The notes under the pieces: generated by a model
Database searches by the model: none
What the model was told of the DNA's origin: nothing
Seen by the model: the letters and a program-made list of their open reading frames with translations, nothing else
NCBI GenBank assembly: GCA_015039365.1
Contig: WION01000006.1
Location: 124,001-188,000 of the forward strand
Length of the DNA stretch: 64,000 nucleotides
Direction of reading: 5' to 3'
DNA from: Amanita rubescens
Taxonomy: Eukaryota > Basidiomycota > Agaricomycetes > Agaricales > Amanitaceae
Program-made: the position numbers and the translations under genes
Shown: positions 1 through 64,000 of the stretch, piece after piece
Layout: every line of letters starts with the position of its first letter
Numbering within the stretch: the first letter of the stretch is position 1

Positions 1-767
1 GCGTTGATGTGACCTAGGAAAGTAATGCGAAGACTATATGCAGCAGAGGAACTCACGAAAAAAAGGAAAAAATAGGGAAAAAAAGGTAAAGGCTGAAAGC
101 CTGGACCCTGCACCAAGTCACAGAAGTTCCATTTCAAGTGACCCGATGTTTCGGTGTAAAGAACTGATAACCGAGGATAACGCACCACAGTAAAAAATCA
201 ACACGAGGTGGGTCTGTGATCCGTGGCTCACCGGATAACGCAGATGGGTAAGTACAGCAATCTTGTACCAGCGATCTACGATTTTGGGTCAAGTCACATC
301 AGGGGAAATTACCACCCACAGAAGCCGCACGAGCCTCGCATGAAACAAGCAATTTGCAATGAATGACGAAATGACACGATGCGAACCTGCAGAGCGGTTA
401 GTAGACATTACTAGGGACGAAATCATTTTTTCAATATGATAGTGGTATTAGTAACAGCCCACAGGTTCTCCGATTCAATTTTTGATGTGGCTTCGATCCT
501 GGAATGCGGCAGAGATATAGAACGGTGATAAATTTTAACTCCTTGTACAACGAAACGGAAGGCCGAACTGAAGGCCTCGTGTCGGTTCCGCGTTGATAGA
601 GCATGTGACGTTTACCGGATCTCGTGGCTTAAAGTCCTTTTTGTGTGTGTCCTGAACTAGGGCGTCGACAAACAGGTCCGATACTGCAGGGAGGCGTGCT
701 TACATAATACATGACATCCCAAAAACGGAAGGGCTTCAAAACCTACACTCACGTCCTGTCATTTCAA
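1..767. other. no gene recognised at left edge
   Basis: I see no convincing coding stretch in this 767-nt segment on either strand. It contains A-rich runs near 55-90. A possible minus-strand intron-like stretch lies near 13-56, but nothing around it reads as exon. It probably contains the promoter of the Mim1/Tom13 gene that follows. Confidence 0.4.
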
Positions 768-1686
768 ATGAGCACGGATAGCAACGCCGAGGGCCTTATT
801 GAGGTAGTTGGGACGTCATTTTCTCGTGTTTCTTACTAAGTGCACCAACAGGCTGCGTTAGATCAGGCGTTTTCTCCCCCTCCATTGCGGAAACAGGCTC
901 CGGTACCATCTACACATGAGACGGGGAAAGACGGACATGAAGTGGTGAGCCAGTCTCAAACGCACGAAGAAACGAGCGGCGATCCAGCCGGTGCATCGAA
1001 CGTTTCTGTTGATGCTTGGAGGGCAGGCTATGACGAGCAAGTCCAAGCTTGGCATGCCGAGTCAGCCGGAGCCCGTGCGAGGGCGGAGGAGGAGAGGGCT
1101 AGGTGGGAAGCCATCCGTGCCGCAGAAAAGGAGGAGGGAAAATCTGACCCACAGGAATCGGAGTGGGAGAGTGTCGTTGAAAAGAAGGACGAGAGCTCGG
1201 CATTGATGACTGATGTTCCGGATCTCATTGTTCGTCGTCCTGTATTCTTACGACTTCTCAATTCTGAACTTCCATCTATAGCAGGGAACCTTTGAAAATA
1301 CGCAAGGAGAGTCGACTGACGAATCACAAAAATGGGAGGATATCCATTCTTCAGAAACATCCTCATTCCCTTCAATGTCTTTTCCAGAAAGGACAGCCAC
1401 ACCTTCACCATCTCCTCCTACTCGGTATGACACATTAGAGCCGCCCCGCACCGCAACTTCAGCTATTTTTGATCCGTCCTTGTCTACTCGGACTCGTCTA
1501 AAGGCGCTGTTTGCCTCACTAGCTATCAACTTACTCTTACCATTTGTGAACGGGGTTATGCTTGGGTTTGGCGAAATATTTGCCAAGGAGGTTGTCATTG
1601 GTTGGCTCGGTTGGAGGGGGTCTGGGTCTACGGCGGCTTCTGCAGGGGTTCGCACATCATTGCAACGTCGTTGGCGGTCTACATAA
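768..1686 (+). CDS. MIM1: Mitochondrial outer-membrane import protein Mim1/Tom13
   Basis: Three exons were read: 768-803, 852-1241 and 1282-1686, giving about 276 aa. The first has the only suitable ATG; the second ORF itself opens on GTG. The C-terminal third carries the Tom13/Mim1 signature: a hydrophobic segment reading LLLPFVNGVMLGFGEIFAKE. That family inserts helical proteins and assembles the TOM complex in the mitochondrial outer membrane. The N-terminal two thirds are acidic and low in complexity, with an Arg/Glu-rich stretch, as expected for a cytosolic tail. The second intron ends at a tandem acceptor (TAGCAG), so the last exon may start at 1282 or 1285, both in frame. Identification rests on the C-terminal motif, which is very characteristic; the N-terminal exon is inferred from splice signals. 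Confidence 0.82.
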
Positions 1687-1754
1687 CAGTGTCATGGCCT
1701 CGGTAATGATATATTGAATACAGTTGACGTGCGAAATAGTGAACACAGGGTAAT

Positions 1755-4386
1755 CTACAATCTAGCATTCTTGGGCATGGTCCGGATTGCTTGACGCACC
1801 CCCAGATCACCCAACACGTCTTCGGCTACACGTGTAAACCTGTCAGAACTGGCCCGGCCCAAGACAAATGTCATCTACTTACCGCCACCAAGAACGCTAT
1901 CAAAGGTAACAGTGCGGTGATACTGTGCAAAACAAGTCAAGAGATAATCGCAAGGGTGCGGAGTGGGATGCTGACGTGTTCTATATAGCTGCCCATTCCA
2001 GACTGTGTGATGCCGCGTCCCCCAAATATCTGTGCAGAGCTCAGTGACGACGCCTCCAATGAAAGGGCGAAATACCGACCTGAACAGCATCTGCCGCTGT
2101 TAACTGCGCAGTGCGTGTGCAGTACGCCTTCAACAAGCCAATGGGTCTAGTGGCGTCATTAGCCATTAGCTTCGGAAGAAGAAAAACAAAGTACCCAGCT
2201 AGCTTTGCAGCTTGCTGCTTGTACGTCTAGAGAAGAAATTAGACGATTTGTAGTTACAGGTAGAGTCCTGAATTTACCATGTTATTCATTTGATAGGTAA
2301 TGTTTTCCAGCCAACTTTGTGCACTCTCGATGCGGGATATCATTGCTGCTAGCTTATTCCGGATCACGGCCTGGGAATGCAACGGCTTGCCGAATGCTTT
2401 CCTTTGTGACACCCATCTATACATAAAGGAATGAGATCACTTCTGTGACAAACCAAAAATATCGTACTTCAGACATTCTTCAACGATGAATCGCTGCACT
2501 CGGACCGAAGAGCAGCACATAACCCACCGCTCGTGGTTAAAATTGCTGTGAAGGGACTTTGAGAGGGTTTAGGTTGCTGATAGTCGTCAAGCCTTACCTC
2601 AAAATGACAAATATACCTCCGCCCTCAGGACCGAGAGTGTTCTCGACAGGTACTTTTACATTTTCAAATGTCACGTACGCAGTTCCGGCCGTGGGCGACT
2701 GAGTTCAACCTGTCAGCAGATTAATTACCTCCATTGCAACGGCACGTACATAACTTGTCTTGATAGGCTTTGTCTCGACTCCTTCTCCACGCTCCACCAG
2801 AATAACAGTGAAGCCGCCCTAACAATCACTCATGATCAGAAGTGCACTAGCGGACATTATCCGGTTGCTTACTGCTGTCTTGCAACCGACGGTGAAGCTG
2901 ACTTAGATCAGTAAAGATACACTAGTTGTACCACACCAGTGACATACTAATGGGCAAATCTAATAATAGCGGTAAGCAATCGACTTCGATATCGAGTAAT
3001 TGCACTTACGTTCCGTTGGTAATCCATTTCTTGCTAAATAGAATGTGAGCTTTAATAAATGATTCAGGGTTTATACTCACGTTCCGTTGATAATCCAGAA
3101 CTTGCCATCTTCGGTCTTCCTGGCCGTTGTCTTCAGCCCTGCTACATCGCTACCTGCGAACGCCTCTGATATAGCCAAACATATCAGCTTGTTTGCAGAC
3201 AGGACATCCGGTACCACTTTCGCCTTCAACTCTTCGCTTCCAAAATTGAGGACAGGTGGAAGCCCGATAACAGAACCAGACATGAGGCCTAACGAAAATT
3301 AGAATGAAAACAAGGGGCTGAGCGCTGAACACTGCATACCATCTCCGTAGCCTCGGCAACCGCATCTCACAAATTCTTGGGTTGTGATAAGCTCGTGGAA
3401 GTAATCGAACTGTAAACGATGATTAGTCTGGACTTCAATGGTCATCATGGAACTCAGACCTCCTCGGGTTTGACAACTCCATCCATAAGCACTCGGCCTG
3501 AATCCCACGTCAGAAATTTAATACCATTATTAACGTACAATAACCAACCTTTCAAATGCTTCCCAGGCCCCATACGTATGGCGTGCAAGTTCAACTTACT
3601 GATATGGTCAATATCGTTGTTAGAGCAAAACAGAGAGGCGCTTACGCCATGGCTTCAAGAACACTCTTACTCGGAGGTTTGCCATCTTGCTCTCTTGCCT
3701 AGGTGGGTAAGGTTAGGGTTCATGGTATACACAGACAGGCACGCTGGCAGCGCATACAATAGCATCCGGTTGAATAACTTCGTCCGTAAACTTCCTAACG
3801 GCCTTTTGATATTGTCGGTGGTTCTATACCGGAGTTAGAAGATGCCGCCCGTGTATGGTTTTGATCTGCTGACCTCTGTATAATAGGGGCTAGAATACCC
3901 ATCCGATAGCCACATGGGCTCGCCATAAGGAACCTTGCTCAATTCTCCGGCAATGCGGCCATGGATAACACTCTTTTCACCCTCGATGACGCCAATCTGC
4001 AGACGCTTGTACTGGGGTTTCTCGAGAATCTCGTGTCTGTGAAGGCCATAGAAGGCTTCTGTAGCATCTTGTCCGCCTGAAAGGGAGTCAAGGAATGGGG
4101 AATAACAGAGAGGGACAGGACACTAACAGATGTCCTCGTCGAAGAATACGGACGCCCCGCCAGGATGAAGGTCCTTGAATTTGGTCACATTGTAGACTTT
4201 GGAGTCGACAATTATCCACTAGAATGTGCAGGTATGTAAGGTGTTCGCATGTTATGAGCGCTACTCACAAGGTCGCCATCCTTATTATGCTGGACGAAGC
4301 GTGTCAGTCAACTCATGGCTGTTGGTAGACTAAGAGTGTACCTTTGCCACTTCGTCTCTTGTGAACACCTTTGCTTGTTGAGACAT
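1755..4386 (-). CDS. Cytochrome b5/acyl-CoA dehydrogenase fusion, copy 1
   Basis: The gene runs leftwards from ATG at 4384-4386 to TAG at 1755-1757 and is cut by about ten short introns. The N-terminal ~85 residues form a cytochrome b5 domain with the haem-ligand motif DLHPGG. The rest is an acyl-CoA dehydrogenase: a middle domain with GSVIGLPPVLNFGSEELK and ISEAFAGSDVAG followed by WIINGT, then a C-terminal helical domain with IFGGRGITQSG and YHRTVTFDSVLGG. Such fusions are FAD enzymes that oxidise acyl-CoA-like substrates and probably pass electrons through the attached haem domain; the exact substrate is unknown. Coding continuity can be followed through each intron, so the copy looks intact. 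It is a paralogue of the plus-strand gene at 6622-8964 in mirror orientation. A 21-nt second exon (4269-4289) is shared with that copy. Confidence 0.82.
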
Positions 4387-4920
4387 CGTGCATATAGTAA
4401 CGAGCCGAGGTAGGTCCGAGAAGCCCTATTAAACATGATCCCAGCATGTGATTCGAGGCGATCGTTTCGCCGAAATCAGGTGCCTTCGTCCTCGGTGCAT
4501 CCGTCCAATCAGAATCGATCTGCCGGTTTAACCGGCGCGCCGCGGCACTTCAGATTATGGTCCGTGCGCGGCGCTCGCTATATATAAGGCGCCACCGACC
4601 CACCTGGTTCTTTACCACTCTGGCCTATTGGCTTAGATCAAGTGTAGTATCTGTTCTTAATAGTTTAACCACTATTATGGAGGCACCGCCTCCATCTATT
4701 GGTTATCTAATTTTTGCCGCCCCAGTTCTTTAGGCACTGCTTGCAACCTGGAGGCATGATGACTTTGCCACTGCACTACTGGCTTGCGTCGTCGGGGGTT
4801 CTCATTTGGTGTTGCTGTCTGTTGGTGCCAATTGGTACTTCCCAGAGTAATGTCAAATGTCATTTGATTTGTCTTGTACATGTTTTACACGTGTAACCCA
4901 GTTTTTTCTAACTTGTACTT
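4387..4920. promoter_or_regulatory. Divergent promoter region of ACAD copy 1 and the racemase-like gene
   Basis: This 534-nt gap separates two divergent lipid-metabolism genes. A TATA-like TATATATAAG lies at 4579-4588, about 195 nt before the minus-strand ATG and about 335 nt before the plus-strand ATG. The flanking 4520-4575 segment is GC-rich with repeated CGCGC motifs. Co-regulation of the two genes is an inference from the shared gap. Confidence 0.45.
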
Positions 4921-6497
4921 ATGGCACTTGTCGGGCTCAAGGTTATAGAAGTGAGTCAATCTGTCAAGGTTTAGAGTACTAGTGTTGATTTTGATAGTTT
5001 GCTGGACTGGCACCCGGACCATTTGCAGGTCTTATCCTTGCTGACAATGGTGCGGAGGTGATACGTGTGGATAAACCCGTCAGTTCTTCTAGTAATGTCA
5101 GAGATGTCCTGTCTCGAAGAAAGCGTTCCATTGCAATCAATGTCAAAACGAATGGTGGCCTGATAGTCCTCAAGAGACTTATTTCCGCTGCTGACGTTGT
5201 TATTGACCCATTTCGTCCTGGTGTCCTTGAACGACTGGGACTGGGACCAGATGTCTTTTTAGGGAACAGAAACGTGAAAGGATTGAATGAAAAATTGATA
5301 TATGCGAGGATTGCTGGGTTCGTACGCATAATTGCAAATCGTATACGCATATTCAATCCATACTACTAGTTTTCCAAGGACAGGTTCATTTTTCCTCATC
5401 TGCTCATTCGCTCGTATGAAATCGCTAACTTCCGGCAAGGCCCTCACAGAGATATGGCTGGTACGGCCGGCATATATCGACCTTTTTCGTATGCTGAGCA
5501 TATTACGGTACAGGTCATGACATTAACTATATTGCGCTCAGTGGAATCTTATCAGTACATTCCATGTCGCACACTTGAGCCTTCTCAAATGAACTCATTT
5601 CTTTTTTCCAGATGTTGCCCGGAACGGATGAAAAGCCCGCATTCCCCACAAACCTGCTTGCAGATTTCGCTGGCGGCGGTTTGATGTGTGCCCTCGGTAT
5701 ACTCCTCGCCTTGCTTGAAAGAGGCAAAAGCGGTCGGGGTCAAGTAGTCAACGTTGACATGGTTTGTTTTGCCATGTTCAGGCTTCAAGGGAAACCATGG
5801 ATTGTTAACATAGGTGTTATAGGTGTCTGGGACGCGCTATCTAAGCACTTATCCGCTATTACACACACTACTTCCCAGTTCCCTGTACTCCCAGCCAAGG
5901 GGTCAAAATATATTAGACGGAGGCGCGCCCTTCTACGGCATTTACACGTGCAAAGATAATGGCTTGATGTCGGTGGGCTGTTTAGAGCCGCAGTTTTTCA
6001 AGGCTTTCATCAATGGATTTCTTGCGGCCCTTCCGAATGGCTTCGCTGTCTCCGATGGATGGAGGCCCACGACTCGTAGTTGGCATGATCGAGACGAATG
6101 GCCCAAGCTGAGAGAATTCCTCGAATCAGGTTTCCGGTCCAATACAAGACAATACTGGACAGACGTATTTCACGGTAGGCTGTCTTTCGCGTGGATTTAG
6201 AACGGGACTCATGCGCATATGTAAGGTACGGATGCTTGTGCTGTGCCAGTGCTTTCTCCGGGGGAAGCGGCTGCAAACGATGCCTTCGGGTCTTCGTATC
6301 CCGAACCGCATCCAACCATCACCGGATCTGGCATTACCACGGACTTTGAGAGACTAAATCTTCAACCAGGACTCCATACCAACGAGATTCTTTGCGAGCT
6401 GGGATTGACAGAGGATGATATTCGCCATTTGGCACTAGAGGGCACTTTCGGTGATACATTGTCAGCTGTCCCATGCAGCTGCCAAACTCTAGCGTAG
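4921..6497 (+). CDS. Alpha-methylacyl-CoA racemase-like CoA-transferase family III protein
   Basis: ATG at 4921 opens a 30-nt first exon, followed by a 47-nt intron (4951-4997). The product begins [18 protein letters not shown], the classic start of family III CoA transferases/racemases. Later exons supply [11 protein letters not shown] and [10 protein letters not shown], which hold the His and Asp used as the two catalytic bases in alpha-methylacyl-CoA racemases. A central intron splits Gly-His of the GHDINY motif, and one exon there is only about 20 nt. The C-terminus (6243-6497) resembles the family's tail and ends at TAG 6495-6497. Racemases of this type invert 2-methylacyl-CoA stereocentres so that branched-chain fatty acids can be beta-oxidised. 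Position between two acyl-CoA dehydrogenase fusions supports a role in acyl-CoA breakdown. Substrate is inferred, not shown. Confidence 0.85.
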
Positions 6498-6621
6498 AAT
6501 TGGATGTGTCATGTACATGTACATATTGCTTGTGCGGAACACCGGTGTAGTTCGAAATCACATGGCAGAGTCCAGTTCCGCGTATAAGACCTCCAAATTT
6601 CACCGTCACACCTAAATCATA

Positions 6622-8964
6622 ATGGCGACCAAGTCGTTACAGCGGTTTACGAGAGACGATGTTTCCAAGGTCCGATTCTTGCTCTTGATTTCATTCTCAC
6701 CCATATTTATTCTCCATCCGTGACAGCACAACACAGAAAGCGACCTTGTGAGTGCTTCCGTGTTCCAGCGACGCTGGAGATTGACCCTTTATTTCAACAT
6801 AGTGGGTCATCATCGACGCTAAAGTTTACGATCTATCGCGGTTCAAGAACTTACACCCCGGCGGCCTCTCTGTTCTCACTGACGAGGAAGTCGGTAAGTG
6901 TTTGGGATTTCTACATTTCTGCCCCTCTCAACTTGGTCCATGTTATGCTCAGCTGGAAAAGATGCCACTGAAGCCTTCTTCTCTCTTCATCGTTACGAGG
7001 TGTTGGAGCGACCTCAGTACAAGCGGCTTCAAATCGGCGTAATTCAGGGGGAGGAAAGCATACTTCATGGCCGTGTCATTGGCGAAATCAGCAAAGTTCC
7101 TTATGCTGAGCCTACGTGGCTATCGCCTGGGTATCACAGTCCTTACTACTCGGAGGTACGCTCAACATATACTGTGACTATACAAACCTCGTTGATATCA
7201 TGGGTCCTCTACCAGAACCATAGGCGGTTCCAGAAGGCAGTGCGCGAATTTTCTGAATCTGTCATCCTACCAGATGCCGAAGCTAGGGAAGCGGACGGGA
7301 AGCGACCATCGCAAAGTGTAATTGATAAGATGGCGTATGCAACTTCCACTTTCAGCCGTACATCCCGCCTTGACTGCGTGTTAGAGAGCTCAACATCCAT
7401 GCTATGCGTCTGGGCCCTGGGAAGCATCTCAAAGGGAGGACGCTCATGAATGGTCTTGTGAAGCCAGAAGAGTTCGACTATTTCCACGAAGTGAGTTATC
7501 GTTCCTCATCCAAGAACAAGTGTTGACGCGTGACGCACGTAATAGTTGATTGTAACACAGGAATTAGCTCGTGCCAGTTTACGCGGTTATGGTGACTGGT
7601 GCGCCCTGATTAAATGTACCTTGGGTACAAGACTGACAGAAGCATAGGTCTTCTTGGTGGCAAAGTTATCGGCCTTCCTCCCGTTCTGAACTTTGGCAGC
7701 GAAGAACTCAAAGCAAAGGTAATCCCCGAGGTTCTGGATGGCAAGAAGTTCATATGTCTGGCAATATCGGAAGCGCATGCTGGAAGTGATGTCATGGGTC
7801 TCCAGACTACAGCGGTCAAAACTGAGGATGGAAAACACTGGATCATTAATGGTTAGTAAATTCAATCCCACCGGATAATGTTGATTTTTATCGCGTACCA
7901 AAGGAACAAAGAAGTGGATAACGAATGGAACGTTTGCAGACTACTTCACTGTTGGTTGTAAAACTGAAGTAACGTTATGATTGAATTTCAATATTGTGTT
8001 GCTAAAGGTAATGACAGGACGGTTTTACGGTTATACTCGTTGAGCGGGGACCTGGTGTCGAGACGAAGCAGATCAAGACAAGCTATTCCAGCACGGCGGG
8101 CACTGCCTATATAACATTTGACAATGTGAAGGTTCCTGTGGAAAATACCCTCGGCGAGGAAGGAGGGGGAATTTTTGTCATCCTTAGGTGCGTAACGACT
8201 TTCTTGTGTGAAACGTATATCACAACATTTGCTCAGTAATTTCAACCACGAGCGTTGGGTTATGTGCTGTTCCTCTGCTCGGAGTCAACGTGTGGTTGGT
8301 GCGTACCTCTGCTCACCATAATTAATGCATGCTGATGATACCAGTGGAGGAGTGTCTAAAGTGCGGATTTTTCTCAAGAAATTCCTCAATCTAACAACGT
8401 CGTAGATGGGTTAATCAACGAAAAGTGTTTGGCAAGCCACTTCACTCTCAAGCTGTCGTCCGCAGCAAACTTGCCGGAATGATCGCAAGAGCTGAAAGCA
8501 CGCAATGTTGGCTAGAGAATATCACATATCAGATGTGCAACATGGCAAGTAGCAACTTTGGCCATGCTTTCTGTGACTTGTACTTACGCATCTTGTGCAG
8601 ACTTATAAGCAACAAGCTAATAAGTTAGCAGGGTAAGTGACTGATTCTAAGCGGATTGATTTGGTTTTCATTGCCAATCAGCCAAATTGCGTTCTTGAAG
8701 AGCTATTCAACTGGGTGTGGTCAAGATACTGCTCGTGATGCCGTTCAGATATTTGGTGGACGTGGTATTACGCAGACTGGAATGGGTAGATTCATCGAAC
8801 ACGTGCGTAACGACATTTCTTTGACCATTTTGCTCGACTTATGAGACTTTTAGTATCATCGTACCATCGCCTTTGACTCGTTGCTTGGTGGAGCAGAGGA
8901 CGTTTTGGCTGATTTGGGAGTACGACAAGCATTACGTATAATGCCTAAAGAATCACGTTTGTAG
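6622..8964 (+). CDS. Cytochrome b5/acyl-CoA dehydrogenase fusion, copy 2
   Basis: ATG at 6622 and TAG at 8962-8964 bracket a gene of about ten exons. The cytochrome b5 domain shows NLHPGG and a second His in FFSLHRYEVLE. The dehydrogenase part includes GKVIGLPPVLNFGSEELK, LAISEAHAGSDVMG, WIING, a segment ERGPGVETKQIKTSYSSTAG, and the C-terminal IFGGRGITQTG and DVLADLGVRQALR. The second exon (6727-6747) is 21 nt, the same size as in copy 1. The gene lies 124 nt downstream of the racemase-like gene in the same orientation. I infer FAD-dependent oxidation of an acyl-CoA, possibly a branched chain, with electrons handed to the fused haem domain. No frame breaks were found. Confidence 0.85.
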
Positions 8965-9172
8965 CGATAGTCAAAACTACTTTAATGCATATATATTTTG
9001 TTGATGTATGTTACATTTGATTCTATGAGTGCCATCGAAATTACAGCATTGCAAAGGTACTAGCACAACCCAAAAATTACGCCCCCACCCACTAGAATGC
9101 GTGTGGTCCACAGATACACGGGTATAGCGATAGGAAAAAAAAATTGGCATAGATAAGAATGATGAGACTCCC

Positions 9173-12100
9173 TTAGTTATTGTATTGATCATCCTCCATT
9201 ATCATTTCGCCTGTGGATGTCAAATCTAGCCCAATGTTTTGTTGGAAAGTCTGATAATGGGATAACCAATTGAACGCTAGCCAAAAAAGATTGTCAGCCT
9301 CAATCCGCGCCATAAGAGTAAACACTCACAATTCCACGTCGCAGTTGGATCGCCCAACGTCTGCTGCAGATTATCCATAATCTGAGTGTCAATGCTCAGC
9401 GGTGGGTTGAACAAGTCGGCCATGCTTGACATCTCCAATCCCATAGCGTTCTGAATTCCCACTTGGGTCCCATGAGCAAACGGATCGACGGCACCCCTCA
9501 GAGGCGCAAAGTTGTCAAACGATAGCGCATCTCCGTTCGGTGGCGGAGACAGCGATGAACGCATCGCTACAGGGGGTGAAGCTGTGGAGGCGCTGTCGGG
9601 CGAAACCGGGCTGGTTGCTGTTTTGGTTCGCCGATTTGAACGGGAGCGGGGGAGAGCGGTTGGTGAAGCTGCTGGCGACTGAGATTCTAGTCTGGTCATT
9701 GGAGAAGCAAGAAGTCCCTTCAAGAATTTGGCATAGAGCTTGGGGCCATGGCTATTGTCAATAGCGATATCAGGAGAGCTGAGCAGGTCAATGACTCGCT
9801 GAACTTTGTTGCGAATGTCATGACGCTTCTCCGATGAGAGGTAAGCGGTAAATTTGGGTTGCAAGAGCTAATTCGATGGACATTTAAGCACACACGTGCG
9901 CAATAACTCATTTTGCAACTCACCTTGACCAAAAAGGCCGACGCAAAGGTGACAAAAACACTTTGTGCCTCTGGTCCGTGCCGCCAAAAGATCCCTTACA
10001 GCCGATCAGCGTAAAGTCATCGCCCCGCTTCCAAATCACTTACTCATTCTTGGGTCCCCACAAATATCGTCGACAACAGCTTGGAGAACATCCTCAGCCG
10101 CATTTAGGCACTACCAGGGGCATGAGCGACAAAGTTTGAGGGTGAAATGAGTACCTACTCTTTGCAGGAATGGGTTTTCATTCGTGTTGTTCTTTCCGAA
10201 TGCATGTTGGAACCCGTATGATAGAACGATAAGTCTGCCGTAGCTATATGCTAGCTGGAGTAGCCGCGTCCGGAACTTGTTCTGAATATCTTCCTGGTCT
10301 GTGTTCTCCTGAATAACCGCAAACCACTGTGCTTGGAGTGATTGAAGTTGGTCGTCCGTCTCCGCTGCGAGTCTCTCAAACTCAGCGTTCTATTCTGTCG
10401 TCAGCTTCGAAGTATTTAGTGGGGTTTAAGCGTACCTGGTTGAGACCCGTGGGATTCTCCGGATCATTGTAGATCTTTGCCACAAAACTAGCTGTAGTGC
10501 GCAAGCAATGGTTGTAACAGCAAATTTGAATGTCGAAATTTCTCATGTTGAATGGAGAGCTCTTCCACCAGTTTTGTGAATGGTTTGCTTGATAATCCAT
10601 AGAATTGATGATTGGGGCTTTCCATACTGACCGCCGGTGGAGCGGTCAAGGTTGAAACAGTTCATCCAAACACGCGCACGGTTTAAAATTTCTCGAGCCG
10701 GTTTTTCGTCTTGAGGAATCGTGGCCACAGGTAGGTGAAGGTTTAGCTCAGTTGCAACCCTAGCAAGACGATGAAAATGCATGGTATCAAAGACACTACT
10801 GCAACACAAACCTTATTGCAAGACCAAGATACAACCAACTTCGCTGTTCCTCCAACCTTTTGACGGGTAGAGGACACAAGCTCATTAAAATATATGCGTG
10901 ACACATATCGACGTCTTTCTTCCCGTTGATCAACGCCATTCCAGCGCTCATATGCGCGTAGCGCATCGCTGTCTGGTACAAATCAGGACGTTTGCTGTAA
11001 AACCGGGAAGATATGGCGCAGACTAGTAGTGCAAGACTAAGAACCGATTAAGCTGCTATAATTAGAGCTACTCACTGACGGTGAATAAGAAAGGACTTCG
11101 AACAAAAGTGTTCTGTGCAGTATACAGGATAGGATCAAGTAGCGATACTGAGAGGTTCATGTTGTCGAAATAACTAGTCAATCAGGTTTAGAAAAATCAA
11201 TGTGTGCCGCTAAATGAACATTTACATTTTAAAAAGTGCTTCAACCTCAGCAATGGTGATGACACCACGCGATAGTATAAGAGGGACATTTTGGAGATCT
11301 GATAGACGATGTCCCAGATTAGTCGGAGTCGATTCTAAACGAAAGACTGTTAAACTCTCATTGAAGCAAGTGATGAGTAATCTCACCAGGCCTAAAGAAG
11401 TCCTCGCCAGCGATGCCAGTGGCATCTTTGTCATCTTGTTCCTCTGGGTCTACGCTCGCACCTCTCGGTCGGCGAAGCCCCATGTGTCCGAAGAGGCCGA
11501 AAGGTGCAGCTCTGGTGGGTATAATGGCAACCTTTTCTTCGGGTATCTTTTTAGAAGTTTGATATGGCGAGCCATTGCTACTGAGACTCGAGCCAGAATC
11601 TTTGTTGCGCACTGCTCTCTCGATAGGCAGTTCATCACCCTGCACATCGAGACGTTCGACGGCAATGGCGACCTCTTCATCGTCGTCGTCATGTGCGGTA
11701 TAATAACCGTCATCCTCGTCTTCGTCTTCTTGGTCATTGCCAGCAAGAAGGTTCCTCGGCATGTTAGCACCGGCCATGTTAATGTGAACGCCAAATACAT
11801 CCAAGGTCTCCTTCGCTTTAGTAATCCATTCTTTCACTGCCTCATGATTGAGATCTGGAGTTTTAGTGCCGTTTGATTCGGCCTGCGTTGGGGACGATAA
11901 TGGTGACATCAGGGGTGACAAGAGATCTGGAGTCAATGGCCTCTCAGAGTTTCCTTTATTCGTAACTTCAAGCTGCGACATGAGTTTCTGGATCTGAGCA
12001 GCTTGTTCTCTTATCTGGTTAAGTAGATGCTCGCGTTTTCTGGGAGAGGTTAGGGATCCTTCAACTAAACATGAATAAAAAAACTCACGGCGGCGCACGG

Positions 12101-12786
12101 CGCTTCTTTCGACCTGGTATGACACATTCGTGACCGCCATTGAGGCAACGCTTGCAAGGATCTGTGTCGGTCTTGAATTCGCACTTGACTTTTAGAGTTT
12201 TGCATCGACTACATGCACCTGGCCTGTATGGAGTGAGATTAGTAACTTAGTGTGCGTCAGATAAATCATATATCCACCTAGGCTTCAACCCTTCCTTGTT
12301 CTCCTGGTGGTCCGCTTCGTGTTCGTCAAGGAGATCTGGGTGGGAATAACGCGGTCTTTTATATCCCGCAGTCATGTCTCCATTTGTTGGCGGCTGAAAC
12401 TGAAAAGCCTGGGTCATGTCGGTCGTATAAACGTAGGGTTGCTTTGGACTGAGATACTCGTTTGGCATTTGTGCAGTATCATTCATGAGAGAATCGCTAT
12501 AGACATGATCCGAAAGAGACTGGCTTGAGAATTTATCGTAGGATTCTTCGTCCTGAGGAGGCGGTGGATATTCATCGAAAGTGTACGGACCACAGGTTGT
12601 GTTACTGTATGGAGGGGAAGACTGGGGATATGTGGTATCCGAGGACTGAGGGACGTTCGGAGTATTTGATGATTTAGATTGAGTAGCATATCCATAGGTA
12701 TTATAGGTATAATCTGGTTCGAGGGGTATGTTAGCGGTGAATGGAATGGAAGCGCGTTGCCAGGACTGATGATATGAATTTGCCAT
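9173..12786 (-). CDS. Zn2Cys6 fungal transcription factor
   Basis: ATG lies at 12784-12786 and TAA at 9173-9175. The first exon encodes about 170 residues rich in Ser, Pro, Tyr and Gln. After an intron ending at 12224 comes a binuclear zinc cluster starting PGACSRCKTLKVKCEF with all six Cys, followed by basic GRKKRR and a coiled-coil linker (HLLNQIREQAAQIQKL). The middle part is the fungal-specific regulatory domain, recognisable from LYQTAMRYAHMSAG, CHAYILMSLCPLP and RARVWMNCFNLDRS. The tail is Ser/Pro-rich and ends DDQYNN. Proteins of this architecture are nuclear regulators that bind CGG-type sites. The target genes are unknown; the neighbouring acyl-CoA cluster is a candidate only by position. 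About ten introns are required and all junctions could be followed approximately. Confidence 0.85.
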
Positions 12787-13795
12787 TTGAAAGTATGGTT
12801 AAGCGAAGGAGCCGAGGCTTACTGAGGCCAGTGGAGCAAGCAAGGGAATGTAAAAGCGAAACTGGACGGTATTTGAGCGGTTCTCTCACGTTCACGCGAT
12901 ATGGACTACCGTCTCAAGCTGTGCCCACGTGTTTCCCCTATCGTCGCTGAATCTTCTCCCCGCTCTCCGCATCGCCTTCCGAGAACTCTCTATCTGTCCT
13001 ATTTCAGCATAATCCTGCCAATCGTAGTATCTCGTCCACGTGCTGTTCCTAGCGTCCCTGTGGCTGTACTTACTCCTTCTCAGTTCTCTGAGCGCTATGA
13101 CGTTCAATACCACACCGCCTCTATCCACTTCCCACTCCCAAGCTAGCCAAGACAATAACTTATCATATCGGTGTATCCAACTTGCCACATCCGGCTCATG
13201 CCCTCCGGTATTTACGTACCGCACACCATCTCAAATGTAAGTGCTTGCTCAAACACCCAACAACCAGAACCAAATCGCCGCCATATACGTAAACAACTTG
13301 TGCCACTCCTCTCAATCGTGATGTAGACGCCGGGCCGACTAGGGAGAAGACTGATGAATAACGATTCTCATCCCCTTAAATCCACGGGGTCTCACCCCAA
13401 CGCAAGAATCCATTCCATCCTACAAAAGCACGATATGCTCGACGTTCATTTCAAAACTTTTCCTACATCAACAGTTCAATCATCAACCAACGGTCCGTGC
13501 GCCCACTGGCCATCATTAACGGCAACCCAAAACATTGCCTGATAGTGTCTAGACTCCATAGATTCATAAGCGACTTCAATTGCGACTCGGAACCTTGAGA
13601 CGTTTACTTGCTTTGAAACGCCTCACCACGCTCCTATTCTCCGTGCTTCTTCCGCTATTGGCGGAATGAGCTACCATAAAGCGAGCATCCTTAACCTTTT
13701 TGCTAGTGTGCAGCTGGTTTTGGAATAAACATTATATCCCATTTAGCATCAGCGCTTATGGAGTCATTTCCTAGTGACAGATAGACTAACTTGGA
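12787..13795. other. unassigned segment with ORFs on both strands
   Basis: This 1-kb stretch upstream of the zinc-cluster gene has overlapping ORFs on both strands near 12892-13240. The plus-strand one contains a hydrophobic leader (LFLASLWLYLLLLSSLSA) but starts on GTG; the minus-strand one is Arg-rich. Neither resembles a family I know. Part of it must be the promoter and 5' UTR of the 12786 gene. Confidence 0.3.
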
Positions 13796-14192
13796 CTAAA
13801 GACCGACAGAAACGGGATTTAGACGTATACATAATACACACTGATCTTGGTTCGGAAATATCAGAGCACATCGTGAAGGGTATGTATTCGAGTGCCAGTA
13901 TAGTAATACACCTGCTACCAAGAACAATATGTTAACAAAGAGACCGGTGACCGTGCCGATACCAAAAAAAAGCAAAATGTAAACAAAGTCGTATATAGGC
14001 ACAACAGAACTTGATAAAATGCCTAGCCCCCAAACACTTCAAGATGTTAAGAGAAAACAAAATCACAAGCGGTAAAGCATAGGTAACAATAATAATAATC
14101 GTCTGCGAGCGGTTCGCATTAAAATGGGATGGCTTTTGCGGAACCGGCCACTGTGCATCGTGGAGGGGGCGTATTACAGGTGGATCTAGCAT
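13796..14192 (-). other. fragment of a possible membrane-protein gene
   Basis: Two overlapping minus-strand frames each encode a hydrophobic helix: one (13932-14192) begins MLDPPVIRPLHDAQWPVP and runs into IIIIVTYALPLVILFSLNIL; the other (13796-14002) reads FVYILLFFGIGTVTGLF. Joined by an intron they would give a small multi-pass protein with a vague likeness to the N-terminal half of PAP2 lipid phosphatases, but the diagnostic RPRPD block is absent. It could be a remnant, or the 3' region of the next gene. Low certainty. Confidence 0.22.
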
Positions 14193-14240
14193 CTACAGAA
14201 AGCGGGATTGTGCCATGGACTGCGTTGATTTTGGGCGTGG

Positions 14241-15548
14241 TCACTGGTGTTTAATGGTATGCCTGTCCCCAATAGGTGAAGGCATTGGTGTTGCATCATC
14301 CGTATACATGGATTCCATCGTCAAGACAGAAGGTTGCATGGACACTATACGGAGACGATCCTGTATATCTTGCTCCGTGACGTCAAGGGCACGGATCAAC
14401 GACTGAATAGCGTGAGGATTACTGAGAGCCTCCTCCCGAGAACCAGACGATGCATGATGGATAAATGGCGGGTTAGGTACGAATGTCGCGTCAGTAGCAT
14501 TGGTGGCATTGGAAGCGACAGAAGGCGCCCTGGAGCGTTGTTCCTTGGTCCTGTTAGTTTTAAGGCTAGCTATAGAGCCGGATCGAGTCCTCATGTGGGA
14601 ATAATCCGTGCCCTTGAAGAATGGGTTACCTCTACTCTTTCGCTGTTCGGCATCGGTCTCGAAAGGATTAGAGGAAGATGCACTCTCTTCTGCATCAGGA
14701 TTGATCACTTCCGCAGATTCCCAACGATGGAGATTCCGCGTAGCAACGGGCGTTGGGATAGCTATGCTCGGGGAATTTTCAGCAGAACCAGTAGAGATAT
14801 GTTGTGACGCCACATCCTTGTCAGCATCCCAGCCAATAGTGAGACCTGAATCAGCCCGTCCAAGGAAGGGTCTATGCACCGTCACTGCTTCGGAAGGTTT
14901 GGAGGCAAGGTCTGGGTGATACCGCGCAAGCGATTGAGGCATTTCCATTGTCACCTGCTCATCTGATTTGTGGGTATATGCTGTCCGAATGCTCGGTGAT
15001 GTTTTGAACATTTTGTCCATGGGAACTTCACCATGGGCCGCCTTCATCTGCAGACCACCTGACTTTTCATCGCCCATCTTACTCCATGGTTCAACGTGAG
15101 AACGACGACGCTCAGCTTCTCTTGCAGCATTACGGTTTTTCGATGACGTGTACGAGGTCTTCAATGACCGCATATATCGCCTATATAGCGCAAGACCGAT
15201 GATAATGAGAAGCAATACACCCGCAAGTGTCCCTATACAACTCGCAATCACCGTCTTCATGGATAGCATGTTGGTGGCACCGGAGGAAGATGTGGCGGAG
15301 GCTCCTGTTGTCGGCCTGGTACCCGCGACCGTGGAAGTGAGCACCACAGTCTCGCTCCCAGCAAGGGGAACTGTAGCACCCTCGGTGGGCACTGCTGTGG
15401 CAGTAGTGTCTAGTGCAAGGGTAGCGGCACCAGTAGCAGCACTCGTGGCGACGACGAGAGAGGAACTTTGATTGATCCCAGATGCAACCGGGACGCTCGG
15501 GGCTTGACGATTCTTCAGGTTTTGCCGCCGCAAATGATGGTCGACCAT
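14241..15548 (-). CDS. Single-pass membrane protein with Ser/Thr-rich ectodomain
   Basis: A 435-aa uninterrupted ORF runs from ATG 15546-15548 to TGA at 14241. Residues up to about 100 are rich in Ser, Thr, Ala and Val, typical of an O-glycosylated outer segment. A single strong membrane helix follows (about 100-122, VIASCIGTLAGVLLLIIIGL) and is stopped by basic YRRYMRS. The cytoplasmic part of about 310 residues is hydrophilic with many Ser, Arg and charged residues. There is no clear signal peptide, so an upstream exon may exist, or the protein inserts by its internal helix. Layouts like this are common among basidiomycete surface proteins of unknown function. I do not assign a role. Confidence 0.65.
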   Translation of the reverse strand: MVDHHLRRQNLKNRQAPSVPVASGINQSSSLVVATSAATGAATLALDTTATAVPTEGATVPLAGSETVVLTSTVAGTRPTTGASATSSSGATNMLSMKTVIASCIGTLAGVLLLIIIGLALYRRYMRSLKTSYTSSKNRNAAREAERRRSHVEPWSKMGDEKSGGLQMKAAHGEVPMDKMFKTSPSIRTAYTHKSDEQVTMEMPQSLARYHPDLASKPSEAVTVHRPFLGRADSGLTIGWDADKDVASQHISTGSAENSPSIAIPTPVATRNLHRWESAEVINPDAEESASSSNPFETDAEQRKSRGNPFFKGTDYSHMRTRSGSIASLKTNRTKEQRSRAPSVASNATNATDATFVPNPPFIHHASSGSREEALSNPHAIQSLIRALDVTEQDIQDRLRIVSMQPSVLTMESMYTDDATPMPSPIGDRHTIKHQ

Positions 15549-17382
15549 TGTGATTGGTGTAAAGAATGTGTGGAATAAAGAATGAGGAGATGACGATTGA
15601 CAACAGTAAACAGTAAAAGTCTGATTCTAAAGGTAATTCAGTACGGCAATCATATGTAGGTCTCTCCGACGCACTCACAGTGATTGAGGCAACTGAGGAA
15701 CGTGTGTTTCATACAGGAGAACGAAGAAGCAAGAGCAATTCGCCCACTGCGTCGCCGCCACTGACGGCGAGAAAAAAGGATATGTGGGGAAAAATCGCAA
15801 CCGGGGGTTAGCGGTTTCCCGTGGACCGTAACTAGGAGGATTTCTCAATTCTCCCACAGTTCGCGCCAATTCACAGGCTCCTGGTTTCAAATGTATCATT
15901 TGCGGATATATGGCGCGCCGACGGCAACGAACACTGGTCATAAGTATACCGATCTTAAGGATGTTAATAGTAATGATTAGTGTCGATGGCCGCAGTGCGG
16001 GCGACCTCTAGCGGTCTCATCTGATACGGGGACCACCAAAGCCGGATCCAATTGACTTGTCAATGACTCTCTTGTTCACGGTATTCTAACATGATTCAAA
16101 TGTCTTTTTGACCCAGGTTGGAGCAAAGTTTCAGGGCAGTGGAAAGCCCGTCTCCATGGACCGCTGTGACTTTGGGCTGAAATTTATGTAAGTCCTTTGT
16201 TTCTGGACGTCATTCGATGGTCGTTTGTTCCAGGTAACCCATTCGGCCACTGCCTGCCACTGTATTAGTAAATATGTATATGATGATTTCATTTTGCGTT
16301 CAGATTTCTCACTCAGGATTGAGCTACAGGTGTGTTGTTAATATGCTCGATCCTCAAGCTGTTGACTCTTGAGATAGCCGCGAGCCTTCATTCTACTCAT
16401 TTCTTTGTGGCGTCAGTGTCGTTCTTCTCTACGACATCATAGAATCGCTTTTGCGCGGTTCTGTTAACCCACGTCCCCTTGGCGAATGCCGTAGCGGTTC
16501 ACATATATAACTATTTTCGTCCAGCATATTACCAGGCAGCCCGACACCAGAAATTACAAGGTCGGGACATTTTCGTCCACCTGATCAATAGCTGAGAATG
16601 AGATATGTCACGGTAGCAACGGACCAAGCCCAAAAACACAAGTGGTAGTGGCGCCGGCGAGTGTCCATCCTTAACGGGTATTTTCGATCCCCCATATAGC
16701 CCTCTTGATGGCATCGCAAAATCCGGGTAGAGGATGATCTGTTGGTTGCAGATCCTAACAGATGTACCAAAGCCAAAAAGAAACTGGTTGTTGCATTGGC
16801 CCAGTCCTCCAATTGCTGTGGCGGAGATACTCGGCGCTGCGCTTCCGGTGGCTCTGGAACAGGTGGAGCATCGAGCTCAAGCATCAGCGGATCGACCGTC
16901 AGCACCCCAGCCTATATATCGATCGACTGGACGTTGATTAGCCAAGGAGATGATGCTGGGCTCAATCGATGATCGTGTAGCATTTCTGCTATCTGTTGGT
17001 TGTCCTCTACTTGGGCAACTAACCACACATCATGGTAAACTCGTGATTGCTGCCGTGGCTCGCGATATCGTCGGGTCTTATGAGGAACTGTCGCGACTAT
17101 TTTGAGCCCTCAGGATAGCTAAATCCACAATAGGCAACTCGCGGGCACATGCCCGTGTAACTATCGTTGCTATATAAGTAATTTACGAAGTTCCAGGAGG
17201 TGCTTTGAGTCCCTGGCAACGTTCAATTGTACGATTACCTTTCCTCTGTCCAAAGCAAAACCTACGACTGGCCTATGCTCGCATAGACCCATTATCTATT
17301 CGACCATCTCTTAGTCGCTCATTACTCACTCACATTCTTTTCTTCATCTAGAACGGACACTTGGTGTTTGGTGTTACCTAAA
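15549..17382. other. long segment without a recognised gene
   Basis: No family could be recognised in 1.8 kb. Short ORFs at 15675-15941 (minus) and 16585-16972 (both strands) look like chance frames; the plus-strand frame at 16742-16972 is Gly/Ser/Cys-rich but unsupported. A TATATAA motif at 17172-17178 lies about 205 nt before the next ATG and may be its TATA box. Confidence 0.35.
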
Positions 17383-18327
17383 ATGCCTCTTGTGAAAATG
17401 TACTCTCGGTCAAGCTCGCCTAGCGCCAGAATCAACCCAACGTACGTTGTGGGCCTCACTATCGCTGGTGCGGTAGTGATAGGTCTTTCGTTATGGCTCA
17501 TCCTGAGGATGATTCGTAAACGTGCGGCCAGCAAGAGGGAAGAAAACATGGGTGCTGCATTCCTTTCTGTCCGTGGCGTTGTCGTAGATGATAATGTGAC
17601 GGAAAAGAACCCAGGGTCTGTCCTTGAAAATTGCCGTTTACGTTGTCCATTGAATCGTTATGTTAGCGGTCTATATGCTGTCCCAGATGCCCGGAGCCGT
17701 ATAGATTCTTCAATTACCATGCCCGAAAAAGCTATTCTCCGACCGAATGAACAACTCGACGACCTGGCATTCAGGCAACATCCTGAATACATACCTCGTC
17801 ATCTGTCACCAAAGCCATTTTCGTTTGCGATGGCAGCAACCTCGAGTATGCCCGAACAAAGAGCCAATGGCCGTATCTCCCGATTTAGGGACTCGCTTTT
17901 GAGCACGGCAAGCGGACAAAACCGCTTCTCCGTGTCCTCATATGGTTCAAATAGCACGCTGGGTCATACAATAGGGAGCAAACGCAAAGTGCGACAGTTG
18001 TTCAACCCTGTGCTACCCGATGAATTGTTGATCTCGACACCTGGAGAGCAACTCACTGTCATACAATCGTTTGATGATGGGTGGTGCCTCGTCGGAAAGG
18101 AACCTAGCACATCCATTCCACTGGTTCCGAAATCGCTTTTCAAGCAAGATGCATCATCCGACAATGATATCGAACTTGGTGTAGTTCCGGCCTGGTGCTT
18201 TATCAAGCCCGTCAAGGGACTTCGCGTAGAGAGACCAGTACGGAGTTCTAGTCTTGGCATTACCGTACAATTTCAAGGCCCTGGGTTCTCGTCCCGGGAT
18301 GAGATCATTTCTTGGTCGAATTTCTAA
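17383..18327 (+). CDS. Single-pass membrane protein with C-terminal SH3-like domain
   Basis: The ORF is open from a TTG further upstream, but the first ATG is at 17383, giving 314 aa with no intron. A membrane helix occupies about residues 21-41 (VVGLTIAGAVVIGLSLWLIL) and is followed by the stop-transfer cluster RMIRKR. The middle is disordered and Ser-rich. Residues about 200-290 look like an SH3 fold: LPDELLISTPGEQLTVI, then FDDGWCLVGKE, then GVVPAWCFIKPV, matching the ALYDY-like start, the D-GW-G core and the G-VP ending. Fungal proteins with a helix and a C-terminal SH3 (such as Fus1 or Sho1) act at the cell surface in polarity or osmotic signalling. A signalling role is inferred from architecture only. 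Confidence 0.7.
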   Translation: MPLVKMYSRSSSPSARINPTYVVGLTIAGAVVIGLSLWLILRMIRKRAASKREENMGAAFLSVRGVVVDDNVTEKNPGSVLENCRLRCPLNRYVSGLYAVPDARSRIDSSITMPEKAILRPNEQLDDLAFRQHPEYIPRHLSPKPFSFAMAATSSMPEQRANGRISRFRDSLLSTASGQNRFSVSSYGSNSTLGHTIGSKRKVRQLFNPVLPDELLISTPGEQLTVIQSFDDGWCLVGKEPSTSIPLVPKSLFKQDASSDNDIELGVVPAWCFIKPVKGLRVERPVRSSSLGITVQFQGPGFSSRDEIISWSNF

Positions 18328-18898
18328 TCCCTCTTAACAACGTCATGCACTCATTCTATATCCTTGCCTCAGTATTTAACGGTTTTCCACGGCGATACCG
18401 AAAGATATTCATTCACCACTTGCTCGTCTGATTGCCAGGCTGCGTCGGACGTGGCACTGTAGCTCTACCTAAGCTGCTTGCAGCTGTGCCGCTATCCTTT
18501 CGTTGCTATACATAGAATACCATTGTCTCTTTCGGCTCTTGGCTTATAGGTCATTTTGGCTATATCATTTAGTCTTGTTCTACAACTGTTCAACGTTACG
18601 TCAATTAAATTTTGTACTGGCAGTTGCATTATTATATGTGCAGTTCACCTAGCAGCAGCTGAATGAACAGGTACATCGCAATTACACCTCTGGAGGCTGA
18701 TGTCGTCATTTATCTTATTCTATTTGTGTTTCATTTGCAGGTCTTACGTGCTCATAACACCACCAGGAAACGTGCGCTCAGAAATCGTATTCCTTTAAGT
18801 AAACCGAGTCGGTAACTGTTCGTCCGCGGGCGTACCCACATTAAGCGTTATAAATAACGAGAACCACTGGAGTACTTCTTATCGTTAATCATTCAATC
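18328..18898. promoter_or_regulatory. Intergenic region with TATA box of NmrA-like copy A
   Basis: No ORF of note. TATAAATA at 18849-18856 lies 43 nt before the ATG of the following gene, a typical position for a fungal TATA box with a short leader. Confidence 0.45.
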
Positions 18899-20311
18899 AT
18901 GACCCAGAACAAAGTCAATTTCTTTGTTACTGGCGCTACAGGTACGTCAAAGGTACCCGCCCCTGAGTAACATCTGGCATTGACCCTCGCATTAGGTTAT
19001 GTCGGTGGAAGCGTACTTGCGCATTTCTTGAAACATCCCGAGAGGAACGAATTTGAGTTCACTGCCCTCGTGCGCTCCGTTGATAAGGCTGAGAGGCTTC
19101 GGCAACAATTTGGCGTGAACGCCATCCTTGGCTCGTTCTCCGACAGTGGTCTGATCGAAGAAACCGCATTCGCGGGCAGACGTCGTTCTTTCTTTGGTTC
19201 ATATTGCCCTTTACTTGTGTTCATTACGTTCGCTGATGTTACGCAGGCAGACGCGGACGATCTGGGCTCTATCCAAGCCATTCTGAAAGGGCTGAAAAGG
19301 AAGTATGAAGTAACTGGAATACCTCCCAGTCCTCATCCATACTGTAAGCCTCTATCTGACCGCTGCCATAACCAAATTGGACTAATAACATTCTCAGTCA
19401 GGAACCGGTAGGTGACGATACGTGGCCAGCGTCGTGTACCATTCTCAAATTCCTGAAGGTGTCCTGGCAGATAATGCGGTCGGCATGCACGGCACGGACG
19501 AAGTGTACAGTGATCTGGATGTCGAGAAGTTTGAGAAGCTTCCGCTGGACCAACCTCACCGTGGGGTTGATTTGGAAGTGCTTGAGGCCGATAAACAAGG
19601 CAAGGCCAAGCCTCTCGCTTATATTATCGCCATTAAGTATGTCACAAGGCTATGTGAAGACGTACTTGGTCTACCCCGTTACCATATATGGAATCGCTGA
19701 ATCACGCCTTGACCAAGGCGGGGATTGCAAATCCCCATTCTATTCAGATACCCGCGATCGTCCAGGCATCCTTGGACCGAGGTAGAGCGGGTATGGTGGG
19801 CAAAGGGAAAAACATCTGGCACAACGTTGACATCGACGAAAGTGGGTAATCGCGTATTCCCATTCATCGGCTACTATCTCACAAGATGAATAGTTTCTGA
19901 ATTGTATACCACTCTTTACGACGCCATCACATCAAATCCGGCGGCCGCACATGGACGCGAGGGGATTTACATTGGCGAGAATGGTCAGCATACTCTATAT
20001 GACGTCGCTAAAGCCGTTCAAGAGGCTATGATCAAGATGGGTTTATCGAAGGAGACTGAACCAAATTCTTTTACGAGAGAAGAGGTTGAAAAATACTTTG
20101 GGGTAGGCAGACATTTTCAAAGTAGATGCGGCCAGCACTCAGCTGCTTTCTGCAGGGCGATTACCTCGGAGTGAACTCTCATTGTAGGTCCGAGAGGACT
20201 AGGGCAATTGGATGGAAGCCTACCAAGACAACTGAAGATTTCTTAGCAAGCATCAGGCCCGAAGTGGAGGCGTTGAGAAGTAAGGGACCCGGAATAACAC
20301 CATTGAAATGA
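18899..20311 (+). pseudogene. NmrA-like NAD(P)-binding protein, copy A, with two +1 frameshifts
   Basis: Starts MTQNKVNFFVTGATG at ATG 18899 and, after an intron, continues YVGGSVLAHFLKHP, giving the Rossmann GATGYVG loop. Alignment by eye with copies B (21673) and C (58265) shows the same exon plan to TAG near 20311. Two single-base insertions break it. One is an extra G in the GGG run at 19174-19176, after which the expected ADVVLSL is in a shifted frame. The other lies at about 19695-19701, after TIYGI, where 58 nt replace the 57 needed. The rest (HSIQIPAIVQASL, KGKNIWHNVDID, the C-terminal exon ending GPGITPLK) is well preserved, and a GC-AG intron is at 19600-19648. Either a young pseudogene or assembly errors. 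Confidence 0.65.
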
Positions 20312-20369
20312 AAGATATTTTTTTTGTATCGTAAGCGAACGTTCTGTAGGTGTAAAGCAGGTGCTGTTA

Positions 20370-21103
20370 TCATGACATACGGGCTTGCGCGGGGGGGAAA
20401 GCGACCGGCTCGGTCGTTCTTGCAGCTTCTCCATATGTAAGTACGCCGACATAGGGCATGATGTTGTACTTGAGAGAAAAATTAGCCGATGGAACATTCC
20501 TATCGACTAGGTCAGTATAAGCGAAGTAGGGCTTGATCTAGATACCGACTTGAAGGACGATGATAGTTCACGGAGCATATATTTATTTTTGCCAGAAAAG
20601 TTGATATGCGCGTCTTCCTTACGACGAATGATGCGATCCCAAATTACGATTGCGTTTTCGTCCTTATAAGCTGTGTTGGCACTTGGTTCAGCAAAATTCG
20701 TGGGACGACTCACGCTCTGTGCGCTGTCATGCTCTGCCTGCAGATAAACGAACAGTTGTTTGGTGTTCCAGTGGAAAAGGGAGGTCAGATCTGTTGGACA
20801 TTATTACAAACAAGCATGAACGTGTGGTTGGGTGTTATTTACCTGCGGTGATATTGAAATTGACGAATGCCAACTCCTGTTTACGGCTATTGTATCTTCT
20901 TGCACTTGCATGGTACCTGGGTTGTATAAGCATTTGCTCGGCTGAACCATCCATACTTACACTTTGAGAGATGTAATATCCACTATTCCCGTTGGGTTTG
21001 CACTGAACAGAAATGATGACAAAGCAATAGCCGCTAGAAGGGCCATCATGCATGACGAAAGAAACGCGGATAAGTTGTTTATGCGCGAAATAGTGGTATG
21101 CAT
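20370..21103 (-). CDS. SPC3: Signal peptidase complex subunit 3 (Spc3/SPC22-23)
   Basis: ATG at 21101-21103, stop TGA at 20370-20372. The protein begins MHTTISRINNLSAFLSSC, then a membrane helix (ALLAAIALSSFLF), which is the hallmark N-terminus of Spc3. Later exons encode RRYNSRKQELAFVNFNITA, LTSLFHWNTKQLFVYL, NAIVIWDRIIRRKEDA, KYMLRELSSSFK and SLKYNIMPYVGVLTYG, all family signatures. About four exons; the last join works if the intron starts at a GTCGGT donor inside the Lys codon of SSFK and ends at GATAG, giving SSFKNVPSANFSLKY. Spc3 is an essential ER membrane subunit that holds the signal peptidase catalytic subunit in shape. The gene converges on copy A with 58 nt between their stops. 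It is easily overlooked because introns break it into small frames. Confidence 0.88.
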
Positions 21104-21672
21104 TTTGGCGACGTACGCGGTGTGGACGAGAATGCGTGACACGTACAGCTACCGTATATGGGCTTGTTTGTGACTGCTTGGCGCAGAACGCCTCAACCGA
21201 GGGCAACACACCCTGAGGCCACAACTTTGGGTATCATGTACTCCCTCGCCGATCTCTGGTACCTACATAAGCGAAATCAATGGTCGTCACAGGGGAAGTT
21301 TCTGATCTGACTAACACAATAATTTATAATCCATACCGAGGCTAAACTTGCTTTCGGCTCTCGAGTCTTGTAACACTATCATACAATATCAAATTTTCGC
21401 AATCAGGAACCACGATCATCACCGAGAACCTGGCACGACATTGTCTCAATAATGCGCGCCTACCAGTCAGGCCAAAAGGCGTATGCACCTGGTTCCTTTT
21501 CTCAGCGATCTCCATCTCGCCTTACTAAGTCATGCGTTCACCGCCCGCCATTTCGGGCCAGATAAGCGAGGTCGGTGATCCACGGGCTTTCAGCGCGAGC
21601 ATATAACGAGCTTTCATCGACTAACTGTGCTCAAACACCTCTTCCAACCATTCCAACCGCCTCATTTAAGTC
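21104..21672. other. intergenic region between SPC3 and NmrA-like copy B
   Basis: Divergent gap with no coding sequence recognised. A weak TATA-like TATAAC occurs near 21602, about 70 nt before the copy B start codon. Confidence 0.4.
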
Positions 21673-23002
21673 ATGGTCAACCTTCTATTCACTGGCGCCA
21701 CTGGTATGTGTCATGTTGCGCAGAGAGTGAGACAGCGACTGACGGATCTTCAATCCTCCTTAGGCTATGTTGGCAGTTCTGTCCTCTCTGTCTTTTTGGA
21801 CCACCCTGACCGTACCAACCTCAACATTACGGCGCTCGTGCGCAACTCAGAGAAAGCTGAAAAGCTGAGGAAGGACTTTGGCATCAACGTCATCGTCGGC
21901 GATCACACTGATGCTGCTCTCCTCGAGAAGTTGGCCTCCGAAACTGACTATTTCTTCGGTGTCGTAAGTTGCTAAGGCTTTGACCTCCAGTGTAGTCTAT
22001 GACGCATACCAGGCTGATGCTGATAACCTTGCTGTTGTCCAATCTGCATTGAATGGGTTGAAGAAGCGCTTCGCTGCGACTGGGATTGCCCCCGCCTTCA
22101 TCCACATCGTATGTTTTTTTCATACGTTGGTCGACGATAACTTACGGATCGCTTGTAGTCTGGAACTGGTGTTCTTGCCGACGATGCTAAGGGTGAATAC
22201 AGCGATGTCATCTATTATGATGATAAGCCCGAACAGATCGAAACTCTGGCTCCTACTCAACTTCACAGAGATGTAGAGCTCCTCCTCGTTAGCGCCGACA
22301 AGGAAGGCAAGTGTACAGATCCCTCGCATCTATTGCACAGCTGACTTAGATGCAGGCTATGTCAAGTCCTACATTGTCAGCCCGCCGACCATCTGGGGTC
22401 GCCCTCAAAACAAGGTTTCCAAGTCTGGCCTTACTAACACACTTTCCATTCAAATTCCAGCTTTAATCAAAGTTTCCCTTGCTCGTGGCCTTGGCAGTTA
22501 CGTTGGTGCGGGCAAGAACGTCTGGGACAATGTTCACGTTGATGATGGTGTGTCTTTAATTCGTCTGCTATTCCGCTTCGTGTAGTCATGAATCATGCTA
22601 CAGTTGGCATTTTTTATGGAAAGCTGTTCGACTACATCAGAACTAACCCCACCGCTGGCCACGGTCGCCATGGCTACTACTTCGCCGTTGCTGATGAGCA
22701 TAACTTGAAAGACGTCGGCACGGCTATCGCACAGGCCCTCTATTCTCTTGGAAAGATCAAGAGCCTTGAAGCCACCCCGTTTAAGCAGGACGAACTTGAC
22801 CAGTTCTTTGGCGTAAATATTTTATATTTTACTTGTAGCGTGCTACTGAAAGAAATTGTAGGGTTTCCAACGCTACTTTGGTTGCAATGCTCGCGCCAGG
22901 GGCAATCAAGCTCGTGCTACCGGCTGGGTGCCAACGAAGGTGACCAAAGACTTCTTGGCCGCCATCAAGGCTGAGACTGAAGCTATCCTCGCCACCTTGT
23001 GA
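21673..23002 (+). CDS. NmrA-like/extended SDR NAD(P)-binding protein, copy B
   Basis: ATG at 21673, TGA at 23000-23002, about seven exons. The N-terminus MVNLLFTGATG-YVGSSVLSVFL gives the glycine-rich dinucleotide-binding loop. Conserved blocks shared with copies A and C are ITALVRNSEKAEKLR, SGTGVLADDAKGEYSD, HRDVELLLVSADKEG, GYVKSYIVSPPTIWG and AGKNVWDNVHVDD. The protein ends RATGWVPTKVTKDFLAAIK and AETEAILATL. The family is atypical/extended SDR (NmrA-like); members bind NAD(P) and act as reductases or redox sensors; the substrate here is unknown. The intron at 22307-22355 starts with GC, as in both paralogues. Unlike A and C, this copy has no intron after SGTG, so that one was lost here or gained in the others. 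All frames are open. Confidence 0.82.
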
Positions 23003-23277
23003 ATATCAATCTAGCTGTACGACAACAATTTGTATAGATAAACTCACCAAATAAAATGCCCTGCATCTTATTGTACAGTGCTAGTGATCAGCGCTCAGCA
23101 CTCACTAATAAATCTGCAACTATATTGTTTATCTTGCACCTCACATATTGTAGCTATCAGGTTGGGAATCCATTCTCCATGTATCCCAATGTTAGGGAGT
23201 AGCACGAGTAATATCCCGGAAGTTGACCCATATTATTTTTGGGTAGGTTTGAAAACTTGCTTCGGAAACGGTGGATA

Positions 23278-23613
23278 TCAGCCTCCAGATTTGTATGGGA
23301 TGTCTACGTGCTCCTTATCTACAACTCTATATAAACTAAACCTTCTGTACGCCAATTGCAATGTCAGGAAGTAAGACGGGTGCCGAGCTTGAACTGACAA
23401 ACTTGAAGACAGTGCAAGCGAGGGAAAGGAAAACAAACACATACCGTCAATCCAGCTGACAACGGTAGTGTACCACAACCACACGTGTAAACTTGCAAAG
23501 ACCAAGCGTACTAGTAGATCATTTTCTAGACGCCAGAAGCCCACCTGATTCCGCGCAGAAAGAATAAATGATAAGTAAAGAGTGGTCTTGTTGAGAGTAC
23601 GAAATTCAGACAT
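23278..23613 (-). CDS. Small hypothetical protein with hydrophobic stretch
   Basis: The minus-strand frame is open from ATG 23611-23613 to TGA at 23278-23280. It begins MSEFRTLNKTTLYLSFIL and contains an aromatic, hydrophobic stretch (LVRLVFASLHVWLWYTTVV). A likely intron (GTATGT donor after WID, acceptor TACAG) sits in the middle. I do not recognise a family. Base use looks coding rather than random, but support is weak and the exons are uncertain. Confidence 0.3.
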   Translation of the reverse strand: MSEFRTLNKTTLYLSFILSARNQVGFWRLENDLLVRLVFASLHVWLWYTTVVSWIDGMCLFSFPSLALSSSLSVQARHPSYFLTLQLAYRRFSLYRVVDKEHVDIPYKSGG

Positions 23614-23715
23614 CGCATGGGTCTTGTCCGTCCTGCTCGACTCGGAGTGGTTGACCCCTGAGTGGGAAGTCACTATAGTCACGCGTTACTAATCTTAAAT
23701 CCAACCTCCTTGATC

Positions 23716-25008
23716 ATGGCAAGCAATACCTTGAGTCAATCTGCGCGATTAGCATACCGTCTGGGGCCCTCTCTTTCGCTGGATCGCGGAGCTTCTCTCT
23801 TTGCCGTCGGCGAGTGCGTTCTTATCAGGATTCCAGAAGAGATTCGGGTAGGAACCGGGTATGTTGAAAACGAAGCGACCACCGTTGGGACGGATCTCCC
23901 ACCAGTTTCAACTGGATCAGGGCCCTCAGCACTTTGCATTCATCCGCGAGGTGCGCCTCCGGTCGGATAGGTCTTTCGCGCTTGAGGTCTACCCTGTACT
24001 TTCCTTCACCGGTGCTCTTCCCACCTACAATAGAATGAGCGATGCCGCCAAAGCAGCACTTCTCCCGCTCCCCCCATTGTCATCCCGACATCCCTACGCC
24101 TGATGCTTTTGGAGAACCGCTTGATTTAGGAAACTGGTCAACCTATAAGGATTCATTCCTTCATGTCTTTCCTAGGCGGTTGACTATGACTACTGAACAG
24201 ATCGGTGAGACTTTCGTTTGATCGTTGTCAGTTTTTTCTTTGATTGCTACCGAATCCAGTTTAAACGAATGGTCCCTCCCCTTATCATATCTTTATCGGT
24301 GTTATTTCGCATCGATAGTTACCGAGAATACTTGCTCTCGACCTCAAGCACCCATAATCATGATGATCAATCCCATCCCCTTCCTAACTGGTGGGAGCGG
24401 AGATGAACAAGGAAGCTCTAACCCGCCGCATAGACAAACTGGAGACGGGGGAGGCATACGGCTTCCGGAGCAACGTCAGTAACCAACTCCCCAACCATTA
24501 TCGGTGATGGAGGGAGAGAGAAGACAGCTGGGGCGGGGCTAGAGCAATTTTCTGTCAAGTCGACCCACGGTCTCCTGGTTCTCGAAGATGTTGATGAGGA
24601 TGCGGAGGACGCCGATGCTACCACGAGAGACGAGCTCATCATGCTGGCGCACGACAATCCGATATGGATGGAAGAGCTTAGAAGATTTTTGCAAGAAGAG
24701 GAGAAAGAGAAAGAACAGATGCAGAATGAGCGTGTGGCGAGATTGATCCGCTGGCGGGAAGACATGGCGATTCAGCCAACCTGAAAACTGTTGATATCGA
24801 GGCATGGGCCTCACCGTTCCACGTAATTCCACTTCAGAAACTTGTACACAGCATGGCTCAACGTTGGCGACGAATGGCCCCTACTTCAAGTGGTGAGACA
24901 CAAGCAAGATGGAGAGGTTATCAAAACATGTACGAGTTTCTCGGGCAAACCACAACAGTTACCTCGTGCGCTGAACATATAGTCAACGCCGTGCTCTCGA
25001 CCCTTTGA
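23716..25008 (+). CDS. Hypothetical Agaricomycete protein, multi-exon, possibly degraded
   Basis: A set of plus-strand frames appears to belong together. ATG 23716 starts MASNTLSQSARLAYRLGPSL. A following frame carries VYPVLSFTGALPTYNR and MSDAAKAALLPLPPL. Further on there is an acidic block (EDVDEDAEDADATTRDE) followed by LAHDNPIWMEELRRFLQEE and Lys/Glu-rich coiled-coil sequence. The last exon encodes WASPFHVIPLQKLVHSMAQ and RWRGYQNMYEFLGQTT, ending at TGA 25006-25008. I recall proteins of this type as lineage-specific hypotheticals in mushrooms, but I cannot name a domain. Exon joins between 24000 and 24540 could not be resolved, so it may be a decayed copy. Confidence 0.4.
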
Positions 25009-25619
25009 CCAAACCCGAACGCACGAGAGGAGACTCGTCTTTCATAGCTACCTATATACTACATGGGAACAGATAATAGGTAGCTCGGGGGATGTACTCG
25101 ACACAGGGAACACGTAAAACTAACTAAAAACGACTGTGTGGTGGCAAAGGAAAGGGCGCGTGACCAAGCTGGCATGCGGCATGCATCAATGCATCACGCA
25201 TCACTAGTCACTATCAGCGGCTCGGATTTCGCCCGCACACGCCAACACCTACACTCACCGTCCGACTCCTGCGCGCTCTCAACACCAAACACACCATAAG
25301 TTGTCATCTGTCGACTCGACTCGAATTGCTATCGCGCGTGAAACTAATCAATCTCGACGGTCATACGCCCATCTATTGTCACATTCTAATATGTGAGCCA
25401 TACAAGCTGTCATTGCATTTATGCTAGCATGCTGATCTATTGATCCGGCGTCTGGATAACCGTCTATTGCCTTCTTCGTTAAGCTAGACACAATTCTTGC
25501 TTTGGCACACGCTTGATTCTCGAGCCAAGCACTCTAGTACTCCTTTCTTCTCACACACTACTTTCTCCTGAGCTCAGCATCACTCTTGCACCACTCCATC
25601 AAATAATATATTGCTAGTA
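25009..25619. other. intergenic region upstream of the GTPase gene
   Basis: No gene recognised. Near 25180-25205 there are short repeats of GCAT-type motifs. The promoter of the gene starting at 25620 should lie here; no clear TATA box was found. Confidence 0.35.
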
Positions 25620-28600
25620 ATGACAGACACTGCCAGTGGACCTTCAACATTGAGTGATCCAATATAATCTCTTGGCATTCCCATTATCTGACTGGTACAT
25701 ATCAGGTACAGACGAGACACATGTTAAAATGCTCGGGGAACGATACCTATGCCCACATTTTCGTATCCTTGTCATAGGGAGGGCTAATGCAGGCAAGACA
25801 ACCATCCTTGAGAAGATCTGTGGTGTAGCAAAGGGAACAAAGCCCATTATATATGACAAAGATGGTAAGTCAGGCTGATCATTACAGTGTTTGTTCTACA
25901 TATTGAGTTCCCTGTAGGTCAAGAACTGGCAGCATCTGCAATTCATCTGACACCATCAATTGAGGTGCACTTATTGATAAAAGTAGAGATGTGCTCACTC
26001 ATATGCATTAATAACAGAGAGGCCTACATGATATTGAACATCAGATCACATACCCTTGGTGCAACTTTATTTTCCATGACTCTCAGGGATTTGAATCTGG
26101 TTCTACTGATGAATTAGAGGTTGCTTGGAATTTTATTGAGAAGAGGTCTGCAGAAACTGAGCTGAAAGATCAGTTACATGCAATTTGGTATATTGATATA
26201 TTCCTTTACATGACTGGTTGACCAAGTTCCCTGTAGGTACTGCATACCTATGGACAGCCCCCGTCCCATTTTATCTGCAGAACTTGAATTTTTCAATAAA
26301 GGGACAGGCAGAGGTATGTCCTAATGAATTCATATATCTTGTTGGTTTTGGAGAGATTGTTTACCCTTGACCTCCTTCCTATTGGTCAAATCGGCACAAA
26401 ATCTACTAAGCACTTGTCACGAGCCTTAGACAGGCTACACAACACAAGACTCAATCACTCGTAGATACTACCGACAATGTCAGGTAGCGAGGGCGAATAC
26501 AAGAACCGTCTAGGTTCAGGGCAAAGCTTAAGAAGGGAGGAGCTCCGAGCTGTCCAAGGAAAGACTAGCTTGTTGCTTAGCGTATCTACTACAATATACA
26601 CTACTTATATACTACATTGGGCGTAGGGTATGAGTCATACTATGTCATAGGGCGTAGGGTACATGAGTCAGTACATGCGCGAAGCATGCGGCGTATCAAG
26701 GAGTAAAACAGGGGCTTGACATAGCCTCCGTTTCAAGGTTCGGATTCCAGACGAACTGGAAGGGGATCCAAAAATTCGATGGTATGACAATTGGCACTCA
26801 CTGTTAAATATAGAATTATATTTATAGAATGATTAACTACTGATTGACTATAATCAATGTTACTCATATCGCTCGCGTCATCCTTTATGTATGACATAGA
26901 GATGACATCATAATGACTTCATTATGATATCATGGTGACATCATGATAGACTCATGATCGCACCTTATGGTGTGCTTAGCACGCCATATCTTCCCATCTA
27001 TACTATACGCTTACACATATGTAGACACATATTTGTTCTCTCTTAGTATATAAACCTGTCCTGTATCGTAGAATAGGACAATCCATTCTCTTCCTCTTAC
27101 TATCACTACTACGCCGAAGGGTAGTGCTAAGATCATATCGCAATAGGTAAGCTATTGCACCTGCTCATGCTGTGGACACGCTCTCGCGTAGACCTGTCTT
27201 CTTCGTCAGGTTATGGGCCCCGCCGTCGATATTGCCAGGACCCACATCGCCGCTCGCTTGCTCGTCATCCGACATGATGTCCCACTGGTATAGTATCGCA
27301 GCGAGCCTGATATGGTCTTATCATCTTGATATAACTAATCCTTGATATGGCATATGCGCTAATGACATGCGCCCGGACCCTAGGGCTTTAGGGGGATCTC
27401 CTAGACACCCAGGGATAAGGGTACTTCCTATGTTTCTCGACGCTGGCATGGCAACGTCGACCCCCACAGAGTTATACTTGCCCTCTGTGATGTGACTGGG
27501 GTATTCATGCACGATATAACATCATAAGCCCCTAGAGGCTTTATAATACAATATGGCTCGTATATAGAAACTTCTAGTATAAAGGACGTGCTGACACCTC
27601 ATTGTGGGTGGTACACGCAGTCTATTAAGGATGCGCCCTTAGGGACTCCTTTAGTCGGAATGATCGTTAGGATCATTCTAAGTTTGGGCTCTATGGTGAT
27701 CCCATAATCCCATTTAGAAGTTTCATATTGATTACTGGTCGTGCTTATATAATGGTCTGGGGGGTTTATGGACCAGACATTATTTCTATTTACAATCGCA
27801 ACGGGTAAAACCGTGGCTCGCCCAAGAGTGCTGGAGCCAGCGATTGATTTTGCATGTCATTTACAGCATTCAGGGATAATCCGAGCTTTCAAGACCGAGT
27901 GGACCTGTGGACCTGAGCTTTATCTAAGCTTGGCTCGTAACTAAGTTACTCAGGGTCAGTTGGTTTAACTGAATATGGACTGTACTCGTAACCGAGGAAC
28001 TCTATATGGTCTGACATACTCGTCTATGGCACCCTGGTAACTTAATAAAGACGAATTAGATTTTTAGCTTTAATTAAGCTTTAAACTCATTAAATTCTCT
28101 TTTAGGAAAGAAAACTGGATTCCGAAACTAGTACCCCGTTACCAGTTTACGAAGCCGAAGGAGAATCATTTCCTCCGACCCGGAGATTACCTCCTTCTTA
28201 CGACGCTCCAATCCCACCGTTTCCCTTAACCTTAGGGAACCGGACTTTTATTGATACACCGGCACCAATATCATCTTCGTCCCATACTAGGACGATAGTT
28301 CGTGTTGTCAACCCTGACACCAGATTCGGTGTCACAACTCGTGGACCTGTCACAGTTCACAATCGAAGAGATCACTTCCTAGCCGCGCGACTTAGAAACG
28401 GTCGCACTTTGCAAGACGAGATAATACATCGTCGTAGACAAGCAGCTATCGAAGAAGGTGTTCCGCCCACCTTAGATCTTTGGATTCCACCAAGGGGCAC
28501 TTCAGTAGCCCAACACATAGCAAACAGGCGTACACGCCGTAATCTCGAAAGAGATAATCAAGAGGTCGAAAACCTCGAAAATCGAAGAAACTTCCGTTTC

Positions 28601-31600
28601 TTTTGGCGTCTTCTAACCGCCTATATCATAATCTTCACCTCCGCCTTCCTCGTCTAATATGTCTAACGACTTGACGATTCCTAGTTCCATTCCCGTTTTA
28701 AATGGAACTAATTATAAAGAATGGGAACGCATGATGCGTTTTCTATTACAAACAAAGGGACTATTTCAGTACCTTAAGGATGATTATGTTCATCCCCCGC
28801 GGATTTCTCCGCTACAACAATTCTTCATTGATACAGGTGTTCGTGCAGCCATAACTGCACAACCAGCGGTAGCAGCAGTTGCCGCACATGGTACACATCC
28901 AGCAACACCTGCAATCCCAGCCGTTGAGGGTGAACCGGCTATCACCCAACAAATGGTTGATGATGCAAAGGCCGTCAAAAAGGCTTTTGAAGATTGGGTT
29001 GTCGAGGATGATCGCATCCTTGGATCCATAAATATGAAATGTTCTGCTACCATACAGCAGATCAATTCAGAAGTAAATGCCGCCAGAGTTTTATGGCGGA
29101 ATTTAGCAAATCAATACGGTGTGACAACGTCTGCCGGTATCTATAATGACTTCCAATTAGCTGTTACTTGGAAGTTTCAAGATAAAAAGGATCCCACACA
29201 ATCCTTAAACGACCTCCTCGCTATAATAAACCGCTTATCATCTAGCGGAATCGTATTGCCTGAAAATGTCCAGGCAATGATTGTACTTTCAGCTGTCCCT
29301 CGTCATTGGGACAATTTTGCCGCTGTGGTTCTAGCCACTACAGAACCATCGGATCTCACGATCCAAGGGATACTTCCCTTAATTCAGAATGAGTGGCGCC
29401 GTAGGCACCCTGAATCTGCCGCGACGGCTAATACGTCGCAACAACAGCAGCAACCATGGCAACAAGTACGTGGTCGAGGACGAGGACGTGCTCGCGGACG
29501 TGGCCGCGGAGCAGGTCGTGGACGTGGGGGGAGGCCTTATTCTAGGCCTCCACAAGGCGCTCAGACACCGGCTCCTACTGCTCCTCCGGCAAATCAAAAT
29601 TGGCCGGGTAAAGTTGAGGGCCAAACACGTGGTCCTAACTGGGAGAGGAACCGAGAACGCCGAAAGGCAGATGCAGCCGAGAAGAAGGCTGCCAAAGCAG
29701 CAGAACATACTATGAGTTCTGCACATACCGTTGCCCGTATTGGGCCTTATGACATCACTGAGCCAGTTGCCGGCTCTAGCAAAGGCAAACAAAGAGAAAA
29801 GGATGAACTGGACTTTGAGTCCTATAAATCGAACCGAGGAATGGGGATATCGTCAGACGATATCGATTATAAAAATATGGATATAGATCAGGAAGCTGAA
29901 CTATATTATGACGATTATTACTATGAAGATAACGGCGAACAATGGTATGAAACCATTAAGAAATTGGAAATGGCTAACTTTCTCTTTATAGAGGCAGCGA
30001 TGAAAATGGTGTTTCCTAAATTGGGACACCATCGTCGTACTATAAATTCCTTCTTTGAACAATCTGTACTATATGATAGTATAAATTATAAAGAAAATTT
30101 AGACAAAACCTGCCTCGTAAGAGATAAGTCGTGTGACACTGCCATTTATAATGCAAATATGATTGAACGATCATATAATATTGGTAACATGTTTAAAAGA
30201 CCTTTTACATGTTTAGCGGTCAATAAAAGAAAATTTAAGGATAAAGTACATCCGACATGTCCCTGTCCGGAATGTGTAGAGAAACGTACTGGAGATACAC
30301 TATGGATGTGTGACTCCGGTGCATCCGATCACTTTACCTTTAGTAGGAAAGATTTCTCTGAATACAGAGAATTTCCTGCAAATGAAAACCACAGTGTCAA
30401 AACTGCTAATGGTTTAGATCGTCTTGAGGGACTTGGCACAGTTATTCTTGAACACAAGTTATCCACAGGGGAAACAACACTCGTAAAGCTCTTCCCTGTC
30501 CTCTATATGCCACGGGCAACTGCGCGCTTGATTTCAAACGGCAGATTGATTCGACAAGGATTAACTTGTAAACAAGATGAAAAGATGGTAGTCTTTTCCT
30601 TTACAGACTCGGGTAGAACGTGTATCGAAGGACATTATCTTATGCCCGAAGATACATTAGTTTACGCTCGAGGTAGGATTATAATAATGAATCCTACACT
30701 GGTTTCCGGTCCTGGCTTAGCCAACAGGAATTCTAAATTAATTCTTGGAAGACTGACAAAGAAACCAAACGCAGAGTCTATAGAAAAATTATTAGACTAC
30801 GAGACCTGGCATAAACGTTTTGGTCATCCATCTAACGAAGTCTTCTCGAAGATACCGTTAAATGTTAATGGATGGAAAGAAGTTACACTTCCAGAAGGAA
30901 AACTACGTTGTGAAGGTTGTCTAAAAGGCAAAATGAAGGCAAAACCTTATAAACTGTCTTCGAAGAGAGCTACTCGTCCCTTCGAGTTACTCCATATGGA
31001 TCTAATGACCGTACCGGCCATATCTTACCACAAATACAAATATATTGGTGTTATCGTTGACGATTTCACTTCGTATACGTGGATTGGTTTACTTAAAACC
31101 AAAGATCAAACTCTAGAATATTTTACCGGATGGTATAATGAGTTTGTAGATCCTAAACAACCTATTTCTCACCTCCGTTCTGATCGAGGGGGGGAATTTG
31201 TAAATAAAGCCTTTGAAGAATTCCTTAAATCCAAAGGAATTAAACATCAACAGACAGCTCCTTACACCCCACAACAAAATGGTCGCGTTGAACGCATGAA
31301 TCAGACCTTGTCAGACAAAGCTGAGGCTATGCGATTAGACGCAGGATGTCCGAAATCTTGGTGGGAGTTCTCATTCAGAACGGCTGTGCATGTGTACAAC
31401 CGCACTCCCCTAAAACGGACTAAATGGAAGACCCCTCTGGAAAATCTTCTTAATAAAAAACCAGACGTATCATACTTTCGAGTATTTGGATGTGAAGCCT
31501 GGGTATTTATCCCTGATCAACGGAGACCGGATAAGCTGTCCGAAAAATCCGTTTTATGTACTTTTGTAGGATATGAATCAGGAACCAAAGGCTATAGGTT

Positions 31601-34600
31601 CATGACGTCGACAAACACACTGGTCATATCCTCCCAGGCCACATTCTTTGAAAACAGGTTTCCGCGCAAAGGAAAGACTGCAGATATAATTACTGAAGAT
31701 CTTGGTCCGATCTGGGAGGCGATTCCTCAAGAGGAACCTAACCGCCCTCCACAAAATTTGGATTTAGATAACTTACTCCCAGAGAACCGTAGACGTTCTC
31801 CGAGCAGAAGACGCTCACCTGGTTTGGATCGAAGGGGTGCATCTCCTGATAGACAGCAATCAGACCCTTCTGATGATTCAAACGATGATGATGACGGTGA
31901 TGAATTTGCCGATCGTCAAAGAGATTTTTTGGATGATAATATCCGAAGACAAAGGGAAGAAAGAGAACAAGAAAGATGTGACAATTATCGTAGACTACGC
32001 GATGATTGGAAAAAGGGTCAAGGAATTGATAAACAGTCTCGTTTACGAGATCAATTCAAACGTCAAATGAGTGATATGTTTAAGAAACGTAAAACTCCTG
32101 AACCCTTTAGACGTACTCCCTCTCCACAAATAAAAGAGGAAACTCCTGTTCCTTCTAGGCCTATAACTCCGATACCATATGTATCTAGGCCACCTTCGCC
32201 TCGTAGTCCTATGGATGAAGATAATCCTTTCTCTTTGAATCAAAGAGATCGTGATGAAATAGAAAACCCATTTATGACGGATCGAGAATTTGATCAATTT
32301 GAACAACGTCAAAGAGATCGTTTTAGAGAATTTGCTCAGAGACCTAGACCTCCTCCACCGATCATATCTGATCCTGGTCCACCCTCTGTACAAATAGGTC
32401 CTCGCCGTTCTGGTCGTTTTCCAGTTCCAAGGGTACAAAAAGACAACGCGTATGGAGATAAAACTCCTGCACAGATAGAAGCGGAAATTCAGCAAAAGCG
32501 AGATGCTTTACGAGAGCAGTTAAAAGATAAAACTCCGAGTTCTTCGACTCAGGATCCACTGTCAGCAGACAGGAACCCTGATAGAATGAATGAATCTGCT
32601 TCTCTACTCAAAGAAATCTTCGCTTTAAAGTCTGAATTAAAATCTGCGGAACATGATCATTTAACTCGAATGATTAATGAATCTGGGAATGAATTCCTTC
32701 ATTTCCTTCTAAAAGCGGCTGTTCCCCTTGTAGATAACATTCCATATGACTATAGAGATATATCTAAAATGCGCTCCAGTAATCCTCAATTGTATAAACA
32801 ATGGAAGATTGCAATGGATGACGAATTTAAATCTCTTCAATCTAGAGATATTTGGGATTTAGTTGATCTTCCAAAAGGACGAAACCTAATCAGATGTCGT
32901 TGGGTTTTTGACTTAAAAACTGATGGACGCAAAAAAGCTCGCGTCGTAGCAAAAGGTTTTAGTCAACGTCCCGGATTAGATTACGACGAAACATTCTCGC
33001 CTGTAGCGAGATATGAAACAATCCGAATACTTCTGGCCACATCAGTGCTTGAAAATTGGGATATACAAGCCCTAGATGTAAAAACTGCCTTCTTATATGG
33101 CGATCTTGATGAAGATATTTACATGGCCCAGCCAGAAGGTTTCGTTGTAAAAGGACAAGAATCTAAAGTATATAGGCTGAGGAAAGCCATATATGGATTG
33201 AAACAGGCATCATATGCCTGGAATAAACAAGCTGATAAATCGTTGAAATCGTTGCATTTCGAGCGATGCTTGTCTGATTCTGGCGTTTATGTTCGTAAAG
33301 GCAAGAATACTATTACGATATGCATATTGTATGTCGACGATATACTCTTTATGGGAAATGACGATTCCACCATCGTATCCATTAAAAAGAAATTTATGGA
33401 GATGTGGGAATGTCGTGATCTTGGAAAGATCAAAGAGTATTTACGAATCCAAGTCAATTACAACCGTGATTTAGGATTCTTAGTCATAGATCAAGGTCCT
33501 TATGCCTTGAAGGTTGTTAAGCGATTTGGACTTGAAGATTGCAAGTCTGTACGCACACCGTTACCTGCTGGGTATGCTCCTATAAAAAATGAAGGAGAAT
33601 GCACACCACAGGAACGTTCTTATTATCAACAAATAATAGGATCCCTTCTATATCTTGCCTTAGGAACTAGGCCTGATATAATCTATGCAGTAATTTTGAT
33701 GTCCCAATTTTCATCAAACCCGTCCCAAGAACATATCCAGAAAGCCTTGTATATAGTCAAATACATTGCTCATACCTTAAACGTCAAAATCGTTTATAGC
33801 GCCAAAGGCAATAATAAATTTAGAGCCTACGCTGACGCTGACTGGGCCGCTGATCGTAATACACGACGATCTATAAACGGTTATGTCTTAATGTTAGCTG
33901 GTGGTGCGGTAGCTTGGACGAGTAGAAAACAAAAGACTGTAGCTTTGTCTTCGACTGAAGCAGAATACATATCCTTATCGGATGCTGCAAGACAAATTGC
34001 ATGGGTTGAAAATCTATTTTATGAAATAGGTACACCCATCAAAAGCATCTTACTTAGCGTAGATAATCAAGGCGCTATATTTTGGGCACAAAATCCTGCA
34101 CAAGAACATCGTTCCAAACATATCGATATTCGCTATCATTTCGTTCGCGAGTTGATCGAGACTAAAAAGGTAGTCCTCGAATATATACCAACAAACGAAC
34201 AGAATGCGGATCTCATGACTAAGAATTTATCCTTTGAAAAAGTCAAATTCTTTAGAGAACGATTGGGACTTTCCTTAGAAGAATATCCGACTTCTACAAA
34301 TGCATTAATCAAAAGACCAGATCGATTAGAAACTGAGGAAATCCGTGATCTGACGAAATTTATTCTTGATTGGCAAAATCTTGAATTAGATGGAATTGAT
34401 CGTCTATCACACAGGAAGTTGATGGAACTTCTTGATGGTCTTATTGATCAACAGGAATCGGATATAGATCCCTTCTATGATGAAAACATCATAGACTTTA
34501 AATAAAGGATATCTAAGCGAAGGGGTGTGTTAAATATAGAATTATATTTATAGAATGATTAACTACTGATTGACTATAATCAATGTTACTCATATCGCTC

Positions 34601-37600
34601 GCGTCATCCTTTATGTATGACATAGAGATGACATCATAATGACTTCATTATGATATCATGGTGACATCATGATAGACTCATGATCGCACCTTATGGTGTG
34701 CTTAGCACGCCATATCTTCCCATCTATACTATACGCTTACACATATGTAGACACATATTTGTTCTCTCTTAGTATATAAACCTGTCCTGTATCGTAGAAT
34801 AGGACAATCCATTCTCTTCCTCTTACTATCACTACTACGCCGAAGGGTAGTGCTAAGATCATATCGCAATAGGTAAGCTATTGCACCTGCTCATGCTGTG
34901 GACACGCTCTCGCGTAGACCTGTCTTCTTCGTCACTCACGTTCTTCCTGATGCTCTTTCGTCTTTACCCGTTACCAGACCTGCGTCCAATGCCGACGGGA
35001 GGTTACTATCGAGTGCTAAGGTTAGGCCTTTCGACTTTCCACATAGGGGTCCGTCTCCAGGGTTCACCGAATACCCTATTGACATCTCGCGATTCCTCGT
35101 TTGAGGCGTCACCCATGATCTTGCCTAGATGCGTCCTCTCCCGATTCCTCGTTGTTTCTATCTTTTTCTCTCCCTGTTCGTATCGGATCTTGTTGCTACA
35201 GGTATCAGTCACTTTAAACTGGTGTGGGTCCTTGCGACGAATTCGCTTCTTCGCGTGCGCTCTTCCAGCGTTGCCAGTTACCTTCGAGTTTCCGTCGATA
35301 TTCTTCGTCGAAGGCCTTGTCATCCCACCCATAAAGGCGCGGATGCGGAACATAGAGGGGGAGGAGATGTGGAGGTGTCGGTGTCGGCGGTCCAGAGGGG
35401 GTTGGAGACAGGGACGATGGAGGGAGGAGGGGAAGGGGTTTGTTTTGTCGTAACGCTGAAGGGTTTTTCTTATAGTATTCTTTTACTGCCTTCTTCGCGT
35501 TTTCCATGTGTTCCTCGGGTTCCCAGGTATTTTCTTCTTCAGGTAACCCTTTCCATTTCACCAGGAAACGTTTCCCTTGCCTCGTTTTTCTTACCCCTTT
35601 CACCGCTTCTACTTCGTATTCTTCACGTCCATTAATAATTTCCGGTGGCGGCCGTGGTTCGTTTTCCTGCTGCGCCGGGAATTGCGGTTCATAAACTGGT
35701 TTAAGTTTCGACTCGTGGAAGACGTCATGTATTCCCCATGTCGGCGGTAATTCCAGTTTATACGCTGATTTCCCTACCTCGGAAATTACCTTAAAGGGTC
35801 CGTGGAACTTGGCATCGAGTTTCTTTGATGTTCTTGTTGTTTTAATTTTGGACGCATCTAGATATACCCGATCTCCTGGTTGATATCGTCGGGATGGTTT
35901 GACGTGTTTATCGTGTTGTCTTTTCATCCTTTCCGTGGCTTGTTCCAGGTTCGCTTTCACCGTTTTCCATGTCTCTTTGAATTTCTCAATATATTCCGCA
36001 GCCGAATGGTTCGTCGTTTCCGTTTTACCTTCCGTTCCTTTGAATGGATTTCTTCCTGTTGTGATCATGAAAGGGGAGAACCCTGTCGCCGAATGTCGTC
36101 GATCGTTATGGCAGAATTGAGCTATGGGAAGCCAATCTGTCCAATCGTCTTGTTTTTCGTTTACGTACATCCGCAGGTATTCTTCCAGTTCTTGATTTAC
36201 TCGTTCCGTTTGTCCGTCCGTTTGTGGATGGTACGCCGTTGAAGGGTTTGCTTCTATTCCTAATATTTGGTACAATCCTTTCATAAATCCGGATACGAAT
36301 TGCGTTCCTCGATCCGATATGACCTTTTTTGGTAGTCCTTGTTCTTTGAATATATGTTCCCGATAAAGGTTTGCTACTCCTTGCGATGTTATCGTTGTAT
36401 TGCATGGGATGAAGTAAGCCTTTTTTGAGAATTGATCGACAATTACCAAGATCATATCTTTTCCTTTTGACGGTACTAATGGTCCGATGAGGTCCACGCT
36501 AATTACTGCCCATGGTTCTGACGGGATTTCGTTTGGTTGTAATGGCGCCGCCCTTGGTTGTCTATCGGGCTTATTGATCTGGCATTGATGACATGCTTTG
36601 ATGTATGTTTCAATGTCTCGTTTCATGTTAGGCCACCAGAATCCTCTTGTCGTTAGTTCCAGGGTTTTTGCGACTCCTGGGTGTCCTGCCGTTTTTACGT
36701 CATGGTTCGAGCTAATTACCCTTTCTCAAATTTCTGGTTTTGCCGGTACATATATTCGTCCTTTCCATTCCCAGCATTGATCGAGAGTATCGTATTTGAA
36801 ATCCGGGTCTTTTTCTTTTATTCCCTTGGTTACTTGTTTATCGAAATATCGACGATGTGTGTTACGAATTTCTTGTCGAATACTTAGCCATTCGTAACTT
36901 TCGTCATCTATTCTGATTTCGACTTTTCCGAATATATCTTCTTTTAGGAGAATGATTCCTTCGTTATCGTTTTCTCCTTTCGGGTGTCCGGCTCTTCTAG
37001 ATAATATATCGGCTTTAGTATTCGTTTTCCCGGATCGATGTTTTATGACGAAGTTATACTCTTGTAGATCCATGATCCATCGGGCTTGTCTCCTGTTCAG
37101 GTTTTGTGGTTTTCGGAAATATGTAAGATTTTGATGATCTGTTAATACTTCCGTTACCGTTTCTGTTCCTTTTAGGTAGTGAGCCCAATCGTAGAATCCT
37201 TGCATTACCGCTAGCATTTCTTTGTCATACACTTCGTAATTTCTTTCTGCGTCGTTTAACGCTTTCGATATGAATGCTACGGGTTTCCAGATTCCATCGT
37301 CGTCGAGTTGAGAAAGTATCGCCGCGATTGCGAAGTCTGACGCGTCTGTTTCCATGCGGAAGGGTCTTCCTGGTTTAGGGATGATGAGGACCCTTTCGGA
37401 AGCGATTTCCCTTTTTAGTCCTTCGAACGCTTCTTGTTGTAATTCCGTCCATAACCATTCAATTTTTCCCGTAAGTTTCGTTAATGCTTTTGCTATTTTC
37501 GCAAAGCCTTTAATGAACCTTCGATAGAAGTTGACAAATCCGAGGAATTGTTGAAGTTCCCTTTTCGTTGTTGGCGTCGGCCATTCGGCTATTGCCTTCA

Positions 37601-40600
37601 CCTTATTAGGGTCCATTCTTATTCCTTTATTTGAAATGATTAATCCCAGGAATTCGATCTCTTCTTGTTCGAAGTAGCATTTCTCCGCTTTTAAGGAAAG
37701 TTGATGATGTCGTAATTTTTCGAGGATTCTCTTGACTTGTTCTTGATGTTCTTTTTTGTCTTTGGAGAATACTAGGATGTCATCCATATAGATTACGACC
37801 CATCCTTCGGCAATTTCTTCTCTAAAGATATCATTCATCATTGTTTGGAATGTTGCCGGTGAATTGGTTAATCCGAAGAACATTACCAGTGGTTCGAATA
37901 ATCCACGATTTGTTCGGAAAGCGGCTTTCCATTCGTCTCCTTCTTTGATCCTGATGTTATTGTATCCCCATCTCATGTCCATCTTTGAGAAGTATTTCGC
38001 TTCGGATAACTTGTCGATTAATTCCGAGATTAACGGTAATGGGTATCTGTTTTTGATAGTCATTTCATTTAACTTCCGATAATCTTGGACTGGTCGCAGT
38101 TTTCCGTCTTTCTTTTTTACGAAGAAGAACGGTGATGCCATGGGCGATTTACTTGGTTTGATTCTTCCCGTTTCTAGTTGTTCTTTCAAGAATTCGTCCA
38201 ATTGTTTTTGTTCTTCTGGGTTTAACGGGTATATTTTACAATCTACCATTTTTGCTCCTGGTGTTAATTCAATCGCGTGGTCCCATGCCCTTCTCGGCGG
38301 TAGTTGATCGAATGTTTGTTTTTCGAATACTTCTTTGTAGTCGCGATAGACTTCTGGCACTATTTCTTTCCATGTCCTTTCGATTTGGTTGGCTCCTGCA
38401 ATATCAGTTGCAAAGTTTGATTTTGCTCGTACTTTTATCCAAGGGAGATCAACGTGTCGTATGAATTCGGGTCGATCAATATCAATGGCCAGTATTTTAT
38501 CTTCTGCTGGATCGTATTGTTCGATTTCATCTTCTGGTTCTTTGACCCACGATTCTTCGTAACATTCTCCTGGACATTTCGAGAATTTTATTTGGGCTTT
38601 TCTCCATTCGATTTCTGGGTTATGGTGTTCTAACCAATCATGTCCGAGGAATACGTCTTTTTTCCCAATATTTACCACCGCCAGTTCTAGTGTTTCTTCA
38701 TGGTCGTAAATTCTCATTTTAATTGTGACCATGTCCGTTATCTTTCCTCCGACGTTTAACGTTCCGTCGGCGTTAGTAGCGGTTATCGCTCGTGGTAGTT
38801 TGGTTGTGTTGATTTTATGTTCCTCGACAAATTGTTTGGATATTGCCGACATCATACATCCACTGTCGATTAACGCTATGGTGTCGAAGCTTTCTTCTGT
38901 ATCCAGGGTGGTGAGTATGATTCGTATGTCCATTTCTCTGTGTCCTGATGCTCCGATCCATTGCGGTTCCCTTAGTTTTCGCAAATACCAAATTGCTTCC
39001 TCTTCTTCGAGATCATTGATTTTGTTGATTAATTCTTCATCAATTTGTTCTCTGAAGGTTTGGTGTGCGAATGTTCGTAATTGCGTAACTCCTTGTTCCG
39101 GGTATTTCCATAATTGTCTTATCATCCATGCGGATGACGAATTTCTGAGTTTGTTTGTTTTGTCCCTTATCGATGTGTTTCGAATCTTTCCTTCCTTTTG
39201 TTTCACCTCGTATATTATTGATTCAAGGGATACATATTCGGAAGGTACTAGAGATTCATAAATACATCGATCGGAGATCAACGAAGAGGGACTATCCTTC
39301 ATTGATCTCTCACAAAACCCAATTTCTCTTTCATTTCCGTTTTTTCTTCTTCAGTCATCGATCCGAAGTAATCTCCTACGGCTTGCCTTCTAATCACGGT
39401 TTTTCCCTTGCAATATTTTGCGATGTGACCGATTTTTCCACAGTTATAACATTTAGGTGGAGGACGAGTTGTCGGGGTCTGGTCGACATCCATCGCGTTT
39501 TCGTCTTTGACTTTGACCGTGATTGTTTCTTTTTTTGGCTGACTCGGTCCGGCTTGCGCATTTGTCCTTGTGACTTTGAATTCTCTTTTACCATAGTACC
39601 TTTCGGCTTCCCGGAAGTGTTTTTCTATTTCCGTTGCTCTTGTGTACCAGGCTTGGAGTTGTCCTGGTGCGCTGCCGTCTCCGGGGTTTCCTAATTCGAT
39701 TACTCTCCTTCCTACTCCGATCTTAACACCTTTCTTGAATTGATCGATCAAGGCGATTTCGTCGAATCCTGAGAGTTGGGCCCATCCTTTGAATTCGATA
39801 ATATATTCTTCGATGGTTTTATCTCCTTGTTTCAACTCTCTAAGTTTCTTTATAGCCTCGTCGCGTGTTTCTGTTGTTAGGAAGTATTGTCTCGCTTCTT
39901 CTGCGAACGCGTTCCAGTTTACGAAAGGCGGTTTGTGAATGAATTCGTATCTTTCCCATTCCGGATGATCACCTGTTGCCGCTTCTGCCGGTACTTCCGT
40001 GCATGCTTGATAATGCGTACAGGTTCGTCCGGGATAGGTTGTCGCAAATCGAATTCTTTCTTCATCGTTTTGTGCAATTTCTCCTATTTTTCCATTTGCC
40101 CAATTCGATGCTCGGTTTCCTTTTCCTTTCCTGATTCGTTGGATTGCGTACGTAACCCGTGCGATATCTTCCGTTAACCTTACTTGGACGAAATAGTAGT
40201 TCATCCTCCTAAGCCATGAATCGATTTCCGCTGGTTCGCCTTCGTAGTGTTCCGGAGGTTCAATTTTTAATTCCGGTGGTCGTGTCCTTAGTCTGTCGGC
40301 GTCTCTGTCGGCTCTTTCCGCGGCTCTTTGTTCTCGTCCGAGTTGTCTTTCAAACTCTTGTTGTTGTTGTGCCAGTTGTCGTTGGAAGTTTTCATTTTGT
40401 ACCCGTAATTGTTCTATTACATTCGCAATGTTTGCTCCCATTGCTGCGGCAGCAATGGTTGCATCTTCAGTTTCCGTTGCGATTGTTTCCATGGTGGGTA
40501 CAGCCGTTGCCGAGATTGCTCCTGTGATATCTCCGTGTTCGTTGAAGGTTGGTTGGACAACCTGTATTCTATTTCGTCTCATGAGGTAAGTGAAACCTGC

Positions 40601-43600
40601 CAGCGCGATAGCGGTGAGCGCAGCTGGTAGGGCCATGGTTTAGCGGGTGTTTGGGGTTGTGTAGAGTTGTTGGTGAACTTGTGCAATATAGACTGCAACA
40701 AGGTAAAGGTATGTGAGGTGAGCTATCAGGGCGATAGCAAGGAAAATTCGTATGAATGCCGTGGTGAGTGGTGTGAAGAAAAGCAACAAGCTTATGTCAC
40801 GAGCCTTAGACAGGCTACACAACACAAGACTCAATCACTCGTAGATACTACCGACAATGTCAGGTAGCGAGGGCGAATACAAGAACCGTCTAGGTTCAGG
40901 GCAAAGCTTAAGAAGGGAGGAGCTCCGAGCTGTCCAAGGAAAGACTAGCTTGTTGCTTAGCGTATCTACTACAATATACACTACTTATATACTACATTGG
41001 GCGTAGGGTATGAGTCATACTATGTCATAGGGCGTAGGGTACATGAGTCAGTACATGCGCGAAGCATGCGGCGTATCAAGGAGTAAAACAGGGGCTTGAC
41101 AGCACTAATCTACAATATATTTCCTTTATAGTTCCTTTGGTGGTTATATTCACCAAGTTTGATGGTCAAATAGCCAGTCAATTTGTCAACTTGACTGATG
41201 CAAATGATGAAGATAAGTGGGAGAAAGCTAGGGAAATTGCTGAAATCACTTTTCAGGAAGTTTATCTTCCTAAAGTTTTGAATGCCAGATATCCTCCAAA
41301 GGCATATGTGCAATTGGAAGGTGAGAACAATGAGAATTTCTTTCTGAAAAGATGAGTAATGTTGTTCCATAGACATGGATTTACCAGAGAATAATTGTCC
41401 TGAATTAACTCAGCAAACTGCTGATGCAATAGATGATGACAGCATGTATCAGCTGTTTGTTTCAACACAGATGAATAATCTTGACCTTTGTGTTAAATCT
41501 GCACTTCAGTGGGGGTCACATTCAAAATCTCACTTACCATGTAACATTGACATTGTTCAGACATGTTCTAAAACATGCACATTGGTCATGGGATGATGTC
41601 ACCTTCATAGTATTTTCAAAATTTCCACATTTCTGGGTATGCATTTTGTCAAGCTGTGCATCAGCATAGGAAAAATTAATTGGAAATAGGTGGACAGGGC
41701 AGTAGGTGGCCTTCATATGGAATGACAAATACTTGCAAAATGTTCATCAGGAGGTAACTAACACTCCAATTCCTTCAAATGGAAACAAGATTAGTCATGC
41801 TTCAGATGGCTGATAAACAACTGAGTGAAACACAGGTTAGTTGTCACCAAATTCTTGGTGGCAGGATCTAATAATATTGGTAACAGTGGGTAAGTGACAT
41901 TGAACTAGCATAGGTCTAATATCTTGTCTCATGACAACAGTTTGCAAGTAATCCCCTTTGTGATCAGCAGCCTTCCCTCATAATCCACAGAAAGTAATTG
42001 ACATCACTCAATTTGATTATGGTACATTATCTCATGGTACATGCACTAACCAACAGCAAGTGAGTTCAAAATCTATCATTGTAGCAGACTTGTCAATCCC
42101 ATTTCTCATGGACAGGGAGTGAGTAATACAACATTGTCTCACGCCACATCTGACCTGTTTAAAGAAAGTAAGTAACATACCATAAGTTGATGTTTGTGCA
42201 GTTTACCAGACATAACTTGATGAACAACAGAAAGTTTGTGACACACTTTTATCTGAAAGACAGTCTCCACAAATGTCATCTGCTCAAAATCAGGATGTAA
42301 GTGACATTTCCTTTCTGTCTGCTTATAAACATCACATCTTGTTCAAAAACAATAGACAGTAAATATTTCTCCCTTCCAAGAACTCTTTAGATGCTATTGC
42401 AAAACAAACAGGATGTATGTGATAGTGCATCTTGTAAAATGTGATCTTATGAAATACTACTGCAAAAGAGAGTCAGTGACCTTGCTTCCTTTTTCCAGAT
42501 TCATTATATTAATACCATTTTAAAAGGAAGTGAGTACTGCTGGCCACTCCGCTGCAAGGCAATTTCTGGGATGCATTTTGAATATCCTACAGATTGTGAG
42601 CAATATTAAAAAATATGAAAACCAGTGAAGTCACACCTTTTCCTATAAATATAGGAGGTTAGCAGGATGTCACACTTTTGAGTGATTAAGATGTCCTCAG
42701 TATCAATTTTTTTCCTGTGACCAATAGTATGTAAGTATCATTACAAGATTTTCTGAATTCTATGAATTTTGACCCTATGACTGACAGGATGTGAGCATGA
42801 CATTGCACATTATTGTGAAAGGCATTTCTTATGACCAACAGGGAGTGAGTGACATTGCTCTTGCTGGTGAAAGACAGTCTCATCACATCTTGTCCTACAT
42901 ATCATATATGTAATGATGACCAACAGGGAGTGAGTGACATTGCATGTTGTTGTGAAAGGCAGTTTTGTCACATCTTTTCCTACAACCCACAGTTTGTTAG
43001 TGACATTGCTCATTTTTATAAAAGACAATCTCATTGCATCTTTTCCTATGACCAACAGCTTGTCAGTGACATTGCTCATTTTTTGAAAGGGAGTCTCATC
43101 ACAGCTTTTCCTATGACAGGGAGTGAGTGACATTCAAGCACATCATTGTGAGGGGTGTGGCACAGTCATCATGTCTTTCCCCATACCAACAGCTTGTGAG
43201 TGACATTGCACATTTTTGTAAAAGGTAGTCTCATCACATCTCACATCTTTTCAGCGTGTGAGTGACATTGCATGTTTGTGCCATGAACTTAGGGAGTCTC
43301 ATCACATCTTTTCCCATGACCAACAGCGAGTGAGTGAGATTGCACATTTTGGTGAAAGACAATGCAATCATATATTTTGCTATGAACAACAGTTTGTGAG
43401 TGATATTGCACATTTTGGTGAAAGGCAATCTTGTCATATCATTTCCTACAATAGGGAGTAAGTCACATTGCACATTCTTGTGAAAGGGAGTCTCATGCCA
43501 ATATCTTTTCCCATGACCAACAGGTTGTGAGTGAATTGCACACTTTGTCAAAGGGAGTCTCATGACATCTTTCATATGATCAACAGCAGGTGATAGTATT

Positions 43601-46600
43601 GCAAATTGTCATGAGAGGCAGTCTCCTCACATTCTTTCCCTTGACCAACAGCGAGTGAGTGACATTGCACAATTTTGTGAAAGGCAGTCAAGTGTCATTG
43701 CATCTTTTCCTATGACTAACAGCTAGTGAGTGATATTGTACATATTTGTAAAATGGACTCTGAGTCTCATCACATCATCTCCCATGTCTAACAGCTTGTG
43801 AGTGATGTTGTGGCACAAATAAGTTTCTGATATAGTATTCCTATGGCCAACAGCGAGTGAGTGACATTGTATATTTTTATGAAAGGTAGTCCAATCACCA
43901 CTTCTTTTCCTATGACCTTGAACAGTTTGTGAGTGACATTGCACTTTTTTGTGAAAGGCAATCTCATCACATATTTTCCTATGACCAACTTCAGGGAGTA
44001 AGTGATTAGCCATCCTGAAAGTTATCCCATCATTTCCTATGACTGGCTTGAACAGCTTGTGAGTGATGTTGCACATTTTTATGAAAGGGAGTGGCATATC
44101 TTTTCCTATGACTAACAGCGAGTGAGCAATATAATTGCATGTTTGTCATGACAAGGCAATCTCATCACATCTTTTCCTATGACCAATAGCTTGTGAGTGA
44201 TATTGCACATTTTGTGAATGGTAATCTCATATTCACATCTTTTCCTATTAACAACAGGGAGTGAGTTGCATTGCAAATTTTTGTGAAATTGTGTCTCACC
44301 ACTTCTTTTCCTATGATCAACAGCTTGTGAGAGTGACATTTCACATTTTTGCAAACAGCAGTCTCATCACCTAGTTTTCCCATTATGAACAGGGAGTGAG
44401 TACATTTATTTGAAATGCAGTTGGCACATCACATTTTTTCCTATTATGACCTACAGCAAGTGAGTACTGCATATAATTGTGAAAGGCCTTGTCATCACAT
44501 TTTCAATTTACTATGACCAACCATAGGGAGTGAGTGACCAACATTGACACATTTTTGTGAAACACAGTCTTGATCACTTCTTTTCCCATTATGAACAGGG
44601 AGTGAGTGACATTCCACATTTTTTGAAATGCAGTCTCATTACATCTTTTCTTATGACCAACAGGGAGTGAGTGATATTGGACATTTTCTTGAAAAAGAGT
44701 CTCACCACATCTTTTCCTATGACCAACAGCGAGTGAGTCACATTGCATATCTTTGGGAAACAGTCTCTCAGAGTCACATCTCTTCCTATGACCAATAGCG
44801 AGTGAGTCACATCATGGCACATTTTGTGAAAAATAGTAGGCTCACTTTTTCTATGACCAACAGGGAGTGAGTGACCATTAGTACTATTGCATATTTTTAT
44901 GAAATGCAGTCTCATCACATCTTTTCCTATGGCCAACAGGAAGTGAGTGACATTGCACATTTTTGTGAAAGGTGGCCTCTGACATCACATCGTTTCAACA
45001 ACTCAAAGCTTGTGAGCAACAATGCACATATTTTTGCAACAAACAATCTCATCCCATCTTTTCCTGTGACCAACAGGGAGTGAGTCACATTGAACACTTT
45101 TGTGATGGGCAGTCACCTGAACATATTTCCCTGTGACCAATAGCGAGTGAGTTCAGACATTAGTACTCATTTTGTGAAAGATAATCTCATCACATCTTTT
45201 CATATGACCTATAGCGAGTGAGTGATATTGCTCATTTTTTTGAAAGGGTGTCTCATCACTTGTTGTCCTATGACCAACTTCAGCTTGTGAGTCACATTGA
45301 ACATTCTTGTGAAAGGCAGTCCCATCATCACATCTTTTCCTATCATTAACTTTAGCTTGTGAGCAACATTCCATGTTTTTGTGAAAAGTAGTCATCAAAC
45401 CTTTTCACTATGATCAACAGGAAGTGAGTGGTATTGCACATTTTTGTGAAAGGCTGTCTCATAATATCTTTTCCTATGACCAATAGGAAGTGAGTGACTT
45501 TGCACATTTTTGTGAAAAACAGTCTCATTACTCTCATCACATCTTTCCTATTACATGACCAACAGGAAGTGAGTGACATGAGTCAAGTGTGTTATTGTGA
45601 AAGGGTGTCTCATCACATCTTTTCCTTGACCAACAGGGAGTGAGTTACATTGGCATGAAGTCCTGAGAGTTTCATCACATCTTTCCTTATGACAAACCAG
45701 GGAGTGAGTCATACTATTGCATGTTCATGTGTGAAAGGCAGTCACATCACATCTTTTCCCTATGACCAACAGCAAGTGAGTGACATTGGAATTGTATATT
45801 GTTGTGAAAGGCTGTCACTGACACCCCTTCCCATGACCAACAGCTTGTGAGTGACATGATTGCACATTTTTGTGAAACTTGAAGGCAACTATCTTATCAT
45901 ATCTTTTCCCTATGACCAACAGGAAGTCAGTGACATTTTTGTGAAAGGCAATCTCATCAAACATTTCCTATGACCAACAGGAAGTGAGTGGCATTGCACA
46001 CTTTTGTTTTCAGAATGGGAGTCTCATCACATCTTTTCCTATGACTGACAGAGAGTAAGTGACAGACATTACACATTTCACTCTCATCATGTCTTTACTC
46101 ATGTATGATCACTAGCTTGTGGGTGACATTGCATATTTTCATGAAAGGCAGTCTCATCACATCTTTTCCTACTATGACAAACAGGAAGTGAGTGACATTG
46201 CACATTTCTGTGAAAGGGCCCAATCTCATCACATCTCTTCCTATGACCAACAGCTTGCAAGTGGCATTGCACATTTTTGTGAAAGGGAATCTCATCACAT
46301 CTTTTGCTATTACCAACAGCTTGTGTGTGGCCATATTACTCATTGCTGACTTACCTCATTCACAAATGTTTGATATATGAATCATGACATTCTATGTATA
46401 TCAGAAAGTGAGCATGTGCCAGATCCTTTCTATGTCTTACTTTCACATTATTATCATCACAGATTGTAGGATTTCATTTCTGCTCACTCAAGCCCACCTC
46501 ATGTGACCATTCTTCTCACCCATCACTTTCCTTGATTTCCAGGTCAGTCACATACTGGTTCATGAGGTATTGATCTTCATATCAGTTTGAAATTCTAGCG

Positions 46601-47085
46601 GGTAGGTCTGACAATACATTAGATGTTTCACTCTTATCTCATATTGAACTGCATAGCATGAACTTTTTGCTATATTTGGAGACAAACAAAGGAACTTTGC
46701 AGTCAGGGTATTTTGTTCTTTTTTTGGGTAGTCACTACACAACTGATGTAATTACAACAAGCCTATTGATTGCCAAGTCTTAGTTTGTGAATTATCCCTT
46801 TTCATTTACTGTATTTATGCTTAAACTTTCAAGCAATTATTATTGTAGCCAAGCTATCATTTTGGATCAATAAACCATTTCTTGCATCAGTCACAGAAGC
46901 CTTAGATCAATACAAGCAAAAAGGCTATATTCAGAAGCTGAAGACTGACATTACTCCTTGCCTTCTGCACTCTGGTCATCAAGATTTTGTCTCATTACTT
47001 TATAGGCAAGCAACTCACATTGATGGTATGTACTTTGCCTAGTGACTCATGCACTGCTACTTATAAACAATTTATGGCAGGATAA
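25620..47085 (+). CDS. P-loop GTPase (G-domain) gene with retroelement-filled intron and single-codon exon array
   Basis: Exon 1 starts at ATG 25620 (MTDTASGPSTLS). Following exons encode the G domain: G1 P-loop GRANAGKTT (about residues 36-44), RGLHDIEHQITYPW, G3 DSQGFESGSTDE, and LHAIWYCIPMD. The exon ending at 26313 (GTGR) joins across a 14.8-kb intron to 41132 (VPLVVIFTKFDG), where TKFD is the G4 nucleotide-specificity motif. Then come CPELTQQTADAID, LFVSTQMNNLDLC and a Trp-rich segment ending FSKFPHFW at 41636, phase 0. After that the reading continues as tiny exons: VDRA (41690-41701), one codon at 41751, MADKQLSETQ (41806-41835), 70 more one-codon exons to 46465, then VSHILVHE (46543-46566). 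The last recognised exon (46849 on) encodes FWINKPFLASVTEALDQYKQ and ends at TAA 47083-47085. The join between 46567 and 46848 is unresolved. Soluble fungal GTPases of this type have unknown roles. This region is more AT-rich than its neighbours. Confidence 0.72.
26415..26721 (-). repeat. gypsy 3' LTR (in element orientation)
   Basis: Copy of 307 nt matching 40795-41101, TG...CA ends, flanked on the left by target duplication GCACT at 26410-26414. Confidence 0.95.
26802..27208 (+). repeat. copia 5' LTR
   Basis: 407 nt, matches 34528-34934. Contains a TATA box TATATAA at 27047-27053, which would place the transcript start in the following ~30 nt. Confidence 0.93.
27209..27220 (+). promoter_or_regulatory. 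copia primer binding site matching initiator tRNA-Met anticodon arm
   Basis: Directly after the LTR the sequence GGTTATGGGCCC is complementary to the anticodon stem-loop of eukaryotic initiator tRNA-Met (GGGCCCATAACC), not to a tRNA 3' end. Drosophila copia uses such a half-tRNA primer. The match covers 12 nt. Confidence 0.8.
28106..28657 (+). CDS. copia leader ORF with Pro-rich region, PPSY motif and hydrophobic C-terminus
   Basis: The frame is open from 28106 to TAA 28655-28657, about 183 codons, but has no ATG until 28409. A pyrimidine tract and TTTTAG end at 28105, so it may be the second exon of a spliced leader mRNA. Residues near the start include LPPSYDAPIPPFP, a WW-domain-type PPxY motif. 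The last 20 residues (RFFWRLLTAYIIIFTSAFLV) form a likely membrane anchor. The stop is one base before the polyprotein ATG (TAATATG). It is absent from textbook copia elements and its function is unknown. If unspliced, only the 82-aa part from 28409 would be made. Confidence 0.5.
   Translation, partial: ERKLDSETSTPLPVYEAEGESFPPTRRLPPSYDAPIPPFPLTLGNRTFIDTPAPISSSSHTRTIVRVVNPDTRFGVTTRGPVTVHNRRDHFLAARLRNGRTLQDEIIHRRRQAAIEEGVPPTLDLWIPPRGTSVAQHIANRRTRRNLERDNQEVENLENRRNFRFFWRLLTAYIIIFTSAFLV
28659..34505 (+). CDS. copia Gag-Pol polyprotein, 1948 aa
   Basis: One uninterrupted ORF. The Gag part (about 1-260) has the UBN2-type capsid fold signature around RVLWRNLANQYG. An Arg-Gly box lies at about 270-290 in place of a CCHC knuckle. 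Aspartic protease DSGASDHF is at about 551. Integrase has the zinc motif from WHKRFGH (about 716) with CEGCLKGK, then catalytic Asp in HMDLM (about 780), SDRGGEF (about 840) and Glu in QQNGRVERM (about 877). Reverse transcriptase carries YVDD at about 1557 and RNase H ADADW at about 1724 with SSTEAEYISL. A charged Ser/Arg/Asp-rich linker separates integrase and reverse transcriptase. All catalytic residues I can check are present. Confidence 0.95.
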   Translation: MSNDLTIPSSIPVLNGTNYKEWERMMRFLLQTKGLFQYLKDDYVHPPRISPLQQFFIDTGVRAAITAQPAVAAVAAHGTHPATPAIPAVEGEPAITQQMVDDAKAVKKAFEDWVVEDDRILGSINMKCSATIQQINSEVNAARVLWRNLANQYGVTTSAGIYNDFQLAVTWKFQDKKDPTQSLNDLLAIINRLSSSGIVLPENVQAMIVLSAVPRHWDNFAAVVLATTEPSDLTIQGILPLIQNEWRRRHPESAATANTSQQQQQPWQQVRGRGRGRARGRGRGAGRGRGGRPYSRPPQGAQTPAPTAPPANQNWPGKVEGQTRGPNWERNRERRKADAAEKKAAKAAEHTMSSAHTVARIGPYDITEPVAGSSKGKQREKDELDFESYKSNRGMGISSDDIDYKNMDIDQEAELYYDDYYYEDNGEQWYETIKKLEMANFLFIEAAMKMVFPKLGHHRRTINSFFEQSVLYDSINYKENLDKTCLVRDKSCDTAIYNANMIERSYNIGNMFKRPFTCLAVNKRKFKDKVHPTCPCPECVEKRTGDTLWMCDSGASDHFTFSRKDFSEYREFPANENHSVKTANGLDRLEGLGTVILEHKLSTGETTLVKLFPVLYMPRATARLISNGRLIRQGLTCKQDEKMVVFSFTDSGRTCIEGHYLMPEDTLVYARGRIIIMNPTLVSGPGLANRNSKLILGRLTKKPNAESIEKLLDYETWHKRFGHPSNEVFSKIPLNVNGWKEVTLPEGKLRCEGCLKGKMKAKPYKLSSKRATRPFELLHMDLMTVPAISYHKYKYIGVIVDDFTSYTWIGLLKTKDQTLEYFTGWYNEFVDPKQPISHLRSDRGGEFVNKAFEEFLKSKGIKHQQTAPYTPQQNGRVERMNQTLSDKAEAMRLDAGCPKSWWEFSFRTAVHVYNRTPLKRTKWKTPLENLLNKKPDVSYFRVFGCEAWVFIPDQRRPDKLSEKSVLCTFVGYESGTKGYRFMTSTNTLVISSQATFFENRFPRKGKTADIITEDLGPIWEAIPQEEPNRPPQNLDLDNLLPENRRRSPSRRRSPGLDRRGASPDRQQSDPSDDSNDDDDGDEFADRQRDFLDDNIRRQREEREQERCDNYRRLRDDWKKGQGIDKQSRLRDQFKRQMSDMFKKRKTPEPFRRTPSPQIKEETPVPSRPITPIPYVSRPPSPRSPMDEDNPFSLNQRDRDEIENPFMTDREFDQFEQRQRDRFREFAQRPRPPPPIISDPGPPSVQIGPRRSGRFPVPRVQKDNAYGDKTPAQIEAEIQQKRDALREQLKDKTPSSSTQDPLSADRNPDRMNESASLLKEIFALKSELKSAEHDHLTRMINESGNEFLHFLLKAAVPLVDNIPYDYRDISKMRSSNPQLYKQWKIAMDDEFKSLQSRDIWDLVDLPKGRNLIRCRWVFDLKTDGRKKARVVAKGFSQRPGLDYDETFSPVARYETIRILLATSVLENWDIQALDVKTAFLYGDLDEDIYMAQPEGFVVKGQESKVYRLRKAIYGLKQASYAWNKQADKSLKSLHFERCLSDSGVYVRKGKNTITICILYVDDILFMGNDDSTIVSIKKKFMEMWECRDLGKIKEYLRIQVNYNRDLGFLVIDQGPYALKVVKRFGLEDCKSVRTPLPAGYAPIKNEGECTPQERSYYQQIIGSLLYLALGTRPDIIYAVILMSQFSSNPSQEHIQKALYIVKYIAHTLNVKIVYSAKGNNKFRAYADADWAADRNTRRSINGYVLMLAGGAVAWTSRKQKTVALSSTEAEYISLSDAARQIAWVENLFYEIGTPIKSILLSVDNQGAIFWAQNPAQEHRSKHIDIRYHFVRELIETKKVVLEYIPTNEQNADLMTKNLSFEKVKFFRERLGLSLEEYPTSTNALIKRPDRLETEEIRDLTKFILDWQNLELDGIDRLSHRKLMELLDGLIDQQESDIDPFYDENIIDFK
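34519..34525 (+). promoter_or_regulatory. copia polypurine tract
   Basis: GAAGGGG just before the 3' LTR (2 nt away), the expected site for plus-strand priming. Confidence 0.6.
34528..34934 (+). repeat. copia 3' LTR
   Basis: 407 nt, matches 26802-27208; followed by target duplication CTCAC at 34935-34939. Confidence 0.93.
35214..39302 (-). pseudogene. gypsy Pol polyprotein, split by one in-frame TGA
   Basis: The frame runs from ATG 39300-39302 to a stop at 35214 with a single TGA at 36726-36728 (codon 859). Upstream of it: protease ALIDSGCMMSA (about 144), reverse transcriptase with VVIYMDDILVFSK (about 506), and RNase H TDASDFAIAAIL (about 652). Downstream in the same frame: integrase zinc motif HPGV...CHQCQINKP, catalytic core SVDLIGPLV, SDRGTQFVSGF and HPQTDGQTERVNQ, then a chromodomain (YEVEAVKGVR, FLVKWKGLPEEENTWEP). 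No other break was seen. A CGA-to-TGA change would explain it. Read-through is possible but nothing around the stop suggests it, so the element is probably disabled or dependent on others. Confidence 0.88.
39299..40636 (-). CDS. gypsy Gag, 445 aa, CCHC zinc knuckle
   Basis: ATG near 40634-40636, TGA at 39299-39301. The first ~25 residues contain a hydrophobic stretch (ALPAALTAIALAGFTYL). A Gln/Glu/Arg coiled coil (about 80-120) and capsid-like region follow, with the zinc knuckle CYNCGKIGHIAKYC at about 395-408. The Gag stop overlaps the Pol start as ATGA, so Pol would be reached by re-initiation or by a frameshift. Confidence 0.9.
   Translation of the reverse strand: MALPAALTAIALAGFTYLMRRNRIQVVQPTFNEHGDITGAISATAVPTMETIATETEDATIAAAAMGANIANVIEQLRVQNENFQRQLAQQQQEFERQLGREQRAAERADRDADRLRTRPPELKIEPPEHYEGEPAEIDSWLRRMNYYFVQVRLTEDIARVTYAIQRIRKGKGNRASNWANGKIGEIAQNDEERIRFATTYPGRTCTHYQACTEVPAEAATGDHPEWERYEFIHKPPFVNWNAFAEEARQYFLTTETRDEAIKKLRELKQGDKTIEEYIIEFKGWAQLSGFDEIALIDQFKKGVKIGVGRRVIELGNPGDGSAPGQLQAWYTRATEIEKHFREAERYYGKREFKVTRTNAQAGPSQPKKETITVKVKDENAMDVDQTPTTRPPPKCYNCGKIGHIAKYCKGKTVIRRQAVGDYFGSMTEEEKTEMKEKLGFVRDQ
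40781..40792 (-). promoter_or_regulatory. gypsy self-primer binding site
   Basis: Two nucleotides inside the 5' LTR (minus orientation) the sequence AGCTTGTTGCTT is perfectly complementary over 12 nt to AAGCAACAAGCT inside the LTR at 40947-40958. It does not resemble a tRNA 3' end (no TGG start). This is the arrangement used by Tf1-type self-priming elements, in which the 5' end of the RNA folds back as primer. Confidence 0.7.
40795..41101 (-). repeat. gypsy 5' LTR with promoter and self-primer
   Basis: 307 nt. On the minus strand a TATATAA box (40985-40991) precedes the self-complementary 12-mer at 40947-40958 by about 30 nt, so transcripts would begin at or beside the 12-mer. Followed on the right by GCACT at 41102-41106. 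Confidence 0.9.
41751..46465 (+). other. array of 71 candidate single-codon (3-nt) exons in the GTPase gene
   Basis: Between an AG acceptor and a GT (or GC) donor there are exactly 3 nt, 71 times. The only longer exon inside the run is 41806-41835 (30 nt). Exon starts include 41751, 41887, 41941, 41991, 42057, 42116, 42165, 42231, 42294, 42356, 42412, 42469, 42527, 42593, 42655, 42728, 42788, 42842, 42927, 42993, 43059 and continue at 55-82 nt spacing to 46463. Introns measure 46-82 nt. The phase entering the array is 0, so each exon is one codon. Tally: GGA 15, CTT 13, CGA 8, GAA 8, TTT 4, AAA 4, CAA 3, GAT 3, AGA, ATT and GAG 2 each, and TGG, ACA, TAT, GTT, CAG, CTA, CGT once. No stop codon occurs. 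Exons 2-17 would spell WFKQGKKDTDREIEYD; the rest is mainly Gly, Leu, Arg and Glu. Seen directly: spacing, signals, codons. Inferred: that they are spliced as exons. Confidence 0.7.
42791..46322 (+). repeat. tandem intron-like repeat, unit about 58-85 nt, roughly 50 copies
   Basis: Each unit reads GTGAGTGACATTGCACATTT, then a T/G/A-rich stretch with GAAAGGCAGTCTCATCACAT, a pyrimidine tract TCTTTTCCT and a branch/acceptor end ATGACCAACAG, then 3 variable nt. Units differ by substitutions and small indels, mostly in the middle, while the splice signals at both ends are kept. The array therefore consists of head-to-tail introns. To the left (41637-42790) the introns no longer share this sequence. 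Confidence 0.88.
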
Positions 47086-47909
47086 AACATACAAGTACAC
47101 CACAGTGGTACTATCTGGCAGGTGATTCATTGGCAGCATTGCCTTTGCATTGACTCAGAGCTCATACATATATGTATTTGCACAGACATAGATGTTTCTC
47201 CAATACTATGCATTCCCTTGGTTGTTGTAACTTTCTTTTTGATGTAGACATATAAATCATATGGTTGTTGGCAATATATTCAGACAGTAGAAGGCATCCA
47301 TAAAATGATAGCTACTCTGTGGCAATAGCTCCCCCAGGTCCTGCAAGTGTAAACCTAACTCATGATGATCACAAATGGTTAATAATGAATACAAATTCTC
47401 TAAATTTTAATCCATATCATTGATCAGAGTCATGAGAGATGATCAAAGAAGAAAGAAATATGATGGTCATGATGAATCCCTTCTGCTTCAAGTTGGCCTG
47501 ACTGGATTCATCATTGATCACTGATGATCATGACAAAATCATGATGCAATCAGGCAAAATAGTACCAATTGACCAATTCTGTGGCACATACATATGTACT
47601 ACACACTCACTATTAGCATGACTTTTGACCCTAACTTCTTGCTAATGGAGGTAGGGGGACACTGCCACCATAACTGACCATATTTGGACAGCGCATCACA
47701 TCATGTCTTCTGCAGTGAACAGTCAACTTCACTGAGTTGAATAATCCAAGAGAGGAACAGGTGCAGATACATTGTGGGCAGCTGTTGGTGTTTGTGGCAA
47801 GGACCATGGGAAGTTAGCTGACATCACACTGGAGTGACACCTGAGTGTTCCCCCTATCTTTCTTGAACGCAATTCACCGTCCGCATTTGGACAGCGCGTC
47901 ACGCGTGTC
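47086..47909. other. intergenic, AT-rich, no gene recognised
   Basis: Downstream of the GTPase stop. Rich in TGATGATC/ATCATGA-type words around 47360-47545. No coding frame worth reporting; includes the 5' region of the WD40 gene that follows. Confidence 0.4.
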
Positions 47910-49433
47910 ATGTCTTCGCCACCGCCACCATCCCCAACACACATCCTCCGTTCCCACTCATCGCCAATCAGCGCGCTCTACATATCCGACGACAATAACC
48001 GTATCTATTCCGGCGACGCGACGGGAACAATTGTTCTCACCTCTACGCGAACGCTTCGCCCAATTTCCAAATGGAAAGCGCACAAAGAAGGCATTTTGGG
48101 CGTAGAAGAGTGGGATTCTGTTATTGTAACGTCCGTATGGAGGTTCTTTTGCGTTCCTCAAAAAGTCACGATAACGAAACAGCCACGCGAGAGATAACAA
48201 GTTGCACGTATGGGATCGGGTCGAAGAGCCTCCTGCGTCGATGCGTATTGGCTCGACTGCTGCTCTGGTCGATTTGCCTGTTCCGTCGTTGAGATACTCG
48301 CTGGATGTGAACGCGCTCAACTTTTGTCGGTTCTCTTTGTTGAGATACCCTCCTTCTCCGAGCTCGGAGCGAACTACTCAGGGGCTTGTTGCACTTCCGA
48401 ATTTGGTCGAGAGTGGTGCGGTGAGTGCGGATTTAGTTACGCGTTTGTTTGATCGATAGAAGCGTATGTGTGCTACAGGCGGATATATGGGCTTTACACG
48501 AATGCGATAGAATCCATGCCGCGATCGGGCGAGAGTTGACCACCAAGGCAGAAGGGGGTAGAGGGACTTTTGGTGTGTTTTGCGCGTTCGCCATCTATTC
48601 GGGCGGCTCACATTGAAGACAGGTATCATCATGTCGATGCACCTTTACCTCTCTGAACGAGAGGGGGTTTCAGACACCACTCTACCCACGACAAATCTAC
48701 GTTTGTTAGGTGCGTACGAAAGCGGAAGTGTGATAAACTGGAAGTATACGCGGAAGGAAAAAGTGAAATCTGTCGAGGGCGCGGGATGGGAGAAGGTTTG
48801 GAATATCAAGCTGCATACTGAGTCTAGTACGCGCCGGTCCTTGCAAAGTTGGGATGTGGAGAACTGATGAGAGCAGTCATGGCGATGCGCGTGTCTAAGA
48901 TGAACCATTTTGCGTTGACTGTGTCGGCTGACAACCTCATTGGAAGATACGATCTCAAGGCGCGTCGTGGGTTCTTCCTCTGTCGATGGATCCGAGATTG
49001 ATTGCCAATTATAGGACGAGTCTGCTGATCCGGAAAAGAGCTGTAGGGTTTTCAGAACACAGCATCCTGGGAATGGCAGTATAGCTATTCACGACGAAGA
49101 ACGGGTATGTGCTATTGGAGGGTGGGATGGGGAGTAGGTTTTTTTCTTTTTGTTTTCCGTTGCTCGTTACGCGAAGTTGATGGGGTTGATAGCATCCACC
49201 TGTACTCGACGAAATCGTGCAAGCCTCTCGGTACGCTTCAGTATCACAAGGTAGCCTGTCAGGCGTTGGAGTTTGCCCACGCACAGTGGACTGATGAAGA
49301 TGACGAAGATGAAGACGATGAGAAAGAAAAAATAAAACGGTCGCGGTGGTTAGTATCTGGTGGAAAGGATCACCGCGCGGTCATTTGGGAGCTCATGGAT
49401 TTTAACAAAAAGCGGAAAGAGGGCGACTATTAA
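47910..49433 (+). CDS. ASA1: ASTRA-associated protein 1 (Asa1), WD40 repeat protein
   Basis: ATG 47910, stop at 49433. The N-terminus reads THILRSHSSPISALYIS then RIYSGDATGTIVLTSTRTL and KWKAHKEGILGVEEW, a WD40 start typical of Asa1. After the first intron (donor inside IVT) come ARDNKLHVWDR and the distinctive SLDVNALNFCRFS. Later blocks are GIIMSMHL, LRLLGAYESGSVI, FALTVSADNLIGRYDLK, HPGNGSIAIHDEERVCAIGG, LYSTKSCKPLGTLQYHK and RWLVSGGKDHRAVIWEL. At least six short introns are needed; the one at 48960-49014 begins with GC. An acidic loop (DEDDEDEDDEKEK) precedes the last blade. Asa1 belongs to the ASTRA/TTT assembly network that helps mature PIKK kinases such as Tra1. All exons stay in frame. 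Confidence 0.85.
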
Positions 49434-49517
49434 AGACTATTATTACTCGACGCCAATAAGTTACAAAGTAAAAATAAAACAATGTACAATCTCGCTACTT
49501 AAATAGATAAATATGGG

Positions 49518-50744
49518 TCACATTAGGCCAGCGGCCTGCAGGTCCCTTGTTAGGCGTGCTTCTGCAAGGGCACTTTGGCTGGGAAGTATGAGCATACCAC
49601 CATGCTCATCAAAGCGCATGCGCGAGTTGGGGTCATCAGCCATCATAGGAACGCCTAAGGCGGCGGTGAGTTGCCGTCTGATGGCCCTGTCCCTTTCGAC
49701 TCGTTCTGGGGTAACTGCCTGTGTCTGAGAAGAGCGAAGGGAAGATTCCCATCGTTTGACGCGCCAGTAGCCAACGGTGGAATATAAAAGAAGTAACCAA
49801 CCTGTATCGAAAAGTTAAGCGTGTGGCATTGCGGAAATACGAAGAGACAAACCGATGGTCATGAGTAGTATCGACAACCAGTCCTTTGATGTAAAAGCGA
49901 TCCCGTCGACTGGGACGGGCGCCTTTGGGTTGGGATCAGTGTCATTGAGTACAGGCGGTAATTTGTCTTTTCCTAGCTGGGTGTCGTCTTCCAGTAGAGC
50001 GGTGCGTGAGTAGAGAGCGTATTGAATGAGCGTGAGGCCGAGACCGACTCTAGATCCGTATTTCGCAGCATGGCTTGTGTGGAGGATGTATGTAAGAAAG
50101 AAGCCGATAAACTGGAAAAGATACGAGACGAGGATGTTGAGGATGAAAATAATGACCGAGCCAGCGGGTAGATCGTCAACGAGGATGCTAGATGGATCAG
50201 AAGGGGCGTGAACGACGGTTTCCCAGTAAGGAGGGACGGCGTCTGCGCGGGCATCGTCGTACGATGGTAGATTTTCGCGTAGTAGAGTCTCTTCGGGTAC
50301 GAGATAGACATCACCGTTTTCTGCAGTGATTGTACGCTGCGGTTGCGGTTTTGCCATGACGTTTGCAAAAACGCCATCGTTTTCTATGCCACCACCAACG
50401 GGGTGGTGTGAATCTGAGGTAGACACTCTTGTGTAGTATTGGGGTAGGAGAGCACCTGCTGCTCTGCGGATAAAAGAAGGTCTTTGAGGGGATGTAGGAA
50501 TCGGTGATGTGGGGATACGACCATTTGAGTTGCCAATGTCATTTGGCCTGGCGCGGTCAGATGGATGAAGTGGAGAACCTGGGGGAGGGTGATCGTATGA
50601 ATAGTCGCGCTCAAAGTCGTATGCACCTGGCCGTCGCAATGGACTGTGAGGGAAATCATGGTGCTCGTCGTCATCGTCGCCAGCAAAGGCCGCGTCGAGC
50701 TCGTCGACGTCGTTGTTAGGGATTGGGACATAACGTGTAGTCAT
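49518..50744 (-). CDS. BSD2: Bsd2/Ndfip-like Rsp5 adaptor, three membrane helices
   Basis: The frame is open from ATG 50790-50792, but a second ATG at 50742-50744 (MTTRYVPIPNNDVDE) fits the family better and is used here. The N-terminal ~175 residues are cytosolic and Pro-rich. A PY-like cluster, LPSYDDARADAVPPYWE, precedes three hydrophobic segments: SVIIFILNILVSYLFQF, GLGLTLIQYALYS, and a third (DWLSILLMTIG) that continues after a short intron into WLLLLYSTVGYW. The tail ends RDLQAAGLM, stop TGA 49518-49520. Bsd2 is an ER/Golgi-endosome protein that recruits the ubiquitin ligase Rsp5 to membrane cargo such as metal transporters. Adaptor role is inferred from architecture. It shares its 5' end with the divergent SelO gene. 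Confidence 0.75.
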
Positions 50745-50769
50745 GGGAGAGAAGCGCGTAGTGATTGTG

Positions 50770-53266
50770 ATGCCAGCACGGACTGTCACCATCTCGAGTT
50801 TGCCCGTTGCGCCGTCAACTCAGCTACTAATTCACCGTCTCACTCCGGACCCTCACACTCCATCTCCGGCCGTATTCCGGTCCACTGTACTCAATACAAC
50901 TCCAAGTATCCAACGCAGAGCTCGTCTTTTAGCACCCAACGCTCACTTTTCTTACGTCACCCCATTTCCTCTCTCATTTCCATATAACATTCACATCCCA
51001 ACCGATCACAAGGCAACTTATATTGAATCTTGGCTTGCAGACCGTGAAGCCATTCATCCACAGCTTAATAAATACTACCCAAAGAACCGCGATCAACCTC
51101 GCATTCTCATTGGCCTCTCAGAGCTTACCCTCAAAGACTGTCTGCCAAATCTCCATGTTGGCGACGCATTTGCCACTCTAGGTACTCCATCCCTCTCCGA
51201 TCCTTTTGCAGACGATGGCGATCCCACTCCCTCCAACGTCGACGAGGAGATACAAGCACGCCAAGACCTCATCGACGTCCTGAGTGGCCATGCCGTCTTA
51301 ATGTCTACCGAGACAACTGACGATCCCCACACCGGCTTTGCACCTTGGTCTCTTCGCTACAGCGGTCACCAGTTTGGCAACTGGGCAGGCCAGCTAGGTG
51401 ACGGCCGTGCAATTTCTATTTGTAAGCTTGTCCCATTACCGTCCAACGCGTTGACTCAACGCAGCAGTGACTACTCCCCATCCTTCTGATCCTAATCTCA
51501 CCTATGAGCTCCAGCTCAAAGGACCTGGACGCACCCCTTTTTCGAGGACCGCAGATGGTCTCGCCGTCCTCCGCTCGTCTATTCGAGAATACCTTTGTTC
51601 AGAAGGTGACCATAGTTACGCCATACTCGCAACGTACTAATCAGGATCTTATAGCCATGAACGCGCTCTCCGTCCCAACTACTCGAGCATTGGCATTGAT
51701 ATCGTTACCCGCTTTGCCTGTTGAGCGCGAGAAACTGGAGCAAGCCTGTATACTTACCCGTGTTGCCCCATCCTTTATTCGTATAGGCTGCTTTGAAGCT
51801 TTTAATGGACCTTCAATTGGCTTTGGTGGCGTTGGCCAGCAAAAGCCTCATTGGGATGGCCTTCGTATCCTGGGCGAATGGGTTACCCAACGCGTCCTCA
51901 AACTGAACATACCAGAAGGCGAACCGTGGGGTAGAGCTCTCCTGTTCGACGTTGCCCAGAGAAACGCGAAAATGGTGGCTGCCTGGCAAGCTTACGGTTT
52001 CATGCACGGGGTTATCAATACTGACAAGTGGGTCTAACGTGTTGTTTAAGCTTTCCTAACCTTTTTGTTTAGCGTTTCCATTCTTGGATTGACGATTGAT
52101 TATGGTAGGTTGTTGTTCGTCACAACAGCCCGATCTCCTGTTAATGGATGTATGTAGGTCCATATGCATTTATGGACGTTTTCGATACCTTCCATGTTTG
52201 TAACCACACGGATGCAGAAGGGAGATATGCATATAGAGTAAGTTGATTGCCATACATAATGAATCTGCTATTGACCTTTGGTCTAGTACCAACCCGATAT
52301 GATGTGTGCTTCGTCTTTTATCCAGCGTGCCCTATGCTCATCGTTTGTGTCAAAGTGTTTATGCCATTCAAGCCTTGCTCAATTCGCTTGCACCTCTCGT
52401 CGGTGCAGAATCAAGTCTTGGAAAGGCCGTCCTGCCAGGTTGGGCGGACAACGCATCCGAAGAGCAACTGGAGGAGTGGCGCAAGAAGGGTCTCGAAATC
52501 CAAGACGAACTTGTCAAACTGACGCAAGAAGTAACTGCAAAAGAGTACGGCAAGTTGATGCGCAAGGCAAGTTGTATCTGCCAAAGTGTTAATCATACTC
52601 ATTCTACCGAAGCGACTCGCATTGAGACGCGAGGTTTCTACAGACGAATCTCAGCTTGTTAAGCCTCTGCTTAGTTTCATGGAGTCAAACAAGCTTGATT
52701 TTTCTTCTACGTTCCGCCTCCTCTGCGATTTCAGGCCCTCCATGATCGAGGCATCTGAGGCCCCAGAGCTGCAGGTTCTTATCAAGCGTATTCTCGCTAC
52801 ATCTCCCTATCCGGAACTTATGGATGTCAGTCGAGCAACGCAAGAGTTGATGGGGTGGCTTGATAAGTACGCGGCGCGAATCGAAAGCGAAAGAGATGAA
52901 TGGGGTACTGCTGCTGATTTACTGGACGCGGAACGGCGAACGGCCGCTAGGGCTACCAATCCCCGGTTCATCCTCAGGCAATGGCTTCTCGAAGAGGTGA
53001 TTTCCAAGGTGGAGAAGGATGTAGATAGCGGGAAGAGAATCCTTGCTAAAGTATTACAAGTGAGTCTACTTCTTTCAACATCAAGATATCAAGTGGGCTG
53101 ATCACTGGAGTCAAAGATGGCCGTGAATCCATTCGAACCGTGGGGTGCGGAGGATGAATTTGATAAAGATGACAATTCGTTAGAGCCAGAACAGAGAGAG
53201 GAAAGAAGATATTGCGGAATCGGAGCAAAGAGGATGTTGGGATTCCAGTGCAGTTGCTCCAGCTAA
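50770..53266 (+). CDS. SelO-family protein adenylyltransferase (YdiU/UPF0061)
   Basis: The most likely start is ATG 50770 ([13 protein letters not shown]), although the frame has another ATG at 50743. Family blocks appear in order over several exons: [51 protein letters not shown], the [17 protein letters not shown] exon, [19 protein letters not shown], and [23 protein letters not shown] split by introns. The protein ends with [11 protein letters not shown] and CSCSS at TAA 53264-53266. SelO proteins have a pseudokinase fold with inverted ATP and transfer AMP to Ser, Thr or Tyr, acting in mitochondrial redox regulation. Human SelO has selenocysteine third from the end; here a Cys stands at the same place. 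Divergent from the Bsd2-like gene. Confidence 0.88.
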
Positions 53267-53333
53267 ACGCTCATAGAAGAAATTGTACATTATTTTCATT
53301 TATGCCAAATCGTAAATTCCTCTGTGGGGAGGT

Positions 53334-54997
53334 CTATGTAGCACTACCAAAGATCTGGTAACGTCTGCAGATGCTAGGTCCAATCTCGTCATACTGCGCT
53401 TTGGTGTGACACGACGTGTAAAAGTTGGGAAGGGAAGCTAAAAGAGAGCCACCGAACCACACGGCATACCTATTCCAGTAATGTATCAGTCATACTCGGA
53501 TTTGGTAAAGCCAAAACTCACCGCTGTCGTTTATGCGATATGACTTCAACATCGACGCCAGATGACTGTTCAAAAGTACGTCGGCACAGGAGACAAAAAA
53601 GGGGCATACGAATAAATACCTTTTGCAAGCTTCCGCTTGCCAAGACGCTTCCATCCAACCGACGATCGACAAGTTGCTTCAGATCACGTTTCAGTCGTTG
53701 ACCAAAGTATTGGAACATGGTAGAGCCACCGGACAAGACGATGTTCTGTTTCGTACAAACGTCAGTCATTCATTCAGTCGCTAGTGAGAGAGAACACGAG
53801 TACCTTGTATAACCCACGTCGGACATCGATTGGCGATTGTTGGATGACGTCGTCGACGATTTCTGGGAGTGGGGTAAGAAACTCGGACGAGTAAATTTCT
53901 GGGTTGAAGAAGATCTCGGGGGCGAGGAACCGTTCGTAACCTACGTCAACTCCGTATTTCTGACGTCGTCAGGCCCAAGGCGAAAAGGGAAAAAAAAAGA
54001 GAGGAACTCACACGCCCAGTAACGCTATGTTCTCCTTCGTACCTCTCGAAATACTTGTACGGATCCTCGTCGTACTTTTTAAACTCCCGCACGATATCCT
54101 GGCAAACGTAGCTATAGTTCTCCTTCACCTTGCTCGCCACTCGTAGCTGGTCCTCGGGCGGAACCTGCGCCATCTCCCCGCGTTCTCGCATCAAGTTGAG
54201 CACGAACTGGGTGATATCCCGGCCGGCGATGGGGATGTGCTTGATAGCGCTACCGATGACATATCCCTCTGCGCAGGGGATGACGTGCGTAACGCCGTCC
54301 CCAGAGTCGATGACGGTCCCCGTCAGCGTTCTGTCGGATTGCTTGCCGGACGGCCAGGAAGCTGCGAGAGCGAGCACGGCTTGCACGGCGATGTAGAGAC
54401 CTTTGATGTTGAACGATTCAAAGAAGATTTCAGCCGTTTGCTCGCGGTTTTCGGGTGGGTTAAGCGGTGGTTCGGTCTAAATAGGTGTTAGCGGTGGTAA
54501 AGATGGAGATGGGGGGAGTGAAACGGACCAGGAGGAAATAGTGATCTTCTGGTTCCGCTCGGAGATACTTGAAGATCGTCTGCTCCCAGTAACGTTCCAT
54601 GTGATCCCAGTTGTCTATCATACCGTGACGAATAGGGTAGTGGACGCCATAACCGGGCGTCTTGGCATTCGCGAGGGCTTCATCGCCAATGAAGAAGTCG
54701 AGGTCTTCGACGCCGCGTTTGGAAGCAAGATGACCAGGTTTTGCAGGAACGGCAGGCGCACGCGATGATTGCGTTGAGGATCCGCGCGTTGCGATTGCGG
54801 TGGGGAAGACGCTGGACTCGTCATGAGCCTAGGTCGTGCGTAGCGTGGCTAATCAAGACTCACAACGAAGGATCAGAGTTGCCGGCGAATCTGAGAAATG
54901 CTGGTTATGCTTTGGGTACCCGTGATAGACTGGGGGCTCACCCTATTTTCGAGTAGCCAGTGCCATTATCGCATATTATGGGGGCTAGTAAAGCCAT
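53334..54997 (-). CDS. ARP3: Actin-related protein 3 (Arp2/3 complex)
   Basis: ATG 54995-54997 and TAG at 53334-53336. The start reads [20 protein letters not shown] (nucleotide-binding phosphate-1 loop), continuing [18 protein letters not shown]. Typical Arp3 blocks follow: [80 protein letters not shown] and [15 protein letters not shown], ending [10 protein letters not shown]. About seven exons. Arp3 pairs with Arp2 to nucleate branched actin filaments at cortical patches. Every conserved block is present and in frame. Confidence 0.92.
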
Positions 54998-55074
54998 TAC
55001 TACACAGGAGACCGTAATTAGACTGCGGCGTATCCTTGATCATCTGTTTGGCGCCAGCTCCTCCCCCAAACAAC

Positions 55075-57003
55075 TCATAAACTATCCGTGCCAGGATTAT
55101 CTGCAAACCCAACCTTGTCTCGCGCCTGTGCTCCTGGTTGGACTTGAATTGCATGTAAGGAGAAAATCCGCACCTCCACTATAAGATCATCTGGTACTTC
55201 AGGCAACAACTCTAACTTGTCTCCTTCCCACGGGATCACTTGCCACTTGGTTGGCGTGTTTTCAATGTAAAGGCAGATGTCTTCAGGAAGATGTCCACCG
55301 TACTCGGAATTAAACAAACCCCGTACCCTGGACTCGTCTGCGAAAGCAGGTCAGAGTTTGGAAACTCAATCAGTGATAACCTACCCATCGTCATCTCCTC
55401 TAATTGTTTTGCCATACCTCGCACGATACGTTCTACAGCTTCGCAGTAATGCCTGCGTCTAGCCATCTCCAGCACCAGCTTGTTATACGCCGTCTGGTAG
55501 GAAACATATCGGTCATGTAGTTGTTCAAGGACGACCAGATGTTGGTGAAGACCATTCAAACCCTCATCACATTTAGTCTACAAATGAAATCAACACGTTG
55601 TCTAAGTGTGGGAAATGCTAATCTTACCTCTACGGTTTCTTGCGTATATAGCATTTCCGTCATGATTTCGGCAAACTCGTCCAAGTCGTCAAGGACGCCG
55701 CTTAAATCTTCTAAACTCTTCTTCAGGCTGTTCAGGAAAGTCTGTAATTTGTTACTGTACCTATGTTAGCGAATAACACTGGCACAAAACAGTTGCCTTA
55801 CTGATTCAGCTCGATGATAGCCATGCTCTCCTCCAATTCTCCGATGATTGCGGGCAATTCCTCCGTGTCTCTATTCATTTCTATCAAGCGACGTCACCCA
55901 TCACAATTCGTCCATATGGAAATCCTCGTTACCTGTGATATCTTCTTCACTAAATATATCGGTATCTAGTCCCCTCTCAGTCTCGCGCAGTGCATTGGCC
56001 ATCTGGTCATAATGTCTGGCAAGGTCTTCCAATCGAATTGCCATAGAGGCTTTCATGGCGTCTTGAGCAGACAAGCATGGCTGTATTACGGACACGGGGC
56101 CCGCGTTATCTGTACCCGTATACGTAAGAATTGTGTCAAGTATGGTAGGGATCATTTTACCCGTACTTGAGAACACGTCAGGTGGGATGGAGTTGCGTAT
56201 AGCCTCGACGGTTCCTTTCAGTGTCTCGGGGTATTCGTCCGTCTGACCAAGTAGTTCCTACGGAGGTTCTGCATTTGTGTGTAGTCAGTTATGCCCGAAC
56301 TCACATCCAGCGCAGTTCGATCAGTGTCCATAGTTTCTAGTGCATCTTCTATTGCTCGGTCGTCAACAAAGTCTCTCAGTGTCTTCCATCGTGACCTATC
56401 CCTAGAACGTTTCTTGCTCAAAAGCAAAGAGTTTTTCCCTCCGGAGATTGTGCTGTGACCGTTGATCTTCACCTTGCTCCCACTAAATTTGGATTCGCTC
56501 TCTTCGTCTGAGAACTGGCTTCCAAATAGAGAGGAGTCGTCAGAACTTTCGTGAAATTCGGACGGGACAATTTGAGAGCCAAGAGCGTCCAATATACTGT
56601 CCAATGCACTCGTGTGCTTGGCGCGCAGTATGTCCCATGACTAGTAGACTTTAGAAGATAAGCAACTCTAGAACCAAGCGCACATACCTCTACTTGTCTT
56701 CTCAGGTTAGAGCGCTTCTCCTCAATGCATTTCGCAACACTCGAGGCCATCTGAGTTGTCACTATGAGTCGTAATGGACCATGTCCGGCGACAGTGGCGC
56801 ACCTTCAATTGTTCCACAATAGCGCCCGATAGCCACCTGACCTTGGCATCAAGGGCGAATATATCAACCGAAGACTGTAGCGACGCGCTTGACAGCGCAT
56901 GGGCTTTGGAACATAGCTGTTCACCATGCTGAAGGGCCTTCTTTGATTGTAGAACTAGGGAAACCAAATGGGGTTGTTGATGAGATGCTTCTAGTGCAGG
57001 CAT
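55075..57003 (-). CDS. ATG17: Autophagy scaffold Atg17
   Basis: ATG 57001-57003 begins MPALEASHQQPHLVSLVLQS, followed by KALQHGEQLCSKAHALS, the usual Atg17 opening. Further blocks are VDIFALDAKVRWLSGAIVEQL, KCIEEKRSNLRRQV, SSDDSSLFGSQ, WKTLRDFVDDRAIEDAL, LARHYDQMANALRE, LEQLHDRYVSYQTAYNKLVLE, and NSEYGGHLPEDICLYIEN, ending near PEVPDDLIVEV. About seven exons; the product is almost all helix, as expected for the crescent-shaped scaffold that nucleates the Atg1 kinase complex at the phagophore assembly site. The stop is taken as TGA at 55075-55077. The gene is tandem with Arp3, 77 nt apart. Confidence 0.87.
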
Positions 57004-58264
57004 AATTGGCGGGCCGAAAGTGAGCTGAAGAGTACTGAGCCGTATCAACGCCGCGAACAATAACGACGCAGGTCGCGTAGTATTTCTCGTCCTATTTTTG
57101 GTTCGCAACTGTTTGACCCGCTTTTCCCACACCGCTCGTATACAATGCGCCGACACAGCGGTGCAACTCCTTTCGTTATCTGATATCAAAGGCTGTACCT
57201 GGTATGTTATTCTCACAATGAAATGGAATAGCCAAAGCCATCTTGACATGAAATGTAGTGACAATCATCATATCCCCAATTGGATTTCGGATATCTGGAT
57301 TGCCATGCGATCTCATGCAATCCTTTAAAGGCATCATCCCTCTGAGGACAGTTTCCTTATAAGCGACCCACCGCCTTCTACAGTATCGTATCGGGAAATT
57401 TCTGCAGTCCGCCAAATTATAGCACTCCTGGGAACTTTTCATCACGTTCATTGCTTATCGTGAGTTGGAATTCTTTCTCAAGCGAGCACGATAGGATGAG
57501 TTCGCCGAAAACAGTCACACGACAACTGATACCTGAATCGCGTCATCAAGAACAATGCACCATGTAAGGATATGCACATAACGATAAAATGTATTTAAAA
57601 TGCTGAATGAGAATAGACAAGGCTTTGGCTTCTGATTTTCCAGCCACTTCAGGTCCTCGTGCTTCGGTTCGGCCGTCAGCCGCCGTATGCGGTTCGCTTA
57701 TGTTTATGATGATGAGAAATCAAGCGAGTCAACGCGGTTATCGAGTGTGTACTTACCATTCCATCCAATCAAATTCTTTTACCAGAAAATGTCAGTATTG
57801 ATAGTGGCGAGCCGCGTAGTGCAATATTCAGTCGATTATCTGCCGAGTATAATGTTAGCGGCGGGCAACCTAGTAATATCTCGATATCAAGACGCGAGCA
57901 CGACTCCATCTGGTTGATCAGCCACTGAGTAAGGAGAATCCAGACATGAGAAACCGTCACGAAATTTGGATAAGTTCGATTTACTGGGAATTGCATTCAA
58001 TGGCAGATCGGGCTCGGGCTCGGATGAGTAAGCGAATAAGCGAACGATGCTGTCATTGGCCTCGCCCACTTATCGTCCCCCCACATCCCCTATGTGCCCT
58101 TATTATTTCAAGACCTTCCGAAGAGTAAGCAAATCTTTTGATGAGTAAGTCTTAGCGGTTAAGTCTCAAGCGAAGCTGACCAACTCTTGCAGTATATAAG
58201 TGGTTCGTGTAGTGACCAAAACCCCGCTCTTCTCTCTACATCCCCCGACGAGTGTTTATTAAAA
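57004..58264. other. intergenic region with TATA box of NmrA-like copy C
   Basis: No gene assigned. A minus-strand frame at 57176-57451 is Cys-rich but matches no family I know. TATATAAG at 58193-58200 lies 65 nt before the ATG of copy C and is a convincing TATA box. Confidence 0.45.
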
Positions 58265-59664
58265 ATGGTTAAGATCTTGTTCACTGGTGCTGTTGGTAAT
58301 GTCTACGTGCCCTTCGCTCCATTGTACACGACCTTGACGCGTCCCTAACCAGGCTACATTGGTAGTTCTGCCCTCTCTGCATTCTTGGATCACCCCAAGA
58401 GAGACACCTTTGAGATAACTGCGCTCATCCGTAACGCCGAGAAGGCGGAGAAGCTGAAACAATTCGGTATTACCACCGTCATTGGTTCTCACCTCGACGA
58501 GGCACTCTTCGTCAAGTTGGCCTCCGAAACTGACGTCCTCGTCGCTTGTGTAGGTGCAAAGTCACACTCGCGACCGAACATTCTCTAATCAACCATCATT
58601 ACCTAGGCTGATGCGGATCAACCTGATGCTGCTACCTTCGCATTGACAGGATTGAAGAAGCGCTTCGACGCGACGGGAGTTCCGCCCATCTTCATCCACA
58701 CCGTAAGTTTCTTCTTAATTATGTTAATTCTTGCCATACTCAGGGTTTATGTAGTCCGGAACTGGTAAGCATCGACATACCTTACAATAGTGACCAGTCT
58801 GCTCAAGCCAGGCAAGGTGTCCTCGCCGATACTGCCTTGGGTGCATTTACTAGTGACGTCATTTGGCACGATGACAACCCAGATCAAATCGAGACCCTCC
58901 CTGACAACGCGCTGCACAGAGATGTTGAGCTAATGATCATTGATGCTGACAAGAAAGGCAAGTCAGTTGGGGCAGCTAAGCAACGAGGAAAGTGAAAGTT
59001 TTGCAGGATACATCAAGTCGTACATTATTTCCCCCCCGACGATCTGGGGCTACCCAACCCACAAAGTTGCTAAGACTGGTATCAGCAAGCGCCACTCGCA
59101 CCAAATCCCGCTCCTGATCAATGCATCCCTGGCACGTGGAAACGGCGGCATTATCGGCAAAGGCTTGAACGTCTGGGATAACGTCAATGCCGACGAGCGT
59201 TTGTAACTGGCATTTCTTGCATGTGTTTTTACTGAACATGTTTCCTAGTGGGCGTGCTCTACGCGAAAGTATACGATTACTCCGTACAAAACCCCGACGC
59301 CGGCCACGGTCGCGAGGGTATTTACTTCGCCCGCTCTGATGAATACACGTGGAAAGACCTGAGCAAAGCTGTCGCTCGAGCATTGTACGACATTGGCAAG
59401 GGCTACAGCCCAGAGCCCACGGAATTCACTCCTAAAGAGCTTGAACAGCGCTTTGGCGTAAGTACACCATCCGTCTGTATCTGTTGTTGCAGTGATGAGA
59501 CTGAATTTCAGATCGTCGCCCGCTGGCTCGGCTGCAATTCTCGAACCACTGCTAAACGTTCGCTTTCCACGGGCTGGAACCCAAAGTTAGGGACTCCGCA
59601 GATGTTAGCCTACATCAAAGATGAAGTTAATTACATTCTTACTGAGGGTGACAGTCACCACTAG
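58265..59664 (+). CDS. NmrA-like/extended SDR NAD(P)-binding protein, copy C
   Basis: ATG 58265, TAG at 59662-59664. The N-terminus MVKILFTGAVG-YIGSSALSAFL gives the dinucleotide loop with Val in place of the Thr of the usual GATG. Shared blocks: ITALIRNAEKAEKLKQ, LASETDVLVAC, GLKKRFDATGVPPIFIHT, SGTGVLADTALGAF, HRDVELMIIDADKKG, YIKSYIISPPTIWG and GLNVWDNVNADE. The C-terminal exon holds NPDAGHGREGIYFARSDEYTW. All exons are in frame. The GC-AG intron is at 58958-59006 and an intron follows SGTG as in copy A. It lies 35 kb from A and B, so the family spread before or with local rearrangement. Substrate unknown; a redox role is inferred from the fold. Confidence 0.82.
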
Positions 59665-59945
59665 ACGCCTGCAGACATCCGACGTGTATCATATGAATCA
59701 ATAAATACTGTGCTTGCTGAGCGAACGTCATGCCTAACACCTACTGCAGACCTACTATATGAGTAAGGCGTGACTAACTACATATGACAGTATATGACTA
59801 GATAGTAGACCAGATAGTGCTTCTATTTGATACCGGTTACCGGCTATTGTCCGGTTCCAATCGTGATTCAGGGCACCCAAGGCACACAACCTTATAAGGA
59901 CATTGTAGGAACGGGTGGCAAGCCCCTTTTTACAACATTCTTCTC

Positions 59946-60997
59946 ATGACGAAACCGCAGCCGCCTCGTCCCTCACTAGAAGAGAACTCTACACTTTGCT
60001 TGGCTTGTTCATCTTCTATACCACCGTCCGTTTTTAGACGATTTAAACAAGGACTTTTGAGGAATGATAGCGAAACATCTGAGGAAAGCATACTATTCGT
60101 CACGAATTGCTGCAGGAGGCCTATATGTCCCTCATGCATCTCGGCGAATCCGCGACTGACGCGCTACAATCCTTGCCTACATTGTTTGGGCGGGGTGGAC
60201 GTCGTCGCTAGCGGGATGGCTTCCGGCTCCAAGTCATCCATGGTGATGGATCAGGATCCCTTTGTCCTTGGAGACGACGACGACGACGAGTTGTCTGAAC
60301 TGCCTCCGTACGAAGAAGTCGCGCAAAACGAGTGTCCTGAGCGGACAGAAGCTACCAACATACAAGATCAAAAATTGATCGAACCTAATCAACAAAACAC
60401 GGATCCTACACCTCTCAAATATTATCTGACTCCGTCGGATACTCTCCAAGGGATTGCTTTGCGATATGATGTGAATGTTGGTATCAATCACCAGCTGCGC
60501 AGTTGTAATTAACGTCTAATCGATCATTATTTTAGGCATATGATTTGTGCCAGATGAACAATCTTCCTCCCAGTACACTTACGACCATGCCCAAATTATT
60601 GCACACGAGGAGATACATCTTGTTACCTGATGCATCAAAGGCTAGAATTCCTCTTAGTCAGGACAGGACCATGGATGCTGAGAGAGAAATTAGTAGACAA
60701 CGGGAACGTGCTGAGAAGAGATTGCAGACTGTAATGAAGGAGGTCGATTGGAGAGTTGCAAAAGCGTATGTTGCCCTTGCGGAGGACTCTCATACAAGCC
60801 GGGAGGCACGGGAGAAAAGTGAAAAAAGAGGGGAGGGGTCCTTAACGTTATCAGGGCTGGCAATCGAGATGTACACGGAAGATAAAAAGTGGGAGAGTGG
60901 ATGTCTTTCCGGTGTGCAAAAAGGCTTACGTGGGAGCTCGGCACCGCAAGAGACAGGAGAGAAAACCGGCATATGGTCACTGGTGACGAATATGTAG
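59946..60997 (+). CDS. Intracellular LysM-domain protein with N-terminal Cys-rich zinc-binding region
   Basis: Two exons, 59946-60476 and 60536-60997, give 330 aa with no signal peptide. Residues about 15-85 contain paired Cys motifs (CLACSS, CCRRPICPSC, NPCLHC) that look zinc-binding. An acidic stretch with DDDDDELSELPPYEEV follows. The LysM fold spans the intron: YYLTPSDTLQGIALRYDVN then AYDLCQMNNLPPSTL and HTRRYILLPD. The C-terminal part has a short helical module (VDWRVAKAYVALAED) resembling UBA/CUE folds. Without a secretion signal it is unlikely to bind cell-wall chitin; similar eukaryotic cytosolic LysM proteins have unclear functions. Confidence 0.75.
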
Positions 60998-61054
60998 CTT
61001 TCCTTAAGTAGCGAGATATATCCATCATGTCATTTCACATCCCTCTCTTCTGCT

Positions 61055-64000
<2,946 letters not shown>

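Follow-up and report, generated by a model that had tools for sequence, protein, structure and literature searches.

We find that a GTPase gene of Amanita rubescens very probably contains a tandem repeat whose unit is one codon plus one intron, and that repeats of this kind probably generate a hypervariable segment across a large family of GTPases. In the window, by which we mean the whole 64,000-nt stretch of DNA analysed, one protein segment, which follows the GTPase domain (..KFPHFW) and precedes a short C-terminal domain, would be coded codon by codon, each unit comprising an AG acceptor, a single codon, a GT donor and an intron of ~62 nt, after which the order repeats (Table 1).

Table 1. 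Features of the GTPase gene and of the retroelements within it (window positions).
Feature	Position	Strand	Basis or remark
N-terminal GTPase coding exons, same gene (G1 GRANAGKTT, HDSQGF)	25708..26312	+	four tblastn pieces
LTR retroelement in intron between GTPase exons	26415..41101		identical 307-bp ends 26415-26721, 40795-41101
Second LTR element, nested in the first	26802-34934		identical 407-bp ends 26802-27208, 34528-34934
GTPase exon VPLVVIFTKFDGQ..., TKFD motif	41132..41320	+	sequence; tblastn 84%
GTPase exon ...DMDLPENNCPELTQQTADAIDDDSMYQLFVSTQMNNLDLCVKSAL	41373..41508	+	sequence; tblastn
Exon HVLKHAHWSWDDVTFIVFSKFPHFW	41561..41636	+	sequence; tblastn
12-nt exon VDRA	41690..41701	+	sequence; P0001 reads LWVDRAVTNEQLSETK
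Single-codon exon GAG (E)	41751..41753	+	sequence; GTG or GAG there in most paralogs compared
30-nt exon MADKQLSETQ	41806..41835	+	sequence; similar in paralogs; present in P0001, P0010
15 single-codon exons WFKQGKKDTDREIEY	41887..42730	+	chain search; each intron distinct in sequence; codons conserved among paralogs
55 more single-codon exons, hypervariable between loci, ending ..LLKI	42785..46465	+	mostly ~66 bp tandem repeat
Last intron (GTAGGA..CAG) or read-through C-terminal extension IVGFHF..	46466..46542	+	
Candidate exon VSHILVHE	46543..46566	+	sequence alone; limits and phase provisional
C-terminal exon (A)IIIVAKLSFWINKPFLASVTEALDQYKQKGY..	46834..47030	+	start inferred from homology

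A chain search allowing introns of 40–95 nt with an AG acceptor and a GT or GC donor, and exons of exactly 3 nt, returned 70 consecutive units on the plus strand, from TGG at 41887–41889 to ATT at 46463–46465. The intron ends in this run are AG in 70/70 cases and the starts GT in 68/70 and GC in 2/70; the search demands such ends by design, yet the region is covered without a gap. The preliminary description had placed 71 consecutive 3-nt exons at 41751–46465, with a 30-nt exon inside the run. There are indeed 71, correct to the base, and the 30-nt exon is present and in phase, but the run is strictly 70 plus one: the GAG codon and the 30-nt exon, both read directly, precede the unbroken run of 70, from which they are separated by a 51-nt intron with a natural donor (41836–41886). 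Introns within the run measure 46–82 nt, as in that account, and every array exon sits in phase 0 between AG and GT/GC, contributing one whole codon per unit. No stop codon occurs among the 70 triplets, and retention of the intron would produce a stop or a frameshift for 52 of the 70 introns.

The chain depends on an exon length of exactly 3 nt. Exon lengths of 0, 1, 2, 4, 5 and 6 nt gave longest chains of 2, 1, 1, 1, 1 and 1 in the array region, and 60 first-order Markov resamplings of the same region gave no 3-nt-exon chain longer than 3. The first ~950 nt of the array contain 15 units, compared with at most 4 in 200 resamplings, and 3-nt-exon chains do not exceed 2 in the remaining plus strand and the entire minus strand of the window. 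We also considered chance or a satellite artefact, which the exon-length and resampling controls rule out together with the cDNA-like proteins described below.

For the most part the run consists of a degenerate ~66-bp tandem repeat, a point absent from the preliminary description; the introns in the first ~950 nt show no obvious copy relation to each other. That a tandem repeat makes up most of the run would also fit one large intron, a minisatellite or decayed array that the window mRNA skips by joining the donor at 41636 or 41701 to the tail exon. However, the splice sites are kept where the introns have diverged: the interiors of the 52 repeat-like units average 83.8% identity to their consensus, and AG is found in 52/52 and GT/GC in 52/52 of them (51 GT, 1 GC), the chance of keeping every AG at that divergence being ~1e-8. 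Across the whole run, AG at 70/70 and GT/GC at 70/70 despite 16% divergence from consensus, with stops in 0/70 triplets, argue against a large intron.

The codons themselves are selectively composed. Among 1,084 triplets from 26 loci there are 20 stops, against 71 expected, and these fall in 6/26 loci (10/52 in L022), a distribution that offers the large intron some support; outside this 26-locus count, the chains of L032 and L048 carry one TGA each. Some copies are therefore probably dead. NAG accounts for 2.4% of triplets in the 26 loci and for 10.1% in the ordinary exons of one gene model, and glycine is written GGA 122 times, GGT 0, GGC 0 and GGG 6 times, compared with 1, 6, 4 and 3 in those ordinary exons. 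Array codons avoid accidental splice sites.

The assignment of the gene to the GTPases is upheld by the motifs GRANAGKTT, HDSxGF and FTKFD in the consensus of 28 aligned proteins, in which most G1, DxxG-like and TKxD motif columns are invariant or nearly so. Pfam Arf and MMR_HSR1 were matched in 2/4 proteins scanned, both below the curated cut-off, and precomputed PF01926 is attached to some of the listed relatives. The same scan of four proteins found no NACHT/NB-ARC and no WD/ANK/TPR repeat domains, of the kind that would mark a fungal NLR, and no solved structure matched P0027 at E <= 0.01. To correct the preliminary description, nested LTR retroelements spanning ~14.7 kb separate the array region from the upstream exons of the window gene. 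The L019 model, which begins MADTTGAPSL and continues into the GTPase domain, matches these exons by tblastn at 25708–25866 (88.7% identity), 25917–25964 (56%), 26015–26191 (86%) and 26238–26312 (96%). The LTR elements in this intron are young insertions, which again would suit a gene in which the array region is a large intron. The exon at 41132..41320 has at least 150 scored places in the A. rubescens genome. At the other end, the C-terminal exon is 58% identical to protein P0121 (tblastn 46818–47024); the exit phase of the window gene towards this end does not close under simple GT–AG choices.

Of the NCBI family models examined, 24/28 stop 0–52 residues past FPH[FY]W or its equivalent, 3/28 end before it, and the remaining one, P0065, joins FPHYW to the tail with no array-like peptide in between, either because the array is genuinely skipped or through an error in the model. 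Such models could be taken to favour the large intron, but truncation is expected if annotators cannot place 3-nt exons, and the models of this large family in Amanita probably break off at the point where single-codon exons first occur.

The relation between the array and the protein is best seen in relatives. At the paralogous locus C328, a scan made independently of protein data detected an unbroken series of 27 single-codon exons; together they spell WFETAKNRAKSYSHEDHYFAFGYFRGA, a peptide that stands uninterrupted (27/27) in P0110, a 285-aa protein from a 1,099-nt JGI contig. P0110 and this A. rubescens locus match at 98/100 residues through 40 single-codon exons, all of them included, and their spliced-alignment score (137-residue query) is 495, compared with 73 for the best of 12 shuffled peptides. 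P0110 also scores 191 against L043 (best of 100 shuffles, 69) and 114 against L048, while L041 and L042 carry FPVG[QR]HEFGKEI and L044 carries CHRFGKEI on the correct strand. For a second pair, P0027 (478 aa, 1,486 nt) and the locus C1:30800-33600, 32/38 single-codon exons agree; against L055, P0027 scores 164, and 30 shuffles reach at most 69. P0001 (386 aa, 1,446 nt), which like P0010 belongs to the subtype of the window gene, reads VDRAVTNEQLSETK-WFEKGKKESDREIEYDGG...RI and is identical at 14/18 of the first window array codons before a variable stretch; in both P0001 and P0010 the window-type conserved array start is joined. P0001 is 85–88% identical to the nearest A. rubescens loci in the GTPase stretches, its own gene not being among the loci examined.

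The contigs of P0110, P0027, P0001 and P0010 are 1.1–1.9 kb long, whereas the C328 genomic span from the GTPase exon at the start of P0110 to the tail exon is ~4.0 kb. Their cDNA status is judged from length, and the evidence consists of protein sequence, with one sequence per gene. A 156-residue genome query that included the array segment found the tail exon, and none of the matches listed starts before residue 83; the lack of an array-segment match speaks against an intronless genomic copy. A contiguous genomic copy of the array peptide was likewise not found with a 39-aa query, in a search run without a positive control. In these proteins, whose contigs have the length of spliced RNA and are too short for genomic DNA, the single codons are joined for two paralogs and, in part, for genes related to the window subtype. 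They thereby support, for the gene family, the earlier proposal that a peptide is encoded with one codon in each exon. The presence of array peptides in these cDNA-sized proteins argues against a large, skipped intron, which we judge very unlikely, and the window copy would be spliced in the same way as its relatives.

Searches for further relatives were less productive. One region-limited protein search for spliced relatives gave no matches, missing even P0001, which shares several 5-mers with the query, so that this empty result carries no information, and a second returned P0110 itself and P0121 only. No convincing array alignment was obtained for P0025, P0027, P0033 and P0054 against L049 and L050, which were tried as source loci and discarded as apparently wrong paralogs; P0016 has no close locus. 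No transcript of the window's own copy was found.

Since each exon is one in-frame codon, skipping a unit cannot shift the frame. The single-codon exons could on this account be real and mostly skipped in alternative ways, so that a single gene would yield a pool of in-frame variants, a scheme already proposed for the micro-exon genes of schistosomes; phase-0 codons between near-identical donors and acceptors would keep any skip in frame, P0065 could be an extreme skip, and P0001 continues RIVRFHFRGSPNPTSC at the place of the last intron, which is therefore kept. Both protein–locus pairs, each with one sequence per gene, show instead nearly complete, ordered inclusion (all 40 exons in P0110), and we consider widespread skipping rather unlikely.

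Comparison of paralogs shows how the arrays change. For units 2–15 of 15 non-redundant loci the intron p-distance is 0.163 and that of the triplets 0.088; codons are conserved where introns drift, which supports a coding array. For the tandem part, intron p-distances are 0.006 (L011), 0.014 (L015), 0.019 (L019), 0.025 (L014), 0.072 (L023) and 0.264 (window), and triplet p-distances lie at 0.57–0.65 in all six arrays. Related arrays share near-identical 62-nt introns, and the codon differs in 668 of the 835 L019 unit pairs with identical introns. The cleanest pair, L015 and L016, equal in unit number, is separated by codon changes at 2/53 units (CGA to ATC, CGA to GGA), 4/4,026 other bases and two 2-nt indels. 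L017 and L019 are one inserted 65-nt unit apart; arrays differ by whole 65-nt units, the codon with its short intron acting as a tandem-repeat cassette. An introner burst, in which copies of one intron invaded an ordinary coding stretch at each codon boundary, would account for introns that are near-identical across loci and triplets that resemble independent sequence, but for insertions to hit each phase-0 boundary and never miss one, a 3-nt ruler would be needed. We judge such a burst very unlikely given also this gain and loss of whole units as repeats, the sharing of introns but not codons between close arrays (L010 versus L013: 24/3,127 intron and 36/117 triplet bases differ), and a triplet codon choice unlike that of ordinary exons.

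The triplet-to-intron divergence ratio reaches ~8, 25, 40 and 62 in four close locus pairs, although register shifts may inflate codon-difference counts between close arrays, and many changes affect 2–3 bases of one codon (7/7 changed codons in L010 versus L021). Both would be explained by a dedicated process that alters the triplet, in place of gene conversion and selection. However, 3/7 close locus pairs have zero codon changes, units copied from elsewhere in identical-intron arrays would leave the same pattern, and copying agrees with the restricted repertoire of triplets; targeted mutation is in our view improbable. We favour recombination and gene conversion within the identical introns, which would duplicate and reshuffle codon cassettes both inside an array and from one array to another, with selection presumably favouring diverse codons, few stops and few accidental splice sites. 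The outcome would be a fast-changing peptide that perhaps serves in recognition or in binding a partner. More tentatively, and with less than even confidence, the introns may be recombination handles by which single amino acids are inserted, deleted and swapped in frame, making the array a system that generates diversity at codon resolution and whose scaffold is spliced out before translation; it might provide a repertoire for non-self recognition.

Judging by the 3-nt exon size, splicing is probably sequential and by intron definition, and intron definition and stepwise removal become directly testable in such arrays. The spliceosome is apparently reliable over dozens of consecutive 3-base exons, near the limit of exon size. 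To our knowledge, a homogenised intron with one variable codon per repeat is a mode of in-frame protein evolution with no described counterpart, and similar arrays may be overlooked in other genomes. As in recursive splicing, acceptor and donor nearly abut and removal is probably stepwise; recursive splicing leaves a zero-nt exon, however, whereas the array keeps one codon per step, and chains of zero-length exons (AG then GT) in the window array region do not exceed 2.

We found no description of single-codon exon arrays in the open-access papers searched. A structural likeness exists to the micro-exon genes (MEGs) known from schistosomes and tapeworms, outlined in PMC4350168 as having runs of tiny exons divisible by three, frame-keeping skips and fast evolution. 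The likeness is judged on structure, not homology: the Amanita run consists of dozens of exactly one-codon exons, belongs to a family of fungal GTPases and forms a tandem repeat in which the introns are near-identical and the codons hypervariable. By the structural criteria given in PMC7653826 (micro-exons <70 nt divisible by three, at least 7 exons, at least half of them micro-exons, runs of at least 4), the predicted window gene counts as a micro-exon gene: beside about ten ordinary exons it has 71 that measure 3 nt, a 30-nt exon and a 12-nt exon, with a run of 70. Plant and animal microexons of 1–15 nt, including 1-nt exons (APC11, VPS55), are spliced accurately and missed by annotation, but are isolated or few per gene, with no long consecutive run in the available part of that account (PMC8831610). 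Among fungi, lipS of Dactylellina haptotyla has two 3-nt exons among more than ten introns, as far as its report goes, but no array (PMC5639578). In fungal NOD-like receptors, according to the portion of PMC4986451 that treats them, concerted evolution keeps WD/ANK/TPR repeats near-identical, and positive selection makes a few of their codons hypervariable. Those repeats are protein domains, whereas in Amanita the homogenised part is a non-coding intron and the variable part one codon per repeat. Fungal introner-like elements are near-identical multiplied introns, as characterised in part of PMC4457414, but the Amanita copies are arranged head to tail, a single codon separating each from the next. 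The 20/20 stretches examined for the repeat carry a single-codon chain, all in one gene family; the repeat has 443 matches, many per array.

The GTPase gene in the window carries 70 single-codon exons in an unbroken row on the plus strand, from TGG (41887) to ATT (46465), as found by searching for runs of GT/GC..AG introns with exactly 3 nt between neighbours. Direct reading adds one such exon before the 30-nt exon on the 5' side of this row. The preliminary description of 71 consecutive single-codon exons at 41751..46465 was thus right as to coordinates, the make-up being 70 consecutive exons plus one. The stop-free peptide reads E-MADKQLSETQ-WFKQGKKDTDREIEYDGGFLGLRRFGVQRLLRFGLRLGLGQGGGRRGELGRRLLEEEGGQLEERLELLKI, and from ~42,900 onward the array consists of a degenerate tandem repeat with a unit of ~66 bp. 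When other exon lengths within 0-6 nt were used as a control, chains in the array region had at most 2 links. Markov resampling gave at most 3 links for the whole array region (60 runs) and at most 4 for its first 950 nt (200 runs; 15 observed), while chains of 3-nt exons in the remainder of the window reached at most 2.

Features of the GTPase gene in the window and of the retroelements within it
Feature	Position	Strand	Remarks
Single-codon exon GAG	41751-41753	+	plus-strand reading; 5' of 30-nt exon
30-nt exon MADKQLSETQ	41806-41835	+	plus-strand reading; 5' of 70-exon run
GTPase exons of window copy	25708-26312 and 41132-41636		both present
LTR retroelement, 307-bp identical ends	26415-41101		in intron of same GTPase gene
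Second LTR retroelement, 407-bp identical ends	26802-34934		nested within 26415-41101 element

The proposal that a peptide is encoded one codon per exon was borne out in relatives, through the proteins P0110 at contig C328 of the same genome (27/27 residues) and P0027 at contig C1 (32/38). A protein search returned proteins from short JGI contigs with long open frames spanning what are many genomic exons. Judging by their lengths these contigs are presumably spliced RNA and, on that presumption, their open frames indicate that single-codon exons are indeed spliced in relatives. P0110 (285 aa on 1,099 nt) reads ..SKFPHYW FRRQ H MSATEMKEIQ WFETAKNRAKSYSHEDHYFAFGYFRGA HG PE PT KGI F P K G HAQQR H E F G K E I F GPLLSLFGDVPNKFSIT PTACQVLI..; apart from the 27-codon run, genomic exon borders are shown as spaces. 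A scan of C328 made without protein input gave 27 consecutive single-codon exons encoding WFETAKNRAKSYSHEDHYFAFGYFRGA, and the same 27-mer is found on contig C23. The spliced alignment of P0110 to C328 is identical at 98/100 residues across 40 single-codon exons and also includes exons of 6, 9, 12, 15, 30 and 51 nt; a 137-residue query scored 495 there, against 73 for the best of 12 shuffled peptides. From P0110's starting exon to its tail exon (the C-terminal exon beyond the array), the genomic span is ~4.0 kb. A 156-residue query of the genome found the tail and, among the matches listed, none starts before residue 83, so none of them shows the array segment as one contiguous genomic copy. 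P0027 (478 aa on 1,486 nt) scores 164 at C1:30800-33600, the best of 30 shuffles reaching 69. A chain of 21 single-codon exons there (WFESADNAAAKERQYYDDGVH) aligns to its WFESADDAAGKEREYYDDGIH with 17/21 identical residues, and one of 17 (AGYGYYGGEKISEKERD) to its GGYGYYGGKKISEKERD with 15/17. P0001 (386 aa on 1,446 nt), which represents the window's own subtype, reads ..LW VDRAVTNEQLSETK WFEKGKKESDREIEYDGG and, after 38 variable residues, RI; the stretch W to I counts 58 residues, and beyond it comes sequence that forms the beginning of the next intron in A. rubescens. P0010, on a 1,903-nt contig, has this P0001-type start of the segment and a different continuation. The A. rubescens loci closest to P0001 are 85-88% identical over GTPase stretches, and its own gene is not among them.

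In the 75.7-Mb assembly containing the window, the GTPase exon (VPLVVIFTKFDG..) has at least 150 scored matches, probable allelic copies included, and the tail exon (..AKLSFW..) at least 150; where both match lists were paired, the tail follows the GTPase exon at a distance of a few kb (e.g. on C328). A 3-nt-exon chain is present in 20/20 fetched stretches carrying the repeat, and in 18/20 a chain opens with WF plus a WFEQGKKETDREIKY variant; the stretch read at locus L026 starts at GKKETNREIEF, and that at L025, cut by the contig end, is without the WF-WFEQGKKETDREIKY part. Beyond this start the codons vary among loci, except in probable allelic copies. For the paralog L019 (contig C79), the gene model describes an open GTPase, MADTTGAPSL..GRANAGKTT..HDSQGF..FTKFD..KFPHFW. 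NCBI models of this large GTPase family occur in A. rubescens, A. brunnescens, A. polypyramis and A. muscaria. Among 28 such models (25 of A. rubescens or A. brunnescens and 3 of A. polypyramis), 24 end 0-52 residues past FPH[FY]W, the end of the GTPase part, or its equivalent, and 3 stop earlier. Most (24/28) thus appear truncated soon after this motif, as expected if annotation cannot place 3-nt exons. In one of the 28, P0065 (F5887DRAFT_1280464, A. rubescens), FPHYW is joined to the tail without an array-like peptide, as would be seen with an erroneous model or with an array-less gene or isoform.

Five arrays combine a near-identical 62-mer as intron unit (p-distance 0.006-0.072) with triplets that differ at 57-65% of positions; the window array has more diverged introns (0.264) and about equal triplet diversity (0.57). 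Within L019, 668/835 unit pairs sharing identical introns carry different codons. Seven close pairs of arrays were compared, and triplet change was in excess in four and absent in three (L017/L019, L017/L018 and window/L009). Differences at triplet and other bases, respectively, were 36/117 and 24/3,127 for L010/L013 and 17/84 and 8/2,447 for L010/L021 (L010 counts are possibly inflated by register shifts within identical repeats), 4/159 and 4/4,026 for L015/L016, 5/141 and 18/4,042 for L012/L015, 0/255 and 1/5,991 for L017/L019 (plus one 65-nt unit and a 7-nt indel), and 0/183 and 6/4,139 for L017/L018. At the codon level, 19/39 differ in L010/L013 (8 at all three bases, 0 synonymous), 2/53 in L015/L016 (CGA to ATC, CGA to GGA) and 3/47 in L012/L015 (one synonymous). 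If cassettes with identical introns copy units from one another, by gene conversion or unequal exchange, and selection favours diverse codons, the outcome would be just such whole-codon replacement with no intron trace.

Units 2-15 have triplets that are conserved on a drifting background: across 15 non-redundant loci (23 minus near-identical copies), p-distance is 0.163 for introns and 0.088 for triplets, and intron lengths vary in every unit. The majority of the triplet changes that do occur here alter the amino acid. Comparison of 1,084 triplets from 26 loci, some of them close relatives, with 298 codons from ordinary exons of a single gene model, L019, showed third-base A/T at 91.7% vs 63.4%, NAG at 2.4% vs 10.1%, GT-containing triplets at 3.0% vs 9.7%, and glycine codons GGA/GGT/GGC/GGG at 122/0/0/6 vs 1/6/4/3. 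Such a bias would result if accidental acceptors (NAG) and donors (GT/GC beside the true donor) were avoided. The 1,084 triplets include 20 stops, where position-wise base frequencies predict 71, and these are confined to 6/26 loci (L022 10, L020 3, L024 1, L026 2, L027 3, L028 1); 19 are TGA, which a single step separates from the common triplets CGA and GGA. These six arrays, including L022 (G000:C749:1-9000), are probably dead copies. Outside the 26 loci, chains L032 and L048 hold one TGA each.

The array-coded segment has the GTPase domain on one side and a small C-terminal domain on the other. The cDNA-like P0025 and P0033 have nearly the same GTPase part and a strongly different segment at the array position, so hypervariability is apparently visible at the RNA level. 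Given this variability and the copy number, our guess is a role in recognition or partner binding, in non-self or microbial interaction. Fungal NLR repeat domains likewise combine near-identical repeats with a few hypervariable codons (PMC4986451); there the repeat itself is translated, whereas in the Amanita array the homogenised part is the intron. Microexons and 1-nt exons (PMC8831610), micro-exon genes (PMC4350168) and a fungal gene with two 3-nt exons (PMC5639578) are already in print. We found no report of long single-codon-exon runs, or of a codon-plus-intron tandem repeat, in the open-access literature searched, which takes in only a minority of subscription papers and bioRxiv preprints. 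By structural criteria the window gene would count as a micro-exon gene, but to our knowledge the cassette organisation and codon-only hypervariability set it apart in kind.

Nested LTR retroelements separate the window's two GTPase exon groups and, since the LTRs are identical, the insertions are recent; they may silence or truncate the gene. Both inner LTRs contain an 11-bp tandem repeat (GATGACATCAT). In the 3' flank, as read by eye, a simple GT donor does not bring the VSHILVHE exon proposed in the preliminary description into phase with the C-terminal exon (46834-47030). P0001 reads through the equivalent of 46466-46600, which suggests that some transcripts read through after the last ATT. 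This stretch and its equivalents (in L011, L012, L014-L016, L019, L023 and L025-L027) are perhaps a real C-terminus instead of an intron. After the last single codon (ATT/AAT), the frame is open for 14-70 codons in 11 loci counted (IVRFHFSSPTPTSCD..). Locus L009 (G000:C614:1-8000) is a near-identical second copy of the window array, differing at 0/210 triplet bases vs 13/5,211 intron or flank bases, with one extra 65-nt unit and small indels. It is perhaps the copy from the other nucleus of a dikaryon, and its contig begins 14 bases ahead of the GTPase exon located on the 3' side of the LTR element in the window.
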